Source: Diplonema papillatum (lineage: Eukaryota; Euglenozoa; Diplonemea; Diplonemida; Diplonemidae). Taken from it: a DNA stretch of 64,000 nt. Below are positions 1 to 64,000 of the stretch, piece by piece. The stretch spans positions 1 through 64,000 of the forward strand of contig JAPJBO010000973.1 in assembly GCA_030068145.1 (NCBI GenBank), read 5' to 3'. Every line of letters begins with the position of its first letter. The stretch's first letter is position 1. Made by a program: the position numbers and the translations under genes. Below the pieces are notes generated by a model that had not been told where the DNA came from, ran no database searches, and worked only from the letters and a program-made list of their open reading frames with translations.

Positions 1-464
1 AAGGGAGGTTCTGTAAGTGACGCTTGAACTGGTCCTGTTTGCTGTTCCTGCCAGACCAGTGTTTGGCGACCCTTTCCTGCATCGTCTTGCCTGTCTTGCC
101 GATATATAACAGGTTAGCATGCGAGTCCACGAGTCCATAGATGAGACCCGAAGCCTTGTAGTTGCTCGGGTTCTCCGGCTGCTGGAGCTTGAGCGTCGCG
201 TATGTGTGTGCAAGCTTCCTCCCGTATCTTCTCAGGAACCGGCTCGTGAATTCCACGCCTTGCTCCTTCCATTTCGACCAGTCGATCTGCGTCGTCTTTT
301 CCGTCTTCGTACGAACGCAGTCGGTTTGGAAGAAGGGTGCGAGGAATGGTTTCGCAAACTCCGGGCGCCGCCGCATATCCGCGTCGGCAGGCGGTACACG
401 CATCTTGACCCGTTCCGGTAGGACCTCGCGCGTTTGTGGACCGGGTCGTCGCAAAACCGGACAC
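1..464 (-). CDS. GIY-YIG nuclease domain fragment, possibly from a Penelope-like retroelement; runs off the window start
   Basis: Read on the minus strand, one frame stays open from about 660 down to base 1. Near positions 155-45 it reads GLIYGLVD, then LLYIGKTGKTMQERVAKHW. This is the GIY-YIG pattern: two beta strands with paired tyrosines and glycines, then a helix with a conserved arginine and histidine. Upstream in the frame is a Cys-x2-Cys pair (DCSACP) and a basic stretch, with no domain I recognise. Such domains occur in homing endonucleases, in repair nucleases and at the C-terminus of Penelope-like retroelements. In this transposon-rich setting the last is the likeliest, but the reverse transcriptase that would prove it is not visible. 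The true start is unknown, and the 3' end lies outside the window. Confidence 0.55.
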
Positions 465-599
465 GCGGAACAGTCGGGGGGTTTTTTTTGGGGGGACGGT
501 GGGTCGTCGTGGAGGAAGGCCAACGAGTCGGAGGGAAGATCTATGACGTAACGTAACGTAACGGAAGGGGTGATAGGGAGGGGCGGGCGGATGGGGCGG

Positions 600-1090
600 C
601 TTGTTCGTCTGGACGGTCGGCGGTGCAATACACGGGGGGGTAGGGAATTCACGCTTCTAAACTACTGCTACTGGTTTTTTTGCCAGGCTCAGGGCCCGAC
701 GCGTCTTTTGTCGATTTTCTGGGGTTTCGGTTGTACAATGGAACAGGTCCCGATTGGTAGTGACGAGACCGTACGGGGGCAGGATGGAGTTCACCTAAAC
801 TCTGCCCGGTCTCGATGCCGTGGTTGGTGGTACAGCGGGGCGAAGTCGATTTGGGTGGACCGTCTCCCTACCTGTACCGGTTGCTTCCTTCTCGTCGGTT
901 GTGTGCACAAGGCGGGTTTTTTTCGGGCTCTGTACGTCCCTCGCGTCAGAGCCCTCAGAAAGCGAGCGGGTTCTTTTTTTGAGAGGTCACCCCGCGGCGT
1001 TTGGGGTGACTGGGTGGGTACGGCCGCTCCGTCCACCTAGGCCCCGGAATGAACCGGGTTCCCCTGTCGTTGATGGGAGAAGGACACAAC
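600..1090. other. No gene seen
   Basis: This stretch is G-rich and of mixed composition. No frame shows a recognisable domain or a convincing splice pattern. Confidence 0.4.
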
Positions 1091-1094
1091 AAAC

Positions 1095-1760
1095 GAAGCA
1101 CTCACATTCCGTCCAGGGGAACAGTCTAAATCATCCGCCCTAAGTTTTTCCGCGATATCGTCGCGCATCGCGTCTTCGGCTCGTGTCCGTGGATGGGTCT
1201 TTGGCTTCTGACGGAGCAGCGGACTGGGTACCGGGCGTAGTTGTAGAGGAGGTGATAGTGCAGGTAGTCGGCAGCGGCATGTAAACATGGGGACGTAGTG
1301 TAGGGGAGAGGGGGGCGGCGCGTTGCACTAATCTGTATGTCAGTCAGCAGGCAGCCGTGGCATCCAATATCAACGGGCAGCCCGGTTGGCGGTCTACTCG
1401 GCGATGCGCGTCGCAGGAGGTGGACCGCCATCCGGGGGCCGGTGTGTAGAGCGTAGCTCCGAATGGGCGTCGTCCGGCAAAGTGCAACGCCGAAGGTACA
1501 TGTACCCTTGAACTTGAACTCACATCCCGTCCGGGAGAGCCGTCTTATGGTCTTCCGCGATAGCGTCGCGCTTCGTGTCTCCGGCTCGCGTCCGTGCGTG
1601 GGTCGCTGGCCTCAATGGAGCAACGGACTGTACAGGGAACAGGCGCCGCCGGGAGTAGAGGAGTAGAGGAGTCGAGTAAGTGCTACGGTAGATAGTCGGC
1701 AGCAGCATGTTGCGTTGAGTAGACCGGGCCACACCGTAGAGGAGAGAGGGTGCTGATGGG
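1095..1760. repeat. Diverged direct duplication (about 1095-1310 and 1515-1745)
   Basis: Both copies share, in the same order, a segment with ttccgcgata then gtcgcgc, then the ggtct/ggtcg and gagca blocks, and the gtagtcggcagc / atagtcggcagc block. They are separated by about 420 bases and carry many substitutions and indels. No coding signal goes with them. Confidence 0.6.
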
Positions 1761-3330
1761 CACGTCAGATTGCAAGTGTTGTGGCGGTCAGTAGTATCGT
1801 GAAACCCGGGACGGTGGCTCACTCAGCGGATAAGCATTTGACCATCTACCGGGAGTCGAGATGTAGGACGCAGTTTCGAAAGGGGGTGTGGGGGTGGACT
1901 GCTATGGTGTGTCAGGCGGTGTAGTAAGTTGTGTGGCGACAGGCCGTTGCGTCGGTATTGCACGGATGATGGTTGTTGTACAGTTGGAAGGTCGCAGGCG
2001 GTTGCAAGCTCGTCTGTGTCGTAAGTACCAGTCGTCTGCCACGGGGGCAGGGGGTGTAGGAAGCAGACTCGAGCAGTGTGTTGGCAGTAACCCTCTGTCG
2101 GTGTGTCTGGTTGCGTGGTGGTGGAGAGTCGTACGTCCGCGGGTTGTTGTTCGCGCCGGTTGGCAGGCGTTTGTGACACTCAGCAGCGCATCGCAGCCCA
2201 GATAAGCGGTCCCTCCCGCGGAAACGCATCGCGGGTGTGGATCGCAAATCAGGGGTGTAGGTGTTGAACGCAGCCTCGGACAGGGGGCGGCAGGGTGCAG
2301 GCGTAAGCAGTTTTGAACAGGGGGCGGCTTCGAGTGTTGTCCGGCGGTGTGTGTTAAATCGTCGATCGGCAAAGTGCAGGTAGAATTGTATGATGTAGTG
2401 AACACGCTGGGCACCCGCGCGGCGGCTTCTCGTTCCCTGGACGTCTATCGATACAGGCGAATGTAGAAAATGGGAGATCGGACTCTCGCCGGGTAGGACT
2501 CGTCAATATTCTCAAAAGGTGGCGGGCTCGAGGGGCATCGTAGCATGAGGCGGTGTCGGAAACAAAATGTAAGGCAGTCTGCCGGTGATCGCTACACACT
2601 TCACGACAGGTGCCATCCATTTCATCACGATCCGCACTGGCCGAGGTAAGGGAGTTTGCGAGCTGGGTGGCAGTGGCCGGGAGGGGGACATCGACTGATG
2701 AACCGGCCTCGTCAGTGGGGGCAGGGAGGGTGGGGATACGGACGTTAAAGCCACGATGAGGACTTGAACTTTCCGGGGCACATGGTTCCCCTGAGCAGCA
2801 TGTAAAACGCAGTGGTCCCAGGTCCAACCCACTACGAGCGCGAGCGTAACATCAGTGCAGGCGTCGTTTCGTAGCCGAGTCTTTTGGGTACCCCTTTCCA
2901 GGCGTCCCGTCACGTAACCAACGGTCGACCAAGGACCAGGGAATATTGTAAAAAGAAAAAGAAATTTATGAAGGCTCACCAACTTCGGCCCTCGCGAAAG
3001 GGGCGGAGAAGGCCACAGAGGGGCAAGAGGAGGGCCCATGCGTGCTTCAAAGGCTGTCGCCTGAGCTTGTTGCATGGCGGTAACGCCAGCGTGTCGAGGG
3101 CAGCAGCTCGCTTGCGCGAAGTACCCTGCTGGAATGGGGGGTCGTTGTATAATGGTTTAGCTTGAAGGGTGTTGGAAAGGTTGAAAAAGGTTTTGGGGGT
3201 CACCGTCGGTTTGTGTTTTTATTTTTTTCTGTATATTTTTTTTGGGGGGTAATTATTTTTTCGGGGGTTCGCGTAACCCTTCTTTTCCGGAAGATAACGT
3301 TATCTTTTCTTTTCTCTCTGGCGCTCTTTT
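1761..3330. other. No gene seen
   Basis: Several 100-190 codon frames exist on both strands, but none has a recognisable domain and their composition follows the local GC-rich, simple-sequence bias. I see no tRNA and no clear element boundary. Confidence 0.4.
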
Positions 3331-3348
3331 TCTCTCTATCTCTCTCTT

Positions 3349-3594
3349 TGGCTAGCAAAGCGACTATTGCGACCGACACCACGACCACACCCGTAATGAA
3401 TGTGATCAAGGGCCCCCCACGTTCTACATGTTGAGCAGGGGTTGCCATGTAGCCCGTACCGGTCTAAGCCTTCATTGCAGCTTCCATAAGCACCCCCGTT
3501 GGGACGGGTCCGACGGTCCGTTAGTCATCAGCGACATCGGGCGGGAAAAAGTAAATAAAAAGAAAGGGGAAAAATGGGGGTGTGGGTTTTGGTA

Positions 3595-3625
<31 letters not shown>

Positions 3626-3985
3626 CGTTGTTGTTGGTGATGGTTTTGTGGGATGAAGTAGGGGAAAGAAAATTTCTTTTTGCGGTGGTCTCCGCTGGCC
3701 TGGTAGTCCGTGCTACCTCCTTTCTTTTACACTCGTTCTCTTCTCTACTCACTACTGTACGTACTCTTTCGCTCTTTTTCTCTCTTTGGCTAGCCAAAAC
3801 AAAAGACTTCTGCGACCGACACCACGAACACATTCGCAATGAATGTGGCCCTGGGCCCCCCACGTGCATACATGTTGAGCAGGGGTTGCCATGTAGCCCG
3901 TATCGGTCTAAGTCAACACTGTTACTTTCATGGGATGTTCACCGGGGAAGGGTCCGACCTAACCGTTAGTCAACAGCAACGTCGA
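3349..3985. repeat. Two copies of a ~195-bp block flanking the poly-G tract
   Basis: Copy 1 (about 3349-3545) and copy 2 (about 3785-3985) share gcgaccgacaccacga, the gggccccccacgt block, catgttgagcaggggttgcc and a final gttagtca-cagc segment. The run of G at 3594-3624 lies between them. No coding function is apparent. Confidence 0.65.
3594..3624. repeat. Uninterrupted poly-G tract, about 31 bases
   Basis: A single run of G bases is visible. Such runs can form G-quadruplexes, and their length is prone to both replication slippage and sequencing error, so the exact count is uncertain. Confidence 0.9.
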
Positions 3986-4435
3986 AAAGGGGGAGGGGGA
4001 AAGAAGATAGAAAATCGGTGGGGTTGACAAGCTCGTAAGTGGTTGTTTGTAGATCAGTACAACCTTAAACTACGCCTAGCACACGGCCAGGCGGTCTTTA
4101 ACGAACCTCCAGTACATTAAACGCAAGTCGGCAGGTCGTCATCAGACGCGGCACGAAAAGCAAACGTCGCGGGGGGGGGGTTTGGCATCGTACCATATGT
4201 ATTTATAAAAGGGGGTTTTTGAAAAAGAATAATACTCTCCTCCTCGCCCGTCTCGCTGCTCCGTACTCGCTGCTCTCGTCCTTGCTGCTGCGTGATGTCA
4301 GATTGATGGTGCGTAACAAACGTAGAAAGGTCATGCAGAGATTCTCGTGTGTATGCCACAAACTTCTTCGTGACGCCTCAGGACACTGGACTAGAAGATA
4401 AAAATGGGCAAGGGTGGGTGGGCAAGCGAGGGGTA

Positions 4436-4559
4436 AAATTACGGTGTTCTTCTCGAGAGCGACGGGGTAATAACCTTTGTACAAGTGTTAGTTCTCGTCG
4501 GAATAGTATTAATCTTCTAAGATCTTCGATCTTATACGACAAAAGAAAAAAGACATTAC
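4436..4559 (-). repeat. Dispersed intron element, family G, starting at the V-ATPase exon 4 donor
   Basis: Read on the minus strand from the exon 4 donor, the sequence runs tttttcttttgtcgtataag, atcttagaagat, cgacgagaactaac, cacttgtacaaaggttat and onward to caccgtaattt. The same order is found on the plus strand at 17436-17560. A related but shorter version forms the tandem array at the NEK-B exon 2 donor. The element therefore lies directly behind 5' splice sites in two unrelated genes. Confidence 0.6.
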
Positions 4560-7500
4560 GTCGACGATCTCGTTCAAGTTCATGCTCTTCATCGTTTGCT
4601 GGTTGTAGATCATCACCACAGATCCGAGGACGATCATCAGTCCGTGGCCGACGTCTCCGTACATGAGCCCGAATAGCCAAGGGAACGTGACGATGGTGAA
4701 GGCGACCGGGTTGATTTCGCGGTACCGGGGTACGCCGTATGAGTCGATGATCCCCTGGAACGTGCCCGTGAAGTCGTTGGTTTCGAAGTACGTGGGCGGC
4801 ACGTCGGCTTCGGTGACGTCCAGGGTTTCCTTCCCGAGCCCGCACAGGTGTTGCGCTTCGACGACGGCCCGCACCTTCGGGACGAACCGAGAAGGGATCC
4901 AGGCGACCGCTGTCGCGAAGGACGCGCCTTTGTCGATTTTCATCATGTTCAGGCAGTGGAACAGCGCCTTCTCCTTCACGACGTAGTGCCGCCGCTCTCT
5001 GTGCACCCTCGCGAGCGACGTCAGCAGCTCGGTCACTTGGCTCGACGTGCTGTGGATGAGCTTCTCGCGCTCACTCGTGTCGTCGTACACTTTCCTCTGC
5101 AACTCTCCAAACGCCGACGGAGAACTCGGCAACACGTGGATACCGTCCAATCGCGGTTCTGAGTTCCCGCTATACGAACTAAGCGGGCGGACGAGGTATA
5201 TCGTCGATCCGTTCGACTGGATGAGCTTCAGAATCCGGGACTGCATCTCGAACGAGGAGTACAGGATCCGGAACACGGTCTTGTCGTCGAGGTCCTTCAC
5301 GCTGTCGGTCTTTAACACCGCGTGTCCCTTCGTTACCCGGTACAGCAACCTGTCGGGGGATGGGTGCGGTGTTTGGAGCATCCAGTCTTTCAACGAAGAA
5401 CAAACAGTTCAGGCACAGCTCTTGACAAAGAACAGGATAGAAAATGCTCGAGTTGTGCTCATTTCGAAGGAGGCTAGAGGGGGAGAAAACAATACAACTA
5501 CAAAGTGGGTCTTTTTTGTTGAACGCTTACGCCCGCCACTGAACCCAGATTCACCTGGGCTACAGCACATTTACCTCCTTTGATCTATCGCAACTGGCAG
5601 TCTCCTCAAGCATTTCCTACAAGGCAGGTGCTTATCACCCATTCCACGAAAAAGTGCCACAGATTTCGGCTTTTTTCGGATTTCTGCCGAAGATTTCCAT
5701 CTGCAGGTCCGAAAATGGTCGGTTTCGAGATTTTGAGGACACGTTTGAATCCGTTGAGGACAGGGCTTTCCGAATATTTGGTCGGATAAAATTTTTGACC
5801 GACCCCCCCCCCGGAAATGGAGGTCGGCACCCGAAAAAATGGGGTCCTGGAGATCGGTTTTTTTTCTCTCTGCATCCAGGAGGGGGTCAGATTTTGATCG
5901 CTGGGCTAGCTGGCAGCTTGCCCATAATCGCGCATCCCAGAACTACTCGAAAACCAAAAGATTTCCCAAAAAGACCTCGAAAATAATTTCCAGACGGCTG
6001 CTTTTCACACCGAAAAATCGCAAAAAAAAAAATTCGGACCGGGGGAATCGAACCAAGGCCTACAGGGGCCCAGGAGGGTGCGGTAACCGTTAGGCTATGT
6101 TGCCAAACCTCGGGCCAAAATTCGCTTTTAGCGCCTGCTCAGTTGGAATTCTTATCGGAAAGTGCGAGATCGTCATTTACTCGTTTCCAGTGTCCCAGGA
6201 CGGTATTTCTGCTCTCTCAGAGCTTATTTCGCCCGGTTTGCGAAGAACTCAAAATGAGTCCAAGAATTCTAACTCGGTAGTGAACAAAAAAAATTTCGCC
6301 GTTTTTTTAGCCCATGGTCCAGAGGTTACCACACCCACACAGGGGTTTGAGGGTCGGTGGTTCGATTCCCGCCGGAAATCGTTTTTTTGGGTTTTTGAAA
6401 CAGCCCCAAAACCGACCTTTTGTCCATCTGCACGCCAGATTTTGGTCGCCACGCGAGCTGATTGCTTGCCCATAATCGCCAGGGATAGCTCTTTCCATCC
6501 CAAAAACAAATTTCCCAAAAATTCCAAAATTTTGACCCAAAACGGGCTGCTTTTCAGACGGAAAATCTGTGACACTTTTTCGTGGAATGGGTGTTATACA
6601 AAAAAAAATACTCGAGGGGCTGCCTTGTGCTTACTTCGAAGGAGGCTAGAGGGGGAGAAACAATACAACTACAAAATGGGTCTTTTTTGTTGAACGCTTA
6701 CGCCCGCCACTAAACCCAGATTCACCTGTGTTTCGTGTGGGCTACAGCACATTTACCTCCTTTGATCTTTTGCAGCTGGCAGCCTCCTCAAGTATTTCCT
6801 ACAAAGCAGGTGCTTATACAAAAAAAAAAACTTGGCCAACTTTTCCCTCCGGGATTTTGCATGTGTTCGAAAAAGTTGGGAAAAAGGGAGCGCTACCCCC
6901 CTACTGCCACCTTACTTGCGGATGATGCGAAGAACCTTTTGGGAGATGGGAACTCGCACTGAAGAGGCGCAACAGCATCAACCCGCCATGGATGATGAAC
7001 ATAGTAAGGTACCGTAATTGGATTAATGTTGAACCGTCACCCATTCTTAGCTGTAACAAATACTGTCTCCAGGGAAGCAGAAATTGGCTGTCGCAAAAAA
7101 ACAAAAAACAGACCTGTGAAACGTGTCCAACTTGCCGCTGTCAATTACGCCGATCAACTGGCCGAGAGCCGACGACGCTGTGAGGGGTAGTGGAAAAATA
7201 CTCTACCGGAAACAGTGCGGTCTCTGGGGGAGAGAGCGAAAGAGGGATTGCAAGAACGTGCTTGGAATGGGTATGTGCTCAACACCGCACTGGTCCCGTC
7301 TGCGCCGTGTTTCGGTCCTTTAAGCCACGGACACATAAGGCGGACCATCATCAGCGTGGAACCTGAGTGTCTGCAGACAGGACTGCGGTGTGAGTCTGGT
7401 TTGTCAGGCGGCTGTTCGTAGCTCGTCACAGCCAGGACCACCCGTGCTACTAGAGCACAGGCGAATCCGTCACGGGGAGAAGGCCCCTACAACCGTGTCT

Positions 7501-10500
7501 GAGCAATCAGTTAAAAAACTCAGGGCACTCGCCCTGATTGTGACTGCGACTCGCTAGGCAGCACTGACTTGTCTTCTTTTTACGGTGGCAATCTGCGAAG
7601 TAAACTCCGCAGAGCACAGCGGACATGGGGTTGCCGTGTGCAGCACCAATGGTTGAAGTACCAAAAGAAAAAAGAGTGCGAGGAAGTAATCCTGCATGCT
7701 GAGGGCAGCAAGTCGCGTTACGCGAAGTACCCTACTGGAATGGGGGGATCGCAAGAACGTGCTTGGAATGGGTATGTGCTCAACACCGCACTGGTCCCGT
7801 CTGCGCCGTGTTTCGGTCCTTTAAGCCACGGACACATAAGGCGGACCATCATCAGCGCGGAACCTGAGTGTCTGCAGACAGGACTGCGGTGTGAGTCTGG
7901 TTTGTCAGAGCGAAAGGGGGGGGGGGTAGGCAGAGAGAGGTAGAGTGCAAGAACTAGTATGGCGCTTTCTTCTGTTTGTGCGCACTAGAGGAACTCAGCT
8001 GCTTTGGTTTCAAGCAGTAAGCTGTCAACTACTAATTGTCTGCAACAGGGCATTGTGAACACAACAAAACGACATACAGGCCTCGTCGCTGCGGCTTCGG
8101 GCCGTGATGTCATCCGCCGCTTCGTCCAACACGCGTTGGTTGGCAGCCAGGGTGTCGTTACACGTCACTTGGGCCCACTCCAGGACGCTCGCCTCTTCGA
8201 TCGCGGAGTCGTACTCTTGCGTGTATGCTTCCAGCTTCCCGACCTGATCCAGCAGCGACGCTTCGTCGGCTTGCAATTTCTGAAGCGCGGGGTTACGAAT
8301 AGAGGGTTAAAGAAAGAAAGACTCGACGTAGCTGCTTCGACTCCGAATGGAAGGGAGGAAATATAGAGGTAGAGGGGAAAAATAATACAAACACAATCTG
8401 ATTTGTTCTTCGCTTACACCACCGTGTGTTGTTTTCTCACTCAGGGTTTTGACCTGTTGTGGCGGGAAATCCCAGCTCCCGCTGAACGAAGAAGAGAAAG
8501 ACACGGCATACCACACGAAGTGTTTCCAGAGCATTCGGCAGAGACGTGATGTTGGCCACCTTCCGGAACTCGTCGACGCCGAGCGGCGGACATTCCGCGG
8601 GGTTGCTGGTGTAGTCCTGTGGGTGTGTGTGTTTAAGTTCAGGGCTTTGAGTGGGTAACGGCTGGATCGAAGTATAGCCCACTTGTTAGTACTGGCGCAT
8701 TAAACGAGTTTGAGAGCCTTCCGGCTACCTATCTTGAAGAGGATGGGAGATACTCGACGTTGCTGCTTTGACTCCGGACGAAAGGGAGGAGGTGGGGGTA
8801 GACGGGGGAAATACAATACAACCACGATCTGGTTTTGTTCTTCGCTTTCACCGCCGCGTCTTGGTTTTTTCACTCGGGATTATGTTTTACATAAGCGCCA
8901 GCTTGAAAAGAAATGCTCGATCAACCGTATAGTGGTGAGTGCACGTGGTGTTGTGTAGACGATGCTGTCCGACAAAGAACAGAAGGCTGTAACTACCGAA
9001 CCACGTGTTGAACGGACGTGAGGTCATGCGGGTCTACCCCTGCACGACCAACCACACAAACACAACAGGTCAAAGGTCCTGAGTGAGAAAGCAACACACG
9101 GTGGTGCAAGCGAAGAACAAATCAGATTATGTTTGTATTGTATTTGCCCCTTACCTCTACATTCCCCCCCCTTCCATTCGGAGTCGAAGCAGCTACGTCG
9201 AGTATTTCCCTGCTGTGTCTGTGGGCCTTGTCGTGTAGAGGTGGACCCACATGATCTACCCTCGCACGTCCGTTCAACGTGCGTTCAGTGGTGACGGTTT
9301 TTTTTGTAAAAGCACCCTGCTTCGTAGGAATACTCGAGGATACTGCCAGTCGTGAAATCTCGGGTAAGCGTTCAACTAAAAAGACCCACTTCGTAGTTGT
9401 ATTGTGTTCTCCCCCCCCCCCCCGCCAGCCTCCGTCGGAATGAGCACACGGCAGTCCCTCGAGTATTTTCGGCTCTTCCCAAACTAAAACAATTTGTCGG
9501 GATGACAGGACGGTTGCAATTACTCACTTGAATGATTGCCCGACTCGGATGTAGGACGGACCCACCCGTCGGACATCCCGCCCAAGGTCTGGACGGAATC
9601 CCGACTGCGTACCAACCAATGATAGTAGTTGTAAATTTGTTGCATTAGTGTGATTGTCAGGCCTTCGACTACCCTGAGCAACGCACTATGCACACTCCGC
9701 GTCTACGTCACAGCAGATGGAACGCGTCTGTTGCGTCTCCGCGGAGGCGGCCTACGAGTGGATGTCGTTGTGGCCTCCCGGCCGGAACCAATGATAGTAG
9801 TAAATTTGTTGCATTAGCGTGTGGTCCTTTTTAAGATGGATTGTGTCTGGTGCTCTCTCTCCCTTAGGGTTGCCGCCCGAGGGAACCGGCTGTGAGCCAA
9901 AACTCGACGCCGGCCTCGCCGGATTGCACCAGGAGAGAACTTCGCGGCGGATCACAAAGCACCCGCCCTGCACGAGGCACGCGCCCAAGACCCACTGTAG
10001 CACCCCTCCATGTTTGCATCTTCCTCGGATGCTACGGTCGGGAAGGGGCTTCAATGTAGTTGGGAAAACACGTTCCCCTTCCCCGCGTTCTGCGTGTGGG
10101 GTTACCACCGGGCGCCTGCCGCAGCAGCCGCAGATACGTCCTTCGCCCTTGGCTCACTTTCGGGAGGTGTCACTGCTCACCTACCCAGGTGTGTTCCTGG
10201 TTGTTGCCCTAAATTTGTTGCATTAGTGTGTGGGCCTTTGAAGCGTGAATGATGCCTCTCGCGCTGCTCCCTGGCTCGTGCCGAAGCGCCGCCGCCCGGG
10301 TTAAGGGGTTGCGGCATCAGGCGTGGGCCAGGGCCAGGGAGGCTGTTCGGCACTACCACCAAAGTGTTGCATTAGTGTGATTGCCAGGCCTGTCAGGCCT
10401 TCGACTACCCTGAGCAACGCACTATTGTATATAATAGTAGGTGGTTGACCTGAGTGCCAATTTTAATACATGCGGAAACACATGCGGAAACACGTACGGA

Positions 10501-10879
10501 ATTCCGCACGAGCGGCGGGGGGACATACCGCGAGTGAGATGTTGTGCGCCGCAAGCTGCGCCTCGAAGACGCGCAGGATGCGCTCTATGGCCTCGCAGGT
10601 GCGGATGGGCGTGTGGAAGTACCGCGGGGCCGGCTTCTTGTCGACCTCGCGCAGCTCCTCCTCGGAAACGGCGTTCAGGTCCTTGAACTCGACGCAGCCC
10701 AGCTCGCCGAGCTGCCGCGCCACGCGCTCGAGCACCGACCGTTCGATGCTCATCGACCGCAGCTCCATCTCCTCGCTGCGCCACAGCCCGCTCACGGGCC
10801 CCAACCCGGCCGAGCCGCCGGGGCTGCGGACATCTTCGACGTATGAATCTGCGTCGGTTCCGCAGACAATATCTCGCAT
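4560..10879 (-). CDS. V-type H+-ATPase subunit a (116-kDa membrane subunit), N-terminal half; 3' exons off-window
   Basis: This is the stator and proton-channel subunit of the vacuolar ATPase Vo sector, a polytopic membrane protein. Four exons reconstruct in phase: 10529-10879, 8512-8616, 8078-8279 and 4560-5386. The donors read GTATGT, GTATGC, GTATGT and GTAATG, and the acceptors CACAG, TTCAG and AAAG. Exon 1 has the family start (LWRSEEM, then LGELGCVEFKDLN). Exon 3 is the coiled-coil stretch. Exon 4 has LLYRVTKGHAVL, then the hallmark PPTYFETNDFTGTFQGIIDS, YGVPRYREINP and the first membrane helix with FGLMYGDVGHG. About 495 residues are in the window, against roughly 800-850 for the family. 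The remaining transmembrane half was not found in 1-4559, so it lies further on or is lost. I start it at the ATG at 10877-10879; the 30-odd residues before LWRSEEM are unusual for the family. All three complete introns carry short inverted-repeat elements. Confidence 0.9.
5448..5635 (+). mobile_element. MITE-like element family A, copy 1 (tail split to 6598-6606)
   Basis: A ~220-bp non-coding element. It starts near gctcga followed by tcatttcgaaggaggctaga, passes through acttacgccc-type sequence, and ends ggcagtctcctcaagcattt plus the tail ggcaggtgcttat. Its terminal A-run is separated by the nested insertion at 5636-6593. It lies in V-ATPase intron 3, about 60 bases from the exon 4 acceptor. 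Confidence 0.75.
6037..6104 (-). ncRNA. tRNA-like sequence with A and B box motifs (probably a decayed SINE head)
   Basis: On the minus strand the sequence has TAGCCTAACGGTTACC (A-box-like, D arm) and TTGGTTCGATTCC (B-box-like, T arm) at tRNA spacing. The 5' seven bases do not pair with the 3' side and the anticodon stem is poor, so it is unlikely to be a functional tRNA. Confidence 0.45.
6309..6375 (+). ncRNA. Second tRNA-like sequence inside the nested element
   Basis: The plus strand reads tggtccagaggttacca, followed at tRNA spacing by ggtggttcgattcccgcc, which forms a good T arm. A full acceptor stem is not seen. It is oriented against the tRNA-like sequence at 6037-6104. Confidence 0.45.
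6607..6830 (+). mobile_element. MITE-like element family A, copy 2
   Basis: A full copy: aatactcgaggggctgcc at the left; ggcagcctcctcaagtattt at the right, imperfectly inverted to the left end; then the shared tail cctacaaagcaggtgcttat and an A-run. It abuts the A-run of copy 1, giving a head-to-tail pair in V-ATPase intron 3. Confidence 0.8.
7046..7101 (-). repeat. Fragment of the YR-retroelement terminal repeat
   Basis: The reverse complement, with gcgacagccaatttctgct and ccctggagacagtatttgtt, matches the 108-bp terminal repeat of the retroelement at 43845-47734. About 55 bases are kept. It marks an older insertion of the same family in V-ATPase intron 3. Confidence 0.75.
7246..7545 (+). 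repeat. Dispersed repeat family C, longest copy
   Basis: Begins gcaagaacgtgcttggaat and continues through ccgtctgcgccgtgtttcgg, a gcggaccatcat block, cctgagtgtctgcagac and cacggggagaaggcccct, ending near the hairpin tcagggcactcgccctga. Other copies are at 7748-7912, 21830-21935, 22372-22530 and 42815-43090. No coding frame is conserved between copies. Confidence 0.75.
7748..7912 (+). repeat. Dispersed repeat family C, second copy
   Basis: It matches the first two thirds of the 7246 copy nearly base for base, then breaks off at gtttgtcag into a purine-rich stretch. Confidence 0.75.
8318..8465 (+). mobile_element. MITE-like family B, truncated copy filling most of V-ATPase intron 2
   Basis: Shares actcgacgtagctgcttcga, atctgatttgttcttcgctt and tgttttctcactcaggg with the full copy at 22533. 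Intron 2 is only 232 bp (8280-8511), so this element makes up more than half of it. Confidence 0.7.
8747..8885 (+). mobile_element. MITE-like family B, partial copy
   Basis: Left-hand part of the element, from gatactcgacgttgctgctt to tttttcactcgggatta. It runs straight into the tail of an inverted neighbour copy. It lies in V-ATPase intron 1, next to exon 2. Confidence 0.65.
8886..9216 (-). mobile_element. MITE-like family B, inverted full-length copy
   Basis: Begins with the reverse complement of the shared tail (ttttacataagcgccagctt), runs through aggtcctgagtgagaaagca, and ends gcagctacgtcgagtatttc. Together with the adjoining plus-strand copy it makes an inverted pair in V-ATPase intron 1. 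Confidence 0.7.
9296..9475 (-). mobile_element. MITE-like family A, inverted copy
   Basis: Reads ttttgtaaaagcaccctgct and ggaatactcgaggatactgc at the left, and cagtccctcgagtattttcg at the right, with an internal run of C. The middle is shorter than in other copies. It lies in V-ATPase intron 1. Confidence 0.7.
9590..10430. repeat. Repeat cluster with a recurring ttgttgcattagtgtg motif
   Basis: The motif gtaaatttgttgcattag or its shortened form appears near 9627, 9801, 10207 and 10358. The pair at 9655 and 10378 also shares caggccttcgactaccctga. The block at about 9820-10030 is the reverse complement of sequence at 49526-49740. All of this is in V-ATPase intron 1. Confidence 0.65.
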
Positions 10880-10989
10880 TGCCCCCCTCCCCTCCTCTTT
10901 TTCCGGACAACGATGCACGAGGAGAAAGAGAAAGAGAGTGAGTGAGGAGGTGTGGAGGGGTGGGAGGTGTGGTGGTGTTTGTCGCTTTG

Positions 10990-13990
<3,001 letters not shown>

Positions 13991-14219
13991 AGGTCTCGCA
14001 GTTGAGAAACGACAGTAAAGGGGAAAAGGAGGTAGATTTGTCGATGATTTTCGTGTGTTCGCCATTGCTCGGCGCCTCAGAAAGCAGCACGCAAGCGGGC
14101 GGGGGGTGTGTGAAGGCCAGCAAGGGCAAGGAAGCAAGGAGTGGTTTGTAAGGGGGGGGGGGGGGGGGGGGAGAAAGCGCAGTACGTGCCTTCTAAGATC
14201 GAAGGCTCACCTGCGAATG

Positions 14220-14390
14220 AAAATACTCAGAGGGGCCACCCTCTCCGGTGCTTCTTTCGACGGAGGCTAGAGAGGGAGATAAACGACACGATTGAACGCC
14301 GACGCCCAACACTAAACCGAGATCTGACTGTGGTTTGTGTGGGATAGAGCACCATTTTCCCTTCGTGATTTTGCAACTGGCTGGCTTCCT
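14220..14390 (+). mobile_element. MITE-like family A, strongly diverged copy
   Basis: The order aaatactcagaggggccac, ttcgacggaggctagagagg, acgcccaacactaaacc, gtttgtgtgggatagagcac is that of family A with many substitutions. The tail is not recognisable, so it appears older than the other copies. Confidence 0.6.
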
Positions 14391-14929
14391 TGTTTGCGTG
14401 TTCTGTTTTTTCGCCGTCTCCTTCTCTTTGCAGAAAGAAGTAGAAAGGAACCGAGAGTCGATGATCTTTGTGGGGATTGGCCACAAGTCCCATCGCGGCG
14501 CCTCAGGACGCAGTAAGAGTGGGGTGGTGGGTATGTTTACGCTCGCCGCTCACTCCGAACGTAAATAAACGTATAAATATATGATAAGATGCCAAAAAAA
14601 AAAAAAAACCCCCCTCCCCTTTGCACTAATAAAACGTTTTTTGACGTCATCCCATACTGTACGCCGGCCCCGAAACACTGTCGGCGCGGTAAACGGTGTT
14701 TGGCGGGTTAAGTGAAGGTAAAGGGGCCTCAGAAGGCCCACAAGCGGGTTTCGGGGCCAGTAAAGGGTGACGTCGAAAAGTATTTTACTAGTGCAAAGGG
14801 GACGGGGGGGTATTTCTGGCATCGTCTCATATGCACGTACGACTCATCAATGGGGGGTGGGAACGAAAAGCTAAATGGGTTGGAAAAAGTGGACTTCCAC
14901 GTGCCGCCGCCGTTTCCATTCCAAATGCT

Positions 14930-15710
14930 CCCGTTCAATACAGTTGTAATTGAGCCGGTCCATCCCCTCTTGATAGACCGTGATAGACCGTAGAATACAG
15001 CACCGGGCAATTCAATGCAGCTCTAGGGACTAGGTAGGGATGGACCGTGGTGGACCGTGATTCACTGTGATAGACAGCGGCAGGCACTTCGATGCAGTTT
15101 CAAGAGATAGGGACGGACCGGCTCAGTTGTAATAGGAATTCGCAAACAAAAAAGGCCCAGGCTAGTACGCACACAGTTTCAGACGTCTTGCGCGAGCTTT
15201 TATGGGGGAGGAGTCGGTCCTGTGCCTTAGGGCACGTCAGGGGTTTCGACCACCACCACAGCCCCCGTGAGCAGCGCCTAGTCAATTATTCCCTGCGGAT
15301 CCCAGCCGCTCTGCCGGTCCATCCCCTCATGATAGACCGCGATAGTTTGGGTCAGTTTGGGGTGAGAATGCAAAGAATCCGTGGCGATAATCTGCATCGC
15401 CGGCATCGCGGTTATCTCTTCGCACGTGACGTATCATGATTTCGCCTCTTCCGCTCGTCTTGATCGTCGCGCTCAGGCGCGCGTTTGGTGCTTCGCTTCT
15501 TCTTCGATTGTTCGTCCAGCTTCAACCGCGGTGGACTGAAGAATACAGCTATCCAGGCATCGATGCAATTCGATGCAATTCGATGCGACGCTAGGGGATA
15601 GGGATGGACCTGACAGACCGTGGTGGACCGTGTTTACTCATCATCATCATCACAACACACAGCGGCAGGCAACTCGATGCAGCTCCGGGAGATAGGGATT
15701 TCCAGGACTT
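14930..15710. repeat. Local repeat cluster with gatagaccgt / gatggaccg and tcgatgcag motifs
   Basis: Short units built on tgatagaccg, gatggaccgtggtggaccgt and cgatgcagctc recur about ten times near 14960-15120 and 15300-15700. A single related piece lies at 35175-35215. No coding signal is seen. Confidence 0.6.
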
Positions 15711-17435
15711 TCTACAACAATCTTCAGCTTTTTAGCGTTTATTGTGGTTTAGAGGTGCGATGATTTCGAGTTTCATTGAGGCCGCAGCGTACTGCTGGTA
15801 TTCAGAAGGCTGGGATCAACCCCTCGCATCAAGACCTGTGCTCTATGAACGGTGGTAATGGTGCCTTGCAAGTAATCTCTTCGCACGTATCGCACGTCGG
15901 CAGCTCGTGGGCCAGGCACGGAGCGAGTTTTGCAGCATGCCGCCACGCGGGTAGTGTAGGCATGAACACACTTTAACCACGGCTTTTTAGGAGGGAGTTG
16001 CACTCCGTGGAGTTTTCAGTTTCCTCACTTCCCTCCGTACTGTTACGGCGGGCGCAAGTCGTTTCGAGGTCGCGGCTCTGGTACAATGGGTGATGGCACC
16101 GATGTGGCGCGTTCTGATTGACGGGTGAGTCCGTCTTGCTACGCCGGTTCAAAGGACGGTAAAAGGGTAAAAGGGCCGTAAAAGGACCTTCAAAGGACCC
16201 GAAATGAGTCGTTTTCTTCTTTTTGACTATCTACGCGCGGTCTACGGCGGTAGCTAGCGTTTTGATGGGGAAACTCCATTGAACAACTTTGATACAACTA
16301 ACGTGCAGCCTGCAAAATCGCCCGTGGGAACGGCTAGGGCTACCTATCCCGTGCTGACGACAGGATAGTTCTCTGCGGGCGCCGTGAGCCTGATCGCACA
16401 CGCACATCCAGAGTTTCCTTTCCTATACAAAAAAGGCAGAAGACGCACGATGTTATTTTCCCTCAACGTCCCCTCCAAAAGGAATACGTGTATAATAAAG
16501 CAGGGCAACTCCACGCACTGGCGGGCGTATTCTCCCGATAAACGTTGCAATGGTGGGCGGCGCCTGTCACCAGGGAAGCCTCGGAGGACACAACTGATGC
16601 ATTTAGTTTTTTCCCCTCAGTTGCCGCATCCCCGAGTCTTCTTGAACATCGCTTTCAAGCATTTTTTTATTTTTTATTTTAGAGTTATAGCAGGCTATTA
16701 CCTTCATTTTGCCTCAGTTTTCCAAATTCCGTCTCAATAGCCAATTTGCTTTTCCCGCTCTGAAATCGAGAAGCCACCTGAACCTTCTAAAAGGGGGGGT
16801 CCGGGGGGCACCGCCCCCGGCAAACGGTACGGTTCATTCGGGTGGAAAGAGTTTGCACTTCTCAGTCCGTTTGTCGCGTTAAACATACGACCAACGTACT
16901 GGTGGCACTATTTGCCACCTGTGTGACCCTCGCCCGGTGCACACTCCTGAAGCCAACAGCCCATTTCAAATTCATCCACCACTCAGATACTGTGTGCTGG
17001 TAAACCATTGGCACGAGTAGATGCAGACCGGAGATGAGATCACGGAACAAGGCACTTGTGTCAACTCGGAAAGAATCTGTCAAGAATTCCTGGGCTGCTT
17101 CTGAGCCTCGACTCTCTCACTCGGCTCAGCACCCGCGGCAGCCCCTAACTTCTGCCAGCCAGCCCACCATGCCCAGCGGCGACCCACCGATGGCCAGTCC
17201 CTGACCGCGAGCCCAGCCCTTGACCGCCAGCCAGCTTCCTGGCACAGCTGGCCTAACCCACGCCACCGGACCCCCGCGACCTTTTTCATCGAAGGTCGTT
17301 TTTTGCACTTTTTCATTTTATTTTTTGAGCCGCCCGGATTTCCAAATTCCGTCAGCTGACGGAATTTGGAATGGGAAGCTAATGCCCTGGTTATAGTTTT
17401 TTCGCTTGAGAAGCCGGGATTTTAGAGTCTGCGGG
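15711..17435. other. No gene seen
   Basis: I read both strands and found only short unassigned frames. Two C/G-rich patches (16795-16820 and 17140-17290) are simple-sequence biased. Confidence 0.4.
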
Positions 17436-17640
17436 GGTTTTTGTCGTATAAGATCGAAGATCTTAGAAGATAAATACTATTCCGACGAGAACTAACACTT
17501 GTACAAAGGTTATTCCCCCGTCGCTCCCGAAGAGAAAAACACCGTAATTTACCCCTGCCCACCCGAAGGTCCCACCCGAAGGTATCGAACTATCTCGATA
17601 TCGAGCATTTCCTTTCGAGCTGGAGCTTATGTAAAAAATC
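17436..17640 (+). repeat. Family G element, full copy with the shared 3' tail
   Basis: Starts tttttgtcgtataagatcga, continues cgacgagaactaacacttgt and aacaccgtaattt, and ends tcgagcatttcctttcgagc followed by tggagcttatgtaaaaaa. The last part is the same tail that ends family B, which ties families A, B and G together. Confidence 0.65.
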
Positions 17641-17999
17641 ACGTTGACCATGGAAGCTGGGAGTCGGTAATGGGGATGTAGACATCTTCGTACGCCCACG
17701 TTCAACTCAACGATACTCGCCAATCGCGGCTGATACAAGAGTCGGAAGCTAGCTTTCATATTGTCGGCGTTTGGAAGCAGAGCGGCCGTTCATCAGCAGT
17801 ATACAAAGCTTGCATTCGGAGTCGGCACGAGAGTCCCTCAAGCCCCGCCCGCTCTGCTCACCCCTGTAGTTGACTGTCCCCAGTGACTTGGGTTTAGTGC
17901 AGGCACCAACCCCTACACAAGGCACGCTTGACTCTTAACGATTTGGCTGGGAGCTCTGCCGGCACGGCTCCAACATGGCCCGAAAGAACGTTGAAGTAT

Positions 18000-18225
18000 G
18001 GCTCAAGATAAAGTGGTGTCGCCTGAGGGGGTAATCTCAGGGCCGCCCACGTGATAAAGCCGTTAAGCATTGGGAACTTTTAAGTACGCCGTTAAGCAGC
18101 TGCCGGCTTAACCCGTGACGCAGTTGGTTATCATGAATAGACTACGTTATAGATAGAGTAGCGTTGGCACTCTTACAGGTTCGTTCCCTCGTAGCTCGCC
18201 GGGAACGGGCACTCCAGTGAAACTG
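18000..18225. repeat. Dispersed repeat family H, copy without ORF
   Basis: Contains gagggggtaatctcagggcc, gttaagcattgggaactttt, gccggcttaacccgtga and ccctcgtagctcgccggg. The same blocks recur around 19620-19870 and 51960-53545. Confidence 0.65.
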
Positions 18226-18414
18226 GGTATGTTACCGTTTCAACATAGAGAGTTTCAAGTATTTCGTGCACAACTTGGAGGTAGAAAATGGTACGCCGGC
18301 TAAGCATCCATTCTCTCGCCGTCCGCTTCTGCCACGCAGGCTTGACCTCGGCCGGAATAGTTGAGTCGCAGCCCTGGAACGGAGGCAGATAGTTTACGAT
18401 TCGCTTCTTCTCGC

Positions 18415-18640
18415 GAAAATACTCGAGGGACTGCCTTGTGCTCATTTCGAAGGAGGCTAGAGGGGGAGAAAACAATACAACTACAAAGTGGGTCGTTTTT
18501 GTTGAACGCTTACGCCCGCCACTAAACCCAGATTCACCTGTGTTTCGTGTGGGCTACAGCACATTTACCTCCTTTGATCTATCGCAACTGGCAGTCTCCT
18601 CAAGCATTTCCTACAAAGCAGGTGCTTATACAAAAAAAGA
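18415..18640 (+). mobile_element. MITE-like family A, full copy
   Basis: aatactcgagggactgcc at the left, cagtctcctcaagcatttcc plus aaagcaggtgcttatacaaa at the right. It is nearly identical to copies at 6607 and 55443. Confidence 0.8.
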
Positions 18641-19353
18641 AAGGGAAGATCGGCGTCCTCCTTCAGGGTACGTTAGATTTTCCGACTCCCGCGTTGATGA
18701 GCAACAAACTCAAGAGGTCTCGTACAATACTCCCCGCAGAATATGCACGCGTTCAAGAAGACGAATACTACAGGCAATTTTGCTTATATTTTTGCCTTTC
18801 TTCTTGGAGAGAGGAGGAGCCCTTTTCGGTTGCACGCACATTGGCCCGATTTTTTGCAACTTTGTGTGCTGCGGACTTCGTTGTTCTCGCCGAGACTCTT
18901 TCAGCGTAGCTCGAAAGTCTTGAAGACGAAGGGGAAAAGAGAATGGAAAAGGTGATTGGTGTTGGAACTGTTTTGACACGCACCGGAGGTCCGATTTTGC
19001 AAAAGGGAGCGAGCCGAGCACCCATTGCAGGAGTGGTCGTATTGCAATGCTAGAGAGGTTAAAAAGAAATCGGTGAAGTTCGCGGCTGATTCATCCCCTT
19101 CTGTCGGACGATGTTCTTTCGCCGCGGGGAACAAAAACTTAGCTTAATGTTTGAGCAGTACTGTCCGCCAACATCAAGCTTTCTTGGGAGAAGCAAAAGA
19201 AATGTGTAAACGGGTTTTTGCCTGGAGGCTTTTCGTGTAATTCTGCGGATGCTTTGAGCTATCTTTGTGTCTATGCTTTCATGGTTAAGTGCGCAAATGG
19301 TGTCAGCCGAAACTGGTAAAGCTTCGGCGCCGCCCACGTTATGTTTAGCCAGG

Positions 19354-19716
19354 TTATCGGATGACGTCGTCACCTGCCATTGCGTCGTCAAGGTCGAGCA
19401 TTTGTGGCGCTAGCGGGATTTGGCTGCGATTCCAAAGACTGAGTCGGCGAGTACGAGGGCGGGCAGGAGTGCCTGTTTTCCACTTTCGAGGGCATTGGTG
19501 TGCCCGTGGTTCCCGGTCGTTTCGGAGAGCTGCTTGCCCTCGGTACCTTCTTCTTCCTTCGATGCACCCCTGAGTCGGGTGTGGTCGCCTTCGTCTTCTT
19601 CCGTTTGCGGCCGGCGATCGTTGTTTAGCATTGAGTTCTTTTGTAAGTACATAAACCACACGGATTAGCATGCACTGTTTAGCAGCGGCTGCCAAACATC
19701 CCGTGACACCGCGCAA
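19354..19716 (-). pseudogene. Decayed copy of the family H Cys/His-rich protein ORF (C-terminal end)
   Basis: The last residues (APQMLDLDDAMAGDDVIR and a stop) and the basic KKK/RRR region before them match the intact ORF at 52044-52898. The N-terminal cysteine clusters are gone and the basic region changes frame, so this is a relic. Flanking sequence also matches (ttgttaagcattgagttctt). Confidence 0.65.
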
Positions 19717-20097
19717 GGTGGTAAAACGCTCTTTTGTTTTCTTTTCGATTGCTTTTGATGGGGCTTGCAGGCCTGATATGCAAGAATGGAAAAGAGACGG
19801 GGGGGGGAAAGGAAAAGGTTTGTGCCCTCGTAGCTCGCGGCCAGCGCTCCAGATAGGACTGGGAAAACACGGGGGAAGTGCAAGACTCCTTCTGCTGGGA
19901 CCATGGAGGGCTGGTCCTCTCTCCTTTCAGTTGTTTTTTGGAGGAGTGCAGGGGTTACTTCCAGGACTTGAAACCTTCAGTACTATTTTCCTCGCCGAGA
20001 GAGAATGTCGTTTTGTTGTTTTCCAGATTGCCAAGAGAGCCCGTCTCTCGTGCAATAAAGTAGCTACTTATTGCCGCAAGAGACGCTCGTGACAATG

Positions 20098-20458
20098 TTT
20101 TTACATAAGCGCCAGCTTGAAAGGAAATGCTCGACGATGCTGCCCCAAAGAACAGAAGGGATCCCAAGTGCTGTAACTACCGAAATCACGTGTTGTCTAC
20201 CCCTGCACGACAAATCACACAAACACAACGGGTCAAAGTCCTGAGTGAGAAGCGAAGAACAAATCAGAGAGAGAGAGAGAGACGAGTTAGAGTGCAGGGA
20301 CCATCTCTCCGAGGAGTATCCGGTCGCCCCACTACTATCCCGTACTACTACGGCGTCAGATTGTATTTGTATTGTATTTGCCCCGTACCTCTATGTTTCC
20401 TCTATATTTCCTCCTTTCCATTCGGAGTCGAAGCAGCTACGTCGAGTATTTCTCACTA
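20098..20458 (-). mobile_element. MITE-like family B, inverted copy with GA insert
   Basis: Starts with the reversed tail tttacataagcgccagcttg and ends gcagctacgtcgagtatttc. A GA run and an extra ~70 bases (20267-20355) interrupt it; the same gacgagttagagtgcaggga block follows a GA run at 56320-56365. Confidence 0.7.
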
Positions 20459-21341
20459 TCAGAGGTCGACGTCCACACCCAGAGAAGCACAACACAAGAA
20501 TTGGTGGGAGCTTGCAGTTTGCACGCCGAACCCGACCTGTCAATGAACACAACTGGTAGACAAGTCTGATGCCAGCACTTGCGATAATCCCAGCACCAAC
20601 GTACACAATTGCTGCTGCTGTTAAAAGCTCGTAGATCCACGATGCAAGGTCGCAAGACGAGACAACCACTACGTCTGTGGTTTGCTCGCAGTGGGAAACG
20701 TTTTCGTCGATTCCCCGGTTCCAACACCAGGAAAAGTAGGATGGTCCAAACATTTTCTCCAAAGAAAGCACCCAAGCTTTTCGAGGGGAATTGTGAAAAC
20801 GGGGGTTTGCCTCGAGGCTTTTTCGTGTTATTCTGCAGATGCTTTGAGCTATGTTTGTGTCTAATGCTTTCAGTCGTCTTCTTAACCATGGAAGAATAAA
20901 AAGACAGGCGCTTCGTTTTGTTTGGGTGTGCCGGTTGATAGCTTTCCACTGTCTGTTACCCTATTTCGGTTTCAGGTTGCGGATTGTGATCAACCCCCAA
21001 AACATGCACATCGGTTTAGCCTTCACGATACGTTGCAGGGCAACCCCCAAGATTGTGGTACTTAGTAATAGTAGTAGTATATGTCGTCCAATCCGGGAAC
21101 CAGCCACGGAGCAATCTTTACAAACAAACGAGTGACTTCAGGTAGCGTTGAGCGGCGCCAATCCGAGCGCACACAGCAGCAGTGACGCGTCGGCAGTATT
21201 TGCACTTCAGGATGGGGCTGCCGTCATGAGCGTCGACGGCTAGCGAGTGCCGGCAGAGGGTGCAGTGGTCGGAGCAAGCTTGAACGTGGCAGGTCGGTGA
21301 TGAACAAATGATCTGGTCGATGTATTTTAGCGCGTGTTGGT

Positions 21342-21344
21342 ACT

Positions 21345-21380
<36 letters not shown>
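21342..21380. repeat. (TAG)n trinucleotide repeat, 13 units
   Basis: A pure run of the trinucleotide is visible. Confidence 0.9.
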
Positions 21381-21381
<1 letters not shown>

Positions 21382-21829
21382 TGTCGTCTCACCCGCAGAT
21401 ACGGGGAGTAAAACGGAGCAGTGTTTCGCATTCAAACGATTCAAGTGCGGTGGCAGCAGAAATTGTCAAGCCGTGACAGCATTCGGATGAGGTGTACCTT
21501 CGCAAAGGTGGCATCTCAGTGTGGGGTACAGCGGAACAGCGGAAAATGACAATTGATGCAGTGTTCTGCGCAGGCTTTGAACTTTGTGTTGGTACTTAAA
21601 AAAAGAAAAAGAAAGCTGGGCTCCAGGAGGGGAAGATCCCTTTCCTTTCTTGGGTATTGTTCTTTTTGACCGGTCCTCGGTCGACCGGTTGACTTCTGGA
21701 TTACACAAGCATGGTACGGGTTGTGTACGGTAGCTCTTTTTCAGGGGAAAATGATTGGGCGTTGATTGAATGGGCAGCATAGTTCGCTCATACTACTGGT
21801 ACCCCCTGAGGAAGCGTTTCCCGACGGGG

Positions 21830-21935
21830 AGATTGCAAGAAACGTGCTTGGAATGGGTATGTGCTCAACACCGCACTGGTCCCGTCTGCGCCGTGTTTCG
21901 GTCTTAGCCACGAACGCATAAGGCGGACCATCACC
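21830..21935 (+). repeat. Dispersed repeat family C, partial copy
   Basis: First third of the family, from gcaagaaacgtgcttggaat to gcataaggcggaccatcacc. Confidence 0.7.
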
Positions 21936-22371
21936 ATGGTTGACCCTTGAAACGCTTCACGCGGGGACAGGGTTAACTATCCTGGAAAGCTGCACTTTCT
22001 TCGTGTAGTAGGGTGTCTTGTGGATGTGCATGGAAAAAACAGGGGAGATCTCATTCTCTTGCATCGGGCCGTACCGTTAACCGCAATAGGTCTCCTAGGC
22101 TAAAAGCCTCTGGCCGACAGAACAATGTAGGTAAGGGAAGTCGGCAAACTGGATCCGTAACTTCGGGAAAAGGATTGGCTCTGAGGACACATGCGGGATT
22201 GTCAGTGCGGGTCAGGTCTGGGCTCAGATTGAAGGTGCTGTGAGTGGCGCTCGCGGGTGCTACCCGCGGCTCCTGATTTCTTCCAGGCCTTCTTGCATGT
22301 TGTGCCCGCAATGAAGTGTCAGCTTGGAACTGTTACGAACAAGAGGAATCCAACTGGCTAATAAATACAAC

Positions 22372-22530
22372 CAGCACGGAACCTGAGTGTCTGCCGACAG
22401 GACAGCGGCGTGAGTCTGGTTTGTGTCAGGCGGCTGTTCGTGGCTCGTCTCAGCCAGGACCACCTGCCACCAGGGCCCAGGTGAACCCGTCACGGGGAGA
22501 AGGCCCCTACAACCGTGGCTGAGCAATCCG
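22372..22530 (+). repeat. Dispersed repeat family C, 3' part
   Basis: Second half of the family, from cagcacggaacctgagtgtc to acggggagaaggcccctaca. The family's terminal hairpin tcagggcactcgccctga is found 300 bp away at 22833-22850, on the far side of a family B insertion at the point where the other copies are continuous. Confidence 0.65.
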
Positions 22531-22532
22531 TT

Positions 22533-22832
22533 AAAAATACTCGACGTAGCTGCTTCGACTCCGAATGGAAGGGGGGAAATATAGAGGTTGAGGGGCAAAT
22601 ACAATACAAACACAATCTGATTTGTTCTTCGCTTACACCACCGTGTGTTGTTTTCTCACTCAGGACTTTTGACTTGTTGTGTTTGTATGATTTATCGTGT
22701 AGGGGTAGACCCGCATGACCTCACGTCCGTTCAACACGTGGTTCGGTAGTTACAACACTTGGGATCCCTTCTGTTCTTTGTCGGGCAGCATCGTTGAGCA
22801 TTTCCTTTCAAGCTGGCGCTTATGTAAAAAAC
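22533..22832 (+). mobile_element. MITE-like family B, best full-length copy, inserted in a family C repeat
   Basis: About 295 bp, from aaatactcgacgtagctgct to gcagcatcgttgagcatttc, then the tail ctttcaagctggcgcttatg and an A-run. The two ends are imperfect inverted repeats. Family C sequence on each side joins up if the element is removed. Confidence 0.75.
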
Positions 22833-23039
22833 TCAGGGCACTCGCCCTGAGTTCCGTTTCCCGACGGGGAGGTGGAAGTTGCAGCGCTTTTTGGATGTTT
22901 AGACGGAGAAGTGGGAGTCTAGCCCTTAGGGGTCTAGTCTAAGCCCTGTGGCCCCCCACCGGGCTCTGCGCTCAGTTTCCATGTATATACTCGGCGTAGC
23001 TGCTTTGACTCCGAATCAGGCCTTACGTTCAGCATGCTG

Positions 23040-23112
23040 AACGTAGTGATTTCAGCACGTTAATTTTCTTAGTTCTTTTTGTACACGTGCTGAAATCAGT
23101 ACGTTATCAGCA
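23040..23112. repeat. Inverted repeat just beyond the LINE stop codon
   Basis: The arms tgatttcagcacgt and acgtgctgaaatca flank about 27 bases. It sits in what would be the 3' UTR of the decayed LINE read on the minus strand. Confidence 0.6.
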
Positions 23113-23960
23113 CGTGTCGCCACTTCCCGGGGAAGGCTGAGGCCCCCGTGTCAGCAAAGCCTAGGTCGTTGATGGCTCGTGCTAGATATCCTATCTGCAA
23201 CCCTTTTTCGGCAAACGTTTCCCCAGGCAGCTTGGATTGCGTGTAGGCCTCAAAACCCAAAGCGAGTTCCACGCCGGTCGTAGGGAGAGGGGGGGTGTTG
23301 ACGAGTACCGGCGGGGTTCCGATGGGGGGAATCCCCCGTGTGCTCAGGCATAGGGGCATATTCTGTGCCGCCACTCCTGCGACGTCGAGTCGGCAGCGTA
23401 GATTGACCCACCTGCGGGCATTCCCAGAAATAGTGTAGCAGGGTCCCACCGTCGCAGAACTCGCATACGCCGTCACCCATTCCCCATTTTCTGTTGCACC
23501 ACTCGCGAGAGTACACCGCTCCTGCTGCATTTGCGGATTGCAAAGCTGAGCCTGTCCCCCGTCGCGCGGTTCTGCCACAGTCTGTTCAGCAGGCGCACTT
23601 CCACCCCCCTCTCGATACCCGAGTAGCCTTGCCTTTGTGTCGTCAGGTAGCGCCACGCTCGAAGACGCAGGCCCTCACGGACGAAGTGCAGTGCCTCCTT
23701 CCCGGAAAAAGGCACGGTCGCACCTTCGAACGATAGCAACTCGAAACTGTGCCGCTTCGCCGGCAAGAAACGTATCTCCCGAAGGAGATTGGATAGCAGC
23801 CCGACGGGGCCCTTTAAGGAGGCGTCAGCCCCGGATACAAGGAGGGCATCCATTCGCAGCCGAAACCTCTCCTTCTGGTATTGCTTCGCGGCGGTGCGGA
23901 GTGAGCTGTACCCGGAGGCGCATGCCGGATCGCACAAGTGCGCCTTCGCAACAAGAAGGA
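23096..23960 (-). pseudogene. Decayed non-LTR retrotransposon ORF2, C-terminal end
   Basis: The minus strand carries an ~150-residue frame (WRYLTT, then RLLNRLWQNR), followed in a second frame by CEFCDGGTLLHYFWECP. The latter is the Cys-x2-Cys-x6-His-x4-Cys cluster found after the RT in many LINE ORF2 proteins. The two frames overlap around 23470-23545, so a frameshift separates them. Nothing of the RT palm is visible upstream. Related-looking protein fragments continue in other frames to about 24140. It is a dead, truncated copy. Confidence 0.6.
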
Positions 23961-24139
23961 CAACAGACGCCTACACGCCACTTACTCGATGCGAGGAAGT
24001 AACCGTGCCGGACAGAACGCACGGCGTTGACGAGCCCAGAAACACAGGGTCCATGCTGACAATGGTCTAGAAACAAAAGGCGTGTCAGTCGGTGCCTCGG
24101 CGAAGAAAGTGAATCCCAGGAAAAATGATTCACAGGAGG

Positions 24140-26140
24140 ATCGACGGTGGGGTGTGGTAAATCGTCGACGAAGTGTCATCGACGAGCGAGGGAGAATGTG
24201 GCATTGCGACCGTCACGAGTTGCACCACGTCAACAGCGCCGAGTAACCCTTCCGGAATCAAGCGAAAGGCTGCTCACTCGGGACTCATCATCCTTTTCCT
24301 GGGTACCACTGGAGGCTGGGCGGAAGAATTCTCTAAGGTGAAAAGGTCAAAATCCCCGGGAAAACTGCGGCCCAAAAAAAAACCCTAAAGTGCGAGTTTT
24401 GAGGTATTGCGGCCCAAAAAAAAAATTTTTTTTCCTTGACCCACCCCTGGGGACCGCCGTGGACGGTGGCTGTGGGGCTAGGGTCGTGTAGGGGGATAGG
24501 GGCACGAAAAAAACTCCAGGAAAACAAAATCGATTCACAACTTTTCACAACTTTGCGTCGTCTTGTTGCGTTAGTGGGGAGTCATTTGCATGCAAATGAG
24601 TACCACACTATACAGACCTTTGCAGAGCTCTGCAGAACAATGTGTCAAACCTAATTATGAGAAGTTGTGATTTTTTGTGCTAAAAAATAGGTGGATCACC
24701 CCATGAAGCAACCTTTTTTCTTTTCACACGCTTTTGAGAAGGTCCGGCGTCTGTCGAGGAAACCCGAAAACACGGCTGTGGAAATCCCAAATTGAGAGCA
24801 AAACAAGTCGCTTGCAATTTGTGGTTCCAGCCAGGACATCAAAAGAAGGCATCAACGGATTGCCTGCGCTGGGGAAGGGGTTTCCGCAGAGAAGCGTATC
24901 ACTCCGTCTGCATGCTGCAAAGGCCGAAAGCTCGGCGTTGCTTTCAAGAAAACGGGGTTGTGTGGATTGTTTGGGGCTTTGTAGGGCTGGGGTGCGTCCT
25001 CAACATCTTGTCCTATCTGCTCTACGATGCGGTCCACATGCAAGGGCCTAAGCAGACGGAGCACCGAAGCGTCACAAGACAGGACAGCGATGTGAGTTTA
25101 GTGCGCAGTCCAGTGGCTGCCAATGGAGAACTCGCTGAAGGCAGCCGTCCCAGTTGAATCGGGTGAGGGGAGGGGGGATGTAACGTTCCGCGAAATTCGG
25201 TCACGATGTCTACACTGACCCAGAAGACCCCCGACAAGGTCTTCCACCGACCCGCAAGCAGTGCAGAACACCCTGAAGGCATGACCTTCCGGAGATACTG
25301 CCCTCAAGCAGAAGAAGCTGAAAGCGTGACCATGCAAGAGTGCAACCTGATGAGCACGAAAGTAGAACCCGGGTGCACAAACAGAAGAGCCCGGAAGCAT
25401 GTTTATCCAGAGATGCTGTCCATTCAGCAGACCGAGAACTCTGAGGACATGTGCGAAGCAGCGGTAGTCATGCTCTTGAGTTGTTTGTGCGCCACGCTGC
25501 ATGGCGTGGCACTGTGTTGTCCTGTGTTACAGCGGCAGCAGGCTGCCCAACACACACGGTACCGGATGAACCTGCTAGTTCAAGAGATCACGAGAGCTTT
25601 CAATCGTTGACAAATGTACTGAGGTTTCCCAGCGGTGCACTCATCTGTACGATTGGCAGCGCCCGCGATGGGCAGCGGCCCACATCTGAAGCGGTGATGC
25701 TGCCCACGGCAGATGCTCTCAGGAATATGGTCTTGAGTTGTTTGTTGCTTGACAGCGCTGTCCGGTGCTCGTCTGCGCACCACGCTCCGGGATGAGCAAA
25801 AATGCTTGCAACTTGGTTTGGGTCAGAAGAACACAGGGCTCATTTTCTGGGGTATGTCGAGTTGCAAGAAGCTGGTATTTTAGAGTCTCCAGTATTGTCC
25901 GTTGGGACCTCCTTTTTAGAGTTCAAGTTCGCTTTTTGAGATTTTTGTTCCCTTTGACTCGCGCCAACAGTTTGTAAACCGCCTAAATCACGAGGTTTCT
26001 ACCCCCTAGGTTTCTGTTTCCGTTTTGTTGACGGGTGTGAGGAACGTCGTTTCCTACCAAGAAAACGGCTAGTGCACCTGTACTCCGTTCCCATCCAACG
26101 TAGCCCTGGAAGGGAAACCATAGTATAATGGTTCGGGGGA
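24140..26140. other. No gene seen
   Basis: The region contains a palindrome atttgcatgcaaat (24589-24602), two copies of an A-rich ctgcggcccaaaaaaa motif near 24365 and 24410, and loosely repeated segments at 25030-25560 and 25640-25790 (for example cttgagttgttt). No domain was recognised on either strand. Confidence 0.4.
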
Positions 26141-26245
26141 AAAGTCTTAGTTTAATGTTTAGGCAGAGCACTGCCCCTCATGCATGGTTGATGCTAGCAT
26201 TAAATCTTCTTCGAGGAAGATGTTGTCTAGGAAAAGGGATGCAAA
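26140..26245. repeat. Short dispersed repeat, also at 34655-34760
   Basis: Both copies read cttagtttaatgtttaggca, then gcatggttgatgctagcat, then cttcttcgaggaagatg. A weaker version lies at 36300-36390. The first part vaguely resembles a tRNA D arm, but there is no B box. Confidence 0.6.
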
Positions 26246-26306
26246 ATAAGGGCGGGAAACTCGTTTGCACACGCCTGGCGCGCTAAGAGCACTCACGGGC
26301 GGATAG

Positions 26307-29300
26307 CTACCTTTTTTTGGCCGGCGGCCTCGGGCTGATGGCTTGCGCGTGCTGCTGCTGCAGAGCCGCGAGTGCCCTCCTCTTCTCAGCGAGCAACTCG
26401 CGGGGGTGCGCCGGGGGACAATGTCCGGGCACAGCCCCCAGGATGGTTTGCATTCGAGACCGTTGCTCGCCGGCCCTGTGTGTGGTGGAGGTTTTGTTGA
26501 ATTATTCTTAAGTTTTACTTGTTAGTTGTCGACAACTTGTTCGTGTTGAGGTGTCATTCAGATGTAAATCTAAAGCTGTCCATGTCGAATTTTGTTAAGC
26601 ATTGAGTTCACACGCACACTCACTCTCACACTCACACAGCGTGGTCGTACTTTCGTGAAGGAGGCACCACGTTAAAACGGGTCCGCAACATCACACACAC
26701 ATAGAGGGGTAGCACTAACTCCCTCACTCACACTCACACTCACACTCACACTCTCTCACTCGCTCACACTCACACTCTCTCACTCACACTCTCTCACTCA
26801 CACTCACACTCACACTCACACTCACACTCTCTCACTCACTCTTCCTCACACTCACTCACTCACACTCACACTCACACTCACACTCTCTCAATCACTCACA
26901 CTCACACTCACACTCTCTCACTCACTCACACTCACACTCACGCTCACACTCACACTCTCTCACTCACTCACTCACTCACACTCACACTCTCTCACTCACA
27001 CTCACACTCTCTCACTCACTCTTCCTCACACTCACTCACTCACACTCACACTCACACTCACACTCTCTCAATCACTCACACTCACACTCACACTCTCTCA
27101 CTCACTCACTCACTCACACTCACACTCACACTCTCTCACTCACACTCACACTCTCTCACTCACTCTTCCTCACACTCACTCACTCACACTCACACTCACA
27201 CTCACACTCTCTCAATCACTCACACTCACACTCACACTCTCTCACTCACTCACACTCACACTCACACTCACACTCTCTCAATCACTCACACTCACACTCA
27301 CACTCTCTCACTCACTCACACTCACACTCTCTCACTCACTCACACTCACACTCACGCTCACACTCACACTCTCTCACTCACACTCTCACTCACTCACACT
27401 CACACTCACACTCACACTCACACTCTCTCACTCACTCTTCCTCACACTCACTCACTCACACTCACACTCACACTCACACTCTCTCAATCACTCACACTCA
27501 CACTCACACTCTCTCACTCACTCACACTCACACTCACGCTCACACTCACACTCTCTCACTCACTCACTCACTCACACTCACACTCACACTCTCTCACTCA
27601 CACTCACACTCTCTCACTCACTCTTCCTCACACTCACTCACTCACACTCACACTCACACTCACACTCTCTCAATCACTCACACTCACACTCACACTCTCT
27701 CACTCACTCACTCACTCACACTCACACTCACACTCTCTCACTCACTCTTCCTCACACTCACTCACTCACACTCACACTCACACTCACACTCTCTCAATCA
27801 CTCACACTCACACTCACACTCTCTCACTCACTCACACTCACACTCACACTCTCTCACTCACTCACTCACTCACACTCACACTCACACTCTCTCACTCACT
27901 CTTCCTCACACTCACTCACTCACACTCACACTCACACTCACACTCACACTCACACTCACACTCACACTCACACTCTCTCACTCACTCACACTCACACTCA
28001 CACTCTCTCACTCACACTCACACTCTCTCACTCACTCACACTCACACTCACACTCACACTCTCTCAATCACTCACACTCACACTCACACTCTCTCACTCA
28101 CTCACACTCACACTCTCTCACTCACTCACACTCACACTCACGCTCACACTCACACTCTCTCACTCACACTCTCTCACTCACACTCACACTCACACTCACA
28201 CTCACACTCTCTCACTCACTCTTCCTCACACTCACTCACTCACACTCACACTCACACTCACACTCTCTCAATCACTCACACTCACACTCACACTCTCTCA
28301 CTCACTCACACTCACACTCACACTCTCTCACTCACTCACTCACTCACACTCACACTCACACTCTCTCACTCACTCTTCCTCACACTCACTCACTCACACT
28401 CACACTCACACTCACACTCTCTCAATCACTCACACTCACACTCACACTCTCTCACTCACTCACACTCACACTCACACTCTCTCACTCACTCACTCACTCA
28501 CACTCACACTCACACTCTCTCACTCACTCTTCCTCACACTCACTCACTCACACTCACACTCACACTCACACTCACACTCACACTCACACTCTCTCACTCA
28601 CTCACACTCACACTCACACTCTCTCACTCACTCACTCACTCACACTCACACTCACACTCTCTCACTCACTCTTCCTCACACTCACTCACTCACACTCACA
28701 CTCACACTCACACTCTCTCAATCACTCACACTCACACTCACACTCTCTCACTCACTCACACTCACACTCACACTCTCTCACTCACTCACTCACTCACACT
28801 CACACTCACACTCTCTCACTCACTCTTCCTCACACTCACTCACTCACACTCACACTCACACTCACACTCACACTCACACTCACACTCTCTCACTCACTCA
28901 CACTCACACTCACACTCTCTCACTCACACTCACACTCTCTCACTCACTCACACTCACGCTCACACTCACACTCTCTCAATCACTCACACTCACACTCACA
29001 CTCTCTCACTCACTCACACTCACACTCTCTCACTCACTCACACTCACACTCACGCTCACACTCACACTCTCTCACTCACACTCTCTCACTCACACTCACA
29101 CTCACACTCACACTCACACTCTCTCACTCACTCTTCCTCACACTCACTCACTCACACTCACACTCACACTCACACTCTCTCAATCACTCACACTCACACT
29201 CACACTCTCTCACTCACTCACACTCACACTCTCTCACTCACTCACACTCACACTCACACTCACACTCACACTCTCTCACTCACTCACACTCACACTCACG

Positions 29301-32300
29301 CTCACACTCACACTCTCTCACTCACTCACACTCACACTCACACTCTCTCACTCACTCTTCCTCACACTCACTCACTCACACTCACACTCACACTCTCTCA
29401 ATCACTCACACTCACACTCACACTCTCTCACTCACTCACACTCACACTCACGCTCACACTCACACTCTCTCACTCACTCACACTCACACTCACACTCTCT
29501 CACTCACTCACACTCACACTCTCTCACTCACTCACACTCACGCTCACACTCACACTCTCTCACTCACTCACACTCACACTCTCTCACTCACTCTCACTCA
29601 CACTCTCTCACTCGCTCACTCACTCACTCACTCACTCATACTAGCTTGCTTGCGCACTATCGCAAACCAACCCTCCAACTCACACTTGCACCACGCACAA
29701 GTCAACAAAGTTGAAACTGATGCACACCTGTGGGCCGACGGGTGCCCTACCTTCGGAGAGGTGGCAACCGGAAGATCCGGGTTGGCGCATTCGGGGGCGG
29801 CCTCCTTCGGCGCCGGGGCCGGGCGGAGCGGCGGCGACACGACGCTGCGCGGCGGCTGGTGCAGGTCGCCGAATTCGCTCCGGACGGCCCGCTGCTTCTC
29901 GAGCCGCGCCTCGGCCAGCGACCGGAGCACGGCCTCCGGCGCCGCCGCCGGTGGCCCGCCGGCGGGCGCCGCGCTCGACGCGGTCGCCTTCAAAAAACTG
30001 CCCACGCACTCCGGCGGCGCGGCGCCGTCAAGGCCGCCCGCCTTGACCAGCTGCGCCACGTAGTGCACGGGAGGCAGGTCGGCGGCTCCGCGGGTGAGCC
30101 ACGAGCGGATCCTGTCCTTGACGATGTCGGTGTCCAGGGCTTGCGCCACGGTCATGCGCTTCTTCGGGCTCCGGTGCAGCAGGGAGCTGACTAGCTGCCG
30201 GATGCCCAGGCTGTACGAGGTGCTCGGCTTCGCGTATACACCATTCACGATGTTCGCTGACAGCGACCGCATGTCCTTCCCTGTAAACGGGTGGCTCAGC
30301 GTCAGCATCTCGCACAGCACCACGCCCAGCGCCCACGCGTCGACCTGGATGTCGTACGGCTGCCGCAGGACGAGCTCCGGGGCTAAGTAGTAAGGCGTGC
30401 CTGTATGAGAGAGGAGTTTTGATTATCTTCGCTTTTTCTCGTCTCTTTGCGTTAGTGGCATGAGAGAGGAGTTTTGATTATCTTCGCTTAGTGATGAGAG
30501 AGGAGTTTTGATTATCTTCGCTTTTTCTCGTCTCTTTGCGTTCGTGGCATGAGAGAGGAGTTTTGATTATCTTCGCTTTTTCACGTCTTGTTGCGTTAGT
30601 GGTATGAGAGAGGAGTTTTGATTATCTTCGCTTTTTCTCGTCTCGTTGCGTTAGTGGCATGAGAGAGGAGTTTTGATTATCTTCGCTTTTTCACGTCTTG
30701 TTGTGTGAGTGGTATGAGAGAGGAGTTTTGAGTATCTTCGCTTTTTCTCGTCTCGTTGCGTTAGTGATGAGAGAGGAGTTTTGATTATCTTCGCTTTTTC
30801 ACGTCTCGTTGCGTTAGTGGTATGAGAGAGGAGTTTTGAATATCTTCGCTTTTTCTCGTCTCTTTGCGTTAGTGGCATGAGAGAGGAGTTTTGATTATCT
30901 TCGCTTTTTCACGTCTTGTTGCGTTTAGTGGTATACTCGTTTGACAGAGTGAGCCGATGCTTCTCATCCCACCTTTAAGAAACACGGCTGAGTCACGCAT
31001 GCTCCTCAGGTCAACGACGACAACACCAAAGACCAGCAGAAAAACGGATCTGGCGCTTCCTTTGTTTGTGCGCACTTACGGTCTCTACTTACTTTGTCTG
31101 ATAATCCCCCGCGTGCGCACTTCCTTCAAACCTGTTTTGTTCATCTAACGGGAGTGAGGATAGTACGCCGCCATCGATCTGTTTTTGTTCTTGACAAATT
31201 GCATTTGTTAGACACGAAAAGTCACGAAGCGCGGCAAGCAGGCGAACGAAGCAACGCACAGGAGTGTTCGCGAAGATACACTCGGCAATATCCGAGGAGC
31301 ATGCCTTTGGTTCGCAGATACCGGACTCGATGGCAATGGTGATGCTGTTGCCGATGATAATGACTTCGCCCCGCTCAAAGAGCTGCCTCCGCACGCTCTT
31401 GGGCGCTTTCTTGCCGGCCGTAGAAGTCCGCAGGCGCGTCTCTGCCCTCTCTCTCAGACGGTGCCGATGTCATACATGTAACCCCCGACAAATCTGTCGG
31501 GGGAAATCGGGGATCCGATGGATCAGCAGAAATCGGGGGGAAATCGGGGGAAATCGGGGGTATTTATAGTTGGACTCTACCTGTCTGCAAGGCAAAGAGA
31601 TGGGAAAACAAGTGCATACATCGCATTAAATAACTATTTCGACGTGTTTCGAAACTGGGATACTCTCAGAACACTTTTTCTCCGGCTATTTCTCACGGGC
31701 CATGACACCTACTCACCAAGTCCGACTCCTCTGAAGATGTCTCATGGCACTCAACCATCTTCTCGCGAATCTCACCTGCGACATCGCCGTTCACCATCAG
31801 TCGCGCATTGCGATGATCTCCGGCTTCAACCGGCGGCGTCTTTTATTCTCTCCGAGTATGTTCAGTGTACCTGAAGGCCGAATCCACGTGTGTGACGGTC
31901 GGTGAAAGCTTGAGACACATTTTAGCGAAGCACTGCAGTGCCGGAAGCTCCCCCGTGTAGGATGCCCACTAGTCGTGGGCTGTACCGCGGGTGCTTGTCA
32001 GCGTAGCACTGCCGGCCCACTGCACAAACTGCCCGGACACCTCTTCTGACCGGCCGGCGAAGCTCGCGGCAAACAGAGCACACATTGCCTCGATAGAGGC
32101 ACCGTCTGGTTCGCTCAACGAGGACTATTACTGGGTGAAGGAACCGAAGACTGATGAAGATGTCGAAATTCGGGTGCTCTGTTTTGGCCCTCTTCAGGGT
32201 TTTTCTGGGTATGCATGGCTGGCTGTCGAAGATAACAACATCTTCATCAAAGCCGCCGCCTGTTTAGCCAGTCCCGGATTTCCTTGTTCTTCAGCAGAAA

Positions 32301-32933
32301 GCCGTTGGCTGAACAAAACTCCGCATGCTGCTTCACCACCTCGGAAGCCGAGGCACGTCTTGTGCGACCCTCGTATAGTAGGATGCCAACTCCTAATTTT
32401 TTAGTACCCAACAATGCATTGTTAACACGAAAAAACGTACCAACGAAGGTGTGCGCCTTGTCCCAGGTGTTTCCCAGCGAGCGGGAGATGCCGAAGTCTG
32501 CGAGCTTCAAGGTGTGGTCCTTGGAGATGAGGATGTTCTGGGACTTGAGGTCTCGGTGCAGGATGTGCTGCTTACCTGCGTGGCGGATGGCTAGCGCGAT
32601 CTGGATGAACCAGTCAAGGACCCTCGATTCCTTCCACAACCGACCCCGCGATTTCGCTACTTTTGAGCACAAGTCGCCGTTTTCCGCGTACTCCATCGCA
32701 ATCATCAAGTTGTCCGTCTTCGACGTCCAGCTGTTGATGTACTTGACGATGTTCGGATGCTGGACAGAACGAAGCAGCCGCGCCTCCGTGTGCGCTTGGC
32801 TCCGCTCCTTTCGGTTCATCCTCGACAAATTGACCTGCTTCAGCACCGCCAGCGATCCGTCTGGCCCTGTCGCCAAGTGGCAAACACCCATGTTCCCCCG
32901 TCCAAGCTCGCGGACCTTGGTGTAGTCTTCCAT
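26307..32933 (-). CDS. NIMA-related protein kinase NEK-A, three exons, complete
   Basis: A serine/threonine kinase of the NEK family (cell-cycle and ciliary kinases). The exons 32441-32933, 29728-30400 and 26307-26475 join in phases 1 and 2 to 444 residues ending in TAG. The ATG choice follows NEK-B, which begins the same way (MEDYTK / MEGYNK). Exon 1 carries the glycine loop GRGNMG, Lys32, Glu50, the HRD loop at 126-128 and the DFG motif at 146-148. The intron splits the glycine of VG|TPYYLAPE, the NEK activation segment. Exon 2 finishes the C-lobe (DAWALGVVLCEML) and adds a linker. Exon 3 supplies a tail, CPPAHPRELLAEKRRALAAL, shared with NEK-B. All catalytic residues are present. Intron 1 contains a 55-bp tandem array and intron 2 a 3-kb satellite. 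Whether such introns splice efficiently cannot be judged here. Confidence 0.9.
26607..29637. repeat. 3-kb CACTCA/CTCTCTCACT satellite with ~150-bp higher-order period, in NEK-A intron 2
   Basis: The array is built from cactcacactc, ctctctcactcac and ctcaatcac blocks. The marker ctcttcctcacactcactca recurs about 14 times, often about 150 bases apart and sometimes at double that spacing. It begins about 90 bp downstream of the exon 2 donor and ends about 130 bp before the exon 3 acceptor. On the transcribed strand it reads as GTGAGT/GTGTGAG, so it is saturated with sequences resembling a 5' splice site. Confidence 0.95.
30404..30935. repeat. Ten ~55-bp tandem repeats ending at the NEK-A exon 2 acceptor
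   Basis: The unit contains gagagaggagttttgattat, cttcgctttttctcgtct and tgcgttagtgg. Starts fall near 30406, 30462, 30496, 30551, 30608, 30662, 30717, 30772, 30827 and 30880. On the transcribed strand each unit offers a CACTAACGC stretch (branch-point-like) followed by a CTCCTCTCTCAT pyrimidine tract. Only the last unit has the ACAG that makes the real acceptor. Confidence 0.9.
31200..31445 (-). CDS. Unassigned coding-like segment inside NEK-A intron 1
   Basis: One minus frame reads KKAPKSVRRQLFERGEVIII then GNSITIAIESGICEPK, with codon use like the genuine exons nearby. It could be an exon of an unknown gene or a transposon remnant. I recognise no family, and the start and end are approximate. 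Confidence 0.25.
31450..32250. other. NEK-A intron 1, no gene seen
   Basis: Contains a small hairpin cccccgacaaatctgtcggg at 31482 and a repeated aaatcggggg motif (31506-31560). Otherwise unremarkable. Confidence 0.4.
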
Positions 32934-33213
32934 TATCCTCTGGTACGTGTGTGTGTTTTCTTTGGGTACGATCCCGATCCCGTATCGGCGTGCGGATTGG
33001 CGTCTTTCGACCTGTTTTGTTTGTTTGGCTCGACGCAGCACATACTTTTAGAGTGAAAGTTGGCTTAAACCCCCGGGGTTTTAAAGTTTCCGGGTGGTTC
33101 GGCAATATGAGAAAGATATCCTGTATGCCCTGCGTGTACTTACGGAGTGGCGGTTACACGAGGTAAAAGTATTGTTGTTCATCGTTGCTGGTTTCGGCCA
33201 TTATCCACGTTCC

Positions 33214-33960
33214 TTACTTACGGTACTCCATCGCAATCATCGAGTTGTCCGTCTTCGACGTCCAGCTGCTGATGTACTTGACGATGTTCGGATGCTGGAC
33301 AGAACGAAGCAGCCGCGCCTCCGTGTGCGCTTGGCTCCGCTCCTTTCGGTTCATCCTCGACAAATTGACCTGCTTCAGCACCGCCAGCGATCCGTCTGGC
33401 CCTGTCGCCAAGTGGCAAACACCCATGTTCCCCCGTCCAAGCTCGCGGACCTTGGTGTAGTCTTCCATTATCCTCTGGTACTTGTGTGTGTTTTCTTTGG
33501 GTACAATTCCGATCCCGTATCGGCGTACGGATTGGCGTCTTTCGACCTGCTTTGTTTGTTTGGCTCGACGCAGCACATACTTTTAGAGTGAATTGGCTTA
33601 AACCCCCGGGGTTTTAAAGTTTCCGGGTGGTTCGGCAATATGAGAAAGATATCCTGTATGCCCTGCGGGTACTTACGGAGTGGCGGTTACACGAGGTAAA
33701 AGTATTGTTGTTCATCGTTGGTGGTTTCGGCCATTATCCACGTTCCATACATACGGTACTCCATCGCAACAGAACGAAGCAGCCGCGCCTCCGTGTGCGC
33801 TTGGCTTCGCTCCTTTGGGTTCATCCTCGACGACCTGCTTCAGCACCGCCGGCGATCCGTCTGGCCCTGTCGCCAAGTAGCAAACACCCATGTTCCCCCG
33901 TCCAAGCTCGCGGACCTCCGGTGCTTGTGTGTGTTTTCTTTGGGTACGATTCCGATGGCG
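33214..33960 (-). pseudogene. Two partial copies of NEK-A exon 1 in tandem
   Basis: Copy 2 (start codon at 33468) repeats NEK-A residues 1 to about 82 almost unchanged, then leaves the kinase at MEY and enters the upstream flank. Copy 3 (about 33770-33945) keeps only fragments with deletions. The repeat period is 535 bp and includes 5' flank such as gggtggttcggcaatatgag. The copies lack the HRD and DFG motifs, so they cannot encode active kinases. Confidence 0.85.
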
Positions 33961-34511
33961 GCAGTCCAGCGGTTGGTTAGCGGATCGTCGTGCGTCGATT
34001 TAACACGCTCAGCAACGAATTTCAACGCCGGCGGCCTTCGTAGAGCGGAATCTTCTAAAAAGTCTTTTAAGCTGGGCAGCCCTTGCGGGTAGGCCTCCAG
34101 AATACTAGAGACTGCGTTGTGGATTGTGTCGTCTTCCATCAGGACGTATCGAGCGGTCGCCGCGCGCTGGCACAGCCTGCGTTGTGGATTGTGTCGTCTT
34201 CCATCAGGACGTATCGAGCGGTCGCCGCGCGCTGGCACAGCCTGCGTTGTACTCGAGTCCTGTTCGTTCGGCATCACCGCCCGGCGTACGATTGCTTGGA
34301 ATAGATCCACCGCCCCACGTACTCGCTCTAGCGCCTGGAGAGTCGACCCTTTGGTCGCGGTGCGGGATGCTGTCTCCCGGATCTTCCTCAGCACGCCTCT
34401 CGACTCCATGTGCTGTACAGCCCTTTTCACGAACCGGGTTGGAGCGTCAAGCTGCAGGAAAGCCTCCCTCTCGTGCACGCAGACCGCCGGTATCCTGCCC
34501 TCCACGTACAT
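33961..34511 (-). CDS. Unassigned ORF with an internal 65-bp tandem duplication
   Basis: The minus frame runs from MYVEGRIPAVCVHERE to AERVKSTHDDPL and then into the damaged kinase copy. A 65-bp segment (34119-34183) is repeated exactly at 34184-34248, which shifts frame between copies, so the present reading frame is partly accidental. The segment SSILEAYPQGLPSLKDFLED resembles DALPEYPQGVSFFQRAAV in a minus frame at about 56930-57030. No known domain was recognised. Confidence 0.3.
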
Positions 34512-34654
34512 GTGCTCTACGTCTAAGAGGGCCCCTGGTAGAAGGGCCTCCGAAGCAGCCCCGTCTGCCCGATTTATTCTTTTTTCACCACGGTGTTGTC
34601 TGCACCTCGTTCTTCGTCTCAGGTTTCGCTCTTGAACGCATACCGGGGGGAAAT

Positions 34655-34760
34655 CTTAGTTTAATGTTTAGGCAGAGCACTGCCTCTCATGCATGGTTGA
34701 TGCTAGCATCAAGTCTTCTTCGAGGAAGATGTCGTTTAGGAAAGGGATGCAAGATAGAAA
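34655..34760. repeat. Second copy of the short repeat at 26140-26245
   Basis: It matches over about 105 bases with few changes. Confidence 0.6.
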
Positions 34761-35109
34761 GTGGTAAAAGGGTAGTGTACGGCTCCCAAAGTGGGGTATG
34801 AAACCTTGAGGGACTAGCCCCTGTGTTTTTTTTTTTTTTTTTTTTTCACCGCGGTGTTGTGTGTACCTCGTTCTTCGTCTCATGTTTCGCTCTTGGGGAT
34901 GCCGCTCGTGTCAACCCAGCAGCTACCCTCTGGGCAACCGCCCAAAACACGCTGTGCAACCGCCTTCTGACGATCGTGGTGTTGTTTGTACCTAATGTGC
35001 CGCGTACTCGAAGAAAACAAACCCGAAAAGCAAACGGAAGCCAGAAAGACTGCCGGGAGAAGAAAGAACATCCGAGAAAGGCACGAGCGAGGTCGTTCTT
35101 CCGCGAGCC

Positions 35110-35155
35110 TCCTCATTATAAGCACCCGCTTCGAAGGAAATACTCGAGGAGGCCG
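35110..35155 (-). mobile_element. MITE-like family A/B terminal fragment
   Basis: Reads cattataagcacccgcttcg then aaggaaatactcgaggaggc, which is the reversed shared tail plus the inverted-repeat end. The rest of the element is absent. Confidence 0.55.
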
Positions 35156-35655
35156 TGGTGCGCCGCGTTAACGGCGGGCGATTCGATGCAGTTCCAGGGG
35201 GATGGACCGGCCCCGGCGCCCGGAACGAAACGGATCTGCCTGGATAAGATGCCGGTCGCCAGAAGCGGCACGGCCCCGCCGTCTACCCCCCCCCGAGTAA
35301 TACGACCTAAAGGGGTGGGGTCAAATAATAACACCTGTGTTGATATTCGCTTTGTGGAATACAAAAAGGTTTTAGGTAACCGAACAGTAGCAGGATCAAA
35401 TAGTGGTAGTGTTTTTTAGACAACCAGACGCGTGTCGAATAACTGTTGTTATTCGACCCCTCCTCCTTTACAAAAAGGCTTGCATTCAAAACAAAAATGA
35501 AAGGGGGGAACAGGGCGGGGGACAAAAAATAAAGCAACAAAGGAAGTAAGAAAGCTTCGTTTCACGAACTCGGACGGGGGGGGAAATGTTTCTTGGGGGG
35601 GGTGAAGATCAGATTCCGAGAAAAAAGGGCCTTTTAAAGGCCTCTGAGGGTACGG

Positions 35656-36036
35656 GTGGGAAGAGGATCACGCAGATATATTCGAGGGGTCCAGAGGGAA
35701 GCAAGTCATCCAGAGGACAATTACGACTCCAGTGCTGCATTTCGACTCAAAATAGTCGTACCCGACTTGTCGCATTATCTCTCCGAGATGATGCTCAACA
35801 GCTCTCGAAACGAGAGTCTCAAGCCGAAGCCGTTTGTCGCTGGAAACGTGAACAATCCAACCCTTAGACAATTCTACTTGTCTAGGTTAGGAAGAGTCGA
35901 CACCGAAGGATCAAAAAGCAACGTCGCTATGAACGCTTGGCTGCCACAAGCCAGTTATCCCTGGTGTGGTATTTTTTCTGTCACGGATGAGCTACGACAC
36001 AAGCAGGAGCGAGATAGTAAGTTGGCAAAAGCGTGA
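35656..36036 (+). CDS. Unassigned ORF, about 126 codons
   Basis: The plus frame is of balanced composition, unlike the simple-sequence frames around it: for example SHYLSEMMLNSSRNESLKP, then NVNNPTLRQFYLSRLGRV. No signal peptide, membrane segment or known motif is clear. It may be an isolated exon or a remnant. It is the only plus-strand frame between the two kinases that looks protein-like. Confidence 0.25.
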   Translation: MGRGSRRYIRGVQREASHPEDNYDSSAAFRLKIVVPDLSHYLSEMMLNSSRNESLKPKPFVAGNVNNPTLRQFYLSRLGRVDTEGSKSNVAMNAWLPQASYPWCGIFSVTDELRHKQERDSKLAKA

Positions 36037-36039
36037 ATT

Positions 36040-37188
36040 GCGTGAGCAGAACAAACACGACAGTGGAGCAAGAAGACTCGGGTTGGGCACAAGCCTGTCC
36101 CGATCGCATCTTATTTCCCGCGCAAAAGAATAACGGAAATGGAAGAAGACGCATAGCAAGGTGGTTAATGGATAAAACGTAGTGTTTCGAGGGAGAGAAC
36201 TTTGGTTTCAGCGTCTTTGGTAGTGTCAATGGTCGGACAGAATCTTCTAAGACCTATGGGTCGTGTGCCGACAAATTGTCGTGACCTTTACTATTTAGGT
36301 AGATTTTTTACAAACCATCAATTTGGTGATCGGGCAGAACGCTGCCTCCCATGCTATTACTAAGTCTTCCTCGCGCAAAATGAGATAAAGGGGGAAACAG
36401 GGCTTACGCTCCGTTTTCGGCCTCAGAGAGAATACGTGTGGTCCACATGTGGGCGCTCAAGGTTCGAGGGAAAAAAACCCTTTCCCCCTATGTGCGGCGG
36501 GCTAAAAAGTATAGCCCCACTGCTGGACTTGGCGACACCTGGCTGTGCGGCCTTGGCGACTTGTGGGGACTCCCCTGCATGTGGACCAACCTGTGGCAAG
36601 CACAGTGTGGGGGAAATAAATCAAAAACCACATGTGGTACCTGTGGATCCACACGTGGAAGCACGTGGGGGAACATTTCCGGAGTTGGGGCTTCTTGGAG
36701 ACCCGCCCCCGGCAACCCCGACTGTCCAATCACGGTCGCGAAAGGTTTGTGCCCTATAGTGATTGGCCCTCACGAAACCTTATACACAACACGGCTACAA
36801 CATAGGTGTCCACTCAGCCATCACAGGGCCCCAGATCTCTGACACAGCTGCCACCCAGAAGGCCGCAGCCGGAACCTTCGCAATGAAGGCACGCGCAGCT
36901 GAGTGTATGAAGGGGGTACTATTAAGGGAAAAATCCAAAAAGAACTAGCGTGTGGAAATCCACACGTTCCACACATGGAGCGTAAGCCCTGGGGGAAACG
37001 ACAATAAGAACGCGCACCACGCACTGTTGCCGCGGTTTCTTTAAGCTGGTCTACCCGTTTCTTTTTTTTTTTTTTAGAGTTAAAGTTCGCTTGAAATACC
37101 GGGGTTTTAGGGTCTCCGTGTGACCGTTCATGAATGGGTTCTCTTAGAGCAAGAAAGGGCTTTGTGGTTTTTGAGGACTAACCGTACG
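36040..37188. other. No gene seen
   Basis: A patch at 36425-36670 is rich in cacatgtgg / cacgtgg words. Frames here are short and unrecognised. Confidence 0.4.
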
Positions 37189-39183
37189 GGACACACCTAA
37201 GTCGGGAAATTACTTATCGGAACGTTACCGATAAGTAATTTTTTGTTACCAATAAACAATTTCCTGTTACCGATAAACAATTTTTGTTACCGATAAATAA
37301 TTTTGTTGTTACCGATAAATAATTTCTCGTGTTACCGATAAATAATTTTCTGTTACCGATAAGTAATTTCTGCTGCCGATAAGTAATTTTGGTGTTACCG
37401 ATAAATAATTTCTGTTACCGATAAATAATTTCTCGTGATACCGATAAATAATTTTCTGTTACCGATAAGTAATTTCTGTTACCGATAAGTAATTTTGGTG
37501 TTACCGATAAATAATTTCTGTTACCGATAAATAATTTTGGTGTTACCGATAAATAATTTCTGTTACCGATAAATAATTTTCGATCCGAAACAAATTGGTG
37601 CCCGTGAAGGCTAGGTAGAAGCCCTCTTCAGGCACATTTTGCGCCCGGATAGCCGAAACTGGGATATACGGGACAAGATTTTGTTGCTGGAGAAGTGATT
37701 GCTCTGCCGCCCCCAAAGCCCAATCTGTTCAGCTGTGTTGATCACTTAGCTTTTCTATTGCTTCAGTGTGTCGAGAGAAGAGTTCGAGTAAGGTTTCGTA
37801 TATCACGTTACTGCCATGACGGCACCATGGCACTACAATCGAACAGACAGTCAATCAGAGTTGTCTTGTTTGCGTATCTGGGGTCTTATTTTTTTGGGGG
37901 GAAGGCCCTTTTGACCCTGGATTTTTCGAGAAGATTTTTGAAACAGCCCAAAGATATTCGTCGTTTCCTGATATTCGCGTAATTGTTGTCCAGATTACTG
38001 ACCGTGAGAAAGGGTTCCAAGTACAAGCTGTCAATTCTGTCTGAGTGCGCGACACAGTTTACCGATATCGCGTGCCTTCTGTGCCAGGGGTCGGATACGC
38101 TTACTTGCTATCCGGTGCTAACGTTGTAGAAGGCCCACCTATCAGCCTGAGTTCAGCTCCACAGGTTCGTTTCGTTAAGGCAACTCATAATCACTTCGGT
38201 GTGAGGGATTAGTGGCAGAAACGTTGACTTGGCCAAGAGTTGCCACAAGCCACCACAGCACAGAAGCGCAGCCGAGGGCATCCGGCAGGAGAAGTCATAG
38301 CTGAGAAACGCAAGCCTGCAGCTTGTGTTCTCGGATGAGTCAGGCGCGAGGCAAGCACCCGCCAGCCTCAGAGTTGAGTCGGGAAGGATACATGTCGATA
38401 TTCCTTGAGTGGGCATATGAAGCGCATGATTGCGGAAAAGGACAAGAAATAGAGCCATCTATTGTAGTCGCCGTGGCGCGTAGCATGAGCACACCTGCGG
38501 TGGGTTGAAGGGGTGCAAGATCCAAGTTTTGGGTCCAAGTTTTTGGTCCAAGTTTTGGGTCCAAGTTTTTGGTCCAAGTTTTGGGTCCAAGTTTTGGGTC
38601 CAAGTTTGGGTCCTAGTTCCAACTTGGTTCAACACTGGTTCCCTGCCACCAAAGGTGTTTGCCGCACAAGTGCTTTGTCGTTCTCTAGTCTGCCCGAGCT
38701 TAGTCCACCAATTATAGATCATCACACGCAGGCCTCGAAGGTTTTGCTTCCTGCTGGTTCGTTTCCACTGCGGTTAGCCACGTACGATGTCGTGAGCTGA
38801 ACATCCTCAAGAACGGACAAAAGCACTCACCCAGTAGCCCATTTTCCCATTCTTCAGTTGTCAAAAGAAACGATCATTTTCTTCTTCTCAAGTGTTGCGC
38901 TCCTCCAGAAGGCTGTTCGCAGGGATGTCCCGTGTTCAAGATGGATACCGTCAGAACTCAAATTTCTCATCCATCACAACAAGGAGGGGGTGGGTAACAC
39001 GAAATTATTTATCGGTAACAGAAATTGTTTATCGGTAACACGAAATTATTTATCGGTAACACGAAAATATATATCGGTAACAAAATAACTATTTATCGGT
39101 AAGAAAATAAGTACTTATCGGTAACAAAAAATTACTTATCGGTAACAGTTTCCGATAAATAATTTCCCGACTTAAGTGTGTCC
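37189..39183. mobile_element. Foldback-like element, 1995 bp, with tandem-repeat arms
   Basis: The left end ggacacacctaagtcgggaa and the right end ttcccgacttaagtgtgtcc are inverted copies. Inside them, the left arm (37200-37590) has about 20 units of gttaccgataaataattt, and the right arm (38998-39165) has about 8 inverted units (aaattatttatcggtaac). The ~1.4-kb interior has no transposase and includes a 14-bp tandem repeat (38519-38612). Long inverted arms made of short direct repeats are typical of foldback elements. No clear target duplication is visible. Confidence 0.75.
38519..38612. repeat. 14-bp tandem repeat ggtccaagtttttg
   Basis: About seven units alternating one base in the T-run, inside the foldback-like element. 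Confidence 0.85.
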
Positions 39184-42100
39184 GATATGGTTTTTTCCGT
39201 TTTTTTTCCTGTACCTTTTTCCTGAAGCCGCTTGCTATTCTGTGGGGAGAAAAAAACACAGACAACGCAAAAAGGAAGGAGCAAACAAAAACGAAGTGTA
39301 AATGAACTGGGGAGGGGATGACGTGAAGGAATCGCAGGGAAGAGGTGACGCAGAAGTTTCCTACCACGAGAATGGGCCGCTGAAGGAGGCTCAGACGGTT
39401 GGTTGGCTTTGCGCGTTAACCAAGACGCTGGGAATGATTCTACTACTTTTCCTAAACCCCCCAGAGGGCTTCGATTTTCGCAGCACTTGAGGGGATGGAC
39501 CGGCTTGCATCGGTTTTGAGTGGATGCTAGCTTTTTCTTGTGCGTGTAGCTAGTGATTCCTTCGACATACAGGAGAGGTACAGAGAGGGCGACTCAGGAA
39601 GAAAAGAACACAAAAAAAAAAAAAAAGGTGAGAAGAGCTGGAAACAACGCGGCCAGCTAAACGGGGTGGGGGAGGGTGTTCTTGGAACTATTTTTTTTCT
39701 TTTTTCTCGACTGCAGGGTTTATTCTAGGATGCTGGATTTTCGGCATTGAGGGGTCCGACTCTATTCGCTGAGCTGGAAATATCTTTCCCGTGCAGTTTG
39801 AGGCGAAGTCCAGCTCTTCCTCTTTCACGTGCAGTTTCATGACAGTGTCAGGCAGACACATGAACATTGCAGCAGTGGGACACAGGCTTCTAGCGTTCAG
39901 TGTGGTTTAGAGGTTCTGAGAGCTATAATCCATGAAGTTGTTGGACCCCTTGAACTCTTAGTTGACTCGCAATTCTTATTCTTTCTTGAGGGGTCCGCTG
40001 GACCTCGTTGGACCCCAGAATAAACCTGATTTACTAAAAATGTTTACTGCGACTCTTTCACAGCATGCTTTCTTCAATCATTCATCCGACTGGCACGAAG
40101 TCGCCTGCACTTTGCTTGCAACTGATTAACTGGCATTACACTGGCATTACACTGGCACGGCTCAACGTAAACCTGCGGAATGGAGAAGCGTATGACAAGC
40201 TGCGGATGCGAGACTTGCCTTGACCTTGACAGCTTTTTTGCAAAGTGACGGGGATTCCAGGTCGGGTGAAAAATTGGGAGGATGAGAGCCGAGCACGCAC
40301 CCACGTTGGTCTCTGAACAAGAAGAAGTGAGGACAGCAGCATAAAAAAACACTAAGTCGTACAAGCGTAGCCCCGGATAGGCCCAGGTTAGGGTGGGGGG
40401 AGAATGCGGGTGGGCAGGACGCAGTGAGACACGGGGGAAAGGTGGGGGGTTTTCAGCTTCGGCAACGCACGGGATCCGTATTGCTGGACTGTTTCTACTA
40501 CTTTTGGCATATTCTTTCCGATTCCAACTTCTTTTCGTGCCTTTTAGCAACGGTGGTGTTGGGGGTGTTTCCCTCTCCCGGGTACTACGCACTAGGTATA
40601 CTGGTCTGGATTCAGCTTATTTCTACACTTTTCGGGCTCGTGTTGCGATAGTTACACTTTTCATGAAAAGATGCACGAAATGTGTACCAAATTTTCTTGG
40701 AGCAAGAACGGCCTTCAAGTGACGAGAGTCTGTAATGACAGGATTTATTTTTGACCAAAACTGGTCTGACGACCAGATTACCGTCCCGAAGCTAGTACCC
40801 GAGACCAGGAGCTGGTGATTAGGTGCCACCAACGAGCCGTTGAAGTGCATGCCCGTGCCCTAGTGAAAGCTAGCACTTCCTGAGACCCGGACTAGGAATC
40901 GGGTGCTACCATAAGATTATTCTTTACTAAAAGTCTTTCTCTTTATTTAGACTGTTTCGTCGGGACTCGTGTTTGATTTGTTCTTTTTGCTGCATTGTTT
41001 CTTTCATTTTTTTGAAGGTGGGCTAGTGCGATTCTACCCCCAAGCGGCTAAGGATCCGGCGAAACGTTTTTCACCGGATGGTCCTGTGTTCCTCGGAATT
41101 CTTTCGGAGGTTCGTCGTACAGGGCGCTTGCGGGGACAAATCTTGGGGGTTGGGGTTGTTTCTGGAAATAACGGGAAGGTCAAAAGAGCTTGCGGTGCTC
41201 ACTGTAGGAAGGAGGCGCTTTCTGCTGTTGGTATTCGGGGGATAGATAAATTGGAATGACGGCAGGCTAGGCGAAGAATGGGTTGTCGTTTGTGTTTTAT
41301 TTTTTTTCCTTTTCAGTGGCATTCGAACGACGTAGGTACCAGGGAAAGCCTGCTAGACGGGAGCCAAGCTCCTTCACGTGTTCGGCGGTACTGCAGAGCC
41401 ACGGGCCTACGGGTCAAGTGGCTACCGATTTCCCAAACTAAAGCATCAAGACGTGGCGCACCTTGGAGCGCTGAACAAAAGCTCGTCGAGACGGTCAGCC
41501 GCAGGGCAGAGCGGACGGGGTTGTGGCACTAGCAGGCGCAGGTGCTATTCAAAAGTCGTCGCTCGCTGCTGTGCCAGGCAGTGTGAGGAGGCATCAGTTG
41601 CCACCGATAGAAGTATTCTGCTCGGGAGAGCAAAGACAATACGTGGCACCTGACCAAACACCACGTGCCAGACACACCTGCAAACCTCAGGTGCCGGATA
41701 CTTTTGATCAAACATCACGTGCCAGGCGACCGCGTGTCAGACTTAGTCCGAAGGTGCAGCAACAACAGGATTCGGGGATCTGTCCGAACCTGGTGCCCCC
41801 CTTTTCGATTTTCCCCTGCAGTTTTTTGCATGGAGGGGGGGAATCGATCGTCGACGCAACGGGCAATCGCGATTGACAAGAAGCAGGGTAGAACGGCTGG
41901 GCTGGCCCGGGTGATAGAGATTCGGGTGCCGTTGCTGGGTTCCGCTCCCTACTCGCGTGTTCGAATTCGGCAGACGCTTTTTTGTGTTCCGACGGTCTCG
42001 GTGGGACGTGCAGAACGGTGACTTTCGACCTTTTGTTTGCTTCGTGAGGTTCAGCTTGGTGCACGCGTGGGTGGGGCGATAGAAACCGTACACCACGAGA

Positions 42101-42260
42101 GTAGGAGAAAGTAGAAAAGGGAAACTAGAGTTTTCGTTGACCGCACTACCCTGAGCCCAAATCCTGGACGTGGTTTCAGGTGGCAAACTTGGCAAATGAT
42201 CATGATCAGAAGTTCCTACTTGGGCGGTTCAGTTTCATCACACATTGCATGTGGCTAAAA
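39184..42260. other. No gene seen
   Basis: Unassigned short frames on both strands. A small inverted or repeated acgtgccag motif occurs at 41665-41730. The end (42145-42258) is the second copy of the repeat noted at 13895-13975. Confidence 0.4.
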
Positions 42261-42262
42261 GA

Positions 42263-42488
42263 AATACTCGAGGGGCTGCCTTGTGCTTACTTCGAAGGAG
42301 GCTAGAGGGGGAGAAACAATACAACTACAAAGTGGGTCTTTTTTGTTGAACGCTTACGCCCGCCACTAAACCCAGATTCACCTGTGTTTCGTGTGGGCTA
42401 CAGCACATTTACCTCCTTTTTTGATCTTTTGCAGCTGGCAGCCTCCTCAAGTATTTCCTACAAAGCAGGTGCTTATACAAAAAAAAAG
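42263..42488 (+). mobile_element. MITE-like family A, full copy
   Basis: gaaatactcgaggggctgcc at the left; ggcagcctcctcaagtattt and the tail aaagcaggtgcttatacaaa at the right. It is closest to the copy at 6607. Confidence 0.8.
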
Positions 42489-42814
42489 CTTGATGTTTTC
42501 TGACGCACAGGATTCGTGATTTAAAGTTTGCACACAGGGGTGTCGCCGCGGAAGCTGGAGTTCAAAAGAGTGCGCTACACCAAAAGAATGCAAATGTGCG
42601 CCCGAAACCCGGGTGCAACACCCGCGTTTCATAACTCCAGCTATCGCTTCAGCTTCTGCGACCGGACTCCCCTCGTGTGGGTGCGCGGAGGTGCAGCGGG
42701 CAAGACCAACTGTTCAGCGCAGCTGTGCTACCTAACAACAGGCTAGCTCTTCCCGCGTCGACCGCGGAACAGCGAGGGTAGTCATCCTGGCGTTCCGTGG
42801 TAACAGTTCAGAGG

Positions 42815-43090
42815 ATTGCAAGAACGTGCTTGGAATGGATATGTGCTCAAAAAACACCGCACTGGTCCCGTCTGCGCCGTGTTTCGGTCCTTTAAGCCAC
42901 GGATAAGAAGGCGGACCATCAGCGCGGAACCTGAGTGTCTGCAGACCGGACAGCAGTGCGAGTCTGGTTTGTCAGGCGGCTGTTCGTAGCTCGCCACAGC
43001 CAGGACCACCCGTGCTACCAGAGCACAGGCGAATCCGTCACGGGGAGGAGGCCCCTACACCCGTGTCTGAGCGATCAGCTAAAAAACTCA
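42815..43090 (+). repeat. Dispersed repeat family C, near-complete copy
   Basis: Follows the order of the 7246 copy from gcaagaacgtgcttggaatg to acggggaggaggcccctaca, then gagcgatcagctaaaaaact. Confidence 0.75.
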
Positions 43091-43291
43091 GGGTCGGTAG
43101 CAGCTCGGGGAAACAGCAGTCTGACCGGGCTGATGGCTTTGCGGTGGCAACAGGCTGGGTACCTCGCGGGAACGCAGCCGACACTTCACTCCCTTAGGTA
43201 GGTGCAGTCAAATCGGGAGACCCCCCCAAGAGCGGCGGTGCGTCTGCCGCTAGAGGGGTTCCGCGCGGCCTGGGGGGGGGGGGGTTGTTTT

Positions 43292-46200
43292 TCAGTAGAA
43301 TCGGCCCCTGCCCTGGCGGGGCGCGGCTTGGTTGTACACCTGGTGCTGCTGGAGCTGCTGCTGCTGGAGGAGGGCCAGCGCGCGCCGCTTCTCGGCCAGG
43401 AGCTCCCGCGGGTGCGCAGGCGGGCAGTGCCCCGGGTACGCTCCGAGGATCGGCGGGAATCGGGAACGCTGCTCGGTGGGGCCGCTGTGCGTGTTTGGTG
43501 GTTAGGTGCAGTGGTTTTCCGCTTACCTACCCCCCCCCCCGTGCACAAGATGGATAGCCAAACCCCCTTGATTAAGATGGATAACGGGCGAGAATGCCAA
43601 TCCATCTTAAACACGGGGGTGAGTAAGGCGACTACACTGTAGTCTACAGTGCCCCCGTTAAGATGGATACCCCCCTTGATTAAGATGGATACCGCCAAAA
43701 CCCGAATTATTCATCCATCTTATGCACGGGGGTGTAGGTAGCCAACAAAATGAAACTGGTTGGCTAAAAAACTCTCACGGTTCACAAAAAACAGCATGGA
43801 TTGACAAACTCCCTTTCAGAAGTTGTTGGATTTGTCCATTTTTTTGCGACAACCAATTTCTGCTTCCCTGGAGACAGTATTTGTTACAGCTAAAAAGAAC
43901 GTTGGCAGCGGTTTAACCAGAACACACGTAGGTTAAATCGCACAAACAAAAAATAATTGCTCGTGCTATGGCTTGTGAGTTCAAGGCCGTGGATTGGTCC
44001 CCGATCCAGGTTGTCCGCGCCCCCGACGAGTGGGAGGCCGCGGAGGAAGACGTCGACTGCTGTGTCGATTGTGGAAAGATCCACACCGCGGGGGCGTTCT
44101 GTGCCCGATGCGGGAAACGGGGTCTGGCCACCTGCCTCAAAGCGGCGCTCCCAAGGGAAGTCGCGCCCCTGTTCGTAGACCACTTAGCGGCGGACGGGTG
44201 GGTTTGCCCCGCCTGCATAGTGGCGGTGCACCAGGCTGGCACCACTCTTCAAGAAGAGTTCCGTGTCCGGATCGCTCGTGCTCAAGAGCACGACGCTCCG
44301 CCGAGCTTGGCTCAAGAGCCATTGCTCGCTGCCGTTGAGGAGGGCCCGGTCAAGACCGCTCTCCTCGCTTTGTTCGCCCAATCTGCCTTCCAAAGCCTCC
44401 CGATGGCTGCGCAGGCCGCACCGGTCATGACCGAGGCGGTGGACCCACGCCGAGTCATGACTTGGGTGGAGGGGTTGGCGACGGCTCCGGGGCGCCAAGT
44501 CATCCTGTCCGAAATAAAAGGCAGATACGCCTACCATTTGGTTCCCGAGAACCCCCACGACGCGGGGAGCGTGGTCGACCACGAGCGCCGGACCCACTTC
44601 GTCACTCTTATCGCCCTGATGCCGTTGGCGTACCAGACCCCGCCCATCCTCCAGGTGCTCCATCACATCATGGTCCGCCTGGAGGCCCTGCGGCTGAAGT
44701 GCTTGCATGCGAACGGGATCGAATTCCAGATTGCGTGGGAGACCCGGTTCGGACTTCACGAAGTCGGCTCTGGTCCAGGCGCAAAAGTCCATGGCCGACC
44801 TCTCAAAAAAGGCGGACCAGAGGGACGAAAGGAGGGAGCACCCCTCGAAGAGGCCGCGGAAGTGAATTGCGGCGAGCGCTTCTGTTCCCACCGGCCTGCC
44901 TTCGGAGGGTTTGTGGAAGGAGTTGGCAGCGAGGTCACGACCTCGGAAAAAGGACTCCGCGTGCCCCGATCAAGATCGGTTCCGGACGGACCAGGAGTCA
45001 CTACTCCTCGCGTTGCAGAAGTGCTACAAGAGCACCCCTGCTATGCTGTCGGTGGTGAGCCGTGCTCAGAGGTACGCAGTGGAGGCCCGCCGGTTTTACC
45101 CCGCATTGTCCGACGAGGAGGCTTTCCTCATGTGGGTGAACCGGAAGATGATGGCCGGCGAGCTCACTGCCGAATCTGCCCTCCAGTACGCAACGTACTT
45201 CAGGATGTCCCGGGTGGACTGGATGGGTGCTTATCGCCGTTCGGTCAAGCTGACCATGGAACAGTTCGAGGGCCGACGCACCCGCGACGCCGGACGGACT
45301 CCGACCAAGGCGGCGATACAGTTGGTAGTCTCACGAGGCTCGTCCTTGCACGCCATGGCCCTCCGGTTCCAGTGGTCGACGGCTTGCAGGTTCGTGGATC
45401 TGCAGCGGATTCGGCTGGACCACATGTGGTCGGTGGACACAGGACAGGTCATGATCCTGTTCGTCGGCGGGAAGACCGACCCTACCTCAAGAGGCCAGGG
45501 TCTCTTGCTACCGCGAAGCGGTCCTTTTCTGACGCCTTTCTGGGAATGGATCACGATCCATCGGCCGGCCCTGGGCACCAAGGCGCCCCTGTTCCCCAAC
45601 CTGTCACGACAGGCCTACAACAGTTTCCTACAAGAGGAGCTGGGGGTGTCGTCGCACCGCATCAGACATGCCGCGCTGAGCTGGGTGGCCCTCCTGGAGG
45701 GCGAGCAGACGGCGATGAACGTGGGGCGACACCTGAATCCCAGGACGACGCGCTTATACACTCCGCATCACCTTTGGCAGCCGGTCCTGCTCTCAGCCCC
45801 GGGCACAGCTGCCTTGCAAAGGACTGGGTGAACAGCGGCCCCGCCAAACAATCGCTGTGGCCGCGTCATCTCGACAAGATCCTGCAGGGGTATGACTACG
45901 CCAACGGCTGGCTAGACGCGAGTAGCGGGAAACGGGTCACGAAGGCCTCGTATGACGGAGAGATCGCTGCGACCGCCCCGCCGTTCAATCACGAAGCGCT
46001 TCTGCAGGATTTCCCCAGCCTCCGCAGCAACATGAGGTGGGTCCTCGACGCCGCGTTTATCGCCACCATGCTGAAGCCGGGCTCGTTCGTATCCCGCAAC
46101 ACTCGTATGACGGAGAGATCGCTTGCTTGAGTTGGACGTCGCTGCACCGGTCCCTAAAGCGGCGTCTTCCCGCTGGTTCCACGGCGCGTTTACGGTGGAC

Positions 46201-49200
46201 AAACGGGCCCCCGGTCAGCTGCGCTTCATCCTCAGCTGCGAATCCATCAACCGGGCTACGGCACACGTGCCTCTGCCCCCCTGCGACCTGCCCAGCTACG
46301 CCACCATCGTGACTACGGTGCTGTCCCGCAAGTGGGTGGCTGAGTTCGACTTCCGCTCCTTTTTCTTCCAGTTTGCGCTGCCTCCAGAGGTCAGGAAGTA
46401 TTTATGTTTCCGTGTTGAGGGCAGGCTGATGTGGATGACGCGCCTGCCGATGGGCTACCGTGCCGCGCCTCAGGCGGCCCAGGCGGTCTCGCTGGAGCTT
46501 GCGGTTGCCGCCGCCCAGGGTGTTGACGTTGAGGTCCTCGCGTGGATCGACAACGTGATCTTCGTGGCGGACACTGAGGCCGAAGTTATGGAAGCCTCGG
46601 CTCGCTTCAAGGCTTTGACTTCGAAGTACGGCTTGACCATCGGGAGCTGGTCCAAGCCTTCTACCCGCGCGGTGCTGCTGGGACTGGATCTCGACCTCGC
46701 AGCGAAGAGATGGCGCGTGGACCCAGCCTGGACGATGAAGGCCGGACCGGTAATGGGCCAGATCCTGGAGTTCAGTGCGGCTCCCGTCCGCGTGTGGTGG
46801 AAACTGACCGGGTCTCTGCTCTGGCGTCGCCACGTGATGGGGTACCCTCTCCACGAGGTGCTTCCCCTCTTGCATTGGATGTCCGCCCTGGCCTCCGGCC
46901 GCGCGTCTACCGACAGCGCGTTCTGGGACTCCGTCGCGCCTTGCCCAGCTGCGGTCAAGAGCTGCCTCGCTGCCCAGTGCTCCGACATGCGGGGTAACGC
47001 CTGGCGGCAATGGTGCAGACCGGTTTACACTCGTTCGATTGATGTCGTCTCCGACGCCAGCATGTCGGCATGGGCATTCGTGGCAGACGGGTTCCATGTC
47101 TATGGGGGCTTTCCTTCGGAGTTGCTCCACGCGGACATCTTCATGAAGGAGCTATACGCCGTCGTTCGGGCCGTAGAGCACGCGGTCCACGCCCAGTCGA
47201 GCATGGACATCAACCTGCTTTGTGACAACAAGGCGGTGATAGGCTGCGTACGCCGCGGCTACACGCTTCGTCAGGATGCGATGCAGCTGCTAACTCTGAT
47301 CAACAAGAGCTTGGCCTCATCCAGGAGCCGGCTGAACATCAGCTACGTTCCGTCGCTCCAGAACATCGCGGATCAGTACACAAGACTGAATCGTCCGCAA
47401 TGTTAGCGCCCAACATCGACTTCCCGCTTCGTCGAGTCCTCGTCAAGTGGGTCGGTTGGTTTTTCCTCCGTGTGGCATGCAATTCATCATATCAGGCGAT
47501 CAGCCGCTTTTTTGCTTAGTTTCCGCCGGGTCCCATCCCGGGTTATCTGTCGCTTACGGTGGAGAGAAGGAGGGGGGAGGGGGGGTCCGAATAGGGGCCG
47601 CTCGTGCTCCGGTGCCTGTTCTTTTATGCGACAACCAATTTCTGCTTCCCTGGAGACAGTATTTGTTACAGCTAAAAAGAACGTTGGCAGCGGTTTAACC
47701 AGAACACACGTAGGTTAACTCGCACAAACAAAAATGATCATGAAGTAGTAAAATCCTCACTCCTCTGCTTGTGTCTGTCACTCTCGTCCACCGCTCCTGC
47801 TCTGCTTGCCGCGCGCCGTATAGTTGGAGTAAAAAGTGAAGCCAGAAAGCTGCTAATCTTGCTGCTGACCACATGAGGTGGTGTCACGGGAACTCCGAAG
47901 AAAAATGAAGCAAACGGTTGCTCACACGGCCATTAAAGCTGGGTGAGGGCTCCGCAAACGCGGTGAGAAGAAGCGGCGGACACCCGCCAACACGGCACGA
48001 CCCCCTTCTGCGGACAACGACGTTCACCTGTGAGCCGCCCCCGCAGCACAAGGCCTGGCAGTCACTCTACTGCAACAAACGCCCACCCTGTGACAATCAG
48101 ATGAGCCTGATCATGAGGTGCCTGTAAAGATCAGATGCCTGTAAATATCAGATGCCTGTAACGAACAGATGCCTGTGAGGGACAAATGTCTGGGAGAACG
48201 ATTGTCTGTAGTCACTACTGAGCGAGGCCTATAGCGAGCAGATTCCTGCAATGAACAGTTGCCTGCTATGCGCAGATGCCTGTCGACAGATCCTGTAATG
48301 AACAGACGGAACGCTCGGATGGAATGATGCAAGTGCGCAAACACCACAGGAGAAAAAGTACATGTGCGCCGGGCTATGCGCAGCAGTTAAAGTTCGGGAA
48401 ACCGTAAAGTTCGGGAGAAGCAAAGGTCGGGCGATGCTAAGTTCTGGACCAGAATCTGGTAGACTGACTCAAATTACCCAAGGGAACTCAAAAGCCACGA
48501 GATATTGAGAAACTCGGCAAAAAAAAACGCAAATGTCGGACACATTAGACCCCGAACCCCAAACTGCTGCCTCTACGCGCGAAGCGCAGCACTTTTTATA
48601 GTGTCATTTCGGAAAGCAGCAAAGTAACGGGCGAAACCAAGTTGCTAAGTTGTGGTGATGCAAAAGCAAAGTTCGGGTGAAGCAAAGTTCGGGCGATGCT
48701 CAGTTCTGGTAGACTGACCCACAATACCCAAGGGGACCCAAATACCGCGAGTTATTGAGAAACTCTGCAAAAAACGCAAATTTTGGGATGATAGACCCCG
48801 AAAAGCCCAACAACCCCCGAAAATCATTTTCGACCGGAAAAGTGCCTCGCCCGGGTTTCCTCGGCCGCGGGCCTTCAGGCCTGAATTGTGCGGTAAATAC
48901 CCGGTGCCGAGTCACGGATCGAAAACCCCGGAGCGGGGGAAATGGACTACTAGAAAAACGCGTACGGTAGGCTAAAAAAAGTGCCCCCGGGCTTCGCCCC
49001 CGACCCCCTAAAAAGTGGGGTTGGCTCGACAGAGCTATTAGCATATCCTCGTCTCGGACCAAGTAAACAATGTCCGATTCCACTGATTCCGACTCACTGA
49101 TTCGAAATCCGCTGGCTCCGTGGCAACAACAGATTTCGTCGCGGACCCGGAGCCCGATCACGAGCCTGAGGCTCGTGAAGGCCCGATGAATCTTGAGGAC

Positions 49201-51727
49201 CGTAACCTCGATGAGATGCCGGAGGCCGCAAAGCTCTTCTATGGCAAAACCCATCGCATGTATATGCGAAGGGGTAAGAAGCAGTGTCTGCAGGATGCTC
49301 TGACACGTGCTTTAGTCACAAAGAAGTGGAGTGACACTGCATCGGAGGTAGCAGACAAACTTGCCCGTTTCGAAATGAAGCGGAAACGCGAGCAGGGTGG
49401 AGAGAGCAGCGTGTGTGTCGAACCAACCCAAGCTGAGAAGCGTTGTCGGCTTGTTCAGTCTGTTGCCTTACCTACATGTGAAACTGGTCTAGGTTATAGT
49501 CTACCAGGACCGAAAAGGATTCCGGGTGCTACGGTGGCCGTGCACGTTCTTGGGCGCGTGCCTCGTGTTGGGCGGGTGTTTTGTAACCCGTGAAGTTCTT
49601 TTCTGGTGCAATCCGACGAGACTGGCGCCGAGTTTTGTCTCACAGCTGGTTTCCTTGGGCTGCAACCTTAAGGGAGAGGCAACGACAGGCGCAATTCACC
49701 TCAAAAAGGACCACACACCCCCACTCACAAGGACAACGCACAGTAATTTTTTGTTACAAAATTTCAAGATCTTTCTTTTTCTTTTTTTACACAAAGATGT
49801 AAAAAAGAAGTAGTTAATTTTGAAAAACATGTGGAAAAATGCAAAGATCTTTGTAAATCCATGATTAAAAAGAGGTTAAAAAAAATTCTCTCGGCCAGGA
49901 GGGTCGGCTTCCGCTTGGTGTAGAACTGGGTTTGGATGGAATTCCTGTGGCGAAAAAAAGTTTTTTAGCCAACCCCATTTTCGTGGAAAGAAGTGCGAAG
50001 TTTTTTAGTTGGGCTGTACCGGCGCTTTCGCGGTGTTATTGAAGGCGCGGTGATTCAGCTCTTCCGAATGGCAGTGTGGTCGCTCGAGAAACGTTTCTCT
50101 GCTGGCAACGACAGGCAAAACGTATCGGATGCGCCAATGACACAAGTTGCTATCGAGCTCGCCCCATCCTACTGAGTGTCACACAGACACACACCGAACT
50201 TGTACAAGTGTTGGGTATTCGTCGGATGTATTAATCTTCTAAGATAAGTTCGGTTCTCGTAGCAGTTTGGCCTGTGATGGCAAGCTCGGCCGCCCGACTC
50301 CGTTTCCCGGGGTGACCCAAATACCGCGAGATACTGAGAAACTCCGCCAAAAAACGCAAATTTCGGGCACATTTGACCCTGAAACGCAACAAACCTCGAA
50401 AACAATATTCGACCGGGAAAATGTCAAGGGCGGGATTCGAACCCGCCGCGATCGTCTACGACGAGAAAGGGCACACACCGAACTTGTACAAGTGTTGAAG
50501 TGTGTGGGTATTCGTCGGATGTATTAATCTTCTAAGATCCGCGATCGTCTACGACGAGAAAGGGCACACATCGAACTTGTACAAGTGTTGAAGTGTGTGG
50601 GTATTCGTCGGATGTATTAACCTTCTAAGATCCGCGATCGTCTGCGACGAGAAAGGGCACACACCGAACTTGTACAAGTGTTGAAGTGTGTGGGTATTCG
50701 TCGGATGTATTAATCTTCTAAGATCCGCGATCGTCTACGACGAGAAAGGGCACACACCGAGGAGTCGCGCCGGCCGGCGGCATGTTGCTGAACTGCTCGG
50801 GGCGCCCGTTGCGGGGGAACGGCGACGCGGCCCGCGGGGTCGGCGACACGTCGCGGGGGGCGCGGGGGACGGGGGACGGGGCCCTGGGCGACCGCGGGGG
50901 GGGCAGGGCCGCGCGGGGCGACTCAAGCAGGGGCCGGGCGGCCGGCGAGAGCCCGCGGCGGGCGAGCGGCGCCGACGGTGCCGGCAGGTTGAGGGCGCCG
51001 CCGTCCATGTCGTCGAACTCGCCTTTGATCTTCTTCTTCTTCTCGTTGTGCTCGTCTTCGAGCTTCTTCAGCAGCGATTCGGACCTCTGCGCCGGGGCTT
51101 GCGCCGGGGGTTCCTTCTCGTCCACGCTGCCTCTGTGCACTTTGGTGAACTCGTTCAACGCTTCTTCCGTTGCGATGCCGTCCAGACCCCCCTCGCTGAC
51201 CAGCCGTTTCACGTACGAAAGCGCCGGGGGCTTCTGGGAAGGGTCCTGCTGCAGCCAGGCGGTGAGGCGGGTCTTCACGACTTTGGACTGCAGGGCCTGG
51301 GCGACGGTCATCCGCTTCTTCGGGTCGCGCTGCAGGAGGCTCGTGACCAGCTGACGGATCTCGGCGCTGTACGCCGTGCTCGGCTTGACGTACACGCCGT
51401 TGACGATGTTGCTCGTGAGCGAGCGCATGTCCCGACCGTTGAACGGGTGGCTTAGCGTCAGCATCTCGCACAGCACCACACCCAGCGCCCACGCGTCGAC
51501 CTGGATGTCGTACGGCTGCTGCAGGACCAGCTCCGGGGCTAAGTAGTAAGGCGTGCCTGTATGAGAGAGAGAGAGAGAGTGAGAGAGAACACATCAAAAC
51601 AAGTCAAAGGGTGTGGACTATTCGGGGTGGCTCCAGGGACGGGGGTAGTCACGCCCTGGCAGTCCCAGGGCCTCTCTCCACCCACCTGTATGTGTTCTCG
51701 TGGTCATCGCTACCGCGCTGACCTTTC

Positions 51728-51758
<31 letters not shown>

Positions 51759-54316
51759 TAACGCATCCTCCTACTGCGTACACTGCCTCAGAAGTACAGG
51801 TTGAAGGAAGCGCAAAGCCAGATCTTTGTTATGCGTGGTTAAACGAGACCGTCGAACCGTACTATGAAAGAAATGCGTAGTTTTGTTTTATTCTATTACT
51901 TGTTAGTTGTCGACAACTTGTTTTTGTGTTGAGGTGTCATTCAGATGTAAATCTAAAGCCGCCCACGTCAAATTTTGTTAAGCATTGAGTTCTTTTAAGT
52001 ACATGAACCACGTGGATTAACATGCACTGCCTTGAAAGTCAGGTTATCGGATGACGTCGTCACCTGCCATTGCGTCGTCAAGGTCGAGCATCTGTGGAGC
52101 TAGCGGGGTTTGGCTTTCTTGCGATTCCAGAGACTGAGTCGGCGAGTACGAGGGCGGGCACGTGTGTCCGTTTTTCACTTTCGAGGGCGTTGGTGTGCCC
52201 GTGGCCCCCGGTCGTTTCTGAGAGCCGCTTGCCCTCGGTACCTTCTTCTTCCTTCGATGCACCCCTGAGTCGGGAGTGGTCGCCTTCGTCTTCTTCCGCT
52301 TGCGGCCGGCGATCGGGCCTTCCTTCGGGGTGCCTAGCACCCTCTTCTTCAGCGCTGGTCGTTCGCTGGTTCCTGGCGTTGGTGGCGGCCTCTTGGTCGC
52401 CCGTCCGGTCGTCGCCGTCTCCTTTTTCGTTGCCGCGGGCGGCGCTTGCGCCGCTCGCTTTCCAACTGGCGTTCCCCGTTGTACGCCCACCTGGGTGGGT
52501 GAGGAGGGCCTCTTCTTCTTGTTGCGTCCGGGGGTTGACGGGAGGTTCGGTCCGTTGGACCGGTGGTGGCCGCGGCGGCAACATGCCGCCGGTCGCCTCT
52601 GCGTCAGCGTAGGGAGCCTCTTGCACTCTTGGCAGGTTCCTCTGCCACGCGTGCGGCAGGCATGACGCCCGCTGCGGCAACACGCCGCCGCCGTCTTGCA
52701 CTCGCCGCACTTCGTCGTGCTGTGCTCTGCGCACACCGCGATCGGCTGCCCATCGTTCGCGTGGCGATGGTGCCGGCAGCACATCTCTACCGTGGGCACG
52801 TCCCCTCGGACGAGTGCTCTGCACGCCTCACACTTCCCCTTGTGATGGGTCGCGCACGTGACGAACGCCTTCTCTACATCGACACCCGGCATATGCACGG
52901 GGTCGGGGTGCAGTTGTGGTGGGGCAGGCAGGGCCCACCTCGCCGCTCTCCGATCGTCCAGTCAGGGTACGCCGGGCACTGCGTCCCTACATCGCTTCCT
53001 TTCACTCGCTCCTCAAGCATCGTCCCCGTGTGTGCCTCGCGAAAGCGCGGCCTGGGCCGTACACCCGATATCCCCGAGATGCCCATGAACGACAGCGACG
53101 TCGTCGGGCACACCCTCTCCCCTCTCTTTGTTAAGCAGCGGCTGCCAAAACTTGCCGTGACACCTATGATCAAAGTAAAGTGGAGAAGAGAATAGAAGGT
53201 TGTCTAAAAGAGAAAGGGGGGGTAGTGAATATTTTTTGACCCTCGTAGCTCGCTGGGTCAGGCGCGCCAGGCAGGTGCTGGGCTAATTTCGGTCTGGGCT
53301 TGGACTTTGCAGTCTTCCCATATTCCTTTCGCAAGTCCTTTCGTGTACACCCACTCCAAACACGAAAGTGAGTTGAAGAAGGATGGTTAAAGATAAAGAG
53401 CGGTGTCGTCCGAGGGGGTCGTCTCAGGGCCGCCGACGTGATGAAGCCGTTAATCACTGGGAACTTTTAAGTACATGGAATACATGGATCAGCATGCACA
53501 GCCGTTAAGCAGCGGCTGCCGGCTTATCCCGTGATACCTTTTCAGAGAAGAGAGAAAGAGGAAGAGACGAATGCATCCACTTACTGCGTATCCTGTTAGA
53601 TCAAAAGCGAGTTCTACGACTGCTTGAACCTGCCGGTCAAGACGACAGGCTACAGGAAGTGCGTAACAAAAAGAAGCGCCAGATCATGCATCCACTCCAT
53701 TTGCGTGACGAAACGGGCCGCCAAGCAGCAATTTCCGGCAAGATCCTAGCTTCTTGTTGAGTGGGGTAGGTCTGATTTGTGTGCGGACACTGCTCCGCTT
53801 TCCCCCGAGCATACCTACGCAAGTGTGGGCTTTATCCCATGTGTTGACGAGGGAACGGGAGATCCCGAAATCCGCGAGCTTCAGTACACCCTCGTTGGAG
53901 ACAAGGATGTTCTGTGTCTTCAGGTCCCTGTGCAAGATGTGCTTCTTGCCCGTGTAGTTCACTGCCAGCGCAATTTGGATGAACCAGTCGAGCACTTGGT
54001 TCTCCTTCCACAGCGTTTTGCCGCCAGCCTTGGACCTTTCGATCTTCGTGCACAGATCGCCTTGCTCCATGTATTCCATTGCGATCATCAAGTTGTCGGT
54101 TTTGGTCGTCCAGCTGTTGATGTACCTGACGATGTTGGAATGGTGCGTGGATCGGAGCAGCCGCGCTTCAGACATTGCCTGCGTCTTCTCCTTCAACCCC
54201 ATCTTCGCCAAGTTGACCTGCTTCAAGACGCACAGGGAGCCGTCTGGTGCGGATGCTAGGTGGGCCACACCCATGGCGCCCTTTCCGAGCTGTCTGATCT
54301 TGTTGTAGCCTTCCAT
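43292..54316 (-). CDS. NIMA-related protein kinase NEK-B, three exons, complete
   Basis: A paralogue of NEK-A. The exons 53815-54316, 50758-51556 and 43292-43484 join in phases 1 and 2, the same as NEK-A, to 497 residues ending in TGA. Exon 1 has GKGAMG, Lys32, Glu50, the HRD loop at 129-131 and the DFG motif at 149-151. The first intron again splits the glycine of VG|TPYYLAPE. Exon 2 completes the kinase fold (NPHPF-type region reads HPFNGRDMRS), then has a Glu/Lys-rich coiled segment (KKLEDEHNEKKKKIKGEFDD) and an Arg/Pro/Ser-rich linker. Exon 3 is the shared tail (CPPAHPRELLAEKRRALALL) plus a Gln-rich stretch. All catalytic residues are present. Upstream of the ATG, ctccctttttcag offers a possible 5'-UTR or leader acceptor. 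Intron 2 (7.3 kb) holds a YR retroelement; intron 1 holds a family H ORF. Confidence 0.9.
43531..43735. mobile_element. Short inverted-repeat element (MITE D) beside the NEK-B exon 3 acceptor
   Basis: The ends ccccgtgcacaagatggat and atccatcttatgcacgggg are inverted repeats of about 19 bp. The inside repeats ccttgattaagatggata twice and contains a central palindrome actgtagtctacagt. It is non-coding and begins about 45 bp upstream of exon 3 in the intron. Confidence 0.7.
43845..43952 (+). repeat. 5' terminal direct repeat of the YR retroelement
   Basis: A 108-bp match to 47627-47734 with one or two differences. A 9-bp word, gctcgtgct, follows the left repeat and precedes the right repeat, and may mark a recombination core. 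Confidence 0.85.
43968..44865 (+). CDS. gag-like ORF of the YR retroelement
   Basis: The first ORF starts MACEFKAVDWSP. It has a zinc-ribbon-like set of cysteines (CVDC at 32-35, CARC at 45-48) and a further CPAC near residue 77, then a helical region without a known fold. Around 44740-44765 the frame must move by +1 to reach a natural-looking lysine/arginine-rich end (KKADQRDERREHPSKRPRK) with stop TGA at 44863-44865. Read without the shift, the frame runs on into non-protein-like sequence. By position it should bind element RNA or form particles, which is inference. Confidence 0.6.
44911..45831 (+). CDS. Tyrosine recombinase of the YR retroelement
   Basis: 306 residues starting MWKELAARSR. 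The catalytic pocket of the family is complete: Arg160 (STACRFVDL), Lys188 in the beta hairpin (VGGKTD), His249-x2-Arg252 (SSHRIRH), His274 (VGRHLN) and the nucleophile Tyr283 (TRLYTPH). The N-terminal ~130 residues form the helical core-binding part. It would join a circular cDNA to a target site by strand exchange, which explains the lack of an integrase. It is in the same frame as the end of the gag ORF, 46 bases after its stop. Confidence 0.85.
   Translation: MWKELAARSRPRKKDSACPDQDRFRTDQESLLLALQKCYKSTPAMLSVVSRAQRYAVEARRFYPALSDEEAFLMWVNRKMMAGELTAESALQYATYFRMSRVDWMGAYRRSVKLTMEQFEGRRTRDAGRTPTKAAIQLVVSRGSSLHAMALRFQWSTACRFVDLQRIRLDHMWSVDTGQVMILFVGGKTDPTSRGQGLLLPRSGPFLTPFWEWITIHRPALGTKAPLFPNLSRQAYNSFLQEELGVSSHRIRHAALSWVALLEGEQTAMNVGRHLNPRTTRLYTPHHLWQPVLLSAPGTAALQRTG
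46123..47406 (+). CDS. Reverse transcriptase - RNase H of the YR retroelement
   Basis: 427 residues. RT motifs are GQLRFILSCESIN, the first catalytic Asp76 in FDFRSFFFQF, LPMGYRAAPQ, and the palm motif WIDN (Asp143-Asn144), where most RTs have Tyr-x-Asp-Asp. RNase H follows with Asp311 (VVSDAS), Glu343 (KELYAV), Asp368 (LCDNKA) and Asp417 (IADQY). The fingers region before residue 1 is probably encoded in another frame (about 45800-46120, NSGPAKQSLWPRHLDKIL), so the true ORF likely starts earlier and crosses a frame change near 46120. Ends with TAG. Confidence 0.85.
   Translation: MLELDVAAPVPKAASSRWFHGAFTVDKRAPGQLRFILSCESINRATAHVPLPPCDLPSYATIVTTVLSRKWVAEFDFRSFFFQFALPPEVRKYLCFRVEGRLMWMTRLPMGYRAAPQAAQAVSLELAVAAAQGVDVEVLAWIDNVIFVADTEAEVMEASARFKALTSKYGLTIGSWSKPSTRAVLLGLDLDLAAKRWRVDPAWTMKAGPVMGQILEFSAAPVRVWWKLTGSLLWRRHVMGYPLHEVLPLLHWMSALASGRASTDSAFWDSVAPCPAAVKSCLAAQCSDMRGNAWRQWCRPVYTRSIDVVSDASMSAWAFVADGFHVYGGFPSELLHADIFMKELYAVVRAVEHAVHAQSSMDINLLCDNKAVIGCVRRGYTLRQDAMQLLTLINKSLASSRSRLNISYVPSLQNIADQYTRLNRPQC
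47627..47734 (+). repeat. 3' terminal direct repeat of the YR retroelement
   Basis: Matches 43845-43952. Its 56-bp core also exists alone at 7046-7101. Confidence 0.85.
47735..48080. other. NEK-B intron 2, no gene seen
   Basis: Unassigned sequence between the retroelement and the tandem repeats. Confidence 0.4.
48110..48320. repeat. Degenerate ~18-bp tandem repeat
   Basis: Units of the type agatgcctgtaaagatc recur about ten times with rising divergence to the right. Confidence 0.75.
48400..48600 (-). mobile_element. SINE-like family F, partial copy
   Basis: Shares gcgatgctaagttctgg, ctggtagactgactc, the gagatattgagaaactc block and gaccccgaacccc with the copy that follows. The tRNA-like head is missing. 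Confidence 0.55.
48660..48885 (-). mobile_element. SINE-like family F, second copy
   Basis: On the minus strand it ends with the same tail and starts from a decayed head (cccgggcgaggcacttttcc then ggtcgaaaatgattttcg). It is about 75 percent similar by eye to the copy at 50300. Confidence 0.6.
49120..49593 (+). CDS. Unassigned small ORF inside NEK-B intron 2
   Basis: 158 codons. The first 110 residues look protein-like (FYGKTHRMYMRRGKKQCLQD, then ALVTKKWSDTASEVADKLAR); the remainder enters the repeat shared with 9820-10030. I recognise no family. It could be the ORF of a non-autonomous element. It is on the strand opposite to the host gene. Confidence 0.3.
   Translation: MATTDFVADPEPDHEPEAREGPMNLEDRNLDEMPEAAKLFYGKTHRMYMRRGKKQCLQDALTRALVTKKWSDTASEVADKLARFEMKRKREQGGESSVCVEPTQAEKRCRLVQSVALPTCETGLGYSLPGPKRIPGATVAVHVLGRVPRVGRVFCNP
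49526..49740 (+). repeat. Repeat shared (inverted) with 9820-10030
   Basis: The two copies conserve a translated string, LGACLV-GGCFV-REVL-WCNP and then IHLKKDHT, better than the DNA around it. This hints at a decayed coding sequence, but both copies lack a complete frame. Confidence 0.6.
50181..50246. repeat. Single upstream unit of the NEK-B donor repeat
   Basis: Reads cacacaccgaacttgtacaa, then ttcgtcggatgtattaatct. It is separated from the main array by a SINE-like copy. Confidence 0.7.
50300..50450 (-). mobile_element. SINE-like family F, copy with intact tRNA T arm
   Basis: On the minus strand it begins gcggcgggttcgaatcccgc, a perfect T stem-loop and B box, followed by ccttgacattttcccggtcg and the family body to ctcagtatctcgcggtattt. 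A 5' tRNA half with an A box is not seen. It abuts the tandem array, whose unit includes the last bases before the B box. Confidence 0.65.
50446..50757. repeat. ~93-bp tandem repeats abutting the NEK-B exon 2 donor
   Basis: The unit runs cgcgatcgtctacgacgaga, aagggcacacaccga, acttgtacaagtgttgaagt, tattcgtcggatgtattaat, cttctaagatc. There are three full units and a partial one. Its last partial unit ends exactly where exon 2 begins, so each unit repeats the sequence of the real donor (GTGTGTGCCC on the transcribed strand). The unit is related to element G. Confidence 0.85.
51565..51757. repeat. GA-rich microsatellites beside the NEK-B exon 2 acceptor
   Basis: A GA run at about 51565-51590 forms the pyrimidine tract of the acceptor on the transcribed strand; a second run lies at 51732-51757. 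Confidence 0.8.
51898..53545 (-). mobile_element. Dispersed repeat family H, longest copy, carrying an ORF
   Basis: Blocks of this region recur elsewhere: gttagttgtcgacaacttg with gtgtcattcagatgtaaat at 26515-26608; ttgttaagcattgagttct at 19620; ccctcgtagctcgc with ctcagggccgcc and gggaacttttaagtac at 18000-18225. Terminal repeats are not clear, so the limits are approximate. It occupies most of NEK-B intron 1, in sense orientation to the kinase. Confidence 0.55.
52044..52898 (-). CDS. Cys/His-cluster basic protein of repeat family H
   Basis: 284 residues starting MHMPGVDVEKAF, stop right after DDAMAGDDVIR. The N-terminal third repeats a zinc-cluster-like unit three times: C-x2-H-x3-KC-x2-C (CATHHKGKCEAC; CAEHSTTKCGEC; a variant ending GTCQEC), each followed about 15 residues later by CCR-x2-x-H (CCRHHRH, CCRSGRH, CCRRGHH). 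The remainder is a long Lys/Arg/Pro/Thr-rich, probably disordered region, then an acidic tail. This suggests a nucleic-acid-binding protein, but no known family fits. A decayed second copy at 19354-19716 preserves the acidic tail, which argues that the ORF belongs to a mobile family. An in-frame stop precedes the chosen ATG by about 75 bases. Confidence 0.6.
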   Translation of the reverse strand: MHMPGVDVEKAFVTCATHHKGKCEACRALVRGDVPTVEMCCRHHRHANDGQPIAVCAEHSTTKCGECKTAAACCRSGRHACRTRGRGTCQECKRLPTLTQRRPAACCRRGHHRSNGPNLPSTPGRNKKKRPSSPTQVGVQRGTPVGKRAAQAPPAATKKETATTGRATKRPPPTPGTSERPALKKRVLGTPKEGPIAGRKRKKTKATTPDSGVHRRKKKVPRASGSQKRPGATGTPTPSKVKNGHTCPPSYSPTQSLESQESQTPLAPQMLDLDDAMAGDDVIR

Positions 54317-55440
54317 CTCTTCGCTATAGGGCTGTGGAAGAGTTTCCTCTGAAAAAGGGAGACTTGCTTTCTTTTTTTTGTCTTTTTTCTTCTTGTTTCT
54401 TCTCCTTTCTGTGAGAGCGGGCAACACGCAGACAAGAGCAGACGGAGAGAGGGGGGGGGGTGGGGGGTTCAAAACGCCTGGAGGAAATAAGTGGAAAAGT
54501 TGGTGTTTGTACAGTTTGGCCACGGGGGAATCTATATTTTCGCTCGCGGGTGGGAGTGACGACGGTGCTGTAAGTGGAGGAGGAAGGCCGATCCACGCAT
54601 TATCGCCTGCCGCTGCCTGTAGCTGTAAATCCATCCCCATCCCCCCGGAGCTAATAGAATTGCCTGGACCTGTCTACCGCGAAGGCGAGGGATGACACCT
54701 CCCTCCCCCAACCGGGGGAGGAGAGTCCAACGCCACGCGCAAAATCGAAGGCAGGGTTTGCTTCTCCGTGGAAAAGAGGTCCATTCCCACGCTTCGCCGG
54801 TGAACGCGTGCCGGCTCGTCCCCACTGCATCTCCAGCACTTCGATCGTCTCCACACCGCCCCGGAGATAGAAGGTGGACTGGCTCACGCCAGAGTCTGAC
54901 CGAGCCCTAAATGCCACAACCACAAACTCAAAGATCCTCGTCTTCCATCGCTTGTTTCTCCCGCTGGACACTGCAAGAAAGCTCATAAATGGTGCTGAGT
55001 TTGTTAAGCAACTCGTACGAAACAGTTTCAAGTCCGTTCCCTTGACCGCTCTTCCGCCAGATAGTAAGTATGGACAGAAGAAACTTTGTCGGTTCATTCA
55101 TGCGCGTCCTTAATTAGAGCACGAGGCTTTTGGCTACCTTACGAGAGTCATAACCATCACGTCGTTGGTCTTTCAGCGTTGACGCCGAGGTCACAACAGG
55201 CCTCTCGACCCCAGGCCCCTGAACCCGCGAAATACGGTCGGTTTAGTGGCGCAAGAAAACGAAGGAGTGATGCTCGTGCAAACAGTTGGGTGTGTACACC
55301 CGTTCTACCGGAGTGAGAGTGTGGAGAGGTACACTGTACCTGGCACAGTCAAAAGAAGAGACACATAGGTTTGTTGAATCAAAACAGGAAGAAAATCGAA
55401 AGGTTGGTGCCGCGATGCAGTTTGACACAGGGACCCAAAA
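54317..55440. other. 5' flank of NEK-B, no gene seen
   Basis: The sequence upstream of the NEK-B start codon is pyrimidine-rich on the transcribed strand to about 54450. Beyond that, frames are short and unrecognised. Confidence 0.45.
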
Positions 55441-55442
55441 AA

Positions 55443-55668
55443 TTACTCGAGGGACTGCCTTGTGCTCATTTCGAAGGAGGCTAGAGGGGGAGAAAACAAT
55501 ACAACTACAAAGTGGGTCTTTTTTGAACGCTTGCATCGCCCGCCACTAAACCCAGACCTACCTGCGTTTCGTGTGGGCTACAGCACATTTACCTCCTTTG
55601 ATCTATCGCAACTGGCAGTCACCTCAAGCATTTCCTATAAAGCCGGTGCTTATACAAAAAAAAAAAAA
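55443..55668 (+). mobile_element. MITE-like family A, full copy
   Basis: attactcgagggactgcctt at the left; cagtcacctcaagcatttcc with tataaagccggtgcttatac at the right. Confidence 0.8.
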
Positions 55669-56739
55669 GAACCCGTGGCGACTTTGCACTCACCAGGCAT
55701 CGGTTGGCGAGCTTCCGTGCGTTTCCAGGATTCCCAGTTTGGAGGAGAAATACTCGGGGGTGCTGATTGTACGCATTCTCGGGCGGCTACAGAGGGGTCG
55801 ACATACGCATTTTCGGGCGGCTGCGGAGGGGTCGACACAGTTGAGTAGCAGCTTTTGGCCGCTCGAGAAAAGAGGGTCTGTCTTCGGGCACGAGACATGC
55901 TATTCGTGCTTTTGGTAGACGCTAGGCTTTTCGACTCCTTGCAACTTGTCACTCGAGAGTGACAATCTCGAGCTCTTTCACATACTGAGCAACCACCTCC
56001 GAATGCGCAAGAAGTTCGCTTCACCCTAACCCAGGTTTCGTGTGAGGTCTCTACGGCACGGTTTCGTTTTTGCAATGCACAACATGCGGCGGGGTTCCCT
56101 TCGAGTACAAACTGCAAAGCGTGGTGCGGCATTCAAAAAAAGGAGGGGCGCGGGGGAGTTGAGACCATCTACTGTCAAAATTCTAAAGACTAGCTCTACA
56201 AATTGCGGAGAGGTGCGGGCATGTTCTGTGCTTTTAATCGTTGGGTTCGACACGGCTCGAATGAAGCGAGCTTGAATGTCAAGTTTCATGCCCACAACCA
56301 CAGCTGATACAAAACCAATGAGAGAGAGAGAGAGACGAGTTGGAGTGCAGGGACCATCTCTCCGAGGAACTTCTTACCTCGGGCTTATTTCGGACCGGCC
56401 GCGTTGCTGCCCTCAAACCTCGCACTCGTGTGCTTGCTAGCAAGAAAGGTAAACGGCAAACCAAGCTAGACCACTAACCTGCGCTACTTGTGCCACGAAA
56501 GATACAAATCCCGATACCATGCCGCATAAAGAACATGAGTCTGCAAAATAAAACCGCCCGAACAGTACAGTTTTTCGGGAGGGGAGTTGCTGTGTGCTCC
56601 TGCGGTCTTTGTGTTTTCTTTCATACTTGACCAACAGGTTCACCCCCGCACGCCAAGTCCGCCCTTCGGTATAAGTTCGTCCAGAACTTCACTCACTTCG
56701 TTCACGAGGTTCTTGATCCGAGTTTCCGGTCGCCTCACT

Positions 56740-57180
56740 TCAAACCCGTACTTCTAAGGTGGGCGTAAGTCGTTCCGTCGGAGGCGCGGTGCGGGCCGCT
56801 GCCCCGTCACTGAGGGTGACGGCGTCGGTGTAGCCACAACCGGGGCCGGTCTGGCTGGCGGGCGAGCCCGTTTCGCGGGGGAGCACCGTCTTGACGCGTC
56901 GCGGGCTCTCTTCTTCTTGGCAATTGCACGGCCTACGGCGGCCCGCTGAAAGAAGGACACGCCTTGAGGGTACTCGGGCAAGGCATCGTCCCAACGGTCG
57001 CGGGCGCAGATCGTCTCCAATTTGCACAGCATCCACTCTGTCTTCCGACCAGCCGCAAAGCGTGGGCGGTGTAGATCCCGGCACCGCCGGCGCACCTAGA
57101 CAACGCAGGGCCAATGATGATCGGTTTTACGTAAGCTGAATTCAGGACGTCAACGGATTGCGGTGAGCTCCTCATTTCAT
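56740..57180 (-). pseudogene. Decayed coding-like region, family unknown
   Basis: Adjacent minus frames read NSAYVKPIIIGPALSR, then (shifted) GRKTEWMLCKLETICARDRW with DDALPEYPQGVSFFQRAAV, then a basic Pro-rich end. Frame changes near 57090 argue for decay. The YPQG segment resembles one in the ORF at 33961-34511, so both may derive from the same unknown element. Confidence 0.3.
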
Positions 57181-57857
57181 CCAACAGTTAACGTTTGCTG
57201 AACCAATATATAATAAGGAGCCCCCCGGACACCTTGATCCAGGCGCGCGCGGTTTATCCGGCGTCGTGCGCTTGCTTTTCGAGCACCCAAGGCACGAATA
57301 CGATGCTTCCCGGTACACCACGTGTACGGGGTTTGTTCTTCTCCATGACTCTAGCGGAACCTACGCAGGCCCCACACGCCAGACTTACACCCACAGGCCC
57401 CATTGGCCAGGGTATGCGTGATGTGCACCAGCACTTTGGACGTAGATACCAGAATTGTACCTTGGGACACGGGCTCGCTCTTCCACGTGCTGTAAATCGC
57501 GTGCAGGCTCCTTAAGAAGGAGTGCGCGTCTCGGGTAAGCAGTAAGCCGCTCGGGTAAGCAGCAAGCCGCCTCGTCTCGGGTAAGCAGCATGCCAACAAA
57601 TCCTTACTTAAGGGCCGTAGATCTCGTTTGCTTACGGAATCAACCGGACAAATCACTCCACCAACCAGGAGCGACCAGGCGCCACCACACACAATTCATC
57701 TGTCAATCCTTGAGATCATCCTGACTGTAACGTCACGGGCTACCACAACGGAGAATACGCATACGTACACGCGGTACAGATTCGTACAATCAATGCGGAT
57801 ACGGCTGATACGGATTCAGATGGTGCGGACATGCGATGTGAGAACCAGCTAGGGCTA
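57181..57857. other. 3' flank of the ligase gene, no gene seen
   Basis: Contains a short imperfect repeat ctcgggtaagcag (three times, 57531-57590). No coding signal. Confidence 0.45.
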
Positions 57858-60800
57858 TCAGGAGGCGGCGTCGCCAGTTCTCCGTTCCTTGCACGCGACG
57901 CAGCCGAGGGAGAATTCCTGCCCATTCGGCGGGTGATGCCCGCCGGACGGGCACTCCTCCGGGCCCGGGCACACCGGTGTCGGCCTCGCTATGGTTTGGT
58001 GGCACGAGTCGCAGAAGTGCGTTGTGCCCCAGCAGAACCACACCGCCGGGTGGCAGCAGTAGCGGCACTTGAACTGGATGTACGTCGAGCCGTGCACGGG
58101 GCACTCTGTCTTGTCCACGCACGCGCCGCAGATCAGGTCGTCCCGGTTCGGCCAGTCGCGGTCGTTGTTCTGCTCGGCGTCACACCGGCGGAGCCCGCCG
58201 AAGTACGCTTTGTCACACTTAGAGCACTGGTAGTAGTTCAAAACGCTTGCGGCGAAGTCCAGGGGCCGCCGGTAAAACGGCTGGCCGGGCTGCACAAGCA
58301 GAGGGGAGCTGTGCAAGCCTTCGATTCGGAGGCGCTCGAGCCAGCGGGATTCGAGGTCTTTGCGGAGTTTGAGCAGCGGGGCGAGGAGCCGCGAGAGCGC
58401 CGGGTCCGCGTGGGTGACCGGGCGCTGGCACACGGGGCAGTTCATGAAGGCGAACGAGATGTGCACCGCGGGCCACTTCGCGGCCAGCCGCTGCGCGAGG
58501 CAGGCGTGGTGCACGAAGTGCGAGCACGGCAGCTGCACGGCCGGCGCGGCGGCCAGGGGCTCCGTCCAGCAGATGGGGCAGAAGTCGTCTCCCGTGTCGC
58601 TGGTCCGCCCGTGTGCGTCACACCCCGCCACCAGGCACGGAGGACACCGCTCCTCCCCTCGGACGCCGGCGCACGAGTGCCCGCAGGGCAGCACCCGGGC
58701 GCATGCGTTGGCGGCGAGCGCCCGGCACTCCGCCGCCGCGCACACAAACGCGTGCGCGGGCGGCGCAGCCGCCGACACGCTGCTGCTGCAGCTGCTGCTG
58801 CTGCTGCTCGGCGGGGCGACGGCCTTGGGCTTGAAGTGCCTGCGGTGCAAAAACTGGAAAAACGACGGTTTCGAGGACGCGGCTTCAAAAGACGAGGACG
58901 TGCTCGCCGGGTGGCTCGAAGGGTGAGCCGGGAAAAAGTGGGTCGAAACGGGGATGTCTTGCTCACGGACGGGGTCCGAGCAGTACCGGCACTGGCGGGG
59001 ATGCCGGTGTTCCTCGCACGTCTTGTGCAGGTGGTACGGCGTGGAGAGGCACTGCTTGCAGAAGTCGGTGCTGCAGTTTCCGCAACGCAGGCGGGACGTG
59101 ACGAAGGCCCGCGCGTGCGGCCTCTTCATGCACCACCCGTCGACTGCGACCCACTCTTCCGAGTCGGCTGGCGGCCCAGGCTTCGGGCCGGCCGACGAGA
59201 ACACTTTTTGCAGGACGCCCCACGGCCACGCCGGCTCCTTTTCCTCCTCCCAACTTCTCCCCTCGTCCCCTCCCCCCAAGCCCGCCGCGCACGCGCTTTG
59301 CTCGTCGATCCGGCGCAGCTGCGCTGCGGCCCGCGAGGTGTCAACCTCGGTGACCACCCCGCAGCACGGGCACCGGACGAAGTCGATCTTGTTGCCCGCC
59401 GACTCTATGGCGGCGTCTACCGTGCGCCGCGCCAGCATCTCCAGCTCGCCGTCGTCCAGCACCGCACGAAGCACGCGCTCGGGTGCTTGGGCTTTGCAGG
59501 CCGCGGGCGAGTCTCGGTACGGGCAGGGGATGGCTTGCACGGTTGCGGCACCGGCCGCTATGCAGCGCGCGGCATAGCGTTTGAAGCAGGCTTTGCACGT
59601 GTACAGCCCGCAGGCGTCGCACTGGACGATGCTGACCGACTGCGCGGACGGAGAGACCACGCCGACGATCTCGCTCACCGGCCGGCTGCACAACGAGCAC
59701 GACACGGCCGCGTCGAGCCCCCGGCTGAGCATCATCGCGAAGCACTCGGGCGCCGCGTGCTGCTGCACCAAAGCTGGGGGGATGCAGGCGGAGCAGCAAT
59801 GCGCCCCGCCTATGGAAAGGTTGCACGGTATGTTGCCTTGGTGCGCGTTTGGCTCCACGATCGACCGGGCCACGTGCGCTTTGAAGCAGTCCAAACAGCT
59901 GATCTGCTGGCAGCCCTCGCAAGTGACGACAGTGGGTTCGGCGTCGGCTTGAGAGCCGCGCGACGGTTTCGCAGACGGTGGGCGACGCTCGATTGCAGTG
60001 TCGCAACGAGCGCAAGCGAGTCTCGAAGCCGGGGAAAGGGGGGGGTGGTCGTGCTGGGGGAGGAACGAACGCAGGACGACGGCGGAGATGAACGCCGGGC
60101 AACCGGGAAGGTCGGATCTGCTGCCTTGGCAGGGGCAGTGGATGCGCGACGGTTCGACGCCCCGCTTGATCTCGTCTTGCAGGTGCTCTTCGAAGCACTT
60201 GGCGCACACCTTCGCTTCGCTGGCGTCGCACTCGACGAACCCAACGTACCCACCGCCCGTCGCCGCCTGCGCCTCGTCGTACAGCAAGGCGAAGCACAGG
60301 CTGCACTGCAGCAGATCCTGCGCGAAGGCCAACTCGAGCCCGCGGAACACCCGGAGCCCGCCGGACCCCCACTCCGGGCTTTCCCCGCACCGCGCAGCGA
60401 ACGACCGCCCCAACGACGACAGCGAGCTCCGCCTGCTCCTACCACGGGTGCCCGTCGGCAGCAACGCGTCGCAGGACTGCGGGATGCGCTGTTCAGGCGT
60501 CCGTTCCTTGCAGTGTGCGCTGGTTGAAGGCTGGAGTGCCCGCGGCAGGCTGTGCGTTGCACCCACTTCGCCGCACGGAGCGTCGCTGGGCGGCAACCGT
60601 GACGCGGATCCTCGCCTTTGGCCGACGGACGCTTGGCCAGTCTGCGCATCTGTCGCTGTGCAGCTGTGCTGCACCGGTTGCGATTCGGTCATCCCGCCGG
60701 TTTGCTCTTCGGTGCCGAAATGGATCGAAACGGCGGCGTCCGTTTGTACGGAAGGGCGCCTGCACGCGACCGTGTGTTCGAGTTCGGCATTGTCGACGGG

Positions 60801-63521
60801 TGCTGAACTGGTGGACAGGCGGGCAGCGTAGGCTTCTGCCTGCATCAGATCCCGCCGCAACCTTCGCCTCGGCAGTGGTGTCGTGCGCTCGTGTCGGTAC
60901 GCCTCAGGCCGGCCGGGTGACGGTGCCGTACACGATCTCGTTGCGCTTTTACAAGCCGACGGCGGCGGCGTCACGGTGAGCTTCACCGTTCGTTCCGCAC
61001 TCCCTTCCCGCCATTCCGCGCCCCCCCGGGACGGCGGAGGCGTCGTTGACGCGAGCCAGTCGCTCTCGCCGCTGGCCGTTGCGACCGGTACCGGACGGGC
61101 GCCGCCAGGGCACTTTACGGGGTCCGTCGACTGCCGGGCCCAGCTGCTGCTGCTTGCCCCGCCGCTACCCGGCGGGGTTTTAGTTGCCAGCGCGTGCGGC
61201 GGGCAGCCGGTTGCAACCTCCTCAGCACACGGCCCTCCGCAGGTGTTCCTGGCGGCGGGTTCTCGCTGCTGACTGGGTACGGTTGCTGTCTGCACGGGCT
61301 GGACTCCGTTCGTCAGCGGCGGACCTTCCTCCCGCGGCTCCTGGCAGGTGCTCCTACCAGCGGGTGCTCGCTGCGGACTGCCGAGGGATGTTATTGCCAG
61401 GCGACTGAGCTGTGGTGGCTGAACTTCGTTCATCAGCTGCGGACCATCTTCCCGCGGCTCCTGGCAGGTATTCATACCAGCGGGTGCTCGCTGCGGACCG
61501 AGGGACGACAGGTCAGCCTGCGGCTCTGTTGCTGTTGCCACGCGACTGAGCCGTGCTGGCCGAACTTCGTCCATCACCTGTCGACCGTCTTCACCCAGCA
61601 CGGCGCCGCCCGCGCCGGCTTCCCGCTCAGTCGGCGGGAATTGCTGCTGGCTGGGGGACGTTGGGTCGGCTCGCGTCTCCACCCCGGCGCAACTGAGTTG
61701 CGCCGGCTGCGACTCGCCCGTCTCCTGCGCCCGTTCTTCCGCGTCCGAAGCCGAAACGGCGGGCGGCGGCCGGCTGAGAGCTTCGCTTTCTATCCTGGAC
61801 GCCGTGCTCGGCCTCGCGCCGCCGACCCCTGAAAGCCCGCCAGAAACCGACGCTGCCGACGCCGCCCCCTCGGATGTTCCCCGGCTCCCGAGCTCCAGCT
61901 GACAGGGGGCCGCTGGATCCGACGAGGCTTCACCGACGCGTTCGTCGGGGGTCGAATGCTGCGCGCGGGTCCTAACCGACGGGCCGGCGCCGCCACCTCC
62001 TGCTGAGCCACCAGGGCCGCTGCCCGTGCGTTCGCGCCGGTCGCCGAACCGTTGGGTAGACGGCTGGGCTCGCAACCCCCGTTCCAGACGGGCGTTCCTG
62101 TGGATGCTACCATCAACCGGTGCTGTTTGCTGGACTCGGTCCGTGCTGCCGCAAGGGTCTTCGAGCCATTGGGCAGACGGCTGGGCTCGCAGATGGGCGT
62201 TGCTATCATCAACTGGTCGTGTCTGCTGTGTTTGCCGGACTGACGACCGAGCTGGGGGCTGGGCGACGTGTGCGGCGTCCGTGCTGCCGCAAGGATCTTC
62301 AAGCCAGTGGACGGGCGGGCTTGTGTGCACACATGGGCCGGTCAATTCCACAGCCGCTCCGTCCGAAGGAGGGTGCGCAGTCGAAGAGGTCAGGTCGCCG
62401 CCGCCGCGAGAGTTGGCAAGCCATTGGGAACCGGGCAACCGTCTTGGGTTCGAGTTTGAAGAGGAACAGTCGTCTGTAGCGCCAAGACAAGCAGGGACAT
62501 GGGCAGAGCTGGCAAACCATTGCGGAGCGGACGACTGTCCTGGGCTCGAGCTTGAAGGGGACTGGCTGTCGGCGGCGCCAAGACAAGAAGGGACGAGGTC
62601 GGAATTGGCAAGCCACCGAGGGGCGGACGGCTGTGCCCGGTTCGGGCTTGAACAGGAACGGGTGTCAGAGCTTGCCAGCCGTTGCTGGCCAGACGGCAGC
62701 TGCCCATTTGAAGGAAGGGCACAGCAGCCGGGCGCGGCACGAGGGCTTTCGAGCCGTTGCCGGCCAGGCGACACGTCAGAGCAGCGGCCCGACGACACGG
62801 CTGCGCAGAGACACCTGGAATGAAGGAAGGACGCTCTCGCCTCCTCGGCCGAAAGGACGTGCAGCGGGGTGATGCCGTGGCGGCGGCTCCCGTGGGAAAG
62901 GAGCAGCTCGGTTACCATGTGCACCGTTGCGGGGTGGAGGCGCAGGAATGCGGTGACGCGGAAGGTCGGGGCGCCGGCGGCCGGGGCCGCCGAGTTGCTC
63001 CGCCGCTTGACGCGGGGCTGCGGCTTGGCGCGCGGGAGGTACGGCGAGAGCTCGACGCGGTTCGCGCTGACCGCCACGAGCGGGCGCCGCTCGTGGGTCT
63101 GCGAGCGCCGCCGCGGCGGCGCCGGCTGCCGGGCCGCTGGCTCCCTTTCGAGCAGCATCTCGACCCTCGCCGAGCAGTCGTGGCCGTCGTTGCTGTCGTG
63201 CGTGTGCTGCACGGCGGGTGCGGTCGGGCAGAGGAGGATCCTGACGTGATCCGAAAGCGACCCTAGCTGGGCGCCGAAGGTGTGCGCCGGGGCGGCTTGC
63301 CCCGCGCCGGCTGGGGCCGGGCGGGAGGCGAAGCCGAGGGCCGCGTCTCTTTTGGAGGCGACGGTGCCGAACAGCCGGCCGGTATCGCGCCACGCGAGCA
63401 CCAGCACCCTGTCCTTGGCGCACATCCCGGCCGCCGCGCCAACGTCCTCCTTTGCGCAGCGCTGCAGCACCGACCGCAGGGCATCCTCCAGCCCGCCGCC
63501 GCCCCGCCGGCCGGCCGCCAT
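57858..63521 (-). CDS. Giant E3 ubiquitin ligase: RING/IBR-like clusters plus MYCBP2-type RING-Cys-relay module
   Basis: An uninterrupted 1887-codon frame, ATG at 63521 and stop TGA at 57858-57860. Residues 1-230 are of unknown fold. Residues 230-1070 are low-complexity, with tandem repeats such as WLEDPCGSTD (twice) and QRAPAG-x3-TCQEPRE. From Cys1073 come three related RING1-like units (starting CSLC at 1073, CARC near 1172, CSLC at 1275), each with CF-x2-H and a closing Cys pair. Then comes an IBR-like cluster (CPCC near 1384; CGNCSTDFCKQC near 1477). At Cys1648 begins a RING (CPIC...CSHFVHHAC...CPVC) followed by the tandem-cysteine domain of MYCBP2/PHR ligases: KCDKAYFGGLRRCDAE, LICGAC, KCRYCC, FCWGTTHFCDSCH. 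By spacing against human MYCBP2 (from memory), Cys1780 and Cys1830 match the relay cysteines 4520 and 4572, and Asp1795 and His1841 match Glu4534 and His4583. The protein should therefore transfer ubiquitin by thioester relay. A standard RBR RING2 is not seen. Confidence 0.85.
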   Translation of the reverse strand: MAAGRRGGGGLEDALRSVLQRCAKEDVGAAAGMCAKDRVLVLAWRDTGRLFGTVASKRDAALGFASRPAPAGAGQAAPAHTFGAQLGSLSDHVRILLCPTAPAVQHTHDSNDGHDCSARVEMLLEREPAARQPAPPRRRSQTHERRPLVAVSANRVELSPYLPRAKPQPRVKRRSNSAAPAAGAPTFRVTAFLRLHPATVHMVTELLLSHGSRRHGITPLHVLSAEEARASFLHSRCLCAAVSSGRCSDVSPGRQRLESPRAAPGCCALPSNGQLPSGQQRLASSDTRSCSSPNRAQPSAPRWLANSDLVPSCLGAADSQSPSSSSPGQSSAPQWFASSAHVPACLGATDDCSSSNSNPRRLPGSQWLANSRGGGDLTSSTAHPPSDGAAVELTGPCVHTSPPVHWLEDPCGSTDAAHVAQPPARSSVRQTQQTRPVDDSNAHLRAQPSAQWLEDPCGSTDRVQQTAPVDGSIHRNARLERGLRAQPSTQRFGDRRERTGSGPGGSAGGGGAGPSVRTRAQHSTPDERVGEASSDPAAPCQLELGSRGTSEGAASAASVSGGLSGVGGARPSTASRIESEALSRPPPAVSASDAEERAQETGESQPAQLSCAGVETRADPTSPSQQQFPPTEREAGAGGAVLGEDGRQVMDEVRPARLSRVATATEPQADLSSLGPQRAPAGMNTCQEPREDGPQLMNEVQPPQLSRLAITSLGSPQRAPAGRSTCQEPREEGPPLTNGVQPVQTATVPSQQREPAARNTCGGPCAEEVATGCPPHALATKTPPGSGGASSSSWARQSTDPVKCPGGARPVPVATASGESDWLASTTPPPSRGGAEWREGSAERTVKLTVTPPPSACKSATRSCTAPSPGRPEAYRHERTTPLPRRRLRRDLMQAEAYAARLSTSSAPVDNAELEHTVACRRPSVQTDAAVSIHFGTEEQTGGMTESQPVQHSCTATDAQTGQASVGQRRGSASRLPPSDAPCGEVGATHSLPRALQPSTSAHCKERTPEQRIPQSCDALLPTGTRGRSRRSSLSSLGRSFAARCGESPEWGSGGLRVFRGLELAFAQDLLQCSLCFALLYDEAQAATGGGYVGFVECDASEAKVCAKCFEEHLQDEIKRGVEPSRIHCPCQGSRSDLPGCPAFISAVVLRSFLPQHDHPPLSPASRLACARCDTAIERRPPSAKPSRGSQADAEPTVVTCEGCQQISCLDCFKAHVARSIVEPNAHQGNIPCNLSIGGAHCCSACIPPALVQQHAAPECFAMMLSRGLDAAVSCSLCSRPVSEIVGVVSPSAQSVSIVQCDACGLYTCKACFKRYAARCIAAGAATVQAIPCPYRDSPAACKAQAPERVLRAVLDDGELEMLARRTVDAAIESAGNKIDFVRCPCCGVVTEVDTSRAAAQLRRIDEQSACAAGLGGGDEGRSWEEEKEPAWPWGVLQKVFSSAGPKPGPPADSEEWVAVDGWCMKRPHARAFVTSRLRCGNCSTDFCKQCLSTPYHLHKTCEEHRHPRQCRYCSDPVREQDIPVSTHFFPAHPSSHPASTSSSFEAASSKPSFFQFLHRRHFKPKAVAPPSSSSSSCSSSVSAAAPPAHAFVCAAAECRALAANACARVLPCGHSCAGVRGEERCPPCLVAGCDAHGRTSDTGDDFCPICWTEPLAAAPAVQLPCSHFVHHACLAQRLAAKWPAVHISFAFMNCPVCQRPVTHADPALSRLLAPLLKLRKDLESRWLERLRIEGLHSSPLLVQPGQPFYRRPLDFAASVLNYYQCSKCDKAYFGGLRRCDAEQNNDRDWPNRDDLICGACVDKTECPVHGSTYIQFKCRYCCHPAVWFCWGTTHFCDSCHQTIARPTPVCPGPEECPSGGHHPPNGQEFSLGCVACKERRTGDAAS

Positions 63522-63836
63522 CCGGCCGGTCTCAAGTTCTCGCCAGCAAGCGCTTCACCCTTCACGTTTCGTCCCCCTCCCCCCTTCACAACCCTCCGCC
63601 CCCTGTAGGTGTTTGTGTTTCTAGCGGTATTATTTTCTAGCGTTTTTCTCTCAGTGATGGTTGGCTTTGGGGATCCAGGGGTGACCATCGTCGAAAGGGT
63701 TCCTTCAAGGTATTATTCTCGTATCTGTGGTAGTATCTGCGTGTGCGTGTCTGGTTGCCTACTGCCGACTATTCTCCGACTTATATACAGGGGCTTCGTT
63801 TCCCCACTTGTATCTACCCCTGTTTCATTCGGGCCG
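63522..63836. promoter_or_regulatory. 5' flank of the ligase gene
   Basis: The flank nearest the ATG is purine-rich on the transcribed strand (63540-63600). I see no clear promoter motif. Listed as the presumed 5' UTR and promoter only because of position. Confidence 0.3.
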
Positions 63837-64000
63837 AGTTGCTCCGCCGCTTGACGCGGGGCTGCGGCTTGGCGCGGGAGGTACGGCGAGAGCTCGACGC
63901 GGTTCGCGCTGACCGCCGCTCGTGGGTCTGCGAGCGCCGCCGCGGCGGCGCCGGCTGCCGGGCCGCTGGCTCCCTTTCGAGCAGCATCTCGACCCTCGCC
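63837..64000 (-). pseudogene. Partial duplicate of the ligase N-terminal coding region, running off the window
   Basis: Positions 63837-64000 repeat 62993-63169 nearly base for base, but lack 2 bases in gcgcgcgggag and 13 bases around gaccgcc, giving a frame change. It could be a tandem duplicate gene beginning here or a fragment; the window ends inside it. Confidence 0.75.

Follow-up and report, generated by a model that had tools for sequence, protein, structure and literature searches.

A predicted relay-type ubiquitin ligase with an RBR-type RING1-IBR front end in Diplonema papillatum

The stretch of Diplonema papillatum DNA analyzed here (64,000 nucleotides, referred to as the window) carries on its minus strand, at 57858-63521, an open frame that runs from ATG to stop with no in-frame stop and predicts a protein of 1,887 amino acids (P0001; all of its features given below lie on the minus strand). 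The preliminary description of this locus was confined to 57858..60310, corresponding to residues 1071 to 1887 of P0001, and its placing of RING1-IBR and a relay (RCR) module in a single frame is borne out, both lying in this one open frame from ATG to stop. Residues 1 to 1040 (60402..63521) are of low complexity and in part repetitive; Pfam recognized nothing in them, and the DNA that encodes them includes a tandem array at 62409-62666; that they are coding is predicted from the open frame alone. From about residue 1070 the protein is rich in cysteine (72 of its 103 cysteines lie at residue 1045 or beyond), and the order of domains in this part is two RING1-like copies, RING1, IBR, a cysteine-rich linker, the RCR RING and a tandem-cysteine (TC) domain. 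A Pfam scan of P0001 detected the RCR RING with three RING models, each under its cut-off, together with a weak B-box-like match at residues 1195 to 1216 (E = 0.0074).

Elsewhere in the window, pieces of eukaryotic large subunit (LSU) rRNA are scattered among protein-coding DNA (22152-22336, plus strand, 54 bits; 35797-36007, minus strand, 116 bits) and are possibly inserted rDNA fragments. On the plus strand, 43968-47406 holds a 720-residue open reading frame without a Pfam match followed by one of 427 residues with an RVT_1 match (5.4e-8), and may be a retroelement. Two tandem arrays about 1.4 kb apart (37224-37581 and 38993-39148) consist of GTTACCGATAAATAATTT and roughly its reverse complement, and may be the ends of a mobile element. 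A 2.9-kb C-rich array at 26718-29642 has the unit CACTCA, and the pair of 2-kb intervals covering it have GC skews of -0.60 and -0.76. Protein-kinase frames occur at 32250-33041 and 53687-54640 (both minus strand), and V-ATPase subunit a is found in two separate minus-strand frames (4512-5393 and 10466-11473) that look like exons of one gene. A search of the window for tRNAs found none.

The most readily recognized part of P0001 is its carboxyl terminus, where residues 1643 to 1882 match the RCR module of MYCBP2 (5o6c, E = 2.3e-64; 6t7f, E = 2.4e-64; phmmer against all PDB chains). The RCR RING (residues 1648-1698; 58428..58580), located by Pfam and by the MYCBP2 alignment, presumably binds E2; the TC domain (residues 1766-1877; 57891..58226) was delimited from conservation and from the alignment to 5o6c and 6t7f. 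Within the latter, Cys1780 (58182..58184) aligns with the first (upstream) relay cysteine of MYCBP2, Cys1830 (58032..58034) with the second (esterifying) cysteine, His1841 (57999..58001) with the presumed general base, and Asp1795 (58137..58139), the acidic triad member, with the MYCBP2 Glu just before LICGAC; we take the human MYCBP2 counterparts to be C4520, C4572, H4583 and E4534, respectively. The RING, the TC domain and these four residues are all as first proposed for this locus, and all align with the two MYCBP2 structures. We assessed conservation in an alignment of 121 rows (P0001 plus 120 of 148 hits). Of these rows, 117 have Cys at the first relay position (three Trp, one Ser), 119 have Cys at the second (one Trp, one Ser), and 119 have His at the His1841 position (one Tyr, one gap); the acidic position is Glu in 67 rows or Asp in 42 (109 together), P0001 having Asp. 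Because the relay residues are conserved and aligned with those of MYCBP2, we regard the relay module, as judged from its sequence, as real and that of P0001 as probably active.

The rows of this alignment with Trp for a relay cysteine (P0059, P0070 and P0088) have Trp also at structural cysteines, at positions that are Cys in nearly all other rows. TGA is read as Cys in the Euplotes-type code, and the pattern suggests that these are genes in which TGA encodes Cys and that were translated in the database with TGA as Trp.

Directly ahead of the relay module, the preliminary description placed three RING1-like clusters and an IBR-like cluster. These correspond to RING1-like copy a (residues 1073-1141; 60099..60305), identified by a RING1 HMM and as a repeat of copy c; copy b (residues 1170-1246; 59784..60014), identified as a repeat of copy c; RING1 itself, or copy c (residues 1275-1342; 59496..59699), which has eight cysteines and no His at the usual position; a segment corresponding to the RING1-IBR helix region (residues 1347-1380; 59382..59483), placed by alignment, its helix being predicted; and the IBR (residues 1384-1514; 58980..59372), placed by a family IBR HMM. 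Pfam did not find the IBR in P0001, either in the whole protein or in the RING1-IBR segment. We therefore give the scores of HMMs built from relatives without P0001 (16 rows for IBR, 13 for RING1), run against its first 1590 residues with 200 shuffles of residues 1041 to 1590 as the control. The IBR HMM scored 45.8 bits at 1467-1521 (best shuffle 7.2) and the RING1 HMM scored 21.0 bits at 1275-1373 (best shuffle 4.6). With the latter HMM copy a reached 9.8 bits (1104-1160) and copy b 3.9 bits, below the best shuffle, and a joint RING1-IBR HMM gave 5.8 bits for copy a and 5.2 bits for copy b (best shuffle 3.9). The shuffles thus rule out chance as the source of the RING1 and IBR signal; the one exception is copy b when scored with the RING1 HMM. 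In local alignment to copy c, copy a scored 64 (matched by one of 1,000 shuffles) and copy b scored 80 (matched by none of 1,000), and the two scored 53 against one another (matched by three of 1,000); copies a and b look like RING1 repeats. Of the four clusters originally proposed, then, the IBR and the third RING1-like cluster stand on their HMM scores, and the first two are weaker and repeat-like.

The assignment of these domains to the RBR type draws on the relatives as well. Pfam IBR (PF01485) was detected in 10 of the 56 rows of alignment A3 that were scanned whole (E up to 0.1) and in 13 of 17 RING1-IBR segments, that is, 13 of 16 relatives (E up to 1; best 4.3e-9). A helix-IBR profile of 15 relatives, searched against the PDB, returned nine matches at E up to 1, and RBR ligases account for six (three HOIP/RNF31, three ARIH2). 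The top match, and the sole one below 0.1, was the isolated HOIP IBR (E = 4.8e-4); the other five RBR matches (E = 0.14-0.23) fell behind an unrelated ferric uptake regulator (0.11). Through the helix region the HOIP match of the relatives' profile is weak (5.0 bits) and collinear. A RING1-IBR profile (A4; 17 rows, P0001 among them) matched HOIP (0.003) and ARIH2 (0.04), in both cases spanning RING1 into IBR, although generic RINGs outscored the RBRs (TRIM32, 2e-4). The RING1 of P0001 is a variant, because the usual His is absent (CDACGLYTCKAC versus CxHxxCxxC), and 92 residues separate the halves of its IBR, where 15 relatives have 22-52. On this evidence from profiles and alignments, the IBR before the RCR module is real, and the RING1 directly before the IBR is real but weaker than the IBR.

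The combination recurs well beyond P0001. We counted IBRs in the 96 rows, P0001 included, that cover at least 85% of the RCR core (the other 25 of the 121 rows being dropped). An IBR lies upstream of the RCR in 40 of these 96 (37 by pattern and three, P0018, P0042 and P0105, by inspection), four have other upstream sequence (P0015, P0025, P0063 and P0078), 51 are too short to tell and one (P0039) is ambiguous. We label the four, together with P0046, 'animal-like'; the label is our own, and from the styles of their gene names we take P0046 to be from a sponge and P0050 from Mastigamoeba. Several IBR rows of about 500 residues begin with Met just before RING1 (P0014, P0043, P0045 and P0048), and P0043 comprises 52 member sequences on 44 contigs. 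Besides P0001 there are 39 IBR rows, and nine of them show the first half of RING1 (CxxC...CxHxxCxxC, with D or W allowed for single cysteines); many of the remainder begin too late to show RING1, many rows being fragments, and in several relatives RING1 is not recognizable by this pattern. No relative was confirmed in viral_contigs and genome_contigs (viral or prokaryotic collections). Homology searches with residues 1040 to 1887 and with alignment A1 gave 0 of 8,000 scored candidates each; that with A1 missed known relatives of permitted length, and our guess is that low-complexity stretches probably swamped the shared words.

The preliminary description knew of no described protein like this one, and that impression of singularity gives way before the 39 other sequences with an IBR upstream of the RCR: because IBR and RCR occur together in dozens of related sequences, P0001 is no freak fusion. 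The same sequences bear on the idea that two neighboring genes, or an artefact of reading, have been mistaken for one frame. Residues 1 to 1040 have no homologue recognized by Pfam, as that idea would allow, but the open frame is single and without a stop, and the 39 others in which the IBR precedes the RCR include P0009, P0013 and P0053, whose EukProt names resemble those of Trinity transcripts; we consider such an error very improbable.

Between the IBR and the RCR RING, where an RBR ligase would have its RING2, lies the cysteine-rich linker (residues 1511-1634; 58620..58991; alignment A5), with the pattern CRYC/CRFC ... VC-x4-C ... C-x5-CGHxCxG ... CPPC/PCL ... C. Alignment A5 has ten invariant positions in 14 rows, including three that are animal-like (P0046, P0078 and P0015). 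The linker sits just upstream of the region covered by the MYCBP2 structures. A search of the PDB with the linker profile gave nothing below E = 0.77 and no RBR at E up to 5, and a comparison of the 14 rows with Pfam gave nothing below E = 0.036 and, at E up to 1, neither a RING2 model nor one for IBR. That the linker is a hidden RING2 is therefore not supported by the alignment or by the PDB and Pfam searches. Since it is not RING2-like, and since the stretch from IBR to RCR holds no further cysteine cluster (the lone Cys1578 apart), the catalytic RING2 of RBR ligases seems, from sequence, to be absent, with the RCR following instead. The earlier proposal that RING2 had been replaced by, or fused to, an RCR module is consequently retained in part: the RCR does follow RING1-IBR with no RING2 between them, but a simple swap is not what we find, because a separate linker intervenes and is present in animal-like rows too.

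With no RBR RING2 recognizable, the relay module thus stands, by sequence, at the place of the RBR catalytic domain. Our main reading, to which we assign a probability of roughly 0.72, is that P0001 is an RCR-type thioester E3 of this arrangement, in which RING1-IBR is regulatory or recruiting and not a second catalytic center, and that the animal form is derived. Excerpts of two papers (PMC9527308 and PMC6769291) describe relay chemistry that runs from E2~ubiquitin to the first cysteine, to the second cysteine and then to a hydroxyl. If P0001 works as MYCBP2 does, the RCR RING (1648-1698) would bind E2~ubiquitin, and the ubiquitin would be handed first to Cys1780 on the mediator loop, next to Cys1830 and finally, with His1841 and Asp1795, to a substrate hydroxyl (Thr/Ser). 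RING1-IBR would serve as a regulatory or recruiting platform, either as a second site for E2~ubiquitin or as an allosteric ubiquitin sensor of the kind found in RBRs. In RBR ligases, ubiquitin has an allosteric site on RING1-IBR, at the helix (PMC9834252), so that a ubiquitin-gated relay is plausible by analogy.

Two other divisions of labor between the RINGs can be weighed against this one. RING1 might be the main dock for E2~ubiquitin, as in RBRs, passing ubiquitin to Cys1780 and leaving the RCR RING a structural role only; the RING1 of RBRs recognizes E2~ubiquitin (excerpts of PMC5758712), and the RING1 first half is seen in those nine other IBR rows, with many others beginning too late to tell. 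The RCR RING is nevertheless the better preserved of the two, as 39 of 40 IBR rows have Ile, and one has Val, at position 1650 between its first two cysteines (I1650 in P0001), whereas RING1 lacks its His in P0001 and escapes the pattern in several relatives, and we judge docking at RING1 to be improbable. The second possibility is that RING1-IBR takes no part in transfer and acts as a zinc scaffold or as an arm for a substrate or partner, the enzyme working exactly as the MYCBP2 RCR does. Animal-like rows manage without RING1-IBR and RING1 is poorly conserved, both of which fit a scaffold; the IBR, on the other hand, is strongly conserved (11 invariant positions in 15 rows), although most of these are presumed zinc ligands, which a scaffold would keep too. 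We hold a purely structural RING1-IBR to be a rather doubtful account, if less so than docking at RING1, and continue with the regulatory or recruiting role.

The acceptor is a point on which P0001 may depart from MYCBP2. The position after the second relay cysteine (1831 in P0001) is Trp in 34 of 40 IBR rows, with five Phe and one Gly, and is Phe in all five animal-like rows, P0046 counted. The Phe adjoining the second relay cysteine is, we assume, part of a cluster of three Phe in MYCBP2; such a cluster at the MYCBP2 esterification site holds the methyl group of Thr, according to excerpts of PMC6769291. Since P0001 has Asp at 1795 where MYCBP2 has Glu, and Trp at 1831 where MYCBP2 has Phe, its acceptor preference may differ from that of MYCBP2, and perhaps is not for Thr.

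The history of the architecture was considered with a maximum-likelihood tree built quickly from the RCR core, by a short search and with no bootstrap. The tree is unrooted, 30 of its 93 inner branches lack resolution, and two of the animal-like rows, P0063 and P0078, are of odd composition. When it is midpoint-rooted, IBR rows lie on either side of the root and, within the bigger half, in all three larger groups (of 11, 17 and 29 rows). The four animal-like rows without an IBR fall into one 12-row group (SH-aLRT 98), along with the IBR row P0105 on a long branch. Unless the true root is at or close to the animal branch, this distribution favors an ancestral RING1-IBR-RCR protein from which the animal line lost RING1-IBR. 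The MYCBP2 form of animals, which lacks RING1-IBR, is probably derived; this is inferred from a tree that is unrooted, comes from a short search and contains the unresolved branches and odd rows noted above. As a tentative extension, to which we give rather less than even odds, relay ligases might have begun as RBR-like enzymes, the ancestral RCR E3 being a compact protein (about 500 residues) of RING1-IBR-linker-RING-TC order, with its relay module at the place of RING2 and switched on by ubiquitin at RING1-IBR, this part having been lost in animals when the module joined the giant MYCBP2.

These results suggest that relay ligases make up a broader family, which seems to occur in microbial eukaryotes, MYCBP2 having hitherto been treated as a lone case; of the 45 rows that extend far enough upstream (among P0001 and 120 of 148 hits), 40 have an RBR-type IBR. 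The architecture links two thioester E3 classes that are now classified apart, opens the origin of ester-forming ubiquitin ligation to direct testing, and offers enzymes of about 500 residues for structural and biochemical work in place of the giant MYCBP2. Among the open-access literature matches listed, no title or abstract opening concerned RING1-IBR-RCR proteins or protist RCR ligases; the founding RCR papers, which may note the architecture, fall outside that scope. A 2026 compendium of human E3s (PMC13061254) places MYCBP2 among the atypical E3s and describes the RING1-IBR-RING2 triad as 'invariably linked' in human RBRs.

The sequence features tested place P0001 in the RCR class, as a member bearing an RBR front end, and outside the RBR class, because no RING2 was found. 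With MYCBP2 and the PHR proteins (5o6c, 6t7f) it has in common the RING and TC domain, both relay cysteines, the His and an acidic residue, and the animal-like relatives have the same cysteine-rich linker as the IBR rows; it differs from MYCBP2 in the RBR-type RING1-IBR ahead of the module, in Asp for Glu at 1795 and in Trp for Phe at 1831. PHR/MYCBP2 proteins have PHR, RCC1 and DOC domains upstream, and Pfam found none of these in the 1,887 residues of P0001. With the RBR E3s (HOIP/RNF31 and ARIH2) it shares the RING1-IBR order, and the family profiles match both; unlike them, it has no recognizable RING2 or RING2 catalytic cysteine, and an RCR module in their stead. A further comparison is with LUBAC (HOIL-1 plus HOIP), for which a ubiquitin relay between two catalytic cysteines has been proposed, with HOIL-1 forming the ester (excerpts of PMC9527308): there too a two-cysteine relay would be combined with RBR parts and ester formation, but the relay would run between two RBR subunits, whereas P0001 would join RING1-IBR and an RCR relay in one chain.
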